A stretch of 64,000 bases of DNA, taken from positions 15,060,275 through 15,124,274 of the forward strand of contig NC_134032.1 in NCBI RefSeq assembly GCF_964204645.1. The letters run 5' to 3'. A model generated the notes under the pieces. It saw only the letters and a program-made list of their open reading frames with translations. It was not told the origin of the DNA and searched no databases. Source of the stretch: Tubulanus polymorphus. Taxonomy: Eukaryota; Nemertea; Palaeonemertea; Tubulaniformes; Tubulanidae. Positions 1 to 64,000 of the stretch are shown one piece after another; position 1 is the stretch's first letter; every line of letters starts with the position of its first letter. The translations under genes and the position numbers were made by a program.

Positions 1-387
1 GCCCTCATTTTAAACTGGATACTGGGCGTGAAATTTATTAGAGGTTGAATTTTCAAACATCTTTATTCGGAGGTTAAGAATTTCGAAGTCAGCAGTAAAA
101 TTCTAGAAATGATAAAATAAGTTCAAAATAATGAAAAATATGAATATCACCGTTTAAAATTTAAGGAACCTCTTTTTAAGCTACAATCGGGCTGCATTTT
201 CCGTGTGAGAAACTGTTCTTCTTGTAGAGTGGAATTCTAGAAAATATAAAATGATTTATAAAATTGATGAAATGTGACTAAGTTTTCTTACAGAAATCCA
301 TAATTTAAGGTGCCTTTGTGAAACGTATGTTTTTTCGATTACATAAATCAAATCAATGTTTATGATGAGGGGTATCTGAAAACTTAC

Positions 388-419
388 TTGTGCGCCGAAA
401 TAGGCTCGTGTTTAATTGT
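388..419 (-). pseudogene. 4-nt-deleted copy of the TIKH exon
   Basis: This copy of the exon-like piece at 2557-2592 keeps the GTAAGT donor but has lost four bases (GGGA) before it. It is therefore 32 nt and out of phase. A third copy at 6742-6773 has the same deletion. Confidence 0.3.
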
Positions 420-1371
420 CTTTAAAAATAGAGAATAGAAAAATACTTGAATCAAACTATAGTTCATTTAACTATAGAACCAACGGGGTCTAGAGAAATT
501 TTACTGAAAACTTGGTCTCTCGTTGGGAACCAACTTATTTCCTTTTTCATTTAGTATCTAATTTAATTATCATCAGGATCTCGCACAATTTGATGCAGTT
601 CTCCGGTTTATGGCGTGATGCCAAGTGTTGAAATTCAATATTTCTATTGGTTCAACAAAATTCTTCCTAACGCGGAACCTTTTCATAATTAAGCTACAGC
701 TTGATGTTATAGCTATATAGAAAGATAGCTAGTAGTTTCGCATGTTCAGGACTTTACTGATACTTGTACTTACAGCAGTAGTTAACGGAGATACTGACAT
801 CGACTTTGAACTCTAGAAAAGACAACAATATAATAACTTTTATTTTCCCTCGAATTACAACACGATTATACATAAACACATCAGTCAAATTCACTAAGGG
901 TTGAATTTTCAAACTTCTTTATTCCGAGGTTAAAGGAGGAAGTTTTGAAATCAGCAGTAGAATTGTAGAGAAGATAAAATGAGTTAAAAATGATAAAAAA
1001 TATAAATTTACTGAACACAATTTTAAGCTACTGAGGCCGAGTAGCTGGATTTGAGATCCGTCCAGTTGCTTCCCTGCTCATGTCGGTTATCAACTGCACC
1101 GGCTCAGATGGCCAAATGATGGACATTTTGAGAATAGACCTAAATTATTACGAACAAATATATTTCTTGTCGCTAGTCGGCTTATGTCGAACCGATAGAG
1201 CAGCAACTGGCGGCCTCTCGTAGGCCACTAGTTGCCACTAATCGGCGATAAACCCTGTTGCGTCAGTAGGCGTCAGTCGCTTGTCGAATCTATTATCAGT
1301 TAGATAATTCACTGAAACTGGCTTAGACCCACTGTACTTAAAAACATCAAACTAGAATTATTATAACTTAC

Positions 1372-1439
1372 TGGTGACAACCTTTCAAAAGGCGTTGGCA
1401 CGCGCGCGCGGCCAAATTCTGGGCCGGAGGATAGGTGTT
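1372..1439 (-). CDS. Possible 68-nt exon, variable P-T-P module, copy 1
   Basis: The minus strand shows a good acceptor (TTTTTTCTAG) and donor (GTAAGT) flanking 68 bases. The frame entering with two bases reads EHLSSGPEFG then RARVPTPFERLSP. It matches the PTP core of the 63-nt exon at 8759-8821, although its length is not a multiple of three. This patch, rich in alternating GC, stands out from the AT-rich flanks. Copies 2 and 3 are at 4955-5022 and 7726-7793. The protein family is not recognised. Confidence 0.4.
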
Positions 1440-1947
1440 CTAGAAAAAATGAAATTATTTCATATAAATGAAAAATATACAAATTTACAGAACACAATTT
1501 CATGCTACAATCAGGCCACAGAGTGAGTTATATTGAATATTCATATCAAATCTATCTAAACTTGTCAGTGAGATGAACTGTAAGCATTCATCTACTGTAA
1601 AGGCCCCCCACAGACACTAGGGGAATTGAGACGCTGAAAATTCATGTCTTAAGATGTGTCTGTTACTACAACTTAGTTGTTTGATTTAACGAGGGAATTC
1701 CATAAACTAACAAAAAAGGAATAATCAGCTTGAACCGCGGTCTTTTTCTAGAACTCTTCTTTTTAGCTTTAGGCATCTAGAAAAATAAATGAAATTGTTA
1801 AATCATTTTAAATTACAATATTATCAGACATGAGTTATGCAGAGTTTAGTTACACCGGTCTGAGTTGTGTTACTGGTTGTAAGCTAATTTAAACAGGAAA
1901 GTCTTAAACAGGTTAGCAAAATGGACTAGTTACCGATTTAAACTTAT

Positions 1948-2028
1948 AGGTTGGAATGACCACTCCCCGATCCTGTCCAAGTTGGCCTCTTGTTCGGCCC
2001 GCTCATTTAAATGCCGGCGTCTGGTTCG
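1948..2028 (-). pseudogene. 81-nt charged-helix exon, donor lost (copy a)
   Basis: After a good acceptor (CTCTTTTCTAG) the minus strand has 81 open bases beginning RTRRRHLNERAEQ and ending GEWSFQP. The expected GTAAGT donor is ATAAGT here. A copy with an intact donor is at 5531-5611. Confidence 0.4.
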
Positions 2029-2556
2029 CTAGAAAAGAGAAAGTATTCACGCAATGACAACCAAACTGAACGACAGATTTGATAAACAATTAGTATCATC
2101 TATACATCATTTTACAGAATATTGATATTTAGTGGAACGATACACTTTGCCGATCCACAACAATTTCACCAACATTATCTTAAATTTCTTTTCTTTTTTT
2201 TTGATTTTCGTAAGCAATTCGAATGAAAAAGAAATGATCTATTTAGGCTCGGTATTTAACATGGATGGTATGAATAAATCAATATATTGATACAACTATG
2301 TACAAAATAGTGTTGGTCACCGTGGAGAAGAATTGGGCCTTTAAATTTGAGCTTACAGGACTGTAAGGTGAAGACATGGCCGCTGGGCCACCCTCCCACA
2401 ATCTTCGTGTTTTTGGCATTTTTGCTGAGCTTCTTTCAATAAAAGCTTGGTCTGTTTCATTAAGACGTTTAAGTTTTAAAAGTTGATTTTTATTTGTGGG
2501 CTCTTGATCTGATAAATCAAATCAATGTTTATGATGAGGGGTATCTGAAAACTTAC

Positions 2557-2592
2557 TCCCTTGTGCGCCGAAATAGGCTCGTGTTTAATTGT
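2557..2592 (-). CDS. Possible 36-nt phase-0 exon TIKHEPISAHKG
   Basis: On the minus strand a pyrimidine-containing tract ending in AAAG (a non-canonical-looking AG) is followed by 36 open bases and a perfect GTAAGT donor. The frame that keeps both ends in phase 0 reads TIKHEPISAHKG. The two other copies, at 388-419 and 6742-6773, lack four bases just before the donor, so they are 32 nt and would shift frame. The function is not recognised. It could also be chance, because the acceptor is weak. Confidence 0.3.
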
Positions 2593-3528
2593 CTTTAAAA
2601 ATAGAGAATGGAAAAATACTTGAATCAAACTATAGTTCATTTAACTATAGAACCAACGGGGTCTAGAGAGATTTTACTGAAAACTTGGTCTCTCGTTGGG
2701 AACCAACTTATTTCCTTTTTCATTTAGTATCTAATTTAATTATCATCAGGATCTCGCACAATTTGATGCAGTTCTCCGGATTATGGTGTGATGGAAAATT
2801 CATAGAAAGTTATACATAGTTCGTCTTAAATCAAATTAATAGGAAGTTAATAAACATTTTGTCTTTTGTAAAGCACAGCAATTATCTTATATAGTTCTGC
2901 ACTACATATGCAAATGAATTATTATATTATCATCTTGTGCTCATTGTGGCTCCATCTGTGCCCTAGCTGATACATGGGGCGCGGGCGAGGATCCATCAAA
3001 CACGCCCATCAGCTGTCTTTCTTCGGGCTGTTCCCTATGTCCGGGTTCACTAGTCGTGGAACACCCCCATGCCGGGCCACCTCGCCGATATCACATTGTC
3101 TTAGGCATTTTTTTACAAAACTTAAAAGAAAACTATTAAATCATATGATAATACAATATTATATCGGACATGATGGTCCTCCACTAAAGTCCTCCACTAA
3201 AGTCCACCATTCTGGCTTGCCAGTTTTCCTTTTCCTTCTTTACAAAATTATCTGATTCTGTTTATTTTTTCAGAATGAATTACGATGAAAGCAGTAAATT
3301 TGAACTTACCTATTCATACGGTCTTTTTCTAGAACTCTTCTTTTTAGCTTTAGGCATCTAGAAAAATAAATGAAATTGTTAAATCATTTTAAATTACAAT
3401 ATTATCAGACATGAGTTATGCAGAGTTTAGTTACACCGGTCTGAGTTGTGTTACTGGTTGTAAGCTAATTTGAACAGGAAAGTCTTAAACACATTAGCAA
3501 AATGGACTAGTTACCGATTTAAACTTAT

Positions 3529-3609
3529 AGGTTGGAACGACCACTCCCCGATCCGGTCCAAGTTGGCCTCTTGTTCGGCCCGCTCATTTAAATGCCGGCG
3601 TCTGGTTCG
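3529..3609 (-). pseudogene. 81-nt charged-helix exon, donor lost (copy b)
   Basis: Second copy, with the same GT-to-AT change at the donor as 1948-2028 and an otherwise open 27-codon frame. The shared lesion implies the two copies descend from one already broken duplicate. Confidence 0.4.
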
Positions 3610-4954
3610 CTAGAAAAGGGTAAAAGTATTCATGCAATGACAACCAAACTGAACGACAGATTTGATAAACAATTAGTATCATCTATACATCATTTTACAG
3701 AATATTGATATTTAGTGGAACGATACACTTTGCCGATCCACAACAATTTCACCAACATTATCTTAAATTTCTTTTCTTTTTTTTTTTGATTTTCGTAAGC
3801 AATTCGAATGAAAAAGAAATGGTCTATTTAGACTCGGTATTTAACATGGATGGTATGAATAAATCAATATATTGATACAACTATGTACAAAATAGTGTCG
3901 GTCACCGTGGAGAAGAATTGGGCCTTTAAATTTGAACTTACAGGACTGTAAGGTGAAGACATGGCCGCTGGGCCACCCTCCCACAATCTTCATTAATTCG
4001 TATTTCAACTCTTTAATTTGTATTTCAAATTAATGAAAAATATTTAGTTAAAATCACACTTTATACTGATACCCAATAAACCACTGACTGATGCAAAATA
4101 TCGAGAGTAAAATTATAACTTGCGTGTCTTATGGGTGGAGACGGCAATGCTGATTTCATTGAACATAGTTCAGGTATGTGTCCTGTCAGCTATGCGTCAA
4201 TCTATGGGTTATATCTAGCTTATCAAAGGCAGGTGATTGGAAAGGTTCCATCACACACTCTCCTTTGATAAGTTTCCTAGAGTGTCTGGGCTTTAAAGGG
4301 TTACTTGGACTTTGATTTTTACCTCGAGTTGTCCTGGGGATGACTTTAAATTGCCCTCATTTTTAACTGGATACTAACGACATCGACTTTGAACTCTAGA
4401 AAAGACAACAATATAATAACTTTTATTTTCCCTCGAATTACAACACGATTAAACATAAACACATCAGTCAAATTCACTAAGGGTTGAATTTTCAAACTTC
4501 TTTATTCCGAGGTTAAAGGAGGAAGTTTTGAAATCAGCAGTAGAATTGTAGAGAAGATAAAATGAGTTAAAAATGATAAAAAATATAAATTTACAGAACA
4601 CAATTTTAAGCTACTGAGGCCGAGTAGCTGGATTTGAGATCCGTCCAGTTGCTTCCCTGCTCATGTCGATTATCAACTGCACCGGCTCAGATGGCCAAAT
4701 GATGGACATTTTGAGAATAGACCTAAATTATTACGAACAAATATATTTCTTGTCGCAAGTCGGCTTATGTCGAACCGATAGAGCAGCAACTGGCGGCCTC
4801 TCGTAGGCCACTAGTTGCCACTAATCGGCGATAAACCCTGTTGCGTCAGTAGGCGTCAGTCGCTTGTCGAATCTATTATCAGTTAGATAATTCACTGAAA
4901 CTGGCTTAGACCCACTGTACTTAAAAACATCAAACTAGAATTATTATAACTTAC

Positions 4955-5022
4955 TGGTGACAACCTTTCAAAGGGCGTTGGCACGCGCGCGCGGCCAAAT
5001 TCTGGGCCGGAGGATAGGTGTT
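4955..5022 (-). CDS. Possible 68-nt exon, P-T-P module, copy 2
   Basis: Copy of 1372-1439 with the same acceptor and GTAAGT donor. It differs by a single base in the exon (AAAGG against AAAAGG context). No independent evidence of expression is visible. Confidence 0.35.
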
Positions 5023-5530
5023 CTAGAAAAAATGAAATTATTTCATATAAATGAAAAATATACAAATTTACAGAACACAATTTGATGCTACAATCAGGCC
5101 ACAGAGTGAGTTATATTGAATATTCATATCAAATCTATCTAAACTTGTCAGTGAGATGAACTGTAAGCATTCATCTACTGTAAAGGCCCCCCACAGACAC
5201 TAGGGGAATTGAGACGCTGAAAATTCATGTCTTAAGATTTGTCTGTTACTACAACTTAGTTGTTTGATTTTACGAGGGAATTCCATAAACTAACAAAAAA
5301 GGAATAATCAGCTTGAACCGCGGTCTTTTTCTAGAACTCTTCTTTTTAGCTTTAGGCATCTAGAAAAATAAATGAAATTGTTAAATCATTTTAAATTACA
5401 ATATTATCAGACATGAGTTATGCAGAGTTTAGTTACACCGGTCTGAGTTGTGTTACTGGTTGTAAGCTAATTTAAACAGGAAAGTCTTAAACACATTAGC
5501 AAAATGGACTAGTTACCGATTTAAACTTAC

Positions 5531-5611
5531 TGGTTGGAACGACCGCTCTCCTATCCGGTCCAAGTTGGCCTCTTGTTCGGCCCGCTCATTTAAATGCCGG
5601 CGTCTGGTTCG
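5531..5611 (-). CDS. Possible 81-nt phase-0 exon, charged helix (intact copy)
   Basis: The acceptor TTTTCTAG, 27 open codons (RTRRRHLNERAEQ through GERSFQP) and the donor GTAAGT give a clean phase-0 exon on the minus strand. The Arg/Glu-rich sequence with heptad-like spacing suggests an amphipathic helix. The function is unknown. It is the only one of three copies with a usable donor. Confidence 0.45.
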
Positions 5612-5849
5612 CTAGAAAAGAGTAAAAGTATTCATGCAATGACAACCAAACTGAACGACAGATTTGATAAACAATTAGTATCATCTATACATCATTTTAC
5701 AGAATATTGATATTTAGTGGAACGATACACTTTGCCGATCCACAACAATTTCACCAACATTATCTTAAATTTCTTTTCTTTTTTTTTTGATTTTCGTAAG
5801 CAATTCGAATGAAAAAGAAATGGTCTATTTAGACTCGGTATTTAACATG

Positions 5850-5957
5850 GATGGTATGAATAAATCAATATATTGATACAACTATGTACAAAATAGTGTC
5901 GGTCACCGTGGAGAAGAATTGGGCCATTAAATTTGAACTTACAGGACTGTAAGGTGA
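5850..5957 (-). CDS. Possible terminal exon after TCTTCACCTTACAG
   Basis: On the minus strand a plausible acceptor near 5957 is followed by about 34 open codons that start SCKFKFKGPILLHG and end at a TAA. Near-identical copies lie around 2265-2372 and 3866-3973. A short open frame after one acceptor is weak support, and I cannot link it to a particular gene. Confidence 0.2.
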
Positions 5958-7725
5958 AGACATGGCCGCTGGGCCACCCTCCCACAATCTTCATTAATTC
6001 GTATTTCAACTCTTTAATTTGTATTTCAAATTAATGAAAAATATTTAGTTAAAATCACACTTTATACTGATACCCAATAAACCACTGACTGATGCAAAAT
6101 ATCGAGAGTAAAATTATAACTTGCGTGTCTTATGGGTGGAGACGGCAATGCTGATTTCATTGAACATAGTTCAGGTATGTGTCCTGTCAGCTATGCGTCA
6201 ATCTATGGGTTATATCTAGCTTATCAAAGGCAGGTGATTGGAAAGCTTCCATTACACACTCTCCTTTGATAAGTTTCCTACAGTGTCTGGGCTTTAGAGG
6301 GTTACTTGGACTTTGATTTTTACCTTTGAGTTGTCCTGGGGATGACTTTAAATTGCCCTCATTTTAAACTGTATACTGGGCGTGAAATTTATTAGAGGTT
6401 GAATTTTCAAACATCTTTATTCGGAGGTTAAGAATTTCGAAGTCAGCAGTAAAATTCTAGAAATGATAAAATAAGTTCAAAATAATGAAAAATATGAATA
6501 TCACCGTTTAAAATTTAAGGAACCTCTTTTTAAGCTACAATCGGGCTGCATTTTCCGTGTGAGAAACTGTTCTTCTTGTAGAGTGGAATTCTAGAAAATA
6601 TAAAATGATTTATAAAATTGATGAAATGTGACTAAGTTTTCTTACAGAAATCCATAATTTAAGGTGCCTTTGTGAAACGTATGTTTTTTCGATTACATAA
6701 ATCAAATCAATGTTTATGATGAGGGGTATCTGAAAACTTACTTGTGCGCCGAAATAGGCTCGTGTTTAATTGTCTTTAAAAATAGAGAATAGAAAAATAC
6801 TTGAATCAAACTATAGTTCATTTAACTATAGAACCAACGGGGTCTAGAGAGATTTTACTGAAAACTTGGTCTCTCGTTGGGAACCATCTTATTTCCTTTT
6901 TTATTTAGTATCTAATTTAATTATCATCAGGATCTCGCACAATTTGATGCAGTTCTCCGGTTTATGGCGTGATGCCAAGTGTTGAAATTTAATATTTCTA
7001 TTGGTTCAACAAAATTCTTCCTAACGCGGAACCTTTTCATAATTAAGCTACAGCTTGATGTTATAGCTATATAGAGAGATAGCTAGTAGTTTCGCATGTT
7101 CAGGACTTTACTGATACTTGTACTTACAGCAGTAGTTAACGGAGATACTGACATCGACTTTGAACTCTAGAAAAGACAACAATATAATAACTTTTATTTT
7201 CCCTCGAATTACAACACGATTATACATAAACACATCAGTCAAATTCACTAAGGGTTGAATTTTCAAACTTCTTTATTCCGAGGTTAAAGGAGGAAGTTTT
7301 GCAATCAGCAGTAGAATTGTAGAGAAGATAAAATGAGTTAAAAATGATAAAAAATATAAATTTACAGAACACAATTTTAAGCTACTGAGGCCGAGTAGCT
7401 GGATTTGAGATCCGTCCAGTTGCTTCCCTGCTCATGTCGGTTATCAACTGCACCGGCTCAGATGGCCAAATGATGGACATTTTGAGAATAGACCTAAATT
7501 ATTACAAACAAATATATTTCTTGTCGCTAGTCGGCTTATGTCGAACCGATAGAGCAGCAACTGGCGGCCTCTCGTAGGCCACTAGTTGCCACTAATCGGC
7601 GATAAACCCTGTTGCGTCAGTAGGTGTCAGTCGCTTGTCGAATCTATTATCAGTTAGATAATTCACTGAAACTGGCTTAGACCCACTGTACTTAAAAACA
7701 TCAAACTAGAATTATTATAACTTAC

Positions 7726-7793
7726 TGGTGACAACCTTTCAAAAGGCGTTGGCACGCGCGCGCGGCCAAATTCTGGGCCGGAGGATAGGTGTT
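7726..7793 (-). CDS. Possible 68-nt exon, P-T-P module, copy 3
   Basis: Copy of 1372-1439 with both splice signals intact and flanks almost identical for hundreds of bases. Frame and caveats are as for copy 1. Confidence 0.35.
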
Positions 7794-8758
7794 CTAGAAA
7801 AAATGAAATTATTTCATATAAATGAAAAATATACAAATTTACAGAACACAATTTCATGCTACAATCAGGCCACAGAGTGAGTTATATTGAATATTCATAT
7901 CAAATCTATCTAAACTTGTCAGTGAGATGAACTGTAAGCATTCATCTACTGTAAAGGCCCCCCACAGACACAAGGGGAATTGAGACGCTGAAAATTCATG
8001 TCTTAAGATGTGTCTGTTACTACAACTTAGTTGTTTGATTTAACGAGGGAATTCCATAAACTAACAAAAAAGGAATAATCAGCTTGAACCGCGGTCTTTT
8101 CCTAGAACTCTTCTTTTTAGAGTTTCGCATGTTCAGGACTTTACTGATACTTGTACTTACAGCAGTAGTTAACGGAGATACTGACATCGACTTTGAACTC
8201 TAGAAAAGACAACAATATAATAACTTTTATTTTCCCTGGAATTACAACACGATTATACATAAACACATCAGTCAAATTCACTAAGGGTTGAATTTTCAAA
8301 CTTCTTTATTCCGAGGTTAAAGGAGGAAGTTTTGAAATCAGCAGTAGAATTGTAGAGAAGATAAAATGAGTTAAAAATGATAAAAAATATAAATTTACAG
8401 AACACAATTTTAAGCTACTGAGGCCGAGTAGCTGGATTTGAGATCCGTCCAGTTGCTTCCCTGCTCATGTCGGTTATCAACTGCACCGGCTCAGATGGCC
8501 AAATGATGGACATTTTTAGAATAGACCTAAATTATTACGAACAAATATATTTCTTGTCGCTAGTCGGCTTATGTCGAACCGATAGAGCAGCAACTGGCGG
8601 CCTCTCGTAGGCCACTAGTTGCCACTAATCGGCGATAAACCCTGTTGCGTCAGTAGGCGTCAGTCGCTTGTCGAATCTATTATCAGTTAGATAATTCACT
8701 AAAACTGGCTTAGACCCATTGTACTTAAAAACATCAAACTAGAATTATTATAACTTAC

Positions 8759-8821
8759 TGGTGAATACGCCCTCATTGGATATGGGGTCGGGGCCCGAGT
8801 CGGGGCAGGAGCATTGGTGTT
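8759..8821 (-). CDS. Possible 63-nt phase-0 exon, divergent P-T-P module
   Basis: The flanking introns are nearly identical to those of the 68-nt copies, but the exon itself is different. It is 63 nt, phase 0 at both ends, and reads NTNAPAPTRAPTP then YPMRAYSP. It starts after TTTTTTCTAG and ends at GTAAGT. The proline, alanine and threonine content suggests a flexible linker. Divergence confined to the exon is the best sign that this piece is or was coding. Confidence 0.45.
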
Positions 8822-9332
8822 CTAGAAAAAATGAAATTATTTCATATAAATGAAAAATATACAAATTTACAGAACACAATTTCATGCTACAATCAGGCCA
8901 CAGAGTGAGTTATATTGAATATTCATATCAAATCTATCTAAACTTGTCAGTGAGATGAACTGTAAGCATTCATCTACTGTAAAGGCCCCCCACGGACACT
9001 AGGGGAATTGAGACGCTGAAAATTCATGTCTTAAGATTTGTCTGTTACCACAACTTAGTTGTTTGATTTTACGAGGGAATTCCATAAACTAAAAAAAAAG
9101 GAATAATCAGCTTGAACCTGATTAATCCACAATTTTTGTATGATTTATTGTAACGACAGACCTTGGCTCAAAGAGTTAATATGAAAAATAGTACTTTATT
9201 ACATTTATTGCAAATCTATTTCACTTTTCAAATGATTCAAAGCTCGTATTCATTGTGTATCGGTCTCGATATGCGACCAATGGCTTAGACCCAACAAACA
9301 CAGAAAAACATCAAACTAGAATTATAACTTAC

Positions 9333-9365
9333 CGGTGTGTCCGACTCTTCATTGTCAGATGAATT
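9333..9365 (-). CDS. Possible 33-nt phase-0 exon NSSDNEESDTP
   Basis: Acceptor ATTTTTACCAG, 33 bases reading NSSDNEESDTP, donor GTAAGT. The acidic, serine-rich micro-exon is phase 0 at both ends, as are the 36-, 63- and 81-nt pieces nearby, so these could be cassettes of one minus-strand gene. No known motif is visible. Confidence 0.4.
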
Positions 9366-9551
9366 CTGGTAAAAATAAAATGATTTGATATTTCACACTT
9401 TGAAATTCAAGGAACTACAATTTTGATATGAGATTTTCAGTATGAGAAACTGAAACCGATATTGATCGGTTTAACATCTATTATCAGTTAGATAATTCAC
9501 CCCAACACAAACTGTACTGAAAAACATTAAACTAGAATTATTATAACTTAC

Positions 9552-9605
9552 CGATGAAACAGCCCACTTTGGAAAAGGTGTCGGGGCCCGGGCTACATTT
9601 GTGTT
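9552..9605 (-). pseudogene. P-T-P module exon with lost acceptor
   Basis: The frame reads NTNVARAPTPFPKWAVSS up to an intact GTAAGT donor, clearly related to the exon at 8759-8821. The bases before NTN are not a 3' splice site (they end in ACCC), so the homology stops at what looks like a recombination junction. Confidence 0.35.
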
Positions 9606-9768
9606 GGGTCTTAGCTGTTGTCTGGGAAACAGAAACGGGAAGGAAACAGGCCCAATTTCCGGCCACCTTCATACTGGACGTTGACTCAAAAACGTCCTTT
9701 TTGGGTGCATCTTACTAAAAGAAAATTTAAAATGAGGGCAGTTTAGGCGCCCCTAAAGCGAACTCGAC

Positions 9769-9999
9769 TTAACCCTTCAAAGGAGAGTGTGTGATGGCAC
9801 CTTTCCCATCACTTGCCTTTGATAAGCTCCCAGAGCCAGCACCTTTAGGAGCCAACGCCCAGTATGCTGGGCGGGAAACAGAAACGGGAAGGAAACAGGC
9901 CCAATTCCCGGCCACCTTCATAAAAAGGTCGAGAGAGCCGCCCTTATTAGCCACTACCTTGACCTTTACTGCCTTCAACGTCGCGAAAAAAAATTCCAT
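9769..9999 (-). pseudogene. Chimeric copy 1 of the ATLKAVKV exon
   Basis: The first ~25 codons (MEFFFATLKAVKV ... GGSLDLF) match the two tandem exons at 10064-10183 and 10468-10586. The rest continues into a different dispersed segment whose reverse complement occurs near 4225-4300 and 6225-6300. The frame is open for 76 codons, but the join looks like a recombination product. A related fragment of the second part lies at 9625-9670. Confidence 0.4.
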
Positions 10000-10063
10000 G
10001 TTGATGTTGAGTTGAGGATTTACGTTTTTTTTTTTTTAGATAAAAACTAGTGTAAAAACTTAC

Positions 10064-10183
10064 TTAATTTACAGAAAAGGTCGAGGGAGCGGCCCTTGTT
10101 CGTCACTACCTCGACCTTTACCGCCTTCAATGTAGCATAAAAAAAGTCCATGTTGATTGCTGATGTTTTGCTGCTGGTTACTG
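10064..10183 (-). CDS. Possible exon, MDFFYATLKAVKVEVV module (copy 2)
   Basis: A tandem CAGCAG acceptor, an open stretch and a GTAAGT donor define a 120-nt minus-strand piece. One extra T relative to copy 3 shifts the upstream frame, but a local ATG restores an open frame, MDFFYATLKAVKVEVV then TNKGRSLDLFCKL. The repeated conservation of ATLKAVKVxVVxNKG in three copies suggests coding constraint. The family is not recognised. Confidence 0.4.
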
Positions 10184-10467
10184 CTGCAATATAAAAGAAA
10201 AAATGATAAAAATAAGAATAAAATCAATCAAGAAATCACTTCTTCGAGCGAATGTTCTAGAAAAATAATCAGCAAGTTTGAAGACCATTCGTGATAATCA
10301 AAATGATTTCAATCGAAATTTATCATCAGATCCACTACTGTCTAATTCTTACATATGCAAAGTAGCTACGCTAACCTCGATATAAAATCAGTTCTGTATT
10401 GAATATTTGAGATGAATTGAATTAAGGTTTGATATTTCAAGGCTTACTGATTGAGATAAAAACTTAC

Positions 10468-10586
10468 TTAATTTACAAAAAATGTCGATGGAGCGGCCCT
10501 TGTTCGTCACTACCTCGACCTTTACCGCCTTCAATGTAGCATAAAAAAGTCCATGTTGATTGCTGATGTTTTGCTGCTGGTTACTG
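10468..10586 (-). CDS. Possible exon, ATLKAVKVEVV module (copy 3)
   Basis: This 119-nt copy has six Ts where copy 2 has seven, so the frame runs through from the acceptor: SNQQQNISNQHGLF then YATLKAVKVEVVTNKG and SIDIFCKL. It ends at GTAAGT. The CAGCAG acceptor allows inclusion or skipping of one codon. The Gln/Asn-rich start and basic-hydrophobic core give no recognisable domain. Confidence 0.4.
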
Positions 10587-10779
10587 CTGCAACATAAAAG
10601 AAAAAATGATAAAAATAAGAATAAAATCAATCAAGAAATCATTTCTTCGAGCGAATGTTCTAGAAAAATAATCAGCAAGTTTGAAAACCTTAACCTGTTG
10701 GTAACTATAAATAGAAATAAAGAAAATTACATTAAAACATGAAATTAATAAATTACTTAACTTTCCTCTTCTTTATATA

Positions 10780-13101
10780 GTGAGGTTAATGACTTCCCTC
10801 TCTCTAAACAGTGAGGTTAATGACTTCCCTCCCTCTAAACAGTGAGGTTAATGACTTCCCTCCCTCTAAACAGTGAGGTTAATGACTTCCCTTCCTCTAA
10901 ACAGTGAGGTTAATGACTTCCCTCCCTCTAAACAGTGAGGTTAATGACTTCCCTCCCTCTAAACAGTGAGGTTAATGACTTCCCTCCCTCTAAACAGTGA
11001 GGTTAATGACTTCCCTCCCTGTAAACAGTGAGGTTAATGACTTCCCTCCCTCTAAACAGTGAGGTTAATAACTTCCCTCCCTCTAAACAGTGAGGTTAAT
11101 GACTTCCCTTCCTCTAAACAGTGAGGTTAATGACTTCCCTCCCTCTAAACAGTGAGGTTAATGACTTCCCTCCCTCTAAACAGTGAGGTTAATGACTTCC
11201 CTCCCTCTAAACAGTGAGGTTAATGACTTCCCTCCCTGTAAACAGTGAGGTTAATGACTTCCCTCCCTCTAAACAGTGAGGTTAATAACTTCCCTCCCTC
11301 TAAACAGTGAGGTTAATGACTTCCCTTCCTCTAAACAGTGAGGTTAATGACTTCCCTCCCTCTAAACAGTGAGGTTAATGACTTCCCTCCCTCTAAACAG
11401 TGAGGTTAATGACTTCCCTCCCTCTAAACAGTGAGGTTAATGACTTCCCTTCCTCTAAACAGTGAGGTTAATGACTTCCCTCCCTCTAAACAGTGAGGTT
11501 AATGACTTCCCTCCCTCTAAACAGTGAGGTTAATGACTTCCCTCCCTCTAAACAGTGAGGTTAATGACTTCCCTTCCTCTAAACAGTGAGGTTAATGACT
11601 TCCCTCCCTCTAAACAGTGAGGTTAATGACTTCCCTCCCTCTAAACAGTGAGGTTAATGACTTCCCTTCCTCTAAACAGTGAGGTTAATGACTTCCCTCC
11701 CTCTAAACAGTGAGGTTAATGACTTCCCTCCCTCTAAACAGTGAGGTTAATGACTTCCCTCCCTCTAAACAGTGAGGTTAATGACTTCCCTCCCTCTAAA
11801 CAGTGAGGTTAATGACTTCCCTTCCTCTAAACAGTGAGGTTAATGACTTCCCTCCCTCTAAACAGTGAGGTTAATGACTTCCCTCCCTCTAAACAGTGAG
11901 GTTAATGACTTCCCTCCCTCTAAACAGTGAGGTTAATGACTTCCCTCCCTCTAAACAGTGAGGTTAATGACTTCCCTCCCTCTAAACAGTGAGGTTAATG
12001 ACTTCCCTCCCTCTAAACAGTGAGGTTAATGACTTCCCTCCCTCTAAACAGTGAGGTTAACAGTGAGGTTAATAACTTCCCTCCCTCTAAACAGTGAGGT
12101 TAATGACTTCCCTCCCTCTAAACAGTGAGGTTAATGACTTCCCTCCCTCTAAACAGTGAGGTGAATGACTTCCCTCCCTCTAAACAGTGAGGTTAATGAC
12201 TTCCCTCCCTCTAAACAGTGAGGTTAATGACTTCCCTCCCTCTAAACAGTGAGGTTAATGACTTCCCTCCCTCTAAACAGTGAGGTTAATAACTTCCCTC
12301 CCTCTAAACAGTGAGGTTAATAACTTCCCTCCCTCTAAACAGTGAGGTTAATGACTTCCCTCCCTCTAAACAGTGAGGTTAATGACTTCCCTCCCTCTAA
12401 ACAGTGAGGTTAATGACTTCCCTCCCTCTAAACAGTGAGGTTAATGACTTCCCTCCCTCTAAACAGTGAGGTTAATGACTTCCCTCCCTCTAAACAGTGA
12501 GGTTAATGACTTCCCTTCCTCTAAACAGTGAGGTTAATGACTTCCCTCCCTCTAAACAGTGAGGTTAATGACTTCCCTCCCTCTAAACAGTGAGGTTAAT
12601 GACTTCCCTTCCTCTAAACAGTGAGGTTAATGACTTCCCTCCCTCAAAACAGTGAGGTTAATAACTTCCCTCCCTCTAAACAGTGAGGTTAATGACTTCC
12701 CTCCCTGTAAACAGTGAGGTTAATGACTTCCCTCCCTCTAAACAGTGAGGTTAATTACTTCCCTTCCTCTAAACAGTGAGGTTAATGACTTCCCTCCCTG
12801 TAAACAGTGAGGTTAATGACTTCCCTCCCTCTAAACAGTGAGGTTAATGACTTCCCTCCCTCTAAACAGTGAGGTTAATAACTTCCCTCCCTCTAAACAG
12901 TGAGGTTAATGACTTCCCTCCCTCTAAACAGTGAGGTTAATGACTTCCCTTCCTCTAAACAGTGAGGTTAATGACTTCCCTCCCTCTAAACAGTGAGGTT
13001 AATAACTTCCCTCCCTCTAAACAGTGAGGTTAATGACTTCCCTCCCTCTAAACAGTGAGGTTAATGACTTCCCTCCCTCTAAACAGTGAGGTTAATGACT
13101 T
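10780..13101. repeat. 31-bp minisatellite, about 75 copies
   Basis: The unit is 31 bp, with core AAACAGTGAGGTTAATGACT followed by TCCCTCCCTCT. Spacing is exact except for one truncated unit at about 12055-12070. Variant units (GTAAACAG, TTAATAAC, CTTCCTC) recur with a 217-bp offset in places, a seven-unit higher-order period. There is no usable frame, since 31 is not a multiple of three. One strand is strongly C/T rich in half of each unit. Confidence 0.97.
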
Positions 13102-13153
13102 TATTTTAAGAGGATCACAGGATATGGTATGAAAATAGTTACTACCAACTTAC

Positions 13154-13221
13154 GCTGAGGCAGAAATATATCGAGAAACTCCTTGTCATCAATTTCGCGC
13201 GCTAGTAAGGTGTTGATTGTT
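13154..13221 (-). CDS. Possible 68-nt exon, TINTLLAREIDDKEFLDIF
   Basis: Acceptor TCTTCTCTAG, 68 bases and donor GTAAGT. The frame that crosses it without a stop enters with one base, leaves with one base, and reads TINTLLAREIDDKEFLDIF then LPQR. The acidic amphipathic character fits protein, but no domain is recognised. Confidence 0.4.
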
Positions 13222-13634
13222 CTAGAGAAGATATAATTCTCTATCACATACATCATTTCCAAAACTAGTTTTGAACTAGAGCTGACCCAAATGAGGATTT
13301 GTGAGTTTCTGAAACTACAAGTCTTGAGACTAGGGCAGATCCCGAGCTCAATCTCAAAGTTTCTATTTCGGAATGAAGTACACTTCATGGTATTTCAGGT
13401 CGTTCTAATGAAATTAATTACTGCGTAACATTTTGTGGAAGTCTTTTCTCATCGTTACATCTTTGATTGGTAAAGTATTTTCCGGACGACGAAGTCAAAA
13501 ATAACCATAAAGCGCCGCATAAGAGATGAATGATAATATTTCACATCTTTTACTGACCCTGTCTGTATAAAAACAGGTCGCGACTATCAGATGAAAATAG
13601 ATTGAACCAGATTGAATTTGTAAACTGAACTTAC

Positions 13635-13692
13635 TTCGAGCACGAGTTTCGGCCGATTGTCGGTGCAGCGGTACCCCCTGGGTCTGGAAGTT
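13635..13692 (-). CDS. Possible 58-nt exon
   Basis: Acceptor TGTTATTTACAG and donor GTAAGT flank 58 bases that are GC-richer than their surroundings. Two frames are open (NFQTQGVPLHRQSAETRAR or LPDPGGTAAPTIGRNSCSK), so phase cannot be decided. Confidence 0.35.
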
Positions 13693-13879
13693 CTGTAAAT
13701 AACAATGAAATATGAATGAATGGAACATAAAATTAGTATTGCAATCATGACATGGATTCAACTTGGGATAGTCTTGTTCGTGGTCATTCCGCTTGTCAAA
13801 CACAGTAAAATAGAAATAGAAACAGACATTTTAAAAATTAAATCAGATAATTAAACTGGCCTCATTCTCAACAGTGAGG

Positions 13880-13971
13880 ACGGGTAGGGGCTGCAGCCGA
13901 TGGTGGGATGCCTTGTGGAACCAAAGTTCGCATGAAGTCATGAATTTTATTGCGGTGAGCACACTCCAAGA
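13880..13971 (-). CDS. Possible TLVPQGIPP module exon
   Basis: After TTGTTTGTAG the minus strand reads EILECAHRNKIHDFMRTLVP then QGIPP and stops soon after. It is a diverged relative of the NLVPDRIPPP module: same spacing of A-HR, LVP and IPP. A second copy is at 15322-15394. Confidence 0.4.
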
Positions 13972-13998
13972 TCTCCTACAAACAACCACCCCATCAAT

Positions 13999-14286
13999 CT
14001 AGTTGAATGACGTTTTGCACCCGGGGAGCGGCTGTCTGAGGAACCGCTGCTGAGGCGAATTACCCTGCACTGGATGGGGAGGCACAGTAGCCGGTGAGCA
14101 CACTCCAAGATCTACAGACAGCCGCCCTCGGACTCTTTCTGACCAACGCGTGGCATCTGGGTGCGGCTGTCTGATAGGCCGCTGTTGAGGCGAATTATTT
14201 CCCTGAGGTTGTGGGGGAGGGGCAGCAGCGGGTGACAAAGGATTCACCGGTGGTGGGATCCTATCTGGAACCAAGTTTCGTTTCAA
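13999..14286 (-). CDS. Possible proline-rich terminal exon
   Basis: An open minus-strand stretch starts in the NLVPDRIPPP module and continues through two related proline/glutamine segments, GNNSPQQRPIRQPHP and QGNSPQQRFLRQPLP, to a stop. The internal repetition preserves amino-acid pattern, which argues for coding origin. The role is unknown, and Pro/Gln repeats of this kind are usually disordered. Confidence 0.4.
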   Translation of the reverse strand: MKRNLVPDRIPPPVNPLSPAAAPPPQPQGNNSPQQRPIRQPHPDATRWSERVRGRLSVDLGVCSPATVPPHPVQGNSPQQRFLRQPLPGCKTSFN

Positions 14287-14714
14287 TTCCTCTATTAGAT
14301 CGCGGTGTGGCGCCTCGTTGAATATGTCAATGACGTTGTGGAGGAGGGGCAGCAGCGGGCGACAAAGGATTCGCCGGTGGTGGGATCCTATCTGGAACCA
14401 AGTTTCGTTTTAGTTCCTCGATCAGGTCCCTATGCGGCGCCTCGTTGAATATGTCAATGACGTTGTGGAGGAGGGGCAGCAGCGGGCGACAAAGGATTCA
14501 CCGGTGGTGGGATCCTATCTGGAACCAAGTTTCGTTTTAGTTCCTCGATCAGGTCCCTATGCGGCGCCTCGTTGAATATGTCAATGACGTTGTGGAGGAG
14601 GGGCAGCAGCGGGCGACAAAGGATTCACCGGTGGTGGGATCCTATCTGGAACCAAGTTTCGTTTCAGTTCCTCGATCAGGTCCCTATGCGGCGCCTCGTT
14701 TATGATCTCTATCA
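14230..14714 (-). repeat. 127-bp tandem repeat with NLVPDRIPPP module
   Basis: Four tandem units about 127 bp apart encode, on the minus strand, a helix-like segment (NEAPHRDLIEELKRNLVP) followed by DRIPPP and an Ala/Pro run. The first unit follows a good acceptor (TATTTTACAG, exon start 14714). Because 127 is not a multiple of three, reading straight through shifts frame at each unit and meets a stop. Either only one unit is read per transcript or the array is decayed. The last unit runs into a GNNSPQQRPIRQPHP proline-rich stretch open down to 13999. Confidence 0.6.
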
Positions 14715-14857
14715 CTGTAAAATAGAAATAGAGAAATACATAAAACACAAAAATATACAAAGGCTTTGACGCTGCCGCTATGAATATTATCCCAACAGGG
14801 GGCGCTTGACGCTATCTAAGTTTAATTATAATGTATTTGTGTTGGTTGGTGACTTAC

Positions 14858-15016
14858 AATACTCACTGCTGCAGTTGAATTTCCACTTTGCTTCATTGAC
14901 ATTTGAATCATCCCAAATATCTATAGTTGAGATATTCATAAAATTCCAGGTATGGTTTTCTGTATCTGCGATACAGGATGGGATGTTGAATTGCGATTTG
15001 ATTTGTGTTCGGTTTA
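14858..15016 (-). CDS. Possible 159-nt phase 1-1 exon with three cysteines
   Basis: The minus strand ends in a GTAAGT donor and is open for 53 codons, including SCIADTENHTWNF, WDDSNVNEAKWKFNC and SSEYC. Entry and exit phases are both 1, as for shuffled extracellular modules, and there are two N-glycosylation-type sequons. The proposed acceptor (AATCAAG) is weak. Not a CUB domain, and the family is not recognised. Confidence 0.4.
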
Positions 15017-15072
15017 CTTGATTGCCATGTTACTGCTCAAACATGCTATCTGGCGATCACTTTGCATTGGTT

Positions 15073-15200
15073 CTATGTTGGAATTGTTACAGGTGTTGGT
15101 TCTATGTTGGAATCGTTGCAGGTGTTGGTTCTATGTTGGAATCGTTGCAGGTGTTGGTTCTATGTTGGAATCATTGCAGGTGTTGGTTCTATGTTGGAAT
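15073..15200. repeat. 29-bp minisatellite, about 5 copies
   Basis: The unit GGTGTTGGTTCTATGTTGGA plus ATCGTTGCA is repeated about five times with one or two mismatches. The same repeat, with one shortened unit, is at 16253-16420. Confidence 0.9.
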
Positions 15201-15321
15201 CAGTATGGTGATGATTCTGTGTAGATGAATCTAGTTGAATGACATTTTGCACCCGGAAGCGACTGTCTGAGGAACCGCTGCTGAGGCAAATTACCCTGCA
15301 CTGGATGGGGAGGCGCAGTAG

Positions 15322-15394
15322 CCGGTGGTGGGATGCCTTGTGGAACCAAAGTTCGCATGAAGTCATGAATTTTATTGCGGTGAGCACACTCCAA
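15322..15394 (-). CDS. Possible TLVPQGIPP module exon, copy 2
   Basis: Copy of 13880-13971 with the same acceptor. Here the frame continues as PPATAPPHPVQGN into the proline/glutamine segment rather than stopping. Confidence 0.4.
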
Positions 15395-15639
15395 GATCTC
15401 CTACAAACAACCACCCCATCAATCTAGTAGAATGACGTTTTGCACCCGGGGGCGGCTGTCTAAGGAACCGCTGCTGAGGCGAATTACCCTGCACTGGATG
15501 GGGAGGCACAGTAACCGGTGAGCACACTCCGAGATCTACAAACAGCCACCCCATCAGACAGCCGCCCTCGGACTCTTTCTGACCAACGCGTGGCATCTGG
15601 GATGCGGCTGTCTGATTGGCCGCTGTTGAGGCGAATTAT

Positions 15640-15901
15640 TTCCCTGAGGTTGTGGGGGAGGGGCAGCAGCGGGCGACAAAGGATTCACCAGTGGTGGGAT
15701 CCTATCTGGAACCAAGTTTCGTTTCAATTCCTCAATTAAATCTCGATGCGGTGCCTCGTTGAATATGTCAATGACGTTGTGGAGGAGGGGCAGCAGCGGG
15801 CGACAAAGGATTCACCGGTGGTGGGATCCTATCTGGAACCAAGTTTCGTTTCAATTCCTCGATTAAATCGCGGTGTGGCGCCTCGTTTATGATTTCAATA
15901 A
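15640..15901 (-). CDS. Possible exon with two NLVPDRIPPP modules
   Basis: It begins at 15901 after TATTTTACAG with VIEIINEAPHRDLIEELKRN and the LVPDRIPPP tail. A second unit follows 127 bp on but in another frame, so the first frame ends at a TGA after PPPQRH. It corresponds to the unit starting at 14714. Confidence 0.4.
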
Positions 15902-16044
15902 CTGTAAAATAGAAATAGAGAAATACATTAAACACAAAAATATACAAAAGCTTTGACGCTGCCGCTATGAATATTATCCCAACAGGGGGCGCTTGACGCT
16001 ATCTAAGTTTAATTATAATGTAACTGTGTTGGCTGGTGACTTAC

Positions 16045-16203
16045 AATACTCACTGCTGCAGTTGAATTTCCACTTTGCTTCATTGACATTTGAATCATCC
16101 CAAATATCTATAGTTGAGATATTCATAAAATTCCAGGTATGGTTTTCTGTATCTGCGATACAGGATGGGATGGTAAATTGCAATTTGATTTGTGTTCGGT
16201 TTA
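16045..16203 (-). CDS. Possible 159-nt phase 1-1 exon, copy 2
   Basis: Duplicate of 14858-15016 with a few replacements (for example LQFTIPS for SQFNIPS) and no stop. A much more decayed third relative (NHHWNY) can be seen at about 16490-16590 on the same strand. Confidence 0.4.
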
Positions 16204-16252
16204 CTTGATTGCCATGTTACTGCTCAAACATGCTATCTGGCGATAACTTTGC

Positions 16253-16420
16253 ATTGGTTCTATCTTGGAATTGTTATAGGTGTTGGTTCTATGTTGGAAT
16301 CGTTGCAGGTGTTGGTTCTATGTTGGAATCGTTGCAGGTGTTGGTTCTATGTTGGAATCGTTGCAGGTGTTGGTTCTGTTGGAATCGTTGCAGGTGTTGG
16401 TTCTATCTTTGAATCAGTAA
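16253..16420. repeat. 29-bp minisatellite, second locus
   Basis: Same unit as 15073-15200, carried in the second copy of the segmental duplication, with six units of which one is shortened by four bases. Confidence 0.9.
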
Positions 16421-16621
16421 TTTGTGTGATCGATTCTGTGTAGATGTGGTGTATCTCTACAGTTATTACGTTGTCCTCATTAATGACTTTGCGTCTAAAG
16501 TGACTTGAATTATGTCAAATTTCTATCGCTGATGAGATATATATAATTCCAGTGATGGTTCTGTGTATTTATGGTATAGTTTCTCTAGTGCGACGGTCTG
16601 TTTTAAACATTCTGCATATAT

Positions 16622-16894
16622 TCAAACACCACGATAAGTTTGCATTTCAATTTTCTCTGCAGTTTTCTGGTTTTCTTTCATGTTTCGCATAATTCCAAAA
16701 TTACATGATTCTCGTGCATTGATAGCCCTTACATTTATTCTAAAGGATATCTGGTGTCTTCTTTCCTTAATTTGACGCACTGAATTGTCAGTCCTGAAAA
16801 AATTGACTGCTTCCTCATTAAGATACAGCTGCACGTTAATTAAGGGTGATATTGAATATCGGTGTCTTGTTACCTTACCTTCTTGAAATGTCAA
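16622..16894 (-). CDS. Possible 90-codon open frame
   Basis: A 90-codon minus-strand frame with mixed charged and hydrophobic composition (for example VRQIKERRHQISFRINVRAI) lies between the decayed cysteine exon and the plus-strand transcript region. A GTAAGG near its start would read as a donor, so the open stretch may be intronic. No domain recognised. Confidence 0.2.
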   Translation of the reverse strand: MTFQEGKVTRHRYSISPLINVQLYLNEEAVNFFRTDNSVRQIKERRHQISFRINVRAINARESCNFGIMRNMKENQKTAEKIEMQTYRGV

Positions 16895-16970
16895 TTAGAA
16901 ATGCTGAATTTTCAGTGATTTAAAGAGTGATAGTGAGTTTTGGTGCCGTCTTTTTTTCTCCCCCTTCGAA

Positions 16971-17230
16971 ATGTCGCATGTTTTTATTGATATAAAAGAT
17001 TATGAGAGTTTGTATTTATCAGAGAGTCGCCAGCGAGACCCAGGAGTCGCCAGCGAGACCCAGGAGTCAACAGAGAGACCCAGGAGTCAACAGAGAGACC
17101 CAGGAGTCAACAGAGAGACCCAGGAGTCACCAGAGTCACCAGTGAGAACACTACTGAGTAATGTCCCTCCTTCTCAAGAATGGAGTTCCACGGCGAGGAT
17201 GAATCGAAGTGTGGACTGACATTAAATCAG
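16971..17230 (+). CDS. Possible exon with 20-bp coding-type repeats
   Basis: Open from 16971 to a TGA at 17217, then a donor (AATCAG|GTAAAA) at 17230. It holds about six 20-bp repeats (CAGAGAGACCCAGGAGTCAA type, 17030-17140) giving an Arg/Glu/Ser/Gln-rich peptide. The 3' end resembles that of 17347-17441. May be a 3' UTR exon rather than coding. Confidence 0.3.
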
Positions 17231-17346
17231 GTAAAACTGAAATACTTGTAATATGAATTTCTTTAAAAAATTGAGAGTAAAATTCATCAGATCAAGATGG
17301 TTACCGGTAGTTTGATTTCATGTTTTCATCATGATTTTGTTATTAG

Positions 17347-17441
17347 ACACGCAATACCAGAGGGAATTAGGAAGAAAAATTTCTGAGGTTCTGAGCAAAG
17401 TTCCAGAAGATTGATGAGTATCGAGTCTGACCATAAATCAG
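17347..17441 (+). ncRNA. Possible exon related to the preceding one
   Basis: It lies between an acceptor (TTTTGTTATTAG) and a donor (AATCAG|GTATAT). Its last ~35 bases resemble the end of 16971-17230, suggesting exon duplication. No convincing frame. Confidence 0.25.
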
Positions 17442-17522
17442 GTATATATTGAAATCATATTCATATTATTTTCAAGTTGATAAAATGCTGAATTTTTCTT
17501 ATTTTGTGTTTTCATGTTGTAG

Positions 17523-18042
17523 CAAGTGTTGAGAGTCGGCTGTGAGATCTGAGGATCACCAGTGAGATCAGAGAGTCCCGATTGAGATCAGAGTCATCAG
17601 TGAGATCGCAGAGTCACCAGTGAGATGACTGCTTATGAGTGCTTATGCTGAATGTATGCACATTCTCTAGTAGGCTATGATGATGATGATGATGTAGATG
17701 GCGTCTTATGTTTCGTTATAGTTTCTCCATTCTTAAAACGTCAAGTCAAGTACAAATCTTCCAGTAGTTAAAATAAGTAATGACAATAGCTATGAATATA
17801 TACTTTCCTTAACCTTGAATTGCCGAGTAAAAATGTGACATACACTGAGTTTGTCTGTAAAATGCTGCATGTTGATTAATATGCTCAGGTGATTTTGAGT
17901 TTTGAGGTCTTTTCCAAATTGCCTTCTTTGAATTTCCACTATGCAATTAACCTTGTTTGTAGTTGTAAATACGTTATGAATGTGTTGCTTTTGTGTTGCT
18001 TTACTCATAGATTTGAATAAATATATAAATATATAATAAATA
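17523..18042 (+). ncRNA. Possible terminal exon with poly(A) signals
   Basis: Starts after TTCATGTTGTAG, contains degenerate CACCAGTGAGATCAGAGAGT repeats to about 17630 and a (GAT)n run near 17680, and ends at clustered AATAAA signals (18015-18042). Its last part (from 17889) is the ancestor-like first copy of the module amplified in the downstream array. Confidence 0.3.
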
Positions 18043-18639
18043 TATTCCATTTTGGTTGATAATTGGTTATCTTAGAGTGGTCTTGATGCTGAATAGACGA
18101 TGTACAAGGGGTGTACACAGTTACTGACACTGAATCCAGTAATTACTGATACTGATTCAGAGTGGTCCTGATGCTGAATAGATGATGTACAGGGGGTGTA
18201 CACAGTTACTGACACTAAATCCAGTAATTACTGATACTGATTCAGAGTGGTCCTGATGCTGAATGGAGAGTGTACAGGTGGTGTACACAGTTACTGACAC
18301 TAAATCCAGTTATTACTGACACTAATTCAGAGTGGTCCTGATGCCGAATAGATGATGTACAGGGGTTGTACACAATTACTGACACTAAATCCAGTAATTA
18401 CTGATACTGATTCAGAGTGGTCCTGATGCTGAATGGAGAGTGTACAGGGGGTGTACACAGTTACTGACACTGAATCCAGTAATTACTGACACTGATTCAG
18501 AGTGGGTCCTGATGCTGAATAGAGGATGTACAGGGGTGTCCCGGGTTCGAATCTAGTAATTACTGACACCGGTCCAGAGTGGGATCACTATGAGGATAGA
18601 GGATCCAGTTAATGCGAATCCGTGTACAATCCGGCCGTA

Positions 18640-18805
18640 CGGTGCTGCCACTATGCTCATCGTTAGCGGGATTTTCATACACTAATGTTTGTCAACCCTG
18701 GCAATCGAAGTGCTATCCAGTTATACTCCGTGATCCTAGCATGCCAGAGTAGACTTACGTTAGTTTATGAAAATCTCGCTTACAATAACCATAGCGGCAG
18801 CACCA
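18640..18805. mobile_element. 166-bp palindromic MITE-like element, copy 1
   Basis: Terminal inverted repeats of ~68 bp begin CGGTGCTGCC and end with its complement, flanked by TA on both sides as in Tc1/mariner-type insertions. No coding capacity. Relationship to a known family was not tested. Confidence 0.75.
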
Positions 18806-19849
18806 TACGCACCCAGTAATTACTGACAATGATGCTGAATAGACGATGTACAGGGGCTAATATCAGAAAAAAATAAAACCGAAAGTGATTTTGAGTTTTG
18901 AGGTCTTTTCCAAATTGCCTTCTTTGAATTTCCACTATGCAATTAACCTTGTTTGTATTTGTAAATACGTTATGAATGTTTTGTGTTGCTTTACTCATAG
19001 ATTTACTTAAGATTCTGTTTGCTCTTGACTTGTTTTGTTTTTTTGTTATTGATCAATAAATATATTCCATTTTGGTTGATAATTGGTTATCTTATATATA
19101 TATAATCTATAATCTGATCTTGGAGTTGAGAAGACTGAAAATCCTGCATTGTCTAGTCTGACTTACATACCAACCCCCTCAGAATTGACACTGGTTAAAG
19201 TAACTGCGTGACTGATATGGCATCTCTTCTGAGAACAGTCTACATCTTGCAATAGACGATGTACAGGGGGTGTCCCAAGTTCGAACCCAGTTATTACTGT
19301 TACCGATTCAGAGTGGGTCCTGATACTGAATAGAGGATGTACAGGGGTGTCCCGGGTTGGAACCGAGTTATTACTGTTCAGTGGTCCTGATGCTGATTAG
19401 AGGATGTACAGGGTGTCTCTGGTTCGAACCCAGTTATTGCTGATACCGATTCAAAGTGGTCCTGATGCTGAATAGAGGATGTACAGGGGGTGTACACAGT
19501 TACTGACACTGAATCCAGTTATTACTGACACTAATTCAGAGTGGGTCCTGATGCTGAATAGATGATGTACAAGGGGTGTACACAGTTACTGGCACTAAAT
19601 CCAGTAATTACTGATACTGATTCAGAGTGGTCCTGATGCTGAATGGACGATGTACAGGGGGTGTACACTGTTACTGACACTGAATCCAGTAATTACTGAC
19701 ACTGATTCAGAGTGGGTCCTGATGCTGAATAGAGGATGTACAGGGGTGTCCCGGGTTCGAATCTAGTAATTACTGACACCGGTCCAGAGTGGGATCACTA
19801 TGAGGATAGAGGATCCAGTTAATGCGAATCCGTGTACAATCCGGCCGTA

Positions 19850-20015
19850 CGGTGCTGCCACTATGCTCATCGTTAGCGGGATTTTCATACACTAATGTTT
19901 GTCAACCCTGGCAATCGAAGTGCTGTCCAGTTATACCCCGTGACCCTAGCATGCCAGAGTAGACTTACGTTAGTTTATGAAAATCTCGCTTACAATAACC
20001 ATAGCGGCAGCACCA
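19850..20015. mobile_element. 166-bp palindromic element, copy 2
   Basis: Same length, ends and flanks as copy 1, and probably spread with the satellite unit rather than by its own transposition. Confidence 0.75.
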
Positions 20016-21331
20016 TACGCACCCAGTAATTACTGACAATGATGCTGAATACACGATGTACAGAAGCTAATATCAGAAAAAAATAAAACCGAAAGTGATT
20101 TTGAGTTTTGAGGTCTTTTCCAAATTGCCTTCTTTGAATTTCCACTATGCAATTAAACTTGTTTGTATTTGTAAATACGTTATGAATGTTTTGTGTTGCT
20201 TTACTCATAGATTTACTTAAGATTCTGTTTGCTCTTGACTTGTTGTGTTTTTTTTGTTATTGATCAATAAATATATTCCATTTTGGTTGATAATTGGTTA
20301 TCTTATATATATATAATCTATAATCTTATCTTGGAGTTGAGAAGACTGAAAATCCTGCATTGTCTAGTCTGACTTAACATACCAACCCCTTCAGAATTGA
20401 CACTGGTTAAAGTAACTGCGTGACTGATATGGCATCTCTTCTGAGAACAGATCTTGCAATAGACGATGTACCGGGGGTGTCCCAAGTTCGAACCCAGTTA
20501 TTCCTGATACCGATTCAGAGTGGGTCCTGATACTGAATAGAGGATGAACAGGTCTGTCCCGGGTTGGAACCCAGTTATTACTGTTCAGTGGTCCTGATGC
20601 TGATTAGAGGATGTACAGGGTGTCTCTGGTTCGAACCCAGTTATTGCTGATACCGATTCAGAGTGGTCCTGATGCTGAATACATGATGTAAAGGGGGTGT
20701 ACACAGTTACTGACACTAAATCCAGTAATTACTGATACTGATTCAGAGTGGTCCTGATGCCGAATAGACGATGTAAAGGGGGTGTACACAGTTACTGACA
20801 CTAAATCCAGTAATTACTGATACTGATTCAGAGTGGTCCTGATGCCGAATAGACGATGTACAAGGGGTGTACACAGTTACTGACACTGAATCCAGTAATT
20901 ACTGATACTGATTCAGAGTGGTCCTGATGCTGAATACATGATGTAAAGGGGGTGTACACAGTTACTGACACTAAATCCAGTAATTACTGATACTGATTCA
21001 GAGTGGTCCTGATGCCGAATAGACGATGTACAGGGGGTGTACACTGTTACTGGCACTAAATCCAGTTATTACTGACACTAAATCCAGTAATTACTGACAC
21101 TGATTCAGAGTGGTCCTGATGCTGAATGGAGAGTGTACGGGGGTGTACACAGTTACTGACACTGAATCCAGTAATTACTGACACTGATTCAGAGTGGGTC
21201 CTGATGCTGAATAGAGGATGAACAGGGGTGTCCCGGGTTCGAATCTAGTAATTACTGACACCGATCCAGAGTGGGATCACTATGAGGATAGAGGATCCAG
21301 TTAATGCGAATCCGTGTACAATCCGGCCGTA

Positions 21332-21497
21332 CGATGCTGCCACTATGCTCATCGTTAGCGGGATTTTCATACACTAATGTTTGTCAACCCTGGCAATCGA
21401 AGTGCTGTCCAGTTATACTCCGTGATCCTAGCATGCCAGAGTAGACTTACGTTAGTTTATGAAAATCTCGCTTACAATAACCATAGCGGCAGCACCA
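21332..21497. mobile_element. 166-bp palindromic element, copy 3
   Basis: The left terminus reads CGATGCTG instead of CGGTGCTG. Copy 5 shares this change, in line with the 2893-bp duplication that links them. Confidence 0.75.
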
Positions 21498-22391
21498 TAC
21501 GCACCCAGTAATTACTGACAATGATGCTGAATACACGATGTACAGAAATCAGAAAAAAATAAAACCGAAAGTGATTTTGAGTTTTGAGGTCTTTTCCAAA
21601 TTGCCTTCTTTGAATTTCCACAATGCAATTAACCTTGTTTGTATTTGTAAATACGTTATGAATGTTTTGTGTTGCTTTACTCATAGATTTACTTAAGATT
21701 CTGTTTGCTCTTGACTTGTTTTGTTTTTTTTGTTATTGATCAATAAATATATTCCATTTTGGTTGATAATTGGTTATCTTATATATATATAATCTATAAT
21801 CTTATCTTGGAGTTGAGAAGACTGAAAATCCTGCATTGACTAGTCTGACTTAACATACCAACCCCCCCCCCCCAGAATTGACACTGGTTAAAGTAACTGC
21901 GTGACTGATATGGCATCTTTTCAGTCTACATCTTGCAATAGACGATGTACCGGGGGTGTCCCAAGTACGAACCCAGTTATTACTGACACTGATTCAGAGT
22001 GGGTCCTGATACTGAATAGAGGATGTACAGGGGGTGTACACAGTTACTGACACTGAATCCAGTAATTACTGACACTGATTCAGAGTGGTCCTGATGCTGA
22101 ATAGATGATGTACAGGGGGTGTACACAGTTTCTGAGACTAAATCCAGTAATTACTGATACTGATTCAGAGTGGTCCTGATGCTGAATGGAGAGTGTACAG
22201 GGGGTGTACACAGTTACTGACACTGAATCCAGTAATTACTGACACTGATTCAGAGTGGTCCTGATGCTGAATAGAGGATGTACAGGGGTGTCCCGGGTTC
22301 GAATCTAGTAATTACTGACACCGGTCCAGAGTGGGATCACTATGAGGATAGAGGATCCAGTTGATGCGAATCCGTGTACAATCCGGCCGTA

Positions 22392-22557
22392 CGGTGCTGC
22401 CACTATGCTCATCGTTAGCGGGATTTTCATACACTAATGTTTGTCAACCCTGGCAATCGAAGTGCTATCCAGTTATACTCCGTGATCCTAGCATGCCAGA
22501 GTAGACTTACGTTAGTTTATGAAAATCTCGCTTACAATAACCTTAGCGGCAGCACCA
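22392..22557. mobile_element. 166-bp palindromic element, copy 4
   Basis: Carries CCTTAGCGG where most copies have CCATAGCGG near the right end. Confidence 0.75.
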
Positions 22558-24224
22558 TACGCACCCAGTAATTACTGACAATGATGCTCAATACACGATG
22601 TACAGGGGCTAATATCAGAAAAAAATAAAACCGAAAGTGATTTTGAGTTTTGAGGTCTTTTCCAAATTGCCTTCTTTGAATTTCCACTATGCAATTAACC
22701 TTGTTTGTATTTGTAAATACGTTATGAATGTTTTGTGTTGCTTTACTCATAGATTTACTTAAGATTCTGTTTGCTCTTGACTTGTTTTGTTTTTTTGTTG
22801 TTATTGATCAATAAATATATTCCATTTTGGTTGATAATTGGTTATCTTATATATATATAATCTATAATCTGATCTTGGAGTTGAGAAGACTGAAAATCCT
22901 GCATTGTCTAGTCTGACTTACATACCAACCCCCTCAGAATTGACACTGGTTAAAGTAACTGCGTGACTGATATGGCATCTCTTCTGAGAACAGTCTACAT
23001 CTTGCAATAGACGATGTACAGGGGGTGTCCAAAGTTCGAACCCAGTTATTACTGTTACCGATTCAGAGTGGGTCCTGATACTGAATAGAGGATGTACAGG
23101 GGTGTCCCGGGTTGGAACCGAGTTATTACTGTTCAGTGGTCCTGATGCTGATTAGAGGATGTACAGGGTGTCTCTGGTTCGAACCCAGTTATTGCTGATA
23201 CCGATTCAAAGTGGTCCTGATGCTGAATAAAGACTGAAAATCCTGCATTGTCTAATCTGACTTAACATACCAACCCCTTCAGAATTGACACTGGTTAAAG
23301 TAACTGCGTGACTGATATGGCATCTCTTCTGAGAACAGTCTACATCTTGCAATAGACGATGTACCGGGGGTGTCCCAAGTTCGAACCCAGTTATTCCTGA
23401 TACCGATTCAGAGTGGGTCCTGATACTGAATAGAGGATGAACAGGTCTGTCCCGGGTTGGAACCCAGTTATTACTGTTCAGTGGTCCTGATGCTGATTAG
23501 AGGATGTACAGGGTGTCTCTGGTTCGAACCCAGTTATTGCTGATACCGATTCAGAGTGGTCCTGATGCTGAATACATGATGTAAAGGGGGTGTACACAGT
23601 TACTGACACTAAATCCAGTAATTACTGATACTGATTCAGAGTGGTCCTGATGCCGAATAGACGATGTAAAGGGGGTGTACACAGTTACTGACACTAAATC
23701 CAGTAATTACTGATACTGATTCAGAGTGGTCCTGATGCCGAATAGACGATGTACAAGGGGTGTACACAGTTACTGACACTGAATCCAGTAATTACTGATA
23801 CTGATTCAGAGTGGTCCTGATGCTGAATACATGATGTAAAGGGGGTGTACACAGTTACTGACACTAAATCCAGTAATTACTGATACTGATTCAGAGTGGT
23901 CCTGATGCCGAATAGACGATGTACAGGGGGTGTACACTGTTACTGGCACTAAATCCAGTTATTACTGACACTAAATCCAGTAATTACTGACACTGATTCA
24001 GAGTGGTCCTGATGCTGAATGGAGAGTGTACGGGGGTGTACACAGTTACTGACACTGAATCCAGTAATTACTGACACTGATTCAGAGTGGGTCCTGATGC
24101 TGAATAGAGGATGAACAGGGGTGTCCCGGGTTCGAATCTAGTAATTACTGACACCGATCCAGAGTGGGATCACTATGAGGATAGAGGATCCAGTTAATGC
24201 GAATCCGTGTACAATCCGGCCGTA

Positions 24225-24390
24225 CGATGCTGCCACTATGCTCATCGTTAGCGGGATTTTCATACACTAATGTTTGTCAACCCTGGCAATCGAAGTGCTG
24301 TCCAGTTATACTCCGTGATCCTAGCATGCCAGAGTAGACTTACGTTAGTTTATGAAAATCTCGCTTACAATAACCATAGCGGCAGCACCA
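24225..24390. mobile_element. 166-bp palindromic element, copy 5
   Basis: Same CGATGCTG left terminus as copy 3. Confidence 0.75.
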
Positions 24391-25684
24391 TACGCACCCA
24401 GTAATTACTGACAATGATGCTGAATACACGATGTACAGAAATCAGAAAAAAATAAAACCGAAAGTGATTTTGAGTTTTGAGGTCTTTTCCAAATTGCCTT
24501 CTTTGAATTTCCACAATGCAATTAACCTTGTTTGTATTTGTAAATACGTTATGAATGTTTTGTGTTGCTTTACTCATAGATTTACTTAAGATTCTGTTTG
24601 CTCTTGACTTGTTTTGTTTTTTTTGTTATTGATCAATAAATATATTCCATTTTGGTTGATAATTGGTTATCTTATATATATATAATCTATAATCTTATCT
24701 TGGAGTTGAGAAGACTGAAAATCCTGCATTGACTAGTCTGACTTAACATACCAACCCCCCCAGAATTGACACTGGTTAAAGTAACTGCGTGACTGATATG
24801 GCATCTCTTCTGAGAACAGTCTACATCTTGCAATAGATGATGTACAGGGGGTGTCCCAAGTTCGAACCCAGTTATTACTGATACCGATTCAGAGTGGGTC
24901 CTGATACTGAATAGAGGATGTACAGGGGTGTCCCGGGTTGGAACCCAGTTATTATTGTTCAGTGGTCCTGATGCTGATTAGAGGATGTACAGGGTGTCTC
25001 TGGTTCGAACCCAGTTATTGCTGATACCGATTTAGAGTGGTCCTGATGCTGAATAGATGATGTACAAGGGGTGTACACAGTTACTGACACTAAATCCAGT
25101 TATTACTGATACTGATTCAGAGTGGTCCTGATGCCGAATAGATGATGTACAGGGGGTGTACACAGTTACTGACACTAAATCCAGTAATTACTGATACTGA
25201 TTCAGAGTGGTCCTGATGCTGAATGGAGAGTGTACAGGGGGTGTACACAGTTACTGGCACTAAATCCAGTTATTACTGACACTAATTCAGAGTGGTCCTG
25301 ATGCCGAATAGATGATGTACAGGGGGTGTACACAATTACTGACACTAAATCCAGTAATTACTGATACTGATTCAGAGTGGTCCTGATGCCGAATAGATGA
25401 TGTACAGGGGGTGTACACAGTTACTGACACTAAATCCAGTAATTACTGATACTGATTCAGAGTGGTCCTGATGCTGAATGGAGAGTGTACAGGGGGTGTA
25501 CACAGTTACTGACACTGAATCCAGTAATTACTGACACTGATTCAGAGTGGGTCCTGATGCTGAATAGAGGATGTACAGGGGTGTCCCGGGTTCGAATCTA
25601 GTAATTACTGACACCGGTCCAGAGTGGGATCACTATGAGGATAGAGGATCCAGTTAATGCGAATCCGTGTACAATCCGGCCGTA

Positions 25685-25850
25685 CGGTGCTGCCACTATG
25701 CTCATCGTTAGCGGGATTTTCATACACTAATGTTTGTCAACCCTGGCAATCGAAGTGCTATCCAGTTATACTCCGTGATCCTAGCATGCCAGAGTAGACT
25801 TACGTTAGTTTATGAAAATCTCGCTTACAATAACCATAGCGGCAGCACCA
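25685..25850. mobile_element. 166-bp palindromic element, copy 6
   Basis: Standard ends. Followed by the 25930 module. Confidence 0.75.
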
Positions 25851-27131
25851 TACGCACCCAGTAATTACTGACAATGATGCTGAATAGACGATGTACAGGG
25901 GCTAATATCAGAAAAAAATAAAACCGAAAGTGATTTTGAGTTTTGAGGTCTTTTCCAAATTGCCTTCTTTGAATTTCCACTATGCAATTAACCTTGTTTG
26001 TATTTGTAAATACGTTATGAATGTTTTGTGTTGCTTTACTCATAGATTTACTTAAGATTCTGTTTGCTCTTGACTTGTTTTGTTTTTTTGTTGTTATTGA
26101 TCAATAAATATATTCCATTTTGGTTGATAATTGGTTATCTTATATATATATAATCTATAATCTGATCTTGGAGTTGAGAAGACTGAAAATCCTGCATTGT
26201 CTAGTCTGACTTACATACCAACCCCCTCAGAATTGACACTGGTTAAAGTAACTGCGTGACTGATATGGCATCTTTTCAGTCTACATCTTGCAATAGACGA
26301 TGTACCGGGGGTGTCCCAAGTACGAACCCAGTTATTACTGACACTGATTCAGAGTGGGTCCTGATACTGAATAGATGATGTACAGGGGGTGTACACAGTT
26401 ACTGACACTGAATCCAGTAATTACTGATACTGATTCAGAGTGGTCTTGATGCCGAATAGAGGATGTACACGGTTATTACTGACACTGAATCCAGTAATTA
26501 CTGATACTGATTCAGAGTGGTCCTGATGCTGAATAGAGGATGTACACGGTTATTACTGACACTGAATCTAGTAATTACTGATACTGATTCAGAGTGGTCT
26601 TGATGCCGAATAGAGGATGTACACGGTTATTACTGACACTGAATCCAGTAATTACTGATACTGATTCAGAGTGGTCCTGATGCTGAATAGACGATGTACA
26701 CGGTTATTACTGACACTGAATCCAGTAATTACTGATACTGATTCAGAGTGGTCCTGATGCTGAATAGATGATGTACAAGGGGTGTACACAGTTACTGACA
26801 CTGAATCCAGTAATTACTGATACTGATTCAGAGTGGTCCTGATGCTGAATAGACGATGTACACGGTTATTACTGACACTGAATCCAGTAATTACTGATAC
26901 TGATTCAGAGTGGTCCTGATGCTGAATGGAGAGTGTACAGGGGGTGTACACAGTTACTGACACTGAATCCAGTAATTACTGACACTGATTCAGAGTGGGT
27001 CCTGATGCTGAATAGAGGATGTACAGGGGTGTCCCGGTTCGAATCTAGTAATTACTGACACCGGTCCAGAGTGGGATCACTATGAGGATAGAGGATCCAG
27101 TTAATGCGAATCCGTGTACAATCCGACCGTA

Positions 27132-27297
27132 CGGTGCTGCCACTATGCTCATCGTTAGCGGGATTTTCATACACTAATGTTTGTCAACCCTGGCAATCGA
27201 AGTGCTGTCCAGTTATACTCCGTGATCCTAGCATGCCAGAGTAGACTTACGTTAGTTTATGAAAATCTCGCTTACAATAACCATAGCGGCAGCACCA
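27132..27297. mobile_element. 166-bp palindromic element, copy 7
   Basis: Left flank is CCGACCGTA rather than CCGGCCGTA, shared with copies 9 and 10. Confidence 0.75.
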
Positions 27298-29072
27298 TAC
27301 GCACCCAGTAATTACTGACAATGATGCTCAATACACGATGTACAGGGGCTAATATCAGAAAAAAATAAAACCGAAAGTGATTTTGAGTTTTGAGGTCTTT
27401 TCCAAATTGCCTTCTTTGAATTTCCACTATGCAATTAACCTTGTTTGTATTTGTAAATACGTTATGAATGTTTTGTGTTGCTTTACTCATAGATTTACTT
27501 AAGATTCTGTTTGCTCTTGACTTGTTTTGTTTTTTTTTGTTATTGATCAATAAATATATTCCATTTTGGTTGATAATTGGTTATCTTATATATATATATA
27601 ATCTATAATCTTATCTCGGAGTTGAGAAGACTGAAAATCCTGCATTGACTAGTCTGACTTAACATACCAACCCCCTCAGAATTGACACTGGTTAAAGTAA
27701 CTGCGTGACTGATATGGCATCTCTTCTGAGAACAGTCTACATCTTGCAATAGACGATGTACAGGGGGTGTCCCAAGTTCGAACCCAGTTATTACTATACC
27801 GATTCAGAGTGGGTCCTGATACTGGATAGAGGATGTACAGGGGTGTCCCGGGTTGGAACCCAGTTATTACTGTTCAGTGGTCCTGATGCTGATTAGAGGA
27901 TGTACAGGGTGTCTCTGGTTCGAACCCAGTTATTGCTGATACCGATTCAGAGTGGGTCCTGATACTGAATAGATGATGTACAGGGGTGACCCGGGTTGGA
28001 ACCCAGTTATTACTGTTCAGTGGTCCTGATGCTGATTAGAGGATGTACAGGGTGTCTCTGGTTCGAACCCAGTTATTGCTGATACCGATTCAGAGTGGGT
28101 CCTGATACTGAATAGATGATGTACAAGGGGTGTACACAGTTACTGACACTAAATCCAGTAATTACTGATACTGATTCAGAGTGGTCCTGATGCCGAATAG
28201 ACAATGTACAAGGGGTGTTCACAGTTACTGACACTAAATCCAGTAATTACTGATACTGATTCAGAGTGGTCCTGATACTGAATAGATGATGTACAAGGGG
28301 TGTACACAGTTACTGACACTAAATCCAGTAATTACTGATACTGATTCAGAGTGGTCCTGATGCCGAATAGACAATGTACAAGGGGTGTTCACAGTTACTG
28401 ACACTAAATCCAGTAATTACTGATACTGATTCAGAGTGGTCCTGATGCCGAATAGACGATGTACAGGGGGTGTACACAGTTACTGACACTAAACCCAGTA
28501 ATTACTGATACTGATTCAGAGTGGGTCCTGATGCTGAATAGATGATGTACAGGGGGTGTACACAGTTACTGACACTAAATCCAGTAATTACTGATACTGA
28601 TTCAGAGTGGTCCTGATGCTGAATAGATGATGTACAGGGGGTGTACACAGTTACTGACACTAAACCCAGTAATTACTGATACTGATTCAGAGTGGTCCTG
28701 ATGCTGAATAGATGATGTACAGGGGGTGTACACAGTTACTGACACTGAATCCAGTAATTACTGACACTGATTCAGAGTGGGTCCTGATGCTGAATAGATG
28801 ATGTACAGGGGGTGTACACAGTTACTGACACTAAATCCAGTAATTACTGATACTGATTCAGAGTGGTCCTGATGCTGAATGGAGAGTGTACAGGTGGTGT
28901 ACACAGTTACTGACACTGAATCCAGTAATTACTGATACTGATTCAGAGTGGTCCTGATGCTGAATGGAGAGTGTACAGTTCGAATCTAGTAATTACTGAC
29001 ACCGATCCAGAGTGGGATCACTATGAGGATAGAGGATCCAGTTAATGCGAATCCGTGTACAATCCGGCCGTA

Positions 29073-29238
29073 CGGTGCTGCCACTATGCTCATCGTTAGC
29101 GGGATTTTCATACACTAATGTTTGTCAACCCTGGCAATCGAAGCGCTGTCCAGTTATACTCCGTGATCCTAGCATGCCAGAGTAGACTTACGTTAGTTTA
29201 TGAAAATCTCGCTTACAATAACCATAGCGGCAGCACCA
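29073..29238. mobile_element. 166-bp palindromic element, copy 8
   Basis: Standard ends, with a GAAGCGCTG change in the loop region. Confidence 0.75.
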
Positions 29239-30519
29239 TACGCACCCAGTAATTACTGACAATGATGCTGAATAGACGATGTACAGGGGCTAATATCAGA
29301 AAAAAATAAAACCGAAAGTGATTTTGAGTTTTGAGGTCTTTTCCAAATTGCCTTCTTTGAATTTCCACTATGCAATTAACCTTGTTTGTATTTGTAAATA
29401 CGTTATGAATGTTTTGTGTTGCTTTACTCATAGATTTACTTAAGATTCTGTTTGCTCTTGACTTGTTTTGTTTTTTTGTTGTTATTGATCAATAAATATA
29501 TTCCATTTTGGTTGATAATTGGTTATCTTATATATATATAATCTATAATCTGATCTTGGAGTTGAGAAGACTGAAAATCCTGCATTGTCTAGTCTGACTT
29601 ACATACCAACCCCCTCAGAATTGACACTGGTTAAAGTAACTGCGTGACTGATATGGCATCTTTTCAGTCTACATCTTGCAATAGACGATGTACCGGGGGT
29701 GTCCCAAGTACGAACCCAGTTATTACTGACACTGATTCAGAGTGGGTCCTGATACTGAATAGATGATGTACAGGGGGTGTACACAGTTACTGACACTGAA
29801 TCCAGTAATTACTGATACTGATTCAGAGTGGTCTTGATGCCGAATAGAGGATGTACACGGTTATTACTGACACTGAATCCAGTAATTACTGATACTGATT
29901 CAGAGTGGTCCTGATGCTGAATAGAGGATGTACACGGTTATTACTGACACTGAATCTAGTAATTACTGATACTGATTCAGAGTGGTCTTGATGCCGAATA
30001 GAGGATGTACACGGTTATTACTGACACTGAATCCAGTAATTACTGATACTGATTCAGAGTGGTCCTGATGCTGAATAGACGATGTACACGGTTATTACTG
30101 ACACTGAATCCAGTAATTACTGATACTGATTCAGAGTGGTCCTGATGCTGAATAGATGATGTACAAGGGGTGTACACAGTTACTGACACTGAATCCAGTA
30201 ATTACTGATACTGATTCAGAGTGGTCCTGATGCTGAATAGACGATGTACACGGTTATTACTGACACTGAATCCAGTAATTACTGATACTGATTCAGAGTG
30301 GTCCTGATGCTGAATGGAGAGTGTACAGGGGGTGTACACAGTTACTGACACTGAATCCAGTAATTACTGACACTGATTCAGAGTGGGTCCTGATGCTGAA
30401 TAGAGGATGTACAGGGGTGTCCCGGTTCGAATCTAGTAATTACTGACACCGGTCCAGAGTGGGATCACTATGAGGATAGAGGATCCAGTTAATGCGAATC
30501 CGTGTACAATCCGACCGTA

Positions 30520-30685
30520 CGGTGCTGCCACTATGCCCATCGTTAGCGGGATTTTCATACACTAATGTTTGTCAACCCTGGCAATCGAAGTGCTGTCCAG
30601 TTATACTCCGTGATCCTAGCATGCCAGAGTAGACTTACGTTAGTTTATGAAAATCTCGCTTACAATAACCATAGCGGCAGCACCA
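30520..30685. mobile_element. 166-bp palindromic element, copy 9
   Basis: Near-duplicate of copy 7 (3388-bp offset) with CTATGCCCA in the left arm. Confidence 0.75.
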
Positions 30686-32547
30686 TACGCACCCAGTAAT
30701 TACTGACAATGATGCTCAATACACGATGTACAGGGGCTAATATCAGAAAAAAATAAAACCGATAGTGATTTTGAGTTTTGAGGTCTTTTCCAAATTGCCT
30801 TCTTTGAATTTCCACTATGCAATTAACCTTGTTTGTATTTGTAAATACGTTATGAATGTTTTGTGTTGCTTTACTCATAGATTTACTTAAGATTCTGTTT
30901 GCTCTTGACTTGTTTTGTTTTTTTTTGTTATTGATCAATAAATATATTCCATTTTGGTTGATAATTGGTTATCTTATATATATATATAATCTATAATCTT
31001 ATCTCGGAGTTGAGAAGACTGAAAATCCTGCATTGACTAGTCTGACTTAACATACCAACCCCCTCAGAATTGACACTGGTTAAAGTAACTGCGTGACTGA
31101 TATGGCATCTCTTCTGAGAACAGTCTACATCTTGCAATAGACGATGTACAGGGGGTGTCCCAAGTTCGAACCCAGTTATTACTATACCGATTCAGAGTGG
31201 GTCCTGATACTGGATAGAGGATGTACAGGGGTGTCCCGGGTTGGAACCCAGTTATTACTGTTCAGTGGTCCTGATGCTGATTAGAGGATGTACAGGGTGT
31301 CTCTGGTTCGAACCCAGTTATTGCTGATACCGATTCAGAGTGGGTCCTGATACTGAATAGATGATGTACAGGGGTGACCCGGGTTGGAACCCAGTTATTA
31401 CTGTTCAGTGGTCCTGATGCTGATTAGAGGATGTACAGGGTGTCTCTGGTTCGAACCCAGTTATTGCTGATACCGATTCAGAGTGGGTCCTGATACTGAA
31501 TAGATGATGTACAAGGGGTGTACACAGTTACTGACACTAAATCCAGTAATTACTGATACTGATTCAGAGTGGTCCTGATGCCGAATAGACAATGTACAAG
31601 GGGTGTTCACAGTTACTGACACTAAATCCAGTAATTACTGATACTGATTCAGAGTGGTCCTGATACTGAATAGATGATGTACAAGGGGTGTACACAGTTA
31701 CTGACACTAAATCCAGTAATTACTGATACTGATTCAGAGTGGTCCTGATGCCGAATAGACAATGTACAAGGGGTGTTCACAGTTACTGACACTAAATCCA
31801 GTAATTACTGATACTGATTCAGAGTGGTCCTGATGCCGAATAGACGATGTACAGGGGGTGTACACAGTTACTGACACTAAATCCAGTAATTACTGATACT
31901 GATTCAGAGTGGTCCTGATACTGAATAGATGATGTACAAGGGGTGTACACAGTTACTGACACTAAATCCAGTAATTACTGATACTGATTCAGAGTGGTCC
32001 TGATGCCGAATAGACAATGTACAAGGGGTGTTCACAGTTACTGACACTAAATCCAGTAATTACTGATACTGATTCAGAGTGGTCCTGATGCTGAATAGAT
32101 GATGTACAGGGGGTGTACACAGTTACTGACACTAAACCCAGTAATTACTGATACTGATTCAGAGTGGTCCTGATGCTGAATAGATGATGTACAAGGGGTG
32201 TACACAGTTACTGACACTGAATCCAGTAATTACTGATACTGATTCAGAGTGGTCCTGATGCTGAATAGACGATGTACACGGTTATTACTGACACTGAATC
32301 CAGTAATTACTGATACTGATTCAGAGTGGTCCTGATGCTGAATGGAGAGTGTACAGGGGGTGTACACAGTTACTGACACTGAATCCAGTAATTACTGACA
32401 CTGATTCAGAGTGGGTCCTGATGCTGAATAGAGGATGTACAGGGGTGTCCCGGTTCGAATCTAGTAATTACTGACACCGGTCCAGAGTGGGATCACTATG
32501 AGGAGAGAGGATCCAGTTAATGCGAATCCGTGTACAATCCGACCGTA

Positions 32548-32713
32548 CGGTGCTGCCACTATGCACATCGTTAGCGGGATTTTCATACACTAATGTTTGT
32601 CAACCCTGGCAATCGAAGTGCTGTCCAGTTATACTCCGTGATCCTAGCATGCCAGAGTAGACTTACGTTAGTTTATGAAAATCTCGCTTACAATAACCAT
32701 AGCGGCAGCACCA
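32548..32713. mobile_element. 166-bp palindromic element, copy 10
   Basis: Has CTATGCACA in the left arm. Followed by an extra 77-bp-type satellite fragment before the module. Confidence 0.75.
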
Positions 32714-34069
32714 TACGCACCCAGTAATTACTGACAATGATGCTGAATAGACGATGTACACGGTTATTACTGACACTGAACCCAGTAATTACTTACAATG
32801 ATGCTGAATACACGATGTACAGAAGCTAATATCAGAAAAAAATAAAACCGAAAGTGATTTTGAGTTTTGAGGTCTTTTCCAAATTGCCTTCTTTGAATTT
32901 CCACAATGCAATTAACCTTGTTTGTATTTGTAAATACGTTATGAATGTTTTGTGTTGCTTTACTCATAGATTTACTTAAGATTCTGTTTGCTCTTGACTT
33001 GTTGTGTTTTTTTTTGTTATTGATCAATAAATATATTCCATTTTGGTTGATAATTGGTTATCTTATATATATATAATCTATAATCTTATCTTGGAGTTGA
33101 GAAGACTGAAAATCCTGCATTGACTAGTCTGACTTAACATACCAACCCCCTCAGAATTGACACTGGTTAAAGTAACTGCGTGACTGATATGGCATCTCTT
33201 CTGAGAACAGTCTACATCTTGCAATAGACGATGTACAGGGGTGTCCCAAGTTCGAACCCAGTTATTCCTGATACCGATTCAGAGTGGGTCCTGATACTGA
33301 ATAGAAGATGAACAGGGGTGTCCTGGGTTGGAACCCAGTTATTACTGTTCAGTGGTCCTGATGCTGATTAGAGGTTGTACAGGGTGTCTCTGGTTCGAAC
33401 CCAGTTATTGCTGATACCGATTCAGAGTGGGTCCTGATACTGAATAGAAGATGAACAGGGGTGTCCTGGGTTGGAACCCAGTTATTACTGTTCAGTGGTC
33501 CTGATGCTGATTAGAGGTTGTACAGGGTGTCTCTGGTTCGAACCCAGTTATTGCTGATACCGATTCAGAGTGGTCCTGATGCTGAATTGATGATGTACAG
33601 GGGGTGTACACAGTTACTGGCACTAAATCCAGTAATTACTGATACTGATTCAGAGTGGTCCTGATGCCGAATAGACGATGTACAGGGGGTTTACACTGTT
33701 ACTGGCACTAAATCCAGTTATTACTGACACTGAATCCAGTAATTACTGATACTGATTCAGAGTGGTCCTGATGCCGAATAGATGATGTACAGGGGGTGTA
33801 CACAGTTACTGACACTAAATCCAGTAATTACTGATACTGATTCAGAGTGGTCCTGATGCTGAATGGAGAGTGTACAGGGGGTGTACACAGTTACTGAAAC
33901 TGAATCCAGTAATTACTGACACTGATTCAGAGTGGGTCCTGATGCTGAATAGAGGATGTACAGGGGTGTCCCGGGTTCGAATCTAGTAATTACTGACACC
34001 GATCCAGAGTGGGATCACTATGAGGATAGAGGATCCAGTTAATGCGAATCCGTGTACAATCCGGCCGTA

Positions 34070-34235
34070 CGGTGCTGCCACTATGCTCATCGTTAGCGGG
34101 ATTTTCATACACTAATGTTTGTCAACCCTGGCAATCGAAGTGCTGTCCAGTTATACTCCGTGATCCTAGCATGCCAGAGTAGACTTACGTTAGTTTATGA
34201 AAATCTCGCTTACAATAACCATAGCGGCAGCACCA
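34070..34235. mobile_element. 166-bp palindromic element, copy 11
   Basis: Last copy inside the array, with standard ends. Confidence 0.75.
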
Positions 34236-35006
34236 TACGCACCCAGTAATTACTGACAATGATGCTGAATAGACGATGTACACGGTTATTACTGACACTG
34301 AACCCAGTAATTACTGACACTGATTCAGAGTGGTCCTGATGCTGAATAGACGATGTACACGGTTATTACTGACACTGAACCCAGTAATTACTGACAATGA
34401 TGCTGAATAGACGATGTACAGGGGCTAATATCAGAAAAAAATAAAACCGAAAGTGATTTTGAGTTTTGAGGTCTTTTCCAAATTGCCTTCTTTGAATTTC
34501 CACTATGCAATTAACCTTGTTTGTATTTGTAAATACGTTATGAATGTTTTGTGTTGCTTTACTCATAGATTTACTTAAGATTCTGTTTGCTCTTGACTTG
34601 TTGTGTTTTTTTTTGTTATTGATCAATAAATATATTCCATTTTGGTTGATTATTGGTTATCTAATATATATATAATCTATAATCTTATCTTGGAGTTGAG
34701 AAGACTGAAAATCCTTCATTGTCTAGACTTAACATACTAACCCCCTCAGAATTGACACTGGTTAAAGTAACTGCGTGACTGATATGGCATCTCTTCAGTC
34801 TACATCTTGCAATAGACGATGTACAGGGGGTGTCTCAAATTCGAACCCAGTTATTACTGATACCAATTCAGAGTGGGTCCTGATACTGAATAGAGGATGT
34901 ACAGGGGTGTCCCGGGTTGGAACCCAGTTATTACTGTTCAGTGGTCCTGATGCTTGATTGCACAATCGTCCATCAAATAAGAGTACTCGATTTTTGAATG
35001 TTGCAG

Positions 35007-35143
35007 GAATGAGGACTCTACGTTCGACTCTGGGAATCGATGATTCCACTCGTGGCAAGCGAGGATCCACCAGGTTCGCTAGTGTGCATTCAGATATTCG
35101 TAAAATTCACCCTATATATGAGCCTAAAGATCATCTGAGTTAA
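35007..35143 (+). CDS. Possible C-terminal exon
   Basis: After the acceptor TTGAATGTTGCAG the plus strand is open to a TAA, reading MRTLRSTLGIDDSTRGKRGS then TRFASVHSDIRKIHPIYEP. The sequence leaves satellite DNA exactly here and has mixed, protein-like composition. No family recognised and no upstream exon identified. Confidence 0.35.
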
Positions 35144-35410
35144 TGTTTTTAATGAAAAGTTCGCATTGGAGTTACGAACAGGATTGAGATCATTGTGAGT
35201 AGTAAAAAAAACCGCGCATTCTGAAAGAAAAAAACCAGAAATGATTTCCTTCATTTTTAATGATTCATTTTCAACGTCTCCACTACAATCGCATTCATCT
35301 TCAGGAATCACAAAATCCAAAACTAAAGGAATCTTTTCTTTTTTCTGTCTGAATTTGGTATTTTCTACGGCTAAACGCGGACTCAAATAGTGAACGGACG
35401 TTTTTTCTAG

Positions 35411-35515
35411 TTGTCCTATTGCGCAGTTGAATGATTTGAAATTGAAAAATTCGCTTGATTCGAACGATTTGAAGTATTTTGTTTTGAGTCATCACCGATC
35501 GCCAACAATAAGCGG
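35411..35515 (+). CDS. Possible internal exon
   Basis: Acceptor GTTTTTTCTAG and donor GCGG|GTAAGT flank 105 bases, open in the frame CPIAQLNDLKLKNSLDSNDL then KYFVLSHHRSPTIS. A competing minus-strand open frame (35090-35386, and another at 35301-35495) partly overlaps upstream, so the strand is not certain. Confidence 0.35.
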
Positions 35516-35640
35516 GTAAGTTAATAGTAAAGGGGGTAAGTTTACAGAAAGGGGTAATTTCACAGTAAAAGGGTTGAGTTTACAGTGAAAGGGTTGAGTT
35601 TACAACAAGAGAAATGAGTTCAAAATATGGGGATTAAGTT
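35516..35640. repeat. Degenerate ~24-bp repeats
   Basis: About five imperfect units of GGGGTAAGTTTACAGAAAGG type, each containing a GTAAGTT or TTGAGTT motif, directly after the donor of the preceding exon. Confidence 0.6.
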
Positions 35641-36224
35641 ATATGACGCTTTGTCGTGGTTTGGGTTTCATCGAAACATTTTTATGTGATCTATTGAGCA
35701 CCGCACACAATCAACCGTTATAAAAATGGTCACCAGGCAGCCACATTGAGTTCACTCTCATAATATCTCAGGACCAAGTGAGCATAAGGTTTAATTCGGT
35801 GCCCAAAATTGCTAGAAAACGGTTTATTTGAATCAAAATGGCCACCATCATCCCCATCTCTCTCCTTCCCCCACTCGCGTCCTCTCTCCCCATGCCCCCC
35901 CTCTCTCTCTCTCTAGGACGAGAGTTTTGTTTTTGTGTAGTCGAGTGCATGTAGGTCTACTTTTAAAATATATATATATCTATCTATACTAAATAATTCA
36001 AATATATGTATTTGATTTCAATGTAACACGAAACGTATGCGTTCATAGGTCATTAGCCGCCCCTGCCGGAGAGGGGGAGAGGGGGGAGGGGGTCTTTGTG
36101 CCACGATCTACTGATGATATCCATTAGTTTAGAAATCTTTTGATCAGGATGACACAAAAGCGCCCGCATTTTAATTAAGTAAGAATATTTGAAATTAAAC
36201 GAATAGACCTATTCAACTGCGTTT

Positions 36225-36365
36225 CTGGGTCACAACTGCCAAATTGGACCCAGAAATGTAATAATGTGCCCAAAACTACAGTCCTTGGTCCAAAACTGCT
36301 GTATCTGGTGCAGAATTGAAAAATTCGGTCCAAAAACAACGAAATTGGGCCTAGATCCCGATCTC
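36225..36365. repeat. Degenerate ~30-bp repeats
   Basis: Imperfect units around GGTCCAAAACTGC and GGACCCAGAAATG. The rest of 35640-36720 shows a CT-rich run (35865-35915) and a G-rich stretch (36060-36095) but no gene that I can see. Confidence 0.5.
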
Positions 36366-36726
36366 GAACCGGACCGCGCCCGGAAATAAAAACACGTGAG
36401 AAGAAAGCCAGACCGTGAAAAACAGGAAACAGAGATTTAATATTTCATCATTGATCGCTGTTTATAATTGGACGATCGATCACACACCGTATTAACAGCA
36501 GCCGGTGACAGTCACAGGCAGGCGTCGCGGGGGGTCGCGGCTTATTGTCAAAAAGGCCACAGCATTAGACATGATTACCGGGTGAGCGATTGTAGTGTTA
36601 CTCCTGTATAGAGCGGTACAGTTATATTCATTGTTTCAGTTAAACCATCTTGCGTTAGTCTCAGCATCTAGACAACCTCTCAACCTCTCAACCTCCCTCA
36701 CTACCCTCCTCGCCTTTACATCGTCT

Positions 36727-37190
36727 ATTCAGCATCAGCAAACTCTAAATTAGTATCAGTAATTACTGGGTTCGAGCCCGGGACACCCCTGTACATCCTC
36801 CATACATCATCAGGACCTGATGCTGAATAGGACATGTACAGGGGTTCGAACCCGGTCTATTGACACTGTTTCTGAGCGGTTATGATGCTGATTAAAGGAT
36901 GTACACGGGTGTCTCGACCGTACGGTGCTGTCGCTAAGCTCATCGTTAGCGGGTTTTTCATACACTAACGTAACGTCAACTCTGGCAATCGAAGTACTCT
37001 CCAGTAATACTCCGTAACCCTTGCTTGCCAGAGTTGACTAACGTTAGTGTATGAAAATCACGCTAACAATGAGCATAGCGGCAGCACCGTACGGTGAAAT
37101 GTTGATATCTTAATAAAGTTATTACTGACACTGATGTGGTCCTGATGCTGAATAGAGGATGTACAGGGGTGTCCCGGGTACGAACCCAGT
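36727..37190. repeat. Satellite fragments in both orientations
   Basis: Pieces of the 85-bp satellite flank the palindromic element. The one at 36727-36810 is inverted relative to 36815-36905 and 37125-37190. Confidence 0.7.
36923..37089. mobile_element. Palindromic element outside the array (167 bp)
   Basis: More symmetric than the array copies: CGGTGCTG ... CAGCACCG with TA on each side and better-matched arms (TTTTTCATACACTAACGT against ACGTTAGTGTATGAAAA). Short satellite fragments flank it at 36727-36910 and 37110-37190. The better symmetry suggests it is closer to the mobile form. Confidence 0.8.
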
Positions 37191-37314
37191 AATTGAATTA
37201 GAATAGACCTGATTTGTCCATAAAAACCTAGGAATTTCGAATTTATTCCTAAGATACCAAATTCCTCGTCTAAACTAAACTCGCCCCTAGTGGTTTATAA
37301 AGACGACTGACACC

Positions 37315-37317
37315 TCT

Positions 37318-37353
<36 letters not shown>

Positions 37354-37360
37354 TTTTTCT
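37315..37360. repeat. (TTTC)n microsatellite
   Basis: About ten TTTC units directly upstream of a TATA-like box. Confidence 0.95.
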
Positions 37361-37375
37361 GTTTTGAAACTCATC

Positions 37376-37384
37376 TATATAAAA
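37376..37384 (+). promoter_or_regulatory. TATA-like box TATATAAAA
   Basis: A canonical TATA motif ~343 bp upstream of the secreted peptide start. A ~38-bp stretch around it (37366-37405) closely resembles 41399-41440 in the receptor gene, so it could be part of a shared dispersed sequence rather than a promoter. Confidence 0.35.
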
Positions 37385-37726
37385 CTGTTTCAAATAACAG
37401 ATAACTCTTTCGTCTTCGGTATTCGGTATTTCTAATTCATATCATTTTAAAGTGTAAATCATCATTTGGATAAAGTCGTCACATGACTGAAGTCATTTCT
37501 ATTTTTGAGTCCCAATTTATATTTTTAATACTAAATGTAAATCGTCATTTGTAAAAACAGATTCCTACGACTTTCACTCAAAGAAACGTTTTACTCTTTA
37601 CATTTGAATAAGTCTATTTTGCTGCAGTCGTCAAGAACCGTCAAAGATCTCACGTGTTTTACTGTGATAAATATTCCATTTTTCAGTTTTATAAATTTCA
37701 AACATTCACGAATAATCGATGAACTA

Positions 37727-37828
37727 ATGAGCTACGTCATGTACCGGAAGTTGTCATTGTTGACGTTGCTCGTCTGTTGCGCGACCGTTGTTGCCGGTGA
37801 CTACGAGAATCCGATTGCCGACGAAGAT
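37727..37828 (+). CDS. Secreted cysteine peptide precursor, exon 1 (signal peptide)
   Basis: Starting at 37727 (or the second ATG at 37739, which fits a signal peptide equally well), the frame gives a basic n-region (YRK), a hydrophobic core LSLLTLLVCCATVV and a small-residue cleavage region (AG) before DYENPIADED. A donor GAT|GTAGGT at 37828 leaves phase 0, matching exon 2. The open frame runs on to 37897 without splicing and extends upstream to an ATG at 37604, but neither alternative keeps the signal peptide at the N terminus or joins the cysteine exon. The product is predicted to enter the secretory pathway. No homologue recognised. Confidence 0.6.
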
Positions 37829-38293
37829 GTAGGTGACAAGAAAACCATTGTTGAACTTGTTTATTCGAACTCTGCCATGGTAACCGAAAATCCATAAACC
37901 ACAGGGGCTCGTGTCTGGGTACAGCCTGGATTTAACAGATTATCATGCTTGCAGTAACAGCACCTCTGATACGAGCCCTTGTGATATCAAACCACATTTT
38001 CTAATGAGTAGAATTGGTTAATTAGTAGGTTCCGAATTTTCTAATTAGTAAAAACGGTGAACTCGACGTTTTTGGATCATATCGCCCTCTACAGGTGGCA
38101 AATCGAATCAATCTAATTAAATCTAATTAATTATTTTAATACGAACTAATTATTTGTAAATACTTAATTTTCCTCTATTGTTGGAATAATAAGAGCCGAC
38201 CACGACAGCTGTCAGAACTATCGCTAGTGAGATTGCGATCCGATAGATGGCGAACTAGTCGATGAGTGATCTGTGTATCCGTTCTTGTTTCAG

Positions 38294-38479
38294 TCTCAGT
38301 TGAGTGAATGTGATTTGAAGAACTACGTGTGCCGTACATTGATGAGAATATCGAGAGATGAAACAGATTCAGAAACGAGCGAAGATCAAGAGAATTTTAA
38401 ATGTGAAATGTGTTCCTCGATTTGGGATGAATCCGACGGCTATTCCTTAACGTGGACCTCCTACGAAAGACGTAAGTAG
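38294..38479 (+). CDS. Secreted cysteine peptide precursor, exon 2
   Basis: An acceptor CTTGTTTCAG at 38293 opens a phase-0 exon of 61 codons: SQLSECDLKNYVC, then an acidic serine/threonine stretch, then FKCEMCSSIWDESDG and a C-terminal YERRK. The four cysteines (C-x5-C and C-x2-C) would form two disulfides in a mature peptide of about 70 residues. A GTAAGT at 38472 could be a donor instead, giving a 178-nt exon that leaves in phase 1. Read through, it ends at TAG 38477-38479. I found no following exon. Convergent with the CUB receptor gene. Hormone, defence peptide or ligand are all possible. Confidence 0.55.
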   Translation, partial: SQLSECDLKNYVCRTLMRISRDETDSETSEDQENFKCEMCSSIWDESDGYSLTWTSYERRK

Positions 38480-38614
38480 AAGTCTTAAGATTTCAGAGAT
38501 AACTCACTTACCAGGGCTTGGGATGGGGATTGTCATTGATTGACTTGACCAGTATCCAGTAAGAAGGGATTAAGAAAAAATCCTTAGCCAGTGCCCAGTA
38601 CATCAAACACCAGA

Positions 38615-38811
38615 GGCCAGTTCCAAACGTACCCTTAAATCTTAAAACTGGTCTTAAGTTGTTAGATTGGCTATAGAACTAAGTTGGTCTTAGACTGGTC
38701 ATATAAGTCTAAGACAAAGACCAAAAGTTAGTTCTATAGAAAATCAAACAACTTAAGATCGGTCTTAAAGATTTAAAACTACGGACTTAAGTCACGACTG
38801 TGAAACTGGCC
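38615..38811. mobile_element. 197-bp palindromic MITE-like element
   Basis: Ends GGCCAGTTCCA ... TGAAACTGGCC, with long imperfect inverted arms rich in CTTAAGACC and CTATAGAACTAA. Non-coding. Unrelated to the CGGTGCTG family. Confidence 0.75.
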
Positions 38812-38819
38812 CCAGTGAC

Positions 38820-39242
38820 CAATTGCCCAAACATTGATTAAACAATGGATTCTGGAGTCCATGGTCAAAGTTTAGCGGTGGACAGTTCATTAAGTGACAA
38901 TTGAAATTGAATTGTTACTATTATTGTCGACCCGTTAATTCTAAAACAATGTTTGAACAACTGGCTCCAAAACGACAAAAATATATATCGAACAAAACGA
39001 CTGTTATTGTTATATTCAAATTCTGTAGTCAAGTAAATATGATTCTTTTCATTTGTTAGTCTTTGCTTATACAATATAACAATATACAAATACTTGAAAA
39101 TACTGTGAAAATAATCTATACACACTATATGGTGCTCTGGCAGTCGAGGAATTTCAAAATTCAAACTATATTTTCGTTTATATCAGAGTTCTTGAAATTC
39201 ATTACACTTCATAAAGTTACATTTATACAACACAACAGCCAC
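38820..39242. other. Intergenic sequence, nothing recognised
   Basis: AT-rich sequence between the two convergent genes. Open frames on both strands here are short and look random. No AATAAA for the minus-strand receptor gene was found close to its stop. Confidence 0.5.
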
Positions 39243-39375
39243 TGTAGATTCCTGACCTCTACTACAATGTAGTTATCTTCTGAAGAGTTTCTGATATCTG
39301 TGACAAAGTCGTCATCTTATAGAGAGTTTCTGTAACAGTGTAGTCATCTTCTTGTAGCATTCCTGAATCTGAGCT
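39243..39375 (-). pseudogene. Decayed tyrosine-repeat units beyond the receptor stop
   Basis: Three units related to the receptor tail lie 310-440 bp past its stop codon. The nearest to intact reads RNSSEDNYIVVEVRN. The next has Tyr changed to Phe (DDDFVTDI) after a TAA. The third (QEDDYTVT) is in another frame. A TTAG|GTTAGT at the end of the last coding exon and a CAG before GAATGC could splice into this block in a different frame, so an alternative last exon is possible. Confidence 0.6.
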
Positions 39376-39685
39376 TAGTCCATTGTTCCATTATCATCTA
39401 TATATCATAAAGAAAAGATAAAAAATAAATTCGAGCGTTGAGTTCATAATATAAGCGCGTAAATCCAGGAAAGGTTGCTTATGACAACCTAGGTTAGTAT
39501 CCGCCCCTGAAACCCAACCTTACTTTTCCCTATACTGAAAACTTTTGAAAGGTTGAGTCCGACCCACACCATCAACCTGTCTCACTGAACCCATGGCTTA
39601 CATACATGTAACCGGCAATGTTTATGGGGGACCTCACTTTCTCTTTTGGTACTACATTATTTTTGTGTCGTGCCCTACGCATCTA

Positions 39686-40090
39686 CTAACCTAATTGTGG
39701 TCTTATGCCATCTGCAACAACGTAGGTATCTTCTGGAGGGTTTCTGATATCTGGGACAACGTAGGTATCTTCTGGGGGGTTTCTGACACCTGCGACAACG
39801 ACGTAATCATCTTCTGAAGAGTTTCTTGCATCTGGAACAATGTAGGTATCTTCAGGAGTGTTCCTGACACCTGCGACAACGACGTAGTCATCTTCTGGAG
39901 GATTCCTGACACCTGCGACAACGACGTAGTCATCTTCTGTTGAGTTTCTTGCATCTGGAACAATGTAGGTATCTTCAGGGGGATTCCTGACACCTGCGAC
40001 AACGTAGGTATCTTCTGTAGAGTACCTAACATCTGGGCCAACGTAGTCATCTTCTGGAGAGATCCTGTCGTCAGCTGAAGTAGTTGTTGG
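39686..40090 (-). CDS. Receptor exon 28b (last): tyrosine-repeat tail, second part
   Basis: 134 codons plus TAG, entered in phase 0. After PTTTSADDRISP come nine more E-D-(T/D)-Y units (YVGP, YVVA, YIVP, YVVV, YVVV, YIVP, YVVV, YVVP, YVVA) and the end DGIRPQLG. The intron before it (40091-40184) resembles the one before the first tail exon (40914-41002), including ACCGATTTATTTTCAG, so the two tail exons arose by duplication of exon plus intron. With the previous exon this gives 21 units, seven of them YxxP. Confidence 0.9.
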   Translation of the reverse strand, partial: PTTTSADDRISPEDDYVGPDVRYSTEDTYVVAGVRNPPEDTYIVPDARNSTEDDYVVVAGVRNPPEDDYVVVAGVRNTPEDTYIVPDARNSSEDDYVVVAGVRNPPEDTYVVPDIRNPPEDTYVVADGIRPQLG

Positions 40091-43000
40091 CTGAAAATAA
40101 ATCGGTAAACAATTAGGCCTAATAATATATTCGCAAATAAAAAAAATTGAAAACAATAGAAATGTATTATTTATATTGACAAACCTTAAGTGCAACAATG
40201 TAGGTATCTTCTGGAGGGTTCCTGACACCTGTGAAAATGTAGGTATCTTCTGGAGGGTTCATGTCATCTGGGCCAACGTAGTCATCTTCAGGGGGATTCC
40301 TGACACCTGCGACGATGTAGGTATCTTCTGTAGGGTTAGAGACACCTGCAACAACATAGGTATCTTCTGGAGTGTTCCTGATATTTGGGACAACGACGTA
40401 GTCATCTTCTGCAGAGTTTCTGACACCTGCGACAACGTATGTATCTTCTGAAGAGTTTCTTGCATCTGGAACAATGTAGGTATCTTCAGGAGTGTTCCTG
40501 ACACCCGCGACAACGACATAATCATCTTCTGGAGGATTCCTGACACCTGCGACAATGTAGGTATCTTCTGGAGGGTTCATGACATCTGGGCCAACGTAGT
40601 CATCTTCTAGAGGGTTCCGGACACCTGCGACAATGTAGGTATCTTCTGGAGGGTTCCTGACACCCGCGACAAGGTTGTCATCTACGTCATCATCTGAGTT
40701 CCATACATCTACATCATCATCTGTAGAGTTCCATGCATCTACGTCATCATCTGTAGCGTTCCTTACATCTACGTCATCATCTGTAACGTTCCTGACACCT
40801 GCGACAACGACATCTACAATATCTACATCATCGTAGATTTCACCGTCATCTATGTCTTCGTAGATACCGTCCTGTGTTGTGTAGATCCTACCACCAACTC
40901 CAGAAGACGAAGGCTGAAAATAAATCGGTTAAAAAATTTACAAAATATTCACAAATAAAATAAAATTTAAAAAACAATGTGAATGTATTTATATTAACGA
41001 ACCTGATAGCACATTGCCCCTGGATCGGTCGTGTTGTTACCTAAACAATAATAGAATGTTAGATGAAATATTACATGTATTTATTCTTATTCAAAGAACT
41101 TCCTGTTCCCAAAATCAAGTCAGATTATATTCTGGAGCACTCAGTTTCATTGTTATCATTTCTAATTTGACGTAAATCCCCCAAACACGCTTTCACTCAA
41201 CCCCGTTTAATAGTAAAATGATAAATAACAAACCAGTATTTCTGTTTCTCACGTTCCTCCGCTGTCTGATCAACACGGCGATGGCTATAGCAGCCACTAT
41301 TACTAGAATCAGGAAACCGATCCCGAAAACAACTGTCAAATAACTGATTCTATCTGTATCCGTATCTGTATCTGTATCTGTATCTGAAATACAGATTATG
41401 AAACTCATCTATATCAAACAGGTTCAAATTACAGACTTAAGTTTACATATTTAAATTCTACTATTTTCACCTTTAACCCGCCATAGAAGTTTAAACCCAG
41501 CATTACTTCTAGAGTTGTCTGATGTAAACTGTATTGTAATATTTCCAGTGTGGGATCGATTACCTGGAGCAGCCGACCCGCAATACAGATTATAGCCTGG
41601 TGAAGAAATAAATAATGATAAAACTTTATGAATCATAAAAATCATTCACGTTGTGAAGAGTGTTAAGATTTTTACCGGTTTCACTTTTTATCGTCAACGC
41701 GTCCCAGCAACGACCTTTACTTGTCTGTATATGAAAATTTGACTCAAACGATATTTCAACCATCTGCAAAAATATAAATGTAATTCAAAAGTGATCAATT
41801 GTATTGTCAGCAGAATGTAGGACCCGTTTCAGTAGTTCAGTTTCAACTTTAACCCGGAGTTATCAGTTGAACTAAACCCCGGAATAAAGTTAAAACTGAT
41901 TCTAATCCCAATGAACCTCGTGCAGAAAATCTGACGACTTCATTTTTTCCTAAGACCAACATTTCACAATTATTATTCATATATTTACCGTGTTTTCAGG
42001 TGCTTGGATTAACCAGCTACAGTCGATATTGTCATTATAGCTGTTCGGGTAGTTAGGGCTGGATATGACGCCTGATCTACCATTCTGTATTATAGGTGTT
42101 TTACTACATGAATCAACTACAAATAAATATTGAATTGAATTGTTTTATATGTGATTTACTGATTCCATGATCAACTTCTCATTATGCTCAGCTACCTTTC
42201 ACAAATTTCCAACAGAGTTCAAACCCTTTATGGTAGGTACTAGACCTGTCTGATGTAAACCGGATGTCTACCTCACTGGTATAGTTACGTGTAGGTGGCG
42301 CTGTATTGCCGCAATATACATCACGATCTGCATTAAAGATAAACACACAAATTAATGATACATTTTTAGCTGGATTTGAAAACACAAATCTATCAGTAGC
42401 AGCCACACCGCAATATTCAACACTCCCTGATGATGAAATAAATCTGATAAAATTTTATGAATCATAAAAATCATTTACGTTGTGAATAGTGTTTAGATTT
42501 TTACCGGTTTCACTTTTTATCGTCAACGCGTCAAAGCAATTATCACCAGTTTTGGCCCCAATACCGAAATTCGAGTCAAATGATATTTCAACAATCTGTA
42601 AAAATATAAGAATTAAGATTAATAATTGTTGATTATAATTCAAAGTGAACCGTCGTATTGTTTGCAGAGTGCAGGACCCGTTTGTATGGATCAGTTTTAA
42701 CTTTAATCCAGAGTTATCAGTTCAAAACTAAACCTCGGGTTAAAGTTAAAACTGAATTCAGCCGCCATTGAGCTCGAACTAGTGCAGTAAACCCGACATC
42801 ATTTTTCTCATAGACCAAATATTTACCGTGTTTCCAGGTACTGCAATTAACCATCTACAGTCCAGCCTGCGGTAGTACTTGTTCGGGTAGTTAGGGCTGG
42901 ATAGGACGCCTGATCTACCATTCTGTATTATAGGTGTTTTACTACATGAATCAACTACAAATAAATATTGAATTGAATTGTTTTATATGTGATTTACTGA

Positions 43001-46000
43001 TTCCATGATAAACTTCTCATTATGCTCAGCTACCTTTCACAAATTTCCAATGGAGTTCAAACCCTTTATGGTAGGTACTAGACCTGTCTGATGTAAACTG
43101 GATGGCTACCTCACCGGAATAGTAGCGTGTAGGTGGCGCTGTATTGCCACAATATACATCACCATTTTCTGCTGTAAAAATAAACACACAAATCAATGAT
43201 AGATTTTCTAGCTGGATTTGAAAATATACATCAGGAGCCACCAAATAAATCTGATAAAATTTTATAAATCATAAAATTCATTCACGTTGTGAATAGTGTT
43301 TAGATTTTTACCGGTTTTACTTTTTATCGTCAACGCGTCCCGGCAACTATCACCAGTTTTGGCCCCAATACTGAAGTTCGAGTCAAATGATATTTCAACA
43401 ATCTGTAAAAATATAAGAATTAAGATTAATAATTGTTGATTATAATTCAAAGTGAACCGTCGTATTGTTTGCAGAGTGCAGGACCCGTTTGTATAGATCA
43501 GTTTTAACTTTAATCCAGAGTTATCAGTTCAAAACTAAACCTCGGGTTAAAGTTAAAACTGAATTCAGCCGCCATTGAGCTCGAACTAGTGCAGTAAACC
43601 CGACATCATTTTCTCATAGACCAAATATTTACCGTGTTTCCAGGTACTGCAATTAACCATCTACAGTCCAGCCTGCGGTAGTACTTGTTCGGGTAGTTAG
43701 GGCTGGATAGGACGCCTGATCTACCATTCTGTATTATAGGTGTTTTACTACATGAATCAACTACAAATAAATATTGAATTGAATTGTTTTATATGTAATT
43801 TACTGATTCTATGATCAACTTCTCACTAATGACCTACCTTTCACAAACCACCACAGCAGTTTAAACCCACTGTAGCTACCATAGCTGCCTGATGTAAACC
43901 GGATGATTACACGACCGGTATAGTTACGTGTAGGTGGCGCTGTATTGCCACAATATACATTCACTGTAAGAATAAACACACAAATCAATGATATTTTTTA
44001 GCTGGATTGGAAAACACAAATCTATCAGTAGCAGCCACACCGCAATATTCAATACTCCCTGATGATGAAATAAATCTGATAAAACTTTATGAATCATAAA
44101 AATCATTAACGTTGTGAATTTTTACCGGTTTCACTTTGTATCGTCAACACGTCCCAGCACCGACCGTAACTTTTGGGCTCTATGCTAAAATTCGAGTCGA
44201 ATGATAATTCAACCACCTTAAAAACAATATAAGAATTTAGAATTTAAATATCATTCAAAAAGTGAGCAATCGTAAAATATAGGACCCGTTCATATAGATC
44301 AGTTTAAACTTAAACCCGGAGTTACGTATCAGTTCAGAACTTAACCCCGGATTAAAGTTAAAACTGTTTTGACCAAATATTTACCGTATTTTCAGGAGCT
44401 ACAATCGCCCAGCTACAGTTCAGTCCGTGGTAGTAGTTGCCCGGGTAGTTAGGGCTGGATAGGACGCCTGATCTACCATTCTGTATTATAGGTGTTTTAC
44501 TACATGAATCAACTACAAATAAATATTGAATTGAATTGTTTTATATGTAATTTACTGATTCTATGATCAACTACTCATTATGAGCTACCTTTCAAAAACC
44601 GCCAGAACAGTTTAAACCCTTTGTAGCTATTAGAGCTGTCTGATTTAAACTTGATGATTACATCTCCGGAATAGTAACGTGTAGGTGGCGCTGTACTGCC
44701 ACAATATACATCACCATTTCCTGCTGTAAAAATAAACACACAAATCAATGATATATTTTTAGCTGGATCTGAAATCAATTAACTGAATAAATCAAATATA
44801 TTCCTTAATTTATTCATTTGACATCGAGTCTGAAATAGAATGATTCGATTCTTACTGGAATAGTCTGTGTATATTATGTATAATTTGTCACGGCAATTAT
44901 GAGTATCACTGGTCGTATTGGAATCCACTTCGAAGATAGGATCAAACGATATTTCTACTTTCTGGGAATAGAAATAATCATGATTCATTATTATTCAAAT
45001 GCGTTCAAACCCTCTATTACTTGTAACACGGTTATTTAAGGGCTACAGGTAGAATTTAGGAACAAACATGATTCAACTTTTTGAAATAAAAATAATTGAA
45101 TTTATCAATGATCAAATATTTTCACACCATTCTGACTGTCATTAGGGGTTACCCGTTATGGGGTCATCCTTATTAACGAGATGATGTATTTTACCGAGAT
45201 GAACCGAGATCAACCGAGATGAAATTAAATATAACATATTTATTTATTCCTTATCGATTTTAACACTTGAAATCATGTTATATCAGTAATAAATACCTTC
45301 TAGAGTCATATTTTACATATATTCTACATATTTTACATATTTTTTTATTTAAAAAAATTTTGACTCAAAAAACGTAAACTCGGTTAGCAATAAAATTTCA
45401 TTGAATTTGATTGATCGACGATCTCATCTCGGTAAAGTTAAAAGTTATTTTTCCAAAAATATCCGACAAAATATGTAAAATATGAACCCAGCAGGCATTT
45501 ATTACTGATATTATAATATGATTTCAATGGTTAAAATCGATATGGAATAAATAAATATGTTATATTTAATTTCATCTCGGTTCATCTCGGTAAAATACAT
45601 CATCTCGGTAATAAGGATGACCGCCCGTTATGTGATGTTATAGTTAAACAGTTAAGCAGCCGATTTGGTGCTGGATCCAAGCTACGTCCTACACTAGTCC
45701 AAATTGTACTGACAAAAACATTTTTGATAATATTTCTAGTTTTCCTAACCGCGTATAAATATATTTTACCATTTCCTGTGTTTTATATTTACCATGTTTT
45801 GCGGTGTTCGAATCAACCATCTACAGTGCAGATTGTCGCCATAGTTACCCGGGTAGTTAGGACTGGTTATTACGCCTGTTCTACCGATCTGTACTCTAGA
45901 CTGCCTGCTACATGTCGAGTCAACTACAAATATTAAATTTATTATTATATATGTTATTTACTGATTTCATGATAAACTTCTCATTATGTACTATGGTACC

Positions 46001-49000
46001 TTTCAGTATCGTCCAGTGGAGTTTAAACCCGGTATAAGTTCGACTGCTGCCTGTGTTAAACATGATTTTTACAGAACCAGAATAGTAACGTGTAGGTGGC
46101 GCTGTGCTGCCACGATAGCTAGCAATATCTATTTTCAAAATAAAATACACAAATCAAAATTTTTCTAGGTGGATCTGAAAATAATAAACTAAATGAATCG
46201 TAGATATTTTTCGCATATTTTTAAAAATAGAATTATTCCATTCTTACATATCCCGTTAACGAATATGTTTAAAGGGCTACCACTATCCACTCTGAATCTA
46301 GGATCAAACGATATTTCAACTCCCTGAAATTAAGCAATTATAATTGATTATTTTTCAAATCCTAGTACACTTCTCCAAATTATACAGACAAAACATGTTT
46401 CATAAGCGGCAAATATTTTTCACTCCTAAAAGCAACAATTTCCTGCGTTTTCCTATAATTACCGTGTTTTTAGGTGTTTTTATCAACCATACACAGTTCA
46501 GATGGTGATTATAGTTGCCCGGAAAGTTAGGACTGGATATGACGCCTGATGCACCATTCTGTACTCTAGGTGTCTCACTACAAGTCGAATCAACTACAAA
46601 TAAATATTGGTTTTATTGTTTTATATGTGATGAATGAATTTATTTTCTCAAATGTTTGAACATGGGTATAATAATAATTTTGTTTGATTACTGCTGCATA
46701 TGAATTGAAATTTTACTTGTTTGAGGAGGACATCCCCGAGCCGTAAGAGCTGTACCTGAAGGGGATGCCCTCTAAGATTTACTGATTCCATGATCAACTT
46801 CTCATTATGAGCTACCTTTCAAAAACCGCCAAACGAGTTTAAACCCTTTGTAGCTGACAGAGTCGTCTGATGTAAACCGGATGATTACACGACCGGAATA
46901 GACACGTGTAAGTGGCGCTATACTGCCGCAATATACATCACCATTTTCTGCTGTAAATATAAACACACAAATTAATATTTTCTAGCAGGATTTTTAAAAA
47001 CACACATTTCCCTGATGAAAAAATAAATCTGATAAAATTTTATGAATCACAAAAATCATTGTGAAGAGTGTTTAGATTTTTACCAGTTTTACTTTTTATC
47101 GTCAACGCGTCAGGGCAACCACTGTACGTTCTAAATTCTACATGAAATTTCGAGTCGAATGATATTTCAACCATCTGCAAAAAATATATGAATATTCAGC
47201 ATTTAATTATAGTTTAACAGTGAACATGTATGTATTGTTTACAGGATGTAGGACCCGATATATACAGAGTGTCTTAGAAAATGTGATACACAATTCATTA
47301 ACTATTACACGTAATTTTAGCTATTTTCTTGGGGAGGGGGTAAGGTTGGTAGACCTGGATGTTTGCAAGAGGATCGATTGGCCCTAGAGTCAAACCTAAA
47401 ACTACAGATTGTTCCATTGTGTACGTTTATTGTTAAATGACCAGCTGCTGCCTGTTGAGATATTGATCACTAAATCACTGGATTTCACTTGTTGGGTATT
47501 CTACTGTGTAAAAACTGAGGTATTCAAAACATATCTAGCAGGAATCGAAAACTTTAGTCTTCGGAAAGTAACAGATTTTGAGAAATACTGAATCTGATGA
47601 GTCAAAATTCTACGATAAAACGTCGACCTCAAGTGTGAAAACAGTTACCATATTGAACAAATCTGGAGCAGCTTAATTTGTAAGGAGGACCAACAATTTT
47701 ATTCAGGAGAAATTTGTCTTAGTTAATTTATGTCATGTCTCAAATCATCATGTCATATGGCAGCAGATCATTTATCAATACACGCACACAATGCATGCAT
47801 TAATCCTTATTTCTTATATTGGTTCAACTCCAACCATTTTTTAAGCTACGGTAACACATTTTTGAGACGCCCTGTATATCAGTTTTAACTTTACCCTAGA
47901 GTTATCAATTGAACTAAACCTCGGGTTAAAGTTAAAACTGAATTCAGCCGCCATTGAGCTCGAACTAGTGCAGTAAACCCGACATCATTTTTCTCATAGA
48001 CCAAATATTTACCGTGTTTCCAGGTACTGCAATTAACCATCTACAGTCCAGCCTGCGGTAGTAGCTGTTCGGATGGTTAGGGCTGGTTATGACGCCTGAT
48101 CTACCATTCTGTATTATAGGTGTTTTACTACATGAATCAACTACAAATAAATATTGAATTGAATTGTTTTATATGTGATTTACTGAATCCATGATAAACT
48201 TCTCATTATGCTCAGCTACCTTTCACAAATTTCCAATGGAGTCTAAACCCTTTGTAGCTACTAGACCTGTCTGATGTAAACTGGATGACTACACGACCGG
48301 AATAGTAGCGTGTAGGTGGCGCTGTTTTGCCACAATATACATCTGCCGTAAAAATAAACACACAAATCAATGATAGATTTTTAGCTGGATTTGAAATCTG
48401 TAAACTGAAGAAATCGCAGATATTTCTTCATTTATTCATTTCACATCGAGTTTAAGATTAAATTGTTCGATTCTTACAGTTTGGGTCATTATATATGGAT
48501 ACTTTGTCACGGCAATGACCACTTGCCGTATTGAGTTCCAATTCGAAAATAGGATCAAACGATATTCTTGACACCTAAAAATAGAATCAGTCACGTGGTT
48601 ATCTAAGGGTTTCCCGTAGAATTTAGGATCAAATCAGATTCAACTTTGAACTATGCAACTCTGAAATAAAATTAATTTGATTGTTTCATTATTTCTTAAA
48701 TATTTTCACTACATTCTAACTGGTAGTAATGATTAAGGGTTACCCCTATTGATAATGCATAACGTGATGTAATAGTTAATCAGTTCAGCGCCCGATTTGG
48801 TGCTGGATCCAAGTTCCGTTCTACACTTGTCCAAATATTACTGACAAAAACATTTTTTATTATATTTCTAGTTTTTCTAACCGCGAATATATTTCACAAT
48901 TTCCTGTGTTTTATATTTACCATGTTTTGAGGTATATCAATCTCCCAAAAACATTCCAGATTGTCGCCATAATTGCCAGGGTAGTTAGGACTGGTTATGA

Positions 49001-49907
49001 CGCCAGAAGTTCCGTTCTGTTTTCTATACCGCCAGCTACAACTCGAGTCGATGTTATCTGCCCAAACTGTATAGAAAAATACCCGTATCTATAAACTTAT
49101 AAAGCGGTAGTTAGTAGGACTAACTCAACTGATAATGAATTTAGTTAGCCTTCGGGTCGAGGTTAATACCAGTCTATAAAAAAGAGAACTGGTCATCAGT
49201 TACCACACCACACTGATCACCAGGTCACCACAGCTGACTAGTCACCAGTCACTGGACTTGTCACCAGGTCACCACAGCTGACTAGTCATCAGTCGGCACC
49301 ACAGCTAAATGGTCAGACACTGACCGGACAAACTACATCAAACTTTATGGTCTAGTGGTTAGCGTGATCGCCTGGCACAGTGGAGGTCCCGGGTTCGAGG
49401 CTGAGGATAAACTCCTCCCGCTAGGTGCTGATGATAAGTTCCCGCGATAGAAATATCATTTGATTTTGATTAATTAAATATGTTATTAATCTTTTAAATT
49501 CTATATATTGTGGTTTTAAAACCTACTGTCTAATTTGACCGGTGCTATACTACCAATAGGTAGTTGCTGTTTTGAGAAAATTTATTCCTTTTTTTTTAAA
49601 ATAAACAACTGTCCTTGAAACGAGTTCCGGAACAACGCGTCATACTGGCCGTTTAGTGAGGTAATAAAGTGACCTTTTGAGACCATTAGTTTAGAGAGTT
49701 CCTCAGATTGGCACCCGCACCGCGGCATTGATCAAACAGTTCTAACCTATGTGACGGCACTAATCTCAATAATTTAACTCTAAAATTCTTAATCAACAAA
49801 TTTAATCAGTATTAAGTGATATAAATATTATTTGTTCGCTTACCTTGAGAATTCTCGACGAATAAAATTACAGCGACCACAAACAAACTCTTCATCATCA
49901 ACTCCAT
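39686..49907 (-). CDS. Eight-CUB transmembrane receptor with tandem tyrosine-motif tail (28 exons)
   Basis: Predicted 1396-residue type I membrane protein: signal peptide (1-21), eight CUB domains (22-956), an Asp/Thr stalk (957-967), a helix (about 971-995) followed by RQRR, and a 401-residue cytoplasmic tail. Coding exons from 5' to 3' on the minus strand begin at 49907 and end at 39686, and are listed under the parts. All 28 are open, all introns are GT-AG, all phases match, and the exon sum is 4191 nt (1396 codons plus stop). Each CUB is three exons flanked by phase-1 introns, so whole domains can duplicate without frame loss, and intron similarity shows recent duplication. The tail carries 21 E-D-(T/D)-Y motifs, likely kinase and SH2-domain targets. 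CUB domains usually bind proteins or glycans, some with calcium. The ligand is unknown. CDCP1 is a similar architecture, but orthology is not claimed. Confidence 0.9.
40185..40913 (-). CDS. Receptor exon 28a: tyrosine-repeat tail, first part (243 codons)
   Basis: Phase 0 at both ends. Starts with three spaced tyrosines (RIYTTQ, GIYEDI, EIYDDV; the last two form a YxxI-x5-YxxV pair close to but shorter than an ITAM). Then comes an Asp-rich stretch of four DDDVD units, then 12 tandem 13-14-residue units of the form R-N-P-P-E-D-(T/D)-Y-(I/V)-V-A-G-V. Tyrosine contexts include YIVA, YVVA, YVVV, YIVP, YVGP and one YIFT. The strong acidic context before each Tyr fits Src-, Syk- or Abl-type kinase substrates. 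Confidence 0.9.
41003..41040 (-). CDS. Receptor exon 27: 38-nt juxtamembrane exon
   Basis: NNTTDPGAMCYQ, entering in phase 1 after TTGTTTAG and leaving in phase 0. It joins the helix exon to the repeat tail in frame. The cysteine could be a palmitoylation site, but that is inference. Confidence 0.8.
41234..41383 (-). CDS. Receptor exon 26: stalk and transmembrane helix
   Basis: Begins with an alternating (DT)5 stalk coded by a GATACA microsatellite, then a ~25-residue hydrophobic segment (residues about 971-995, containing VVFGIGFLILVIVAA) and the stop-transfer RQRRNVRNRN. Entry and exit phases are both 1. A slippage-prone repeat could change stalk length by two residues at a time without frame loss. 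Confidence 0.9.
41471..42116 (-). CDS. Receptor CUB domain 8, membrane-proximal (exons 23-25)
   Basis: Exons 41989-42116, 41676-41763 and 41471-41596. Cysteines in DSCSK, IDCSW, GRCWDA and LYCGS. Includes an NRSHTGNIT stretch with potential N-glycosylation. Leaves phase 1 into the stalk, completing an Asp codon. Confidence 0.88.
42196..42954 (-). CDS. Receptor CUB domain 7 (exons 20-22)
   Basis: Exons 42827-42954, 42505-42595 and 42196-42327. Has the four standard cysteines plus an extra one near the end (GFELCWKF, where domain 6 has GFELHWKF), which would be unpaired within the domain. Confidence 0.88.
43034..43760 (-). CDS. Receptor CUB domain 6 (exons 17-19)
   Basis: Exons 43633-43760, 43312-43402 and 43034-43168. 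Nearly identical to domain 7 in both exons and introns, including the 5' exon GVLSSPNYPNKYYRRLDC, so this pair is the youngest duplication. Tandem CAGCAG acceptor at the third exon. Confidence 0.88.
43838..44512 (-). CDS. Receptor CUB domain 5 (exons 14-16)
   Basis: Exons 44385-44512, 44126-44216 and 43838-43963. All four cysteines (DSCSK, LNCSW, GRCWDV, VYCGN). Middle exon starts VVELSFDSNF after a TTTTTAAG acceptor, the only non-CAG/TAG acceptor in the gene. Confidence 0.86.
44589..45923 (-). CDS. Receptor CUB domain 4 (exons 11-13)
   Basis: Exons 45793-45923, 44856-44961 and 44589-44720. Cysteines in STCSR, LHCRW, HNCRDK and VYCGS. The middle exon is the longest of the eight (106 nt). The first intron carries a 463-bp inverted-repeat element. 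Tandem CAGCAG acceptor at the third exon. Confidence 0.88.
45161..45623. mobile_element. 463-bp inverted-repeat element with 9-bp target duplication
   Basis: Begins GGGTCATCC, ends GGATGACCG, with long imperfect inverted arms (repeated ACCGAGATGAACCGAGATGA, CATATTTATTTATTCC). Flanked by CCCGTTATG on both sides (45152-45160 and 45624-45632). Long arms and a 9-bp target duplication resemble Mutator-like non-autonomous elements. Sits in the first intron of CUB 4. Confidence 0.85.
46000..46593 (-). CDS. Receptor CUB domain 3, lacking Cys3 and Cys4 (exons 8-10)
   Basis: Exons 46463-46593, 46248-46323 and 46000-46128. Cys1 and Cys2 are kept (STCSE, LNCVW). The middle exon is 15-30 nt shorter than in most other domains and has no cysteine where the others have CxD, and the third exon reads SYRGS where the others read VYCG. 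One complete disulfide and the nearby Asp of the calcium site are therefore missing together. Frame and splice sites are intact. Confidence 0.85.
46816..48140 (-). CDS. Receptor CUB domain 2 (exons 5-7)
   Basis: Exons 48013-48140, 47084-47174 and 46816-46947. All four CUB cysteines are present (DSCSK, LDCRW, SGCPDA, VYCGS). The intron between the first two exons has a ~610-bp transposon insertion. The third exon has a tandem CAGCAG acceptor, either half of which keeps frame. Confidence 0.88.
47265..47874. mobile_element. ~610-bp non-autonomous mariner-like element
   Basis: Ends CAGAGTGTCTTAG and its partner CGCCCTG form short inverted termini flanked by TA. Paralogous CUB introns show the empty site (GGACCCGTTTGTATAGATCAG type). 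Internal frames are short and non-coding. ACAGGGTGTC-like termini are common in Tc1/mariner relatives. Confidence 0.75.
48220..49057 (-). CDS. Receptor CUB domain 1 (exons 2-4)
   Basis: Exons 48921-49057, 48478-48574 and 48220-48342. The first holds Cys1 and Cys2 around GVITSPNYPGNYGDN, the second FDPIFEL and Cys3 in GHCRDK, the third Cys4 in VYCGK and the closing KGFRLHWKF. The cysteine pattern and the SPNYP core are diagnostic of CUB. It is the most divergent N-terminal member along with CUB 4, and its middle exon opens VSRISFDP rather than the usual VEISFDS. Confidence 0.88.
49203..49310. repeat. ~44-bp imperfect tandem repeat
   Basis: Two to three units around CACCAGGTCACCACAGCTGA in receptor intron 1. 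Confidence 0.7.
49341..49450 (+). mobile_element. tRNA-derived SINE-like element in receptor intron 1
   Basis: TGGTCTAGTGGTTAGCGTGA matches a pol III A box and GGTCCCGGGTTCGAGGC a B box, ~30 bp apart as in a tRNA. The 3' half does not complete an acceptor stem, so this is a SINE head and not a tRNA gene. Confidence 0.7.
49844..49907 (-). CDS. Receptor exon 1: signal peptide
   Basis: MELMMKSLFVVAVILFVENS then Q, leaving phase 1 at CAAG|GTAAGC. Short basic start, hydrophobic core SLFVVAVILFV. It is the first ATG after a TATA-like element ~130 bp upstream. Internal ATGs at codons 4 and 5 could also initiate and would keep the signal peptide. Confidence 0.85.
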
Positions 49908-50033
49908 ATTCAAACAGATACCCTCGATAAATACTAAACAACTGAACTGTGAACTGTGAACTACTACCAAAAAACTGCGCCTTTTCACACAGACCGATAC
50001 GAACAGCTTTATGAATCAGAAAACTGAGTTGGT

Positions 50034-50042
50034 CTTTAAATA
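50034..50042 (-). promoter_or_regulatory. TATA-like element of the receptor gene
   Basis: TATTTAAAG on the minus strand, 127 bp upstream of the receptor ATG. Position fits a core promoter with a ~100-nt leader. No other proof. Confidence 0.35.
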
Positions 50043-50675
50043 GTAATTCTATTTCCTTGTTACAATCTTGAAAACGATTAGGAGAATATTGTCACTCCGC
50101 CAGCATCATCATCAGTTATCACCATTATATGTTCATGTAAATACTGGCTTTATTTAGAGAATTATTAAGGATTAAATTGTCTCTCCATCATCACACTCAG
50201 TGTAACACAAATAGATAAAGCCAAAAAACCACATAAACAGGATCTTCCTTATGTACATTTGATAAAATAAATGGACGATGAATAGAATCAAAACTTCGAA
50301 GTAAAGAAAACTGCATTTTAGATAATAGTTTAATTTCCTTAATTACCTCTCTGATTTATGGTATAATAGGGGTAATTATCTGCCCATCAGGAAACACAGA
50401 CACTGGTGCTGCGGGATATTGATATAAACTGATAAATCAAACTATGCATAAAACTTTTAAATAAAACCAATATTTCGACGACTTCGCGATCATGCGTCCC
50501 GTGTCAAACCCTAAATAAAACAAGGAAACAAAAGTCGAAATTACTCCGAACATTCAGTTTTACATTAAGGGTTTGACATAATATGTTGGTTTTATTTCTA
50601 TGATACGTAAAGACATTAATTCAGTTTTCCACTATAAATACGATTCAGTCAGTTGTTATAAACACGGTAATAACC

Positions 50676-51247
50676 GTTTGAAGTTTTTAGTGCGTTTTTG
50701 ATATTTGTCAATTTTTCATTGTGTGTTTAACATTGTTTTATTCCTATGATAGAACGTTAAGACAAAAATAGTTAACTGATATTCTGGATAGTAGGAGTTT
50801 TCACGTACATTCGTTTCCACCTGGCCCGAAATCGGTCATTTTTACTATTTTTAGAAAACAAATAAGCCATTTCTACCTAATTAAATTAATATTGAGGGCC
50901 ACCGTAAAGTAGTTGTTTTACACAGCCCGCGGTATTACATTAGTTTACAGAAATTCCGCTAGGTGACCGTATGGTGCTGCCACCTAGTTTGCTGCGGTTG
51001 AATTAAAATGGGTGAATGATCGATTCGAATCCCACTATTTGGTTCTCTTTTTAATGCCACACGCGGATTTAGGTTCGAAACGTTTACCGTTTGAAGTTTT
51101 TAGTGCGTTTTTTATATTTGTCAATTTTTCATCGTGTCTTTAACATTGTTTTATTCCTATGATAGAACGTTAAGACAAATATAGTTAACTGATTTATTCT
51201 GGATAGTAGGAGTTTTCACGTACATTCGTTTCCACCTGGCCCGAAAC
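50676..51247. repeat. Two direct copies of a ~160-bp sequence
   Basis: 50676-50835 and 51086-51247 are close copies (GTTTGAAGTTTTTAGTGCG through CACCTGGCCCGAAA). Between them are a B-box-like GATTCGAATCCC and a 19-bp match to the palindromic element end (GACCGTATGGTGCTGCCAC, 50970-50990). 50050-50675 shows nothing recognisable. Confidence 0.75.
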
Positions 51248-51249
51248 CG

Positions 51250-51530
51250 TGAAGCATCTTCATTCACCGGTCAAGGGATTCGAACTCACTTATCAGCGCC
51301 GGCGTCCCCCATGACACCGCGAGTCGTTACCGACCTGAATCTGGTCGCACCAATTACAGGACTTGTAACAAATGACACGTGGTGTCCGACCAATCAGTCC
51401 TCGCTTAAGGGTTTGCGGAAGCGAGTTCAGAACCCCTGGAAAGCGAGGATGACCCGTGAAGTGGAAACGGAATCTTTTGTCTACGTAGTCCGAACCCGCA
51501 GTTCGCCACCAATATTCCGGAACCAGTCCA
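51250..51530. repeat. Dispersed repeat also seen at 59742-59990
   Basis: Shares CGGTCAAGGGATTCGAACTCA and GCGAGGATGACC with 59742-59990. On the minus strand GAGTTCGAATCCC resembles a tRNA B box. The 106-codon minus frame here is probably not a gene. Confidence 0.5.
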
Positions 51531-51782
51531 TCTGACATTGGATAGTTTGGACACGGGACCGCAACAAACAACAGCATTAACCGAGGGTTAGGACATACAG
51601 AAAACGCGTGCAAACCCTTCCCATCGTGTTATAAAACCTGTCCAAAGCTAAAACTTGAAACGGGTTTTGTTTGCGATGGAAGAGTTTGAACGGGTTTGAA
51701 ATCAGAGTCTGCGGCTGGGAGTCGCAGTGATTGAAACTCACCACGGATCCCGCGATAAACAAACAACACGATAATACATATA

Positions 51783-51788
51783 TTTATT
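51783..51788 (-). terminator. AATAAA poly(A) signal (minus strand)
   Basis: CATCAATAAATATA on the minus strand, followed by AT-rich sequence. It could end the transcript whose exons are proposed at 52735-52929. Confidence 0.3.
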
Positions 51789-52245
51789 GATGTACATCAA
51801 ATTAATACAAGAATTTCATCATCTGGTGGAATTATTCCAACAGGTTTTAACAGCATCACAGATTACTACAAATAATACATATATAACATTTATACAAATA
51901 CATACAAACTCAGATACAACGATTCATCGGTTACAACAAATATATAGAATTTTGTCCCAAGTAAAACAATTTGATTAATTTCACACTTCATACGTAACGT
52001 ACTATCGGTTATAGCTAAGAGATTTTCACGGTCCCGTGAAGTTTGGTTTATTAAGCCTATGGTCCAAAATAACTATCTATAACAACCACCTTTTAACTGT
52101 AAAGGTTTAGTTAGGTTAAAGGATAATTAGTACTTATTTATGTTAGGTTTAGAAGAAATCAAAAGGTGGCTGTAATCGATAGGATTGAAGACACGCGGCG
52201 GATGATTAAAGACAAGAGGACATGAGAAGTTTTGGTTGAGGGGAT

Positions 52246-52325
52246 GAGTTGAGGTGGGGAGGGGGATCAGTTGAGGTGGGGAGGGGGATCAGTTGAGGTG
52301 GGGAGGGGGATCAGTTGAGGTGGGG
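52246..52325. repeat. 22-bp tandem repeat, about 4 copies
   Basis: Unit GGGGGATCAGTTGAGGTGGG plus GA, G-rich on the plus strand. Confidence 0.9.
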
Positions 52326-52423
52326 AGAGGGGATAAATGCAAGATGATTGAGTCATCACATATACAAATTGACACAATGACAGTTTAATAGAATATTCTC
52401 ATTTCAATGTCATTTGCAGTCCG

Positions 52424-52770
52424 TTGAGTTCACCAGACAGTATCACTGGGGGTAGATTCTTGGATGTTGAGTTCACCAGACAGTGTCTCACTGGGGGTAG
52501 ATTCTGCAGCACTTGGATGTTGAGTTCACCAGACAGTATCACTGGGGGTAGATTCTTGGATGTTGAGTTCACCAGACAGTGTCTCACTGGGGGTAGATTA
52601 TGCAGCACTTGGATGTTGAGTTCACCAGACAGTGTCTCACTGGGGGTAGATTCTTGGATGTTGAGTTCACCAGACAGTGTCTCACTGGAGGTAGATTCTG
52701 CAGCACTTGGATGTTGAGTTCACCAGACAGTGTCTCACTGGGGGTAGATTCTGCAGCACTTGGATAGTTT
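52424..52770. repeat. Composite minisatellite of two alternating units
   Basis: Units share TTGAGTTCACCAGACAG and end either TTCTTGGATG or TTCTGCAGCACTTGGATG, alternating about eight times. Unit lengths are not all multiples of three, so frames change along the array on both strands. Confidence 0.9.
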
Positions 52771-52786
52771 AACCCTGGGCTGAAGG
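52735..52786 (-). CDS. Possible C-terminal exon entering the minisatellite
   Basis: After CTTTTACAG at 52787 the frame that joins the upstream exon reads LQPRVKLSKCCRIYPQ and stops at TGA 52735-52737. The stop lies in the first minisatellite unit. Low support, because only the splice sites and phase agree. Confidence 0.25.
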
Positions 52787-52864
52787 CTGTAAAAGTAAAA
52801 TTCCACGATTGAAATATCTAGTAAATCTCATGATTTTATCCAATTTTCCCGCATACATACTCAC

Positions 52865-52929
52865 CAGATGTGGAGTCGGCTTATAGGTCTTGGCTGTGGA
52901 TTAGCGCTTAGTTCAGGCAATATCAATAA
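52865..52929 (-). CDS. Possible 65-nt exon
   Basis: Acceptor CACATTTCAG, 65 open bases reading LLILPELSANPQPRPISRLH, donor CTG|GTGAGT, with exit phase compatible with 52786. No recognised family. Confidence 0.3.
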
Positions 52930-53030
52930 CTGAAATGTGAAAACAGACATTGCAAATATTTCTCAAGATTTAAAGATGATTTCTATCCTGCACTCAGCAC
53001 TCATGCTGAATTAGAAAACACTTTTTGGCT

Positions 53031-53630
53031 AATGTAAAAATGTTTTCTGACGCAGTTTGATTTGTGTCAGATTGTAACTGTTGAAGTTTCACTTATTGTT
53101 TCAGTCTAATAGAGATATAACTGATGTACATGTAACATTGACTGTGTAACACTGCACTGGTTTGTTCACTTATTCCTCCCCAGTTGGAAGAATGTTTGTT
53201 CTCTCATCTTCATTAGCGAAAAGAACCATTCTCATCCGTGTAACTACAACATCGTAACATTTCTACTTATTCAATCATAGAGGGAATGAGGAGTATGGCG
53301 TTTGGGTATGGAATGGGGCAGGGCATGGTGTGGTAGACATGTTAGGGGAGGATAGGACATTGTGGTAAGGTAAGGTCAGGTTGGATGATGCAGGGTTATT
53401 TGATGTGGCTGGATTCGATGATCAGTTTGATATAGAACTGTTTGGGGTGGGTGTATGTGGTAGTGTACGATGTATAGTTAGGGAGGGTGTATGATGATAA
53501 CGGATTGAAAGGTTGCTGGTAGAGGGCGGTACCATAGTGATGCTGGTTTGGTTTATGTAGGGTAGGGGCTGGTGTACAGGGTTAAGGATAGGGTTATGCA
53601 TGGTCAGAGTGGTGGGAGAGGAAAAGTGTG
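53031..53630. repeat. Left arm of an inverted duplication
   Basis: The reverse complement of this segment is at 56447-57029 (shared GAATGAGGAGTATG, GATGATGCAGGGTTATTTGATG, CATGTAACATTGACTGTGTAAC). The 123-codon minus frame at 53422-53793 lies mostly inside this G/T-rich arm and is not conserved in the other, so I do not call it a gene. Confidence 0.85.
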
Positions 53631-53829
53631 GATCATGTGGGGAAGGGTATTTTGGTCTTGTTGGGGTGAGGGTGATTTTGGTAGAATTGTTCAGATATCT
53701 GCACAGATGTTGGGGTAGGGCTAGGACAGTTGAGGTACGATGAGTGATAGTAGTGCTTCCCTTTAGACATCTCAATGTCTCTAATTCTTTCAAAAGAATC
53801 CCTTATTCCTTACAGCTATTCACATTTTG

Positions 53830-54690
53830 AAATAAGATAATAATTACTGGCTTTCGATTGAAATTAGCCAGATTTTCACGATTTTCCCGAGGATGAAAAT
53901 ATATCGACATCTACTTTGACACATTCCATCATAAACAGCATCATTGAACAGGATTGGATTGTACATTCACGAGTAGTGGAAGGAGCTATGGATGTGACGT
54001 CTAAGGCCTATAATGAACTACTAGTTGAAAAATAGTCGAGGATGTAAATACCACTAGAATCAGATGATCTGGAATAAGCTATGAATGTGATTCATTTGAG
54101 ATAAAACAAAACGAATCATACACTAAAATCAATCAGATGAACTAAACTAAACCTAAACAAACGAGTGAGATATTTTAGTCCTATCTCTCCATGCCCCCAT
54201 TCACTCAAACTACTCCTCCATTCCATGAAATACTAGGAGACGATACCTGGAAGATATTGAACATTAAGACACCATCAAAACAATGATAAATCAGTAACAA
54301 TATTTTAAATGTGTGTCACATTTTAACAAGTGAACGATTCACGAAGCAAATGACAACAAATCTTCAGGGATGGGTTTCATAGTTGTGGAACAGTTAAATA
54401 GTCCCTGGGAAAATTTTGAAATTTAACAATGTTTTTAACTTTGATTCTCAGTCAATAAAACTGGGCCCAAAGTTCAGATAGAATAGTTTTTACCCTACTA
54501 CCAGCTTGGAAACAGCAAACCGTCGAGAAATAGACTCCGAACCCACAATAAATTCAGTTTTTAAATTCAAGGTTTACCGTAAAATATTTCTTATATTTAC
54601 CACTAAACACCCAGTGGTACTTGAAACTCACCGCCTCCTCTCTCTCACACTATCTTTCGCCCACACTAGCCATTTTTTGTGAACATTTTT
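53830..54690. other. No gene recognised
   Basis: AT-rich sequence, with two possible minus-strand donors near 54600 and 54630 but no exon I can frame. Confidence 0.4.
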
Positions 54691-54692
54691 AA

Positions 54693-55170
54693 GCACGTGA
54701 GGTAGGTATAGACCACTGCCCGCTCTCTAGGCCAGCAGGGGACTTTCCTTTGGACCCAGCTTTTGTGCTTGGTGGCTTTAAGCTCACCTTTTCTTGAGTC
54801 GAGGTAGGAATAGACCACTGCCTACCCGCTAGGCGGACAGTGGACTAAACCTTCGAATTGCTCCTTGACCCCACTCTTTATATATTTTTTCTTCTCTTTT
54901 TGAGTCGAGGTAGGAATAGACCACTGCCTACCCGCCAGGGGGACAGTGGACTAAACCTTCGAATTGCTCCTTGACCCCACTCTTTATATATTTTTTCTTT
55001 TCTTTTTGAGTCGAGGTAGGAATAGACCATTGCCTACCCGCCAGGGGGACAGTGGACTAAACCTTCGAATTGCTCCTTGACCCCACTCTTTATATATTTT
55101 TTTCTTTTCTTTTTGAGTTGAGGTAGGAATAGACCACTGCCTACCCGCTAGGGGGACAGTGGAATAAACC
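54693..55170. repeat. 106-107-bp tandem repeat, about 4.5 copies
   Basis: Units start with GAGTCGAGGTAGGAATAGAC at 54795, 54902, 55008 and 55115 after a diverged first copy, and contain TTTATATATTTTTTC. GGTAGGAATAGACCACTGCC and TACCCGC form a short imperfect palindrome in each. Confidence 0.9.
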
Positions 55171-55574
55171 CCTCACTCTTCATGTTCTTTCTTTTTCTTA
55201 TGGCTGTCTCTCCTGGCTATGTATCAGTAGAACCCGGCAGTAAGTGTATATATAGGAAATATAGTAATTGAATTAGGTTTGAATCCATCTCAATCAGTGC
55301 TTTTAAAACCAGTAGTAGGGCAACAGTTCACTGTAATCAGTCAGGATCATTGTTTGATGATATTGTTTATTTGCAGCACCATTTGTTCCATGAAACAAGT
55401 TTCAATTCCAAAATGAATCGATGAATTCAATCTTCAATAGCATCATTCTCGATGTATCTCATATAGAGATTTTGGAATAGCTAGCGCGGGAAGGAGGTCG
55501 AGAAGGTAAGGCTAGGTACGATACTGAAACCTGGCAGTTACCTAAATAATGTTTTTATTTACCCTGGTGTCCTA

Positions 55575-55682
55575 ACCAAGGATATGTAAGGATTAAGAGG
55601 TGACATTGAAATAACGCGCACTCACCGGGGATCAAACCCAGGTCTCGTTCATAGAAAGCAAATGTGCTAACTAGTAGATCAA
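55575..55682 (-). mobile_element. tRNA-derived SINE-like element
   Basis: The minus strand reads CTACTAGTTAGCACATTTGC near an A-box position and GACCTGGGTTTGATCCCCGG as a B box. No full tRNA fold, so probably a SINE head. Confidence 0.6.
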
Positions 55683-55689
55683 TAGTCCA

Positions 55690-56446
55690 CTTGACCAGCG
55701 TTTTTTTATCTAACTTGTATTGTACACAACACAGGTACTTTGAAGCGCAACAGAACTGCTGAATATGCATATATTTTCTAATAAGACCTGTGCAGTCAAC
55801 AGGACAGGCTGTCTATACGGGCTTAGAAACATTTAAATATCGAAATTTGAAATATGTGTGTGCTTAAGAAAATACAAATACAAGTGAGTATTTTCAGTAT
55901 ACATGTATTTTGAGTGGAACCAATTTCAAAAATACCAATCACTCAAAATGATGGGCTATTCCACACGTGCTTGTATTGAATAAAATACTAGTGTCACTCC
56001 AAATCCAAATCCAACTCCAGCTCCAACTACTCATGAACTTTAAATAGAAGAATCTTTACAACTATTTATATCCGAAATGTGTCCGTAATTTGTCTCAATT
56101 TTCTCATCTTTTCCACTAAAGTTCATCTATTCAAAAGTCAGAATCTATTCAAAAGCCAAAAATCGCTTGCTCCAACTTGTGAAATCCCAAATATCTCACT
56201 TAGTTTATCAAAAAGGTAACAATACGTGAAAATGTTACGTGTGATATTTTAAATAATGCATCAAACGACCTGTGATACAACAGCACCAGGCTATAGACTC
56301 AACAGCACCAGGCTATATTTTTCCAAAAAAGTTGTAGTAAAAAATACTAAAGTGATGAGAAACTATCGTGTTGATAATCAACATAATAAATCTATTCAAG
56401 TGGGCTGAAAACCAAAATACCCTTTCCCACATTAAGCACACTTTCC
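55690..56446. other. No gene recognised
   Basis: AT-rich sequence with short direct repeats only (ACAGCACCAGGCTATA twice near 56280-56315). Confidence 0.4.
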
Positions 56447-57029
56447 TCTCCCATTTCTCCGACCATGCCCTACCCTATCCTTAACCCTGTACACAGGCCC
56501 TACCCTACATAAACCAAACCAGCATCACTACTGTACCGCCCTCTACCAGCAACCTTTCAATCCATTATAATACACCCTACTGAACATACACACCGTACAC
56601 TACCACATACACCCACCTCGACCAGTTCTACATCAAACTCATCATCGAATCCAACCACATCAAATAACCCTGCATCATCCAACTGACCTTACTGTATCAC
56701 ATTACCCTATCCTACCCTAACTGTACACTACACCATACCCTGCCCCATTCCATACCCAAACCTCATACTCCTCATTCCCTCTATGAGTGAATAAGTAAAA
56801 ATGTTATGATGTTGTAGTTACACGGATGGCAATGATTCTTATCGCTAATGAAGATGAGAGAACAAACATTCTTCAAACTGAGGAGGAATTAGTGAATAAA
56901 TGACAGCAGTGTTACACAGTCAATGTTACATGTACATCAGTTATATCTCTATTAGACTGAAACAATGAGTGAAACTTCTACAGTTACAATCTGACACAAA
57001 TCAGACTGTGTCAGAAAACATTTTTACAA
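56447..57029. repeat. Right arm of the inverted duplication
   Basis: Pairs with 53031-53630 with perhaps 10-15 percent differences. The intervening 2.8 kb holds a 107-bp repeat array and a SINE-like element. Confidence 0.85.
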
Positions 57030-57154
57030 TAGAAAACATTCTACAGCTTTTTCTATTTTCTATATTTCAAATGCTACTTATCTTGTTTCTTCTGCTTCAC
57101 TTGTGATGCTTTCACAGCTCCTGTACTACTCCTATGATGCTGCTCTTGCTACTC

Positions 57155-57233
57155 CTATGATGCTGCTCCTAAAAATGCTCCACCGTTGCCCGAATGGTAT
57201 TTCAAGCCGCGACGATAGTACGTGACATGACAC
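57155..57233 (-). CDS. Possible C-terminal exon CHVTYYRRGLKYHSGNGG
   Basis: After TTCTCTGTTTCAG the minus strand reads CHVTYYRRGLKYHSGNGG then AFLGAAS and stops at TAG, entered in phase 2 of a split codon. The GC-rich start and non-repetitive peptide look coding. No following poly(A) signal found. A 24-bp duplication lies just past the stop (57120-57170). Confidence 0.35.
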
Positions 57234-57334
57234 CTGAAACAGAGAATATAATTTGATTTCACATCTGTTGATTGTAGACTATTCACAAATCACATACATC
57301 AGTTATAGACAATTGAATGAATCAGAAGAACCTT

Positions 57335-57430
57335 GGTTCATTCAGTGGTTCATTCAGTGGTTCATTCAGTGGTCCATTCAGTGGTCCATTCAGTGGTCCA
57401 TTCAGTGGTTCATTCAGTGGTTCATTCAGG
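57335..57430. repeat. 12-bp tandem repeat, 8 copies
   Basis: GGTTCATTCAGT or GGTCCATTCAGT in exact 12-bp register, giving W-F/S-I-Q repeats in one frame. The surrounding 98-codon frame is probably fortuitous. Confidence 0.95.
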
Positions 57431-57719
57431 TTATCATCAATTCAAAAGAAAGAGAATTAGCTAGAATTGTGATACAGGGAACACTCGGATATCAGACATG
57501 TTCAACGTGGCATATGGAAACATTTATGATAACCGCACGTTTCCTGTAACGTTCTCGTGACAGTCCTTCTGCTATACCTAAAATTAATAGTGTTTGATTG
57601 CTGCTCATTGGAACACTCCGGTATCAGACGTGTTTTAATCACAATTCAGGAGGTGAAATTGAAACCACAGACACAGATGGTGGGCGCTGAGCGTTAACCT
57701 GTCAGCCCAAGAAATCATG

Positions 57720-57905
57720 TGCGATGCAATTTACTCCAATGAAGGGTTTGTCGACTAGCTACGAAAGTTGGCCCAGGCCGCAAACCCCACATTGGTCTAT
57801 ATCATTGCCCACAATTTCCGTTCAGCTAGTTCAGTTACTAGTCTATTTATCTAGCCAATCAGAAATCATAGGTGATGCAATAGACCAATGAAGGGTTTGT
57901 GTTGG
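57720..57905. repeat. Short direct and inverted repeats
   Basis: CAATGAAGGGTTTGT occurs at about 57738 and 57888, with an inverted partner (CCACATTGGTCTATATCATT) between. CGACTAGCTACGAAA recurs inverted near 59850. Possibly a small decayed element. Confidence 0.5.
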
Positions 57906-58442
57906 CGTGAGCTTCAGCGGGAGGCAATTCACAGGAGCTCGTAAACTGGCTTGGATTCTATTTTCGGGTTTTTGATAATCTGGCGAGAATCGCGCTAAAT
58001 ATGAACAGTAAATAGATTCAAAATATGACAGAAATACCCTGTGTTGATATTGTTTGTTTTAATTAGGTATTTAATTAACAAATAACATCATGAGATACAA
58101 TCAAACTTGTTCATATCGTTTATCTATAAAGTTACGATAAACAATTGGTCGTTAATGATCAGTATCAGGCGGTCGTGACGCTTACTTTATAAAAAACAAG
58201 GGATGAAATGTTTTTGAATGTGACCGTATTGATATTGATTGTAAAGCTGAGATATGGCGTCTCAACACATGGATTTGAATTCATTCAGTGAGGATGCTTC
58301 GATTAAAGTTAGGCCAGTTTGCTGATTAAATCTATTTTAGTTTCGCATTTCACATATTTCCTTCATTTTTTATGTATCTCTTGGTGGACAGATCGACTTC
58401 CACGATCTTCACACAACAGTCCGTCGAGAGTAGGGTACGAGC

Positions 58443-59288
58443 ACAGGCACTCGCCGATGGGCTTGGGATACAGTTGCTGGGGTTTTTGATAGTGTATTTG
58501 TGTTTTGAGTGGTTATTCTGCAATAAATCCGAGAAAAAACGTCTTGGTACTGATACGTTTATAAAGATAATGGCTGCTGGCTCCACACACGGCGACCTCA
58601 CAAAATACTGAACAAACTTCGTTTTTCAATCTAAAATCAAAACTTTTATTTTATATGACACTTACTAGTGATATGACAGTTATATATCCTATTATTCCAT
58701 CCAATTGTGAGACACTGTCAATTTGTGAAACGTCTTTAGTAATATAAAAGAAAAGGTAGTTGACGAAGCGTGAGCGTATAGGAAAAACTTTACAGGCGTT
58801 GAGACGGCAACACTAGGTCACCGAACGTCGTTCAACCGCTGAGTGACGTCATAACGAAATCCCGCTTTATTTGAATATAGAAGGGGAATACTTGTAGCAG
58901 GTGCCCGTGTGACCTAGTGTTGCCGTCTCAACGCCTGTAAAGTTTTTCCTATACGCTCACGCTTCGTCAACTACCTTTTCTTTTATATTACTAAAGACGT
59001 TTCACAAATTGACAGTGTCTCACAGTCGGATGGAATAATAGGATATATAACTGTCATATCACTAGTAAGTGTCATATAAAATAAAAGTTTTGATTTTAGA
59101 TTGAAAAACGAAGTTTGTTCAGTATTTTGTGAGATCGCCGTGTGTGGAGCCAGCGGCCATTATCTTTTTAAACGTATCAGTACCAAGACATTTCTTCTCG
59201 GATTTATTGCAGAATAACCACTCAAAACACAAATACACTATCAAAAACCCCAGCAACTGTATCCCAAGCCCATCGGCGAGTGCCTGTG
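58443..59288. repeat. Near-perfect inverted repeat, 379-bp arms
   Basis: Arms 58443-58821 and 58909-59288 are reverse complements with only a few mismatches, separated by 87 bp. A transcript from either strand would fold into a ~380-bp duplex. Each arm includes the complement of an AATAAA-containing segment and short frames, none convincingly coding. No target duplication was identified. Confidence 0.92.
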
Positions 59289-59410
59289 GTACGAGAGTTT
59301 ATATTTGAATTGAATTTGCTCGAATAACACATTTGAACGGCTTTAATTTCTATTTTCGAGTAGATTTGATAAACAAACAGTAACAAATAAATGAGACTTT
59401 TTTCACTTAC

Positions 59411-59419
59411 AGTTGCCAT
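59411..59419 (-). CDS. Possible first coding exon (MAT) with donor
   Basis: Minus strand GCTCAATGGCAACT|GTAAGTG: a start codon, three codons and a perfect donor, phase 0, just upstream of the large inverted repeat. It could begin the gene that ends at 57155, but no connecting exon is identified. Confidence 0.25.
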
Positions 59420-59741
59420 TGAGCTAATAAATCTCAAATTGAACTTGACAAAGCGCTGATGTGGTCCAAAATAGTTAGTGAATTATTCATTTATTTACAA
59501 TCGATCAATAGCCGCCATCTTGAAAATATATGCAAATGAGCAGAATCGGAATGAGGCATAAAGGCGGATCCGGACGTACACTCGGACGATCTGTCTCCCT
59601 CTGGGAAAAAACCTGTAGCAAGTATGAAGCTTGATTTCTTCTCCAGAATTGTGCCAAATTTATATTAAATTTTTTACAATGTGCTAAATCTGATCAACCA
59701 TCGAACCCCAGACTGGACATCAGAAAACTAGGTTCACCACA

Positions 59742-59990
59742 TCTTCACCCGTCAAGGGATTCGAACTCATTAAGCTAAAGCCCGTTCCCCTGATAGGAAG
59801 CGAGTTCGGGAGCGATGCCGGGCCCCTGGCAACCTGGGCCAATTTGGGTTTCGTAGCTAGTCGACTAATGGTCGGAACCGAATGCGCTTAATTTCCGAAC
59901 GCTTTCCGGACTATAGTTCCGACTAAGTGACATTCGGTTTCGACTAACGCCGATAACCAAAGTTGGCCCTGGCAAGCGAGGATGACCAAT
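59742..59990. repeat. Dispersed repeat with internal inverted segments
   Basis: Related to 51250-51530 at both ends. The centre (CCTGGGCCAATTTGG ... CCAAAGTTGGCCCTGG) is an imperfect palindrome. 60000-60545 shows nothing recognisable. Confidence 0.55.
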
Positions 59991-60547
59991 CACAGAATGA
60001 GGGTTAGATAATTATAGAGGTCCTAGATATTGAGTAAAAGGAGCGTTAATTAAAAAGCCGACTTAAATTCCTGATATCCCACAGTCATTTAGAAAAAAGA
60101 TCGATAGTATCAACCTTTATTTCCTCCAATCACTTTTTGTAATCCTCATGAAATGAGTGTGGTTCATCTGTCAAAGATATTGTGAAGAAAAGGCATGTCA
60201 CAAGGAATGAGTATGTCATCTTACTTAAACTAGAGGACCACTGAGGAACTGTGTGCTGAAATCAAATTCTTAAAATCCAGAACCTGAAAAATCCCTTCAT
60301 CAAAAACAAAATATTTATGAAATTCAACAATCATTTATTCAAGAACCTTTTACAACATTTTTTCACTCTGAGGTATTGTCACACAAATAAGAATTGAAAT
60401 TTATCAGAAATGACATTCTTTACAATAAACCATTGTTTTTTATATTTAACATAAATCAATTCAACTTATGAACAGAAACAAATTACTGCACTGATCAATT
60501 GAACATGTCACCTAAAAACAGAAATTCTACCAATTCATGAATCAAAA

Positions 60548-61470
60548 CAACTTGTAACTTACCTAAACCTAAACCTGATTCAGAAGTAAAAACCTATTGA
60601 TTTAATCTCTGAAACCCAGAGATTAAAACATCAGATTTATACTTGTGAATCACGTCCTTAAAAAAGTTCTTGTGGATCAAGTTCAACAGTTATGAATTAT
60701 AACTGCCGAACCTGATCGCAGATTATGATTGGAAAACTTGATTCAAATTATCAATTTGAATCAAGTTTTTCCACCTTTTAATCAGTTTTAACAGAACACA
60801 ATAGGAACCATTTTTACCTTACCTAAACCTAAAGTGATCCAGAAGTAAAAACCTATTGATTTAATCTCTGAAACCCAGAAATTAAAACATCAGATTTATA
60901 CTTGTGAATCACCTTAAAACAGTTCTTAATAATTGTGGATTAAGTTCAACAGTTATGAATTATAACTGCCAAACTTGATCGCGGATTATCATTGGAAAAC
61001 TTGATCCAGATTATTAATTTGAATCAAGTTTTTCCACCCATTAATTAGTTTTAACAGAACACAATAGGAACAACTTACAACTTGTCAAAACCCAAAAGTG
61101 ATCCAGAAGTAAAAACCTATTGATTTAATCTCTGAAACTCAGAGATTAAATCATCAGATTTATACTTGTGAATCACGACCTGAAAACAGTTCTCAATATT
61201 CGTGGATTAAGTTCAACAGTTATGAATTATAACTGTTGAGCTTGATCGCGGATTATCATTGGAAAACTTGATTCAAATTATTAATTTGAATCAAGTGTTT
61301 CCACCCTTTAATCAGTCTTAACAGAACAAAATAGGAACCATTTTTAACTTACCTAAACCTAAAGTGATCCAGAAGTAAAACCTTTTGATTTAATATCTGA
61401 AACCCAGAGATTAAAACATCAGATTTACACTTGTGAATCACCTTAAATTCTTAAAAATCTCTGACAGAGT
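60548..61470. repeat. ~265-bp tandem repeat with palindromes, 3.5 copies
   Basis: Units recur at about 60557, 60816, 61078 and 61347 (TTACCTAAACCTAAAGTGATC...). Each contains a strong palindrome, AACTTGATTCAAATT with its complement, and CAGTTATGAATTATAACTG. On the minus strand each ends TTTAG|GTAAG, a potential donor. Confidence 0.85.
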
Positions 61471-61830
61471 TCAACATTAATGAATTATAACTGTCAAACT
61501 TGATCAGAGATTTTCTGTAGACGAGTCTAAACACAACATAAAATCCTATAAATTTTGTTAACTTCAATATTTTCTATTTTTCATCCATTAATCATAAATT
61601 ACATGCATCTCATTATTTTCTCATTACAACCTAAACTCAATTCATTTACATTCAATCATTTCTTTACTCTTTTTTTCTAGTCTTTGTTGATTCTGTTGGA
61701 TGCGAACGAACGAAAGTCACCAATTATACTTAAACAGTTTCAACACCTTTAAACTCCTTCCACTTGATCCATTACGCGAATACACAACTTTTACAACTTC
61801 CAATCATTATGAAATTGCGGTTCTCAACAC

Positions 61831-62345
61831 TGAATTACACTGGTCCGGTTCATCGTTTAATTGCGGTTCTCGACACTGAATTACACTGGTCCGGTTCATC
61901 GTTTAATTGCGGTTCTCGACACTGAATTACACTGGTCCGATTCATCGTTTAATTGCGGTTCTCGGCACTGAATTACACTGGTCCGATTCATCGTTTAATT
62001 GCGGTTCTGGACACTGAATTACACTGGTCCGGTTCATCGTTTAATTGCGGTTCTGGACACTGAATTACACTGGTCCGGTTCATCGTTTAATTGCAGTTCT
62101 CGACACTGAATTACACTGGTCCGGTTCATCGTTTAATTGCGGTTCTGGACACTGAATTACACTGGTCCGGTTCATCGTTTAATTGCAGTTCTCGACACTG
62201 AATTACACTGGTCCGGTTCATTGTTTAATTGCGGTTCTCAACAATGAATTACACTGGTCCGGTTTATCGTTTAATTGCGGTTGTGGACACTGAATTACAC
62301 TGGTCCGGTTCATCGTTTAATTGCGGTTCTCGGCACTGAATTACG
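61831..62345. repeat. 46-bp minisatellite, 12 copies
   Basis: Unit TGAATTACACTGGTCCGGTT plus CATCGTTTAATTGCGGTTCTCGACAC (split here), with starts every 46 bp from 61831 to 62337. Substitutions are few and no copy is shortened. Confidence 0.95.
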
Positions 62346-62569
62346 TGAAGTTCAGCCGAGTAATCACTGCGCATTGGTTTGCATAGAAATTGTTTTGAAC
62401 GGAACTGCACTGCATTGGTTCACACGGAATTCTACTGGTGTGAACAGAACTGTTTTCATGGTTTCAATCACATTGGTTCGATCTCAATAACTATCCTATA
62501 GATGCAAAGTGTTGGTTCAATGAAATAGCAGAGTCTTGATTTTTGCTGCATGTGTATCTCAACAAATGA

Positions 62570-63265
62570 CAAACTGAAAAGACAAAAAATAAACAACAAA
62601 TAAATAAAGATGTCAAAGTCAACTCACTTATTGAAAAAAAAGGCTTTCAAGAATTTCATAGAAAAACATGAGATAATTACCTGATTTGTTTGAGTGATGA
62701 TTTCTAAGCTGCAACTTGCGAACAATTCGTATCTGGTTATATCAGGAAGTCGCAATGAGATTTTCTTCAATCTACGCCGAATTAAGTCTTCAATATCTTA
62801 AGTAACATTGTAACAGTTTCTGACTATAACTGATCACAGCTAATTGAAAACTGAAAAGACAAAAAATAAACAATAAATGAATAAGATTCCAAAGTCATTT
62901 AATCGGAAAAACCAACGATAATAAATGATAGGCGATTTCATACAGAAATATAAGATAATTACCTGATTTGCTTGTCAGATGAATTCTATGTTGCCAGTTG
63001 TACGGACAATTTGTGAATAAATCTCTTAATATCAAAAAACCGCAATAAGATTTCTAACCGCTGAATAATGTCTGTTATCTTAACTACCGGTACCATTGTA
63101 ACAGCAAATTGAAAACTGAAAAGACAAAAATAAATGACAAATGAATAAAGATTTCAGAGTAAACTCATTAAATTTTAAAAACAAACGGGTAAAATAAGCG
63201 TTTCATACTAAAATATAAGATAATTACCTGATTTGCTCGTGAGATGAACTGCAAGTCACCAGATG
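62570..63265. repeat. ~272-bp tandem repeat carrying a conserved splice donor, 3 copies
   Basis: Each unit has AACTGAAAAGACAAAAA and, on the minus strand, CAAATCAG|GTAATTATCT after an ATTCATCTGACAAG-like stretch. Unit bodies have diverged, but the donor region is almost unchanged. Possible duplicated leader exons of a minus-strand gene. Confidence 0.75.
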
Positions 63266-63355
63266 TTCTAAGTCTGCTGAAGCTGAGTATGGTTGGTATG
63301 TGAGTAGTGGATTTCATTCAGGAGCTGATTAATTACTGATTACTGCTTCCTCTGA

Positions 63356-63540
63356 TGTTGTTGTTGTTGTTGTCGCTGATTCTGTCGTCTTTCTGTCGTC
63401 TTGTTGATTTACAATATATTTTTTTTTTACAATATTTTTTTTTCTTACATCACTTTTTTTCTTTCAAACAATAATTATTCTTCCTTTTAAATTTAAACAA
63501 TACCTTTTTTGATCAAACAATTTTTTTTAAATCGTTATTT
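63356..63540. repeat. (GTT)n and T-rich low-complexity stretch
   Basis: GTTGTTGTTGTTGTTGT at about 63358-63375, TCTGTCGTC repeats to 63405, then long T runs to 63540. Confidence 0.85.
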
Positions 63541-63595
63541 TGATTATTTAGAAACTAGGAATTACTAAATTGAGACAATCAAATCTTGACAATTA

Positions 63596-63830
63596 GAGGT
63601 TTGGTTCCTGATATTCAAATCAAAGATTTTCTAATCTTCATAATTAACAGGTTTGATTCCTGATATTCAAATCAAAGATTTTCTAATCTTCATAATTAAC
63701 AGGTTTGATTCCTGATATTCAAATCAAAGATTTTCTAATCTTCATAATTAACAGGTTTGATTCCTGATATTCAAATCAAAGATTTTCTAATCTTCATAAT
63801 TAACAGGTTTGATTCCTGATATTCAAAAAA
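63596..63830. repeat. 52-bp tandem repeat, about 4.5 copies
   Basis: Unit CAGGTTTGATTCCTGATATT followed by CAAATCAAAGATTTTCTAAT and CTTCATAATTAA. The last copies to 63940 are degenerate. Confidence 0.93.
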
Positions 63831-64000
63831 CTTTTCATTCAAAATTCTTTCAATGTTCATAATTAGAAGTTTAGCTCCTGATTTTTTAATCAAGGCATTT
63901 AAATCTGACAATTGACAATTGACAGGTTTGATTCCTGATTTTTAACCGACGCAGTTTTCTCAAATGTGTCTCGAGACAAAGTAGATTTAACTGCAGCCTC

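Follow-up and report, generated by a model that had tools for sequence, protein, structure and literature searches.

A nemertean family of CUB-array genes with a shared multi-tyrosine tail and apparently reshuffled ectodomain exons

We analyzed a 64,000-nucleotide (nt) stretch of the Tubulanus polymorphus genome (the window), which carries a gene between positions 49907 and 39686 of its minus strand. Rebuilding from splice sites gave 29 coding exons, one more than the 28 claimed in an earlier note on this DNA. The GT-AG splicing and consistent phases described there hold at every internal boundary, and the sole stop codon is terminal. With the outer acceptor choices, the coding sequence comprises 4209 nt (1402 aa). 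Three acceptors are of the NAGNAG type; use of their inner AG (at 46947, 44720, and 43168) together with acceptor 49057 instead of 49066 gives 4191 nt and 1396 aa from the same 29 exons, exactly the lengths reported before. After the signal peptide come eight three-exon CUB domains and a helix; a 38-nt exon then leads to the two tail exons. Paralogous loci on the same chromosome (C8) are designated L001 to L005, and the window gene is designated WIN. The features are as follows.

49907..39686, minus strand: gene, 29 coding exons, rebuilt from splice sites
49844..49907, minus strand: exon 1, start codon and signal peptide, MELMMKSLFVVAVILFVENSQ; 64/64 nt the same in L001-L004
48220..49066, minus strand: CUB 1; exons 49066 (or 49057)-48921, 48574-48478, 48342-48220; four cysteines, acidic triad E/D/D
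46816..48140, minus strand: CUB 2; exons 48140-48013, 47174-47084, 46950 (or 46947)-46816; triad present
46000..46593, minus strand: CUB 3; exons 46593-46463, 46323-46248, 46128-46000
44589..45923, minus strand: CUB 4; exons 45923-45793, 44961-44856, 44723 (or 44720)-44589; triad present
43838..44512, minus strand: CUB 5; exons 44512-44385, 44216-44126, 43963-43838; third acid of the triad is Gly
43034..43760, minus strand: CUB 6; exons 43760-43633, 43402-43312, 43171 (or 43168)-43034; first acid of the triad is Gly
42196..42954, minus strand: CUB 7; exons 42954-42827, 42595-42505, 42327-42196
41471..42116, minus strand: CUB 8, membrane-proximal; exons 42116-41989, 41763-41676, 41596-41471; first acid of the triad is Gln
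41234..41383, minus strand: transmembrane exon with (DT)n linker, single helix, and basic stop-transfer RQRRNVRNR; homologous exon in L001-L004
41003..41040, minus strand: 38-nt micro-exon, NNTTDPGAMCYQ; a related exon precedes each of 11 aligned tails
40185..40913, minus strand: tail exon 1; proximal IYTTQ, IYEDI, and IYDDV, acidic DDDVD repeats, 12 ED[TD]Y repeats
39686..40090, minus strand: tail exon 2; 9 ED[TD]Y repeats, stop codon
39265..39390, minus strand: doubtful candidate for an extra 3' exon or decayed repeat (EDDYTVTETLYK...)

The last feature was excluded from the model. This stretch (39390-39265), past the stop at 39686, is open and could be reached from an AG/GTTAGT donor at 39691, and L002 and L003 have open equivalents. 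It was omitted because the equivalents are inconsistent among paralogues, the best ones carrying stops in L001 and lacking the EDDY part in L004.

The eight CUB domains proposed earlier were recovered as eight stretches in a Pfam profile search of the product (PF00431, 408.9 bits versus a cut-off of 21.4). Profile CDCP1_CUB_6 reached 81.2 bits (cut-off 27), far below the generic CUB score, and CUB_CDCP1_2 remained under its cut-off (25.9 versus 27 bits). The four cysteines of the two predicted CUB disulfides are present in seven of the eight window CUBs and in 29 of the 31 CUB units of six genes that were aligned. The exceptions are CUB 3, which lacks C3 and C4, i.e., both cysteines of the second disulfide, and CUB 1 of L001, which lacks C2. 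The disulfide loss in CUB 3 was counted against the reading favored below. CUB 3 has also lost the acidic triad (E/D, D, D), which we take to mark the calcium-binding CUB subtype. The full triad was found in 3/8 window CUBs and 11/31 units, with its columns tentatively assigned by alignment. The first exons of CUB 6 and CUB 7 are identical. Besides the signal peptide, one helix is predicted, as claimed before (best 19-residue Kyte-Doolittle mean 3.17, residues 983-1001), and it is followed by the residues RQRRNVRNRNTG. The locus is an intact-looking animal gene for a putative cell-surface receptor, with CUB domains predicted outside and tyrosine motifs inside the cell.

At least six CUB-array genes, the window gene included, share this tail and have 2-8 CUBs each. 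The five further loci on the chromosome harbor 2, 3, 5, 6, and 7 CUBs and between 11 and 30 tyrosine motifs of this type. L001-L004 assemble in frame by the rules of the window gene, up through the micro-exon, and agree with it in the CUB phases, helix, micro-exon, and tail, and letter for letter in the signal exon. L005, which was matched exon by exon, comprises two CUBs, a helix, the micro-exon, and a single tail exon, along with a signal peptide resembling that of the others. In addition, contig C2 contains three copies of the micro-exon and proximal tail behind non-CUB exons. In L006, the sole copy of these that was profile-scanned, FN3 scored above the cut-off and EGF-like and F5/8C-like domains below it; judging from position only, its FN3/EGF-like exons and the tail probably form one gene. 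The earlier interpretation as a type I CUB receptor with a multi-site tyrosine tail is supported by these data, but the combination is not singular.

Chance open reading frames were ruled out: L001-L004 follow the same exon rules, and 18 framework columns are without amino acid change across the 31 CUB units. In the 16 of these columns that have synonymous sites, synonymous differences average 0.58 per site, and twelve other columns have a pN of at least 0.5. Invariance despite synonymous change, along with open exons and usable splice sites (29/29), also speaks against a decaying gene or gene-conversion donor, i.e., an unexpressed window member in a family that serves as a reservoir. Such a locus, which we consider very unlikely, could explain the defects of CUB 3, the several similar copies on the chromosome, and the putative remnants of repeats downstream of the stop codon.

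The three exons of a CUB (blocks A, B, and C) seem to have separate histories. The correlation of their distance matrices was 0.26 and was exceeded by all 100 random partitions (0.68-0.87) and all 22 shifted blocks (0.33-0.66). Nearest neighbors were discordant in 29/31 units (30/31 on alignment columns). This count was not used as proof, because random partitions (19-28) and shifted blocks (26-30) come near it; the discriminating figure for mosaicism is the matrix correlation.

CUB 1 exons diverge more than intron 1 in 10/10 gene pairs, by a factor of 1.2-5.7, and in most pairs (8/10) the excess is significant (p below 0.05). It is strongest among WIN, L002, L003, and L004 and small with L001, for which two of four pairs lack a significant excess. 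The exons of the last CUB significantly exceeded the adjacent short intron in 1/10 pairs only, and the A-B introns differ as much as exons (median 0.29). The last-CUB result, the two L001 pairs, and the A-B introns were counted against the favored reading. Since pN/pS over the CUB exon types was 0.66-0.69, with synonymous sites raised too, classical positive selection on point mutations is unsupported.

These values, and the nine pairs without significant excess in the last CUB, would suit a conventional receptor for adhesion or matrix, with CUB and tail repeats that arose by neutral unequal crossing-over, a number of tyrosine sites devoid of special meaning, and no recognition repertoire. Such neutral growth would also fit the near-identical repeats, the tandem-repeat tail, the CUB and motif copy numbers that differ between loci, and the high similarity (94.7-100%) that WIN, L003, and L004 show in their signal and helix sequences, in the micro-exon, and over the initial 120 nt of the tail. 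It fits poorly with the seemingly separate histories of the exon blocks, the consistent CUB 1 excess, framework columns that stay invariant while twelve others have a high pN, and the YEDI motif retained in all aligned tails behind differing ectodomains. We regard it as a serious alternative, though an unlikely one.

In the tail, 21 ED[TD]Y motifs were counted (12 + 9 over the two exons), the number of tandem tyrosine motifs given earlier. They include 7 YxxP sites and make up 21 of the 26 tyrosines found beyond the helix. Over the 11 aligned tails, YEDI is present in 11, Y[QST]TQ in 10, and Y[DN][DN]V in 8; YEDI is absent from the second and third tail exons of L001, which was counted against the favored reading. 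In the six C8 tails, a search pattern demanding E at -3 detected 122 units, 120 of which keep the Tyr, with 9 synonymous versus 2 non-synonymous departures from TAC. The conservation of the repeats partly reflects recency, because the codon of the -3 Glu, a residue required by the pattern, is GAA in 121/122 units. A PDB search with tail exon 1 gave no matches at E up to 10.

An ITAM has the pattern YxxL/I-x6-8-YxxL/I, and an ITIM has the pattern (S/I/V/L)xYxx(I/V/L). Because YEDI is the only one of the 26 post-helix tyrosines to be followed by L or I at +3, no ITAM that could recruit Syk is present, and 0/26 match the ITIM pattern. In the repeats, D occupies -2 in 119/122 units, while -1 is T in 72 and D/E in 48 of 120 motifs; K/R lies within 7 residues in 118/120, and the mean net charge is -1.2. 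Src kinases prefer a hydrophobic residue at -1, which is missing from the ED[TD]Y context and was counted against a Src-type writer. According to the excerpted text of PMC5089863, ZAP-70 favors acidic sites with Asp at -1 and disfavors nearby K/R. Any kinase assignment is tentative because the hydrophobic -1 residue is missing and basic residues are close to nearly all motifs. The acidic -2 and -1 residues are what might be expected if the product were a Syk/ZAP-70-type substrate scaffold, in effect LAT fused to a receptor, with a Syk-family rather than a Src-type kinase writing the repeats. The frequent T at -1, the net charge, and the missing ITAM make this scaffold improbable, and the basic neighbors weaken Syk/ZAP-70 as sole writer. 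Across the genome, 46 SH2 exon matches were found.

The reading that we favor, with a probability slightly above one half (roughly 0.53), is that the family encodes type I receptors whose CUB ectodomains recombine and whose tail, with many phosphotyrosine sites as in p130Cas, offers a Src-type kinase a docking site at YEDI. The window product would be one such membrane receptor, encoded by a member of a gene family that has expanded, and its CUB array (8 here; 2-7 in the five paralogues) may bind some protein or glycan outside the cell. Intron recombination would alter array length and single CUB exons and so diversify binding. Upon receptor clustering, a Src-type kinase would phosphorylate the membrane-proximal YEDI and dock there by its SH2 domain. 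The docked kinase could then modify the ED[TD]Y row processively, and one receptor would therefore recruit many SH2 adaptors: Crk-type adaptors possibly at the YxxP sites (7/21) and others at YVVV and Y[IV]VA.

The ectodomains of the family appear to be reshuffled exon by exon while the inner signaling tail is held in common, a pattern that a recognition system could be expected to show. More tentative, and on balance doubtful, is a hitherto undescribed animal recognition system in which (i) arrays of 2-8 CUBs, not Ig or lectin domains, are the variable part, (ii) exons are reassorted through similar introns, and (iii) one tail module, with a YEDI kinase dock and 11-30 phosphotyrosine sites, is shared and also placed behind an unrelated FN3/EGF-like ectodomain. 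If the CUB exons are polymorphic, this would be a further kind of variable ectodomain beside the tunicate and hydroid recognition systems, with the same tyrosine logic inside. Carrying 11-30 nearly equal tyrosine sites each, the six sister genes offer a natural experiment on how site number affects signal strength and clustering.

Among known systems, LAT has sites that feed several adaptors and hardly any ectodomain. Its tyrosine sites are acidic like those of the window tail (PMC5089863, as excerpted), but the ED[TD]Y sites of the window family have basic residues nearby. The comparisons with CDCP1 and p130Cas drawn in the earlier note are sensible. Like the window gene, the vertebrate CUB domain-containing protein 1 (CDCP1) combines a CUB ectodomain, one helix, and tail tyrosines; in the accessible part of PMC3534080, its pY734 binds the Src SH2 domain, and the tail has further effector tyrosines. 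That text gives CDCP1 five tail tyrosines, versus 26 after the helix here, and a Cys-Cys next to the membrane, with Val and lysines after it; neither the Cys-Cys nor the lysine run was found in the window residues after the helix. Unlike CDCP1, the window family has 2-8 near-identical three-exon CUBs.

The substrate domain of p130Cas/BCAR1 resembles the window tail in its many repeated tyrosine motifs, which in Cas are read by SH2 adaptors; it is described in excerpts of PMC3983058 as intrinsically disordered, with 15 YxxP repeats phosphorylatable by Src-family kinases. Only a third of the window sites are YxxP. Moreover, p130Cas is a scaffold protein with SH3 and other domains, whereas here the repeat forms part of a receptor; the N-terminal SH3 and C-terminal FAT-like domains of p130Cas were not among the eight Pfam families matched at E up to 1 in the 1402-aa product.

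Among invertebrate receptor families, the Botryllus Fester co-receptors (FcoR) and the Hydractinia Alr candidates likewise combine variable ectodomains with tyrosine signaling tails (PMC12065747, in part). According to the same excerpts, FcoR ectodomains are of the Ig and Sushi types, and the proteins carry ITIM/hemITAM motifs; the window gene has a CUB array and, among its 26 tail tyrosines, neither an ITAM nor an ITIM. No description matching this architecture was present among the literature matches listed. The earlier claim of an unmatched combination does not hold within the genome, given the five paralogues and the tail module behind non-CUB exons.

Choanoflagellate transmembrane proteins (PTSG_05573 and others) have many YxxP repeats in the tail, and PTSG_05573 phosphopeptides bind a choanoflagellate Crk SH2 domain (PMC5043372, as excerpted). 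They resemble the window product in that several tyrosine motifs line up in the tail of a membrane protein, a likeness drawn by description. Their motif is pYDVP and that of the window gene ED[TD]Y[VI]V. Unlike the window gene, they are not said to have a CUB array in the accessible text of PMC5043372. The principle of a membrane protein with a repeated tyrosine tail is, on the evidence of that text, already known from choanoflagellates.

The window gene is real and looks intact, and it belongs to a real gene family. Rebuilding it from splice sites gave 29 coding exons on the minus strand (49907-39686), with GT-AG at every internal boundary and phases that all fit. The predicted protein is 1402 aa long (4209 nt) if the outer acceptors are used. 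Taking acceptor 49057 together with the inner AG of three NAGNAG sites makes it exactly 1396 aa (4191 nt). The latter lengths are those of an earlier note, which counted 28 exons. Since alternative acceptors reproduce its exact length, its model very probably describes this gene, with only the exon count off by one. Its GT-AG splicing and consistent phases were borne out, as were eight CUB domains (eight PF00431 stretches in Pfam, 408.9 bits), one helix (the only one besides the signal peptide) and 21 tyrosine motifs. The last are ED[TD]Y motifs, split 12 + 9 (YVVV 5, YIVA 4, YVVA 4, YVGP 3, YIVP 3, YIFT 1, YVVP 1). Each CUB unit is split over three exons (A, B and C), whose start phases are 1-0-1. 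After the helix comes RQRRNVRNR, which by the positive-inside rule would place the tail in the cytosol. In CUB 3 (46593-46000), both cysteines of the second disulphide are lost, in two different exons, and so is the acidic triad.

The earlier note named no other receptor with this exact combination. When part of the tail was searched against the 268-Mb genome, in which the window is C8:15060275-15124274, 34 matches had E of 1 or less. They comprise the window, five further C8 sites (E no worse than 1e-31), three C2 sites (1e-25) and a weaker rest, several of which contain stops. Seventeen loci were taken for comparison, and five on C8 share the plan of the window gene, so the gene does not stand alone.

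C8 loci with the plan of the window gene (8 CUBs, 21 motifs)
L001, C8: 3 CUBs, 30 motifs; three tail exons
L002, C8: 5 CUBs, 20 motifs
L003, C8: 6 CUBs, 19 motifs
L004, C8: 7 CUBs, 18 motifs
L005, C8: 2 CUBs, 11 motifs

Spliced models of L001-L004 are in frame through the micro-exon; L005 was only traced one exon at a time. The window gene and L001-L004 are spaced 0.22-0.45 Mb apart, use both strands and have an identical signal exon (64/64 nt in 10/10 pairs). No tail exon was found under the filter applied in L009, a locus chosen for a weak tail match. A hexanucleotide repeat at window 41383-41349 codes for (DT)n immediately outside the helix, and its length varies among paralogues (L003 has DKDTD and L004 a longer run). 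L003 also has two B exons in succession (3330-3420 and 3638-3734) between one A and one C; the phase permits using just one at a time, and the pair may reflect either mutually exclusive splicing or the scar of a deletion.

If whole CUBs had been duplicated, exons A, B and C should yield concordant distance matrices. Their mean correlation was 0.26, against 0.68-0.87 in 100 random column partitions of equal sizes and 0.33-0.66 in 22 contiguous shifted blocks; rate differences among exons could contribute somewhat to the low value, and the shifted blocks control some of that. The simplest reading is that breakpoints lie at or near exon ends, which would point to exchange through introns.

Among 31 CUB units (one L003 exon omitted), 18 columns were invariant with a mean pS of 0.58, which shows coding constraint; in twelve columns pN was at least 0.5. 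The pN/pS ratios by exon type were 0.66, 0.68 and 0.69 (29 units, L005 omitted). CUB exons had pN 0.20-0.30 and pS 0.30-0.43, versus a mean difference of just 0.088 in the C-to-A introns between CUBs (22/24 introns; two long ones dropped). This contrast is not uniform across intron types, because A-B and B-C introns differ by medians of 0.29 (25/29 used) and 0.13 (28/29 used). CUB 1 exons were more different than intron 1 in 10/10 gene pairs (Fisher p < 0.05 in eight). The excess was 2.5-5.7x in 4/6 pairs among the window gene, L002, L003 and L004, 1.5-1.9x in the remaining two, and 1.2-1.4x in the four L001 pairs. The last CUB compared with the short intron before the helix was significant in 1/10 pairs.

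The tail also appears to occur with other ectodomains. On C2, three tandem copies (L006, L016, L017) have a helix followed by a related micro-exon and tail. In L006, the one C2 copy scanned with Pfam, exons scored 30.4 bits for FN3 (cut-off 25) and, under cut-off, 27.1 for an F5/8C-like domain (cut-off 27.8), as well as for EGF-like and PTPRU FN3 profiles; L016 and L017 show open frames of a similar kind. Judged by position, these singly read ectodomain-type exons would be part of the tail's gene. L014 (C8) has CUB exons, and the L014 and L015 tails carry the proximal motifs and, over the part read, at most one repeat. We aligned the first tail exon alone of 11 tails (window, L001-L006, L014-L017; acceptor set by eye in L014, L015 and L017). 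YEDI and a YQP or Y[LY]QP spanning the splice junction were present in 11/11, Y[QST]TQ in 10/11 and Y[DN][DN]V in 8/11. Given this conservation, the proximal tail looks to be the conserved core, with the ED[TD]Y rows as expansions that came later. The exon-wise CUB mosaic combined with a shared, swappable tail is a feature that a specialist would not expect.

Outside the aligned set, the second and third tail exons of L001 are without YEDI, and the CUB genes L007/L010 (C8:3518300-3527700) and L013 (C6:18488800-18496500) have a weakly related helix (E 0.14 and 1.4e-4) and a different tail, with motifs TIYAR[LI]DN and LYGE[LI]DF and, in L010, IYSVEPP. The stretches downstream of their CUBs (L007:3110-3517, L013:2134-2703) look alike by eye (VYTGR...QTV.IGF.ETGSDV.YFHLGT.FEAGS). 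These and L014:3942-4423, likewise after the CUBs, gave no Pfam model over cut-off; they are reminiscent of PLAT-like domains. CUB exon matches also form a dense minus-strand run at C6:6110412-6132061. At C9:2.27-5.02 Mb, at least 27 weak CUB-query matches lie on both strands, 25 of those listed in open frames of 415-461 aa. They represent a large family of proteins encoded in one exon, whose start is signal-like; an example, L012:394-1638, had no Pfam family over cut-off. The window itself contains ~85-bp satellite arrays among which a single 86-102-aa open frame recurs (17790-34656) and a minisatellite (10779-13101; 31-bp unit, 74.5 copies, 95% matches).

Among 122 repeat units from six C8 tails, collected with a pattern requiring E at -3 and leaving the Tyr position free, Tyr was kept in 120. 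Departures from TAC were nine TAT, one Asp codon and one Phe codon. This retention favours constraint on the tyrosines, but the units are non-independent; because the Glu codon was GAA in 121/122, recency accounts for part of it.

The earlier note's signalling idea is reasonable, and we infer the following mechanism. CUBs commonly bind proteins or glycans, often via a calcium site; the putative acidic triad, placed by alignment, is complete in 3/8 window CUBs and 11/31 family units. Ligand binding or clustering at the CUBs would bring the tails together. YEDI is similar to pYEEI, a peptide that the v-Src SH2 domain has been observed to bind, and YDDV to the YDXV motif recognised by the Nck SH2 (PMC3507883). 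In CDCP1, Src phosphorylates Y734 and also docks on it (PMC3534080). Once bound to YEDI, a kinase might move along the row of repeats, a mode suggested for p130Cas, which has 15 YxxP repeats (PMC3983058, where processivity figures only in the title of a cited work). Tail sites might instead be written by a Syk/ZAP-70-type kinase. Such a kinase favours acidic sites carrying Asp at -1, and positive residues close by impede it (PMC5089863). Because a positive residue lies within seven residues in 118/120 motifs and Thr stands at -1 in 72/120, we rate this writer lower than a kinase docked at YEDI. YxxP, the Crk consensus, occurs at 7/21 window tail sites; its recognition predates animals (PMC5043372). 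The genome gave 46 SH2 exon matches, so readers of some kind exist.

PDB entries for cubilin, neuropilins and MASP match the CUB portions by sequence; tail exon 1 had no PDB sequence match. Among the open-access papers listed, none describes this architecture; orthologues may well be in databases already. The finding would be of more interest if resequencing showed the CUB exons to vary. The nearest systems considered were CDCP1, p130Cas, LAT, choanoflagellate YxxP membrane proteins and the Botryllus FcoR family. The window gene would encode a receptor with a multi-phosphotyrosine tail, itself a known receptor kind, and it differs from CDCP1, p130Cas, ITAM receptors and ITIM receptors in at least one tested defining feature of each.
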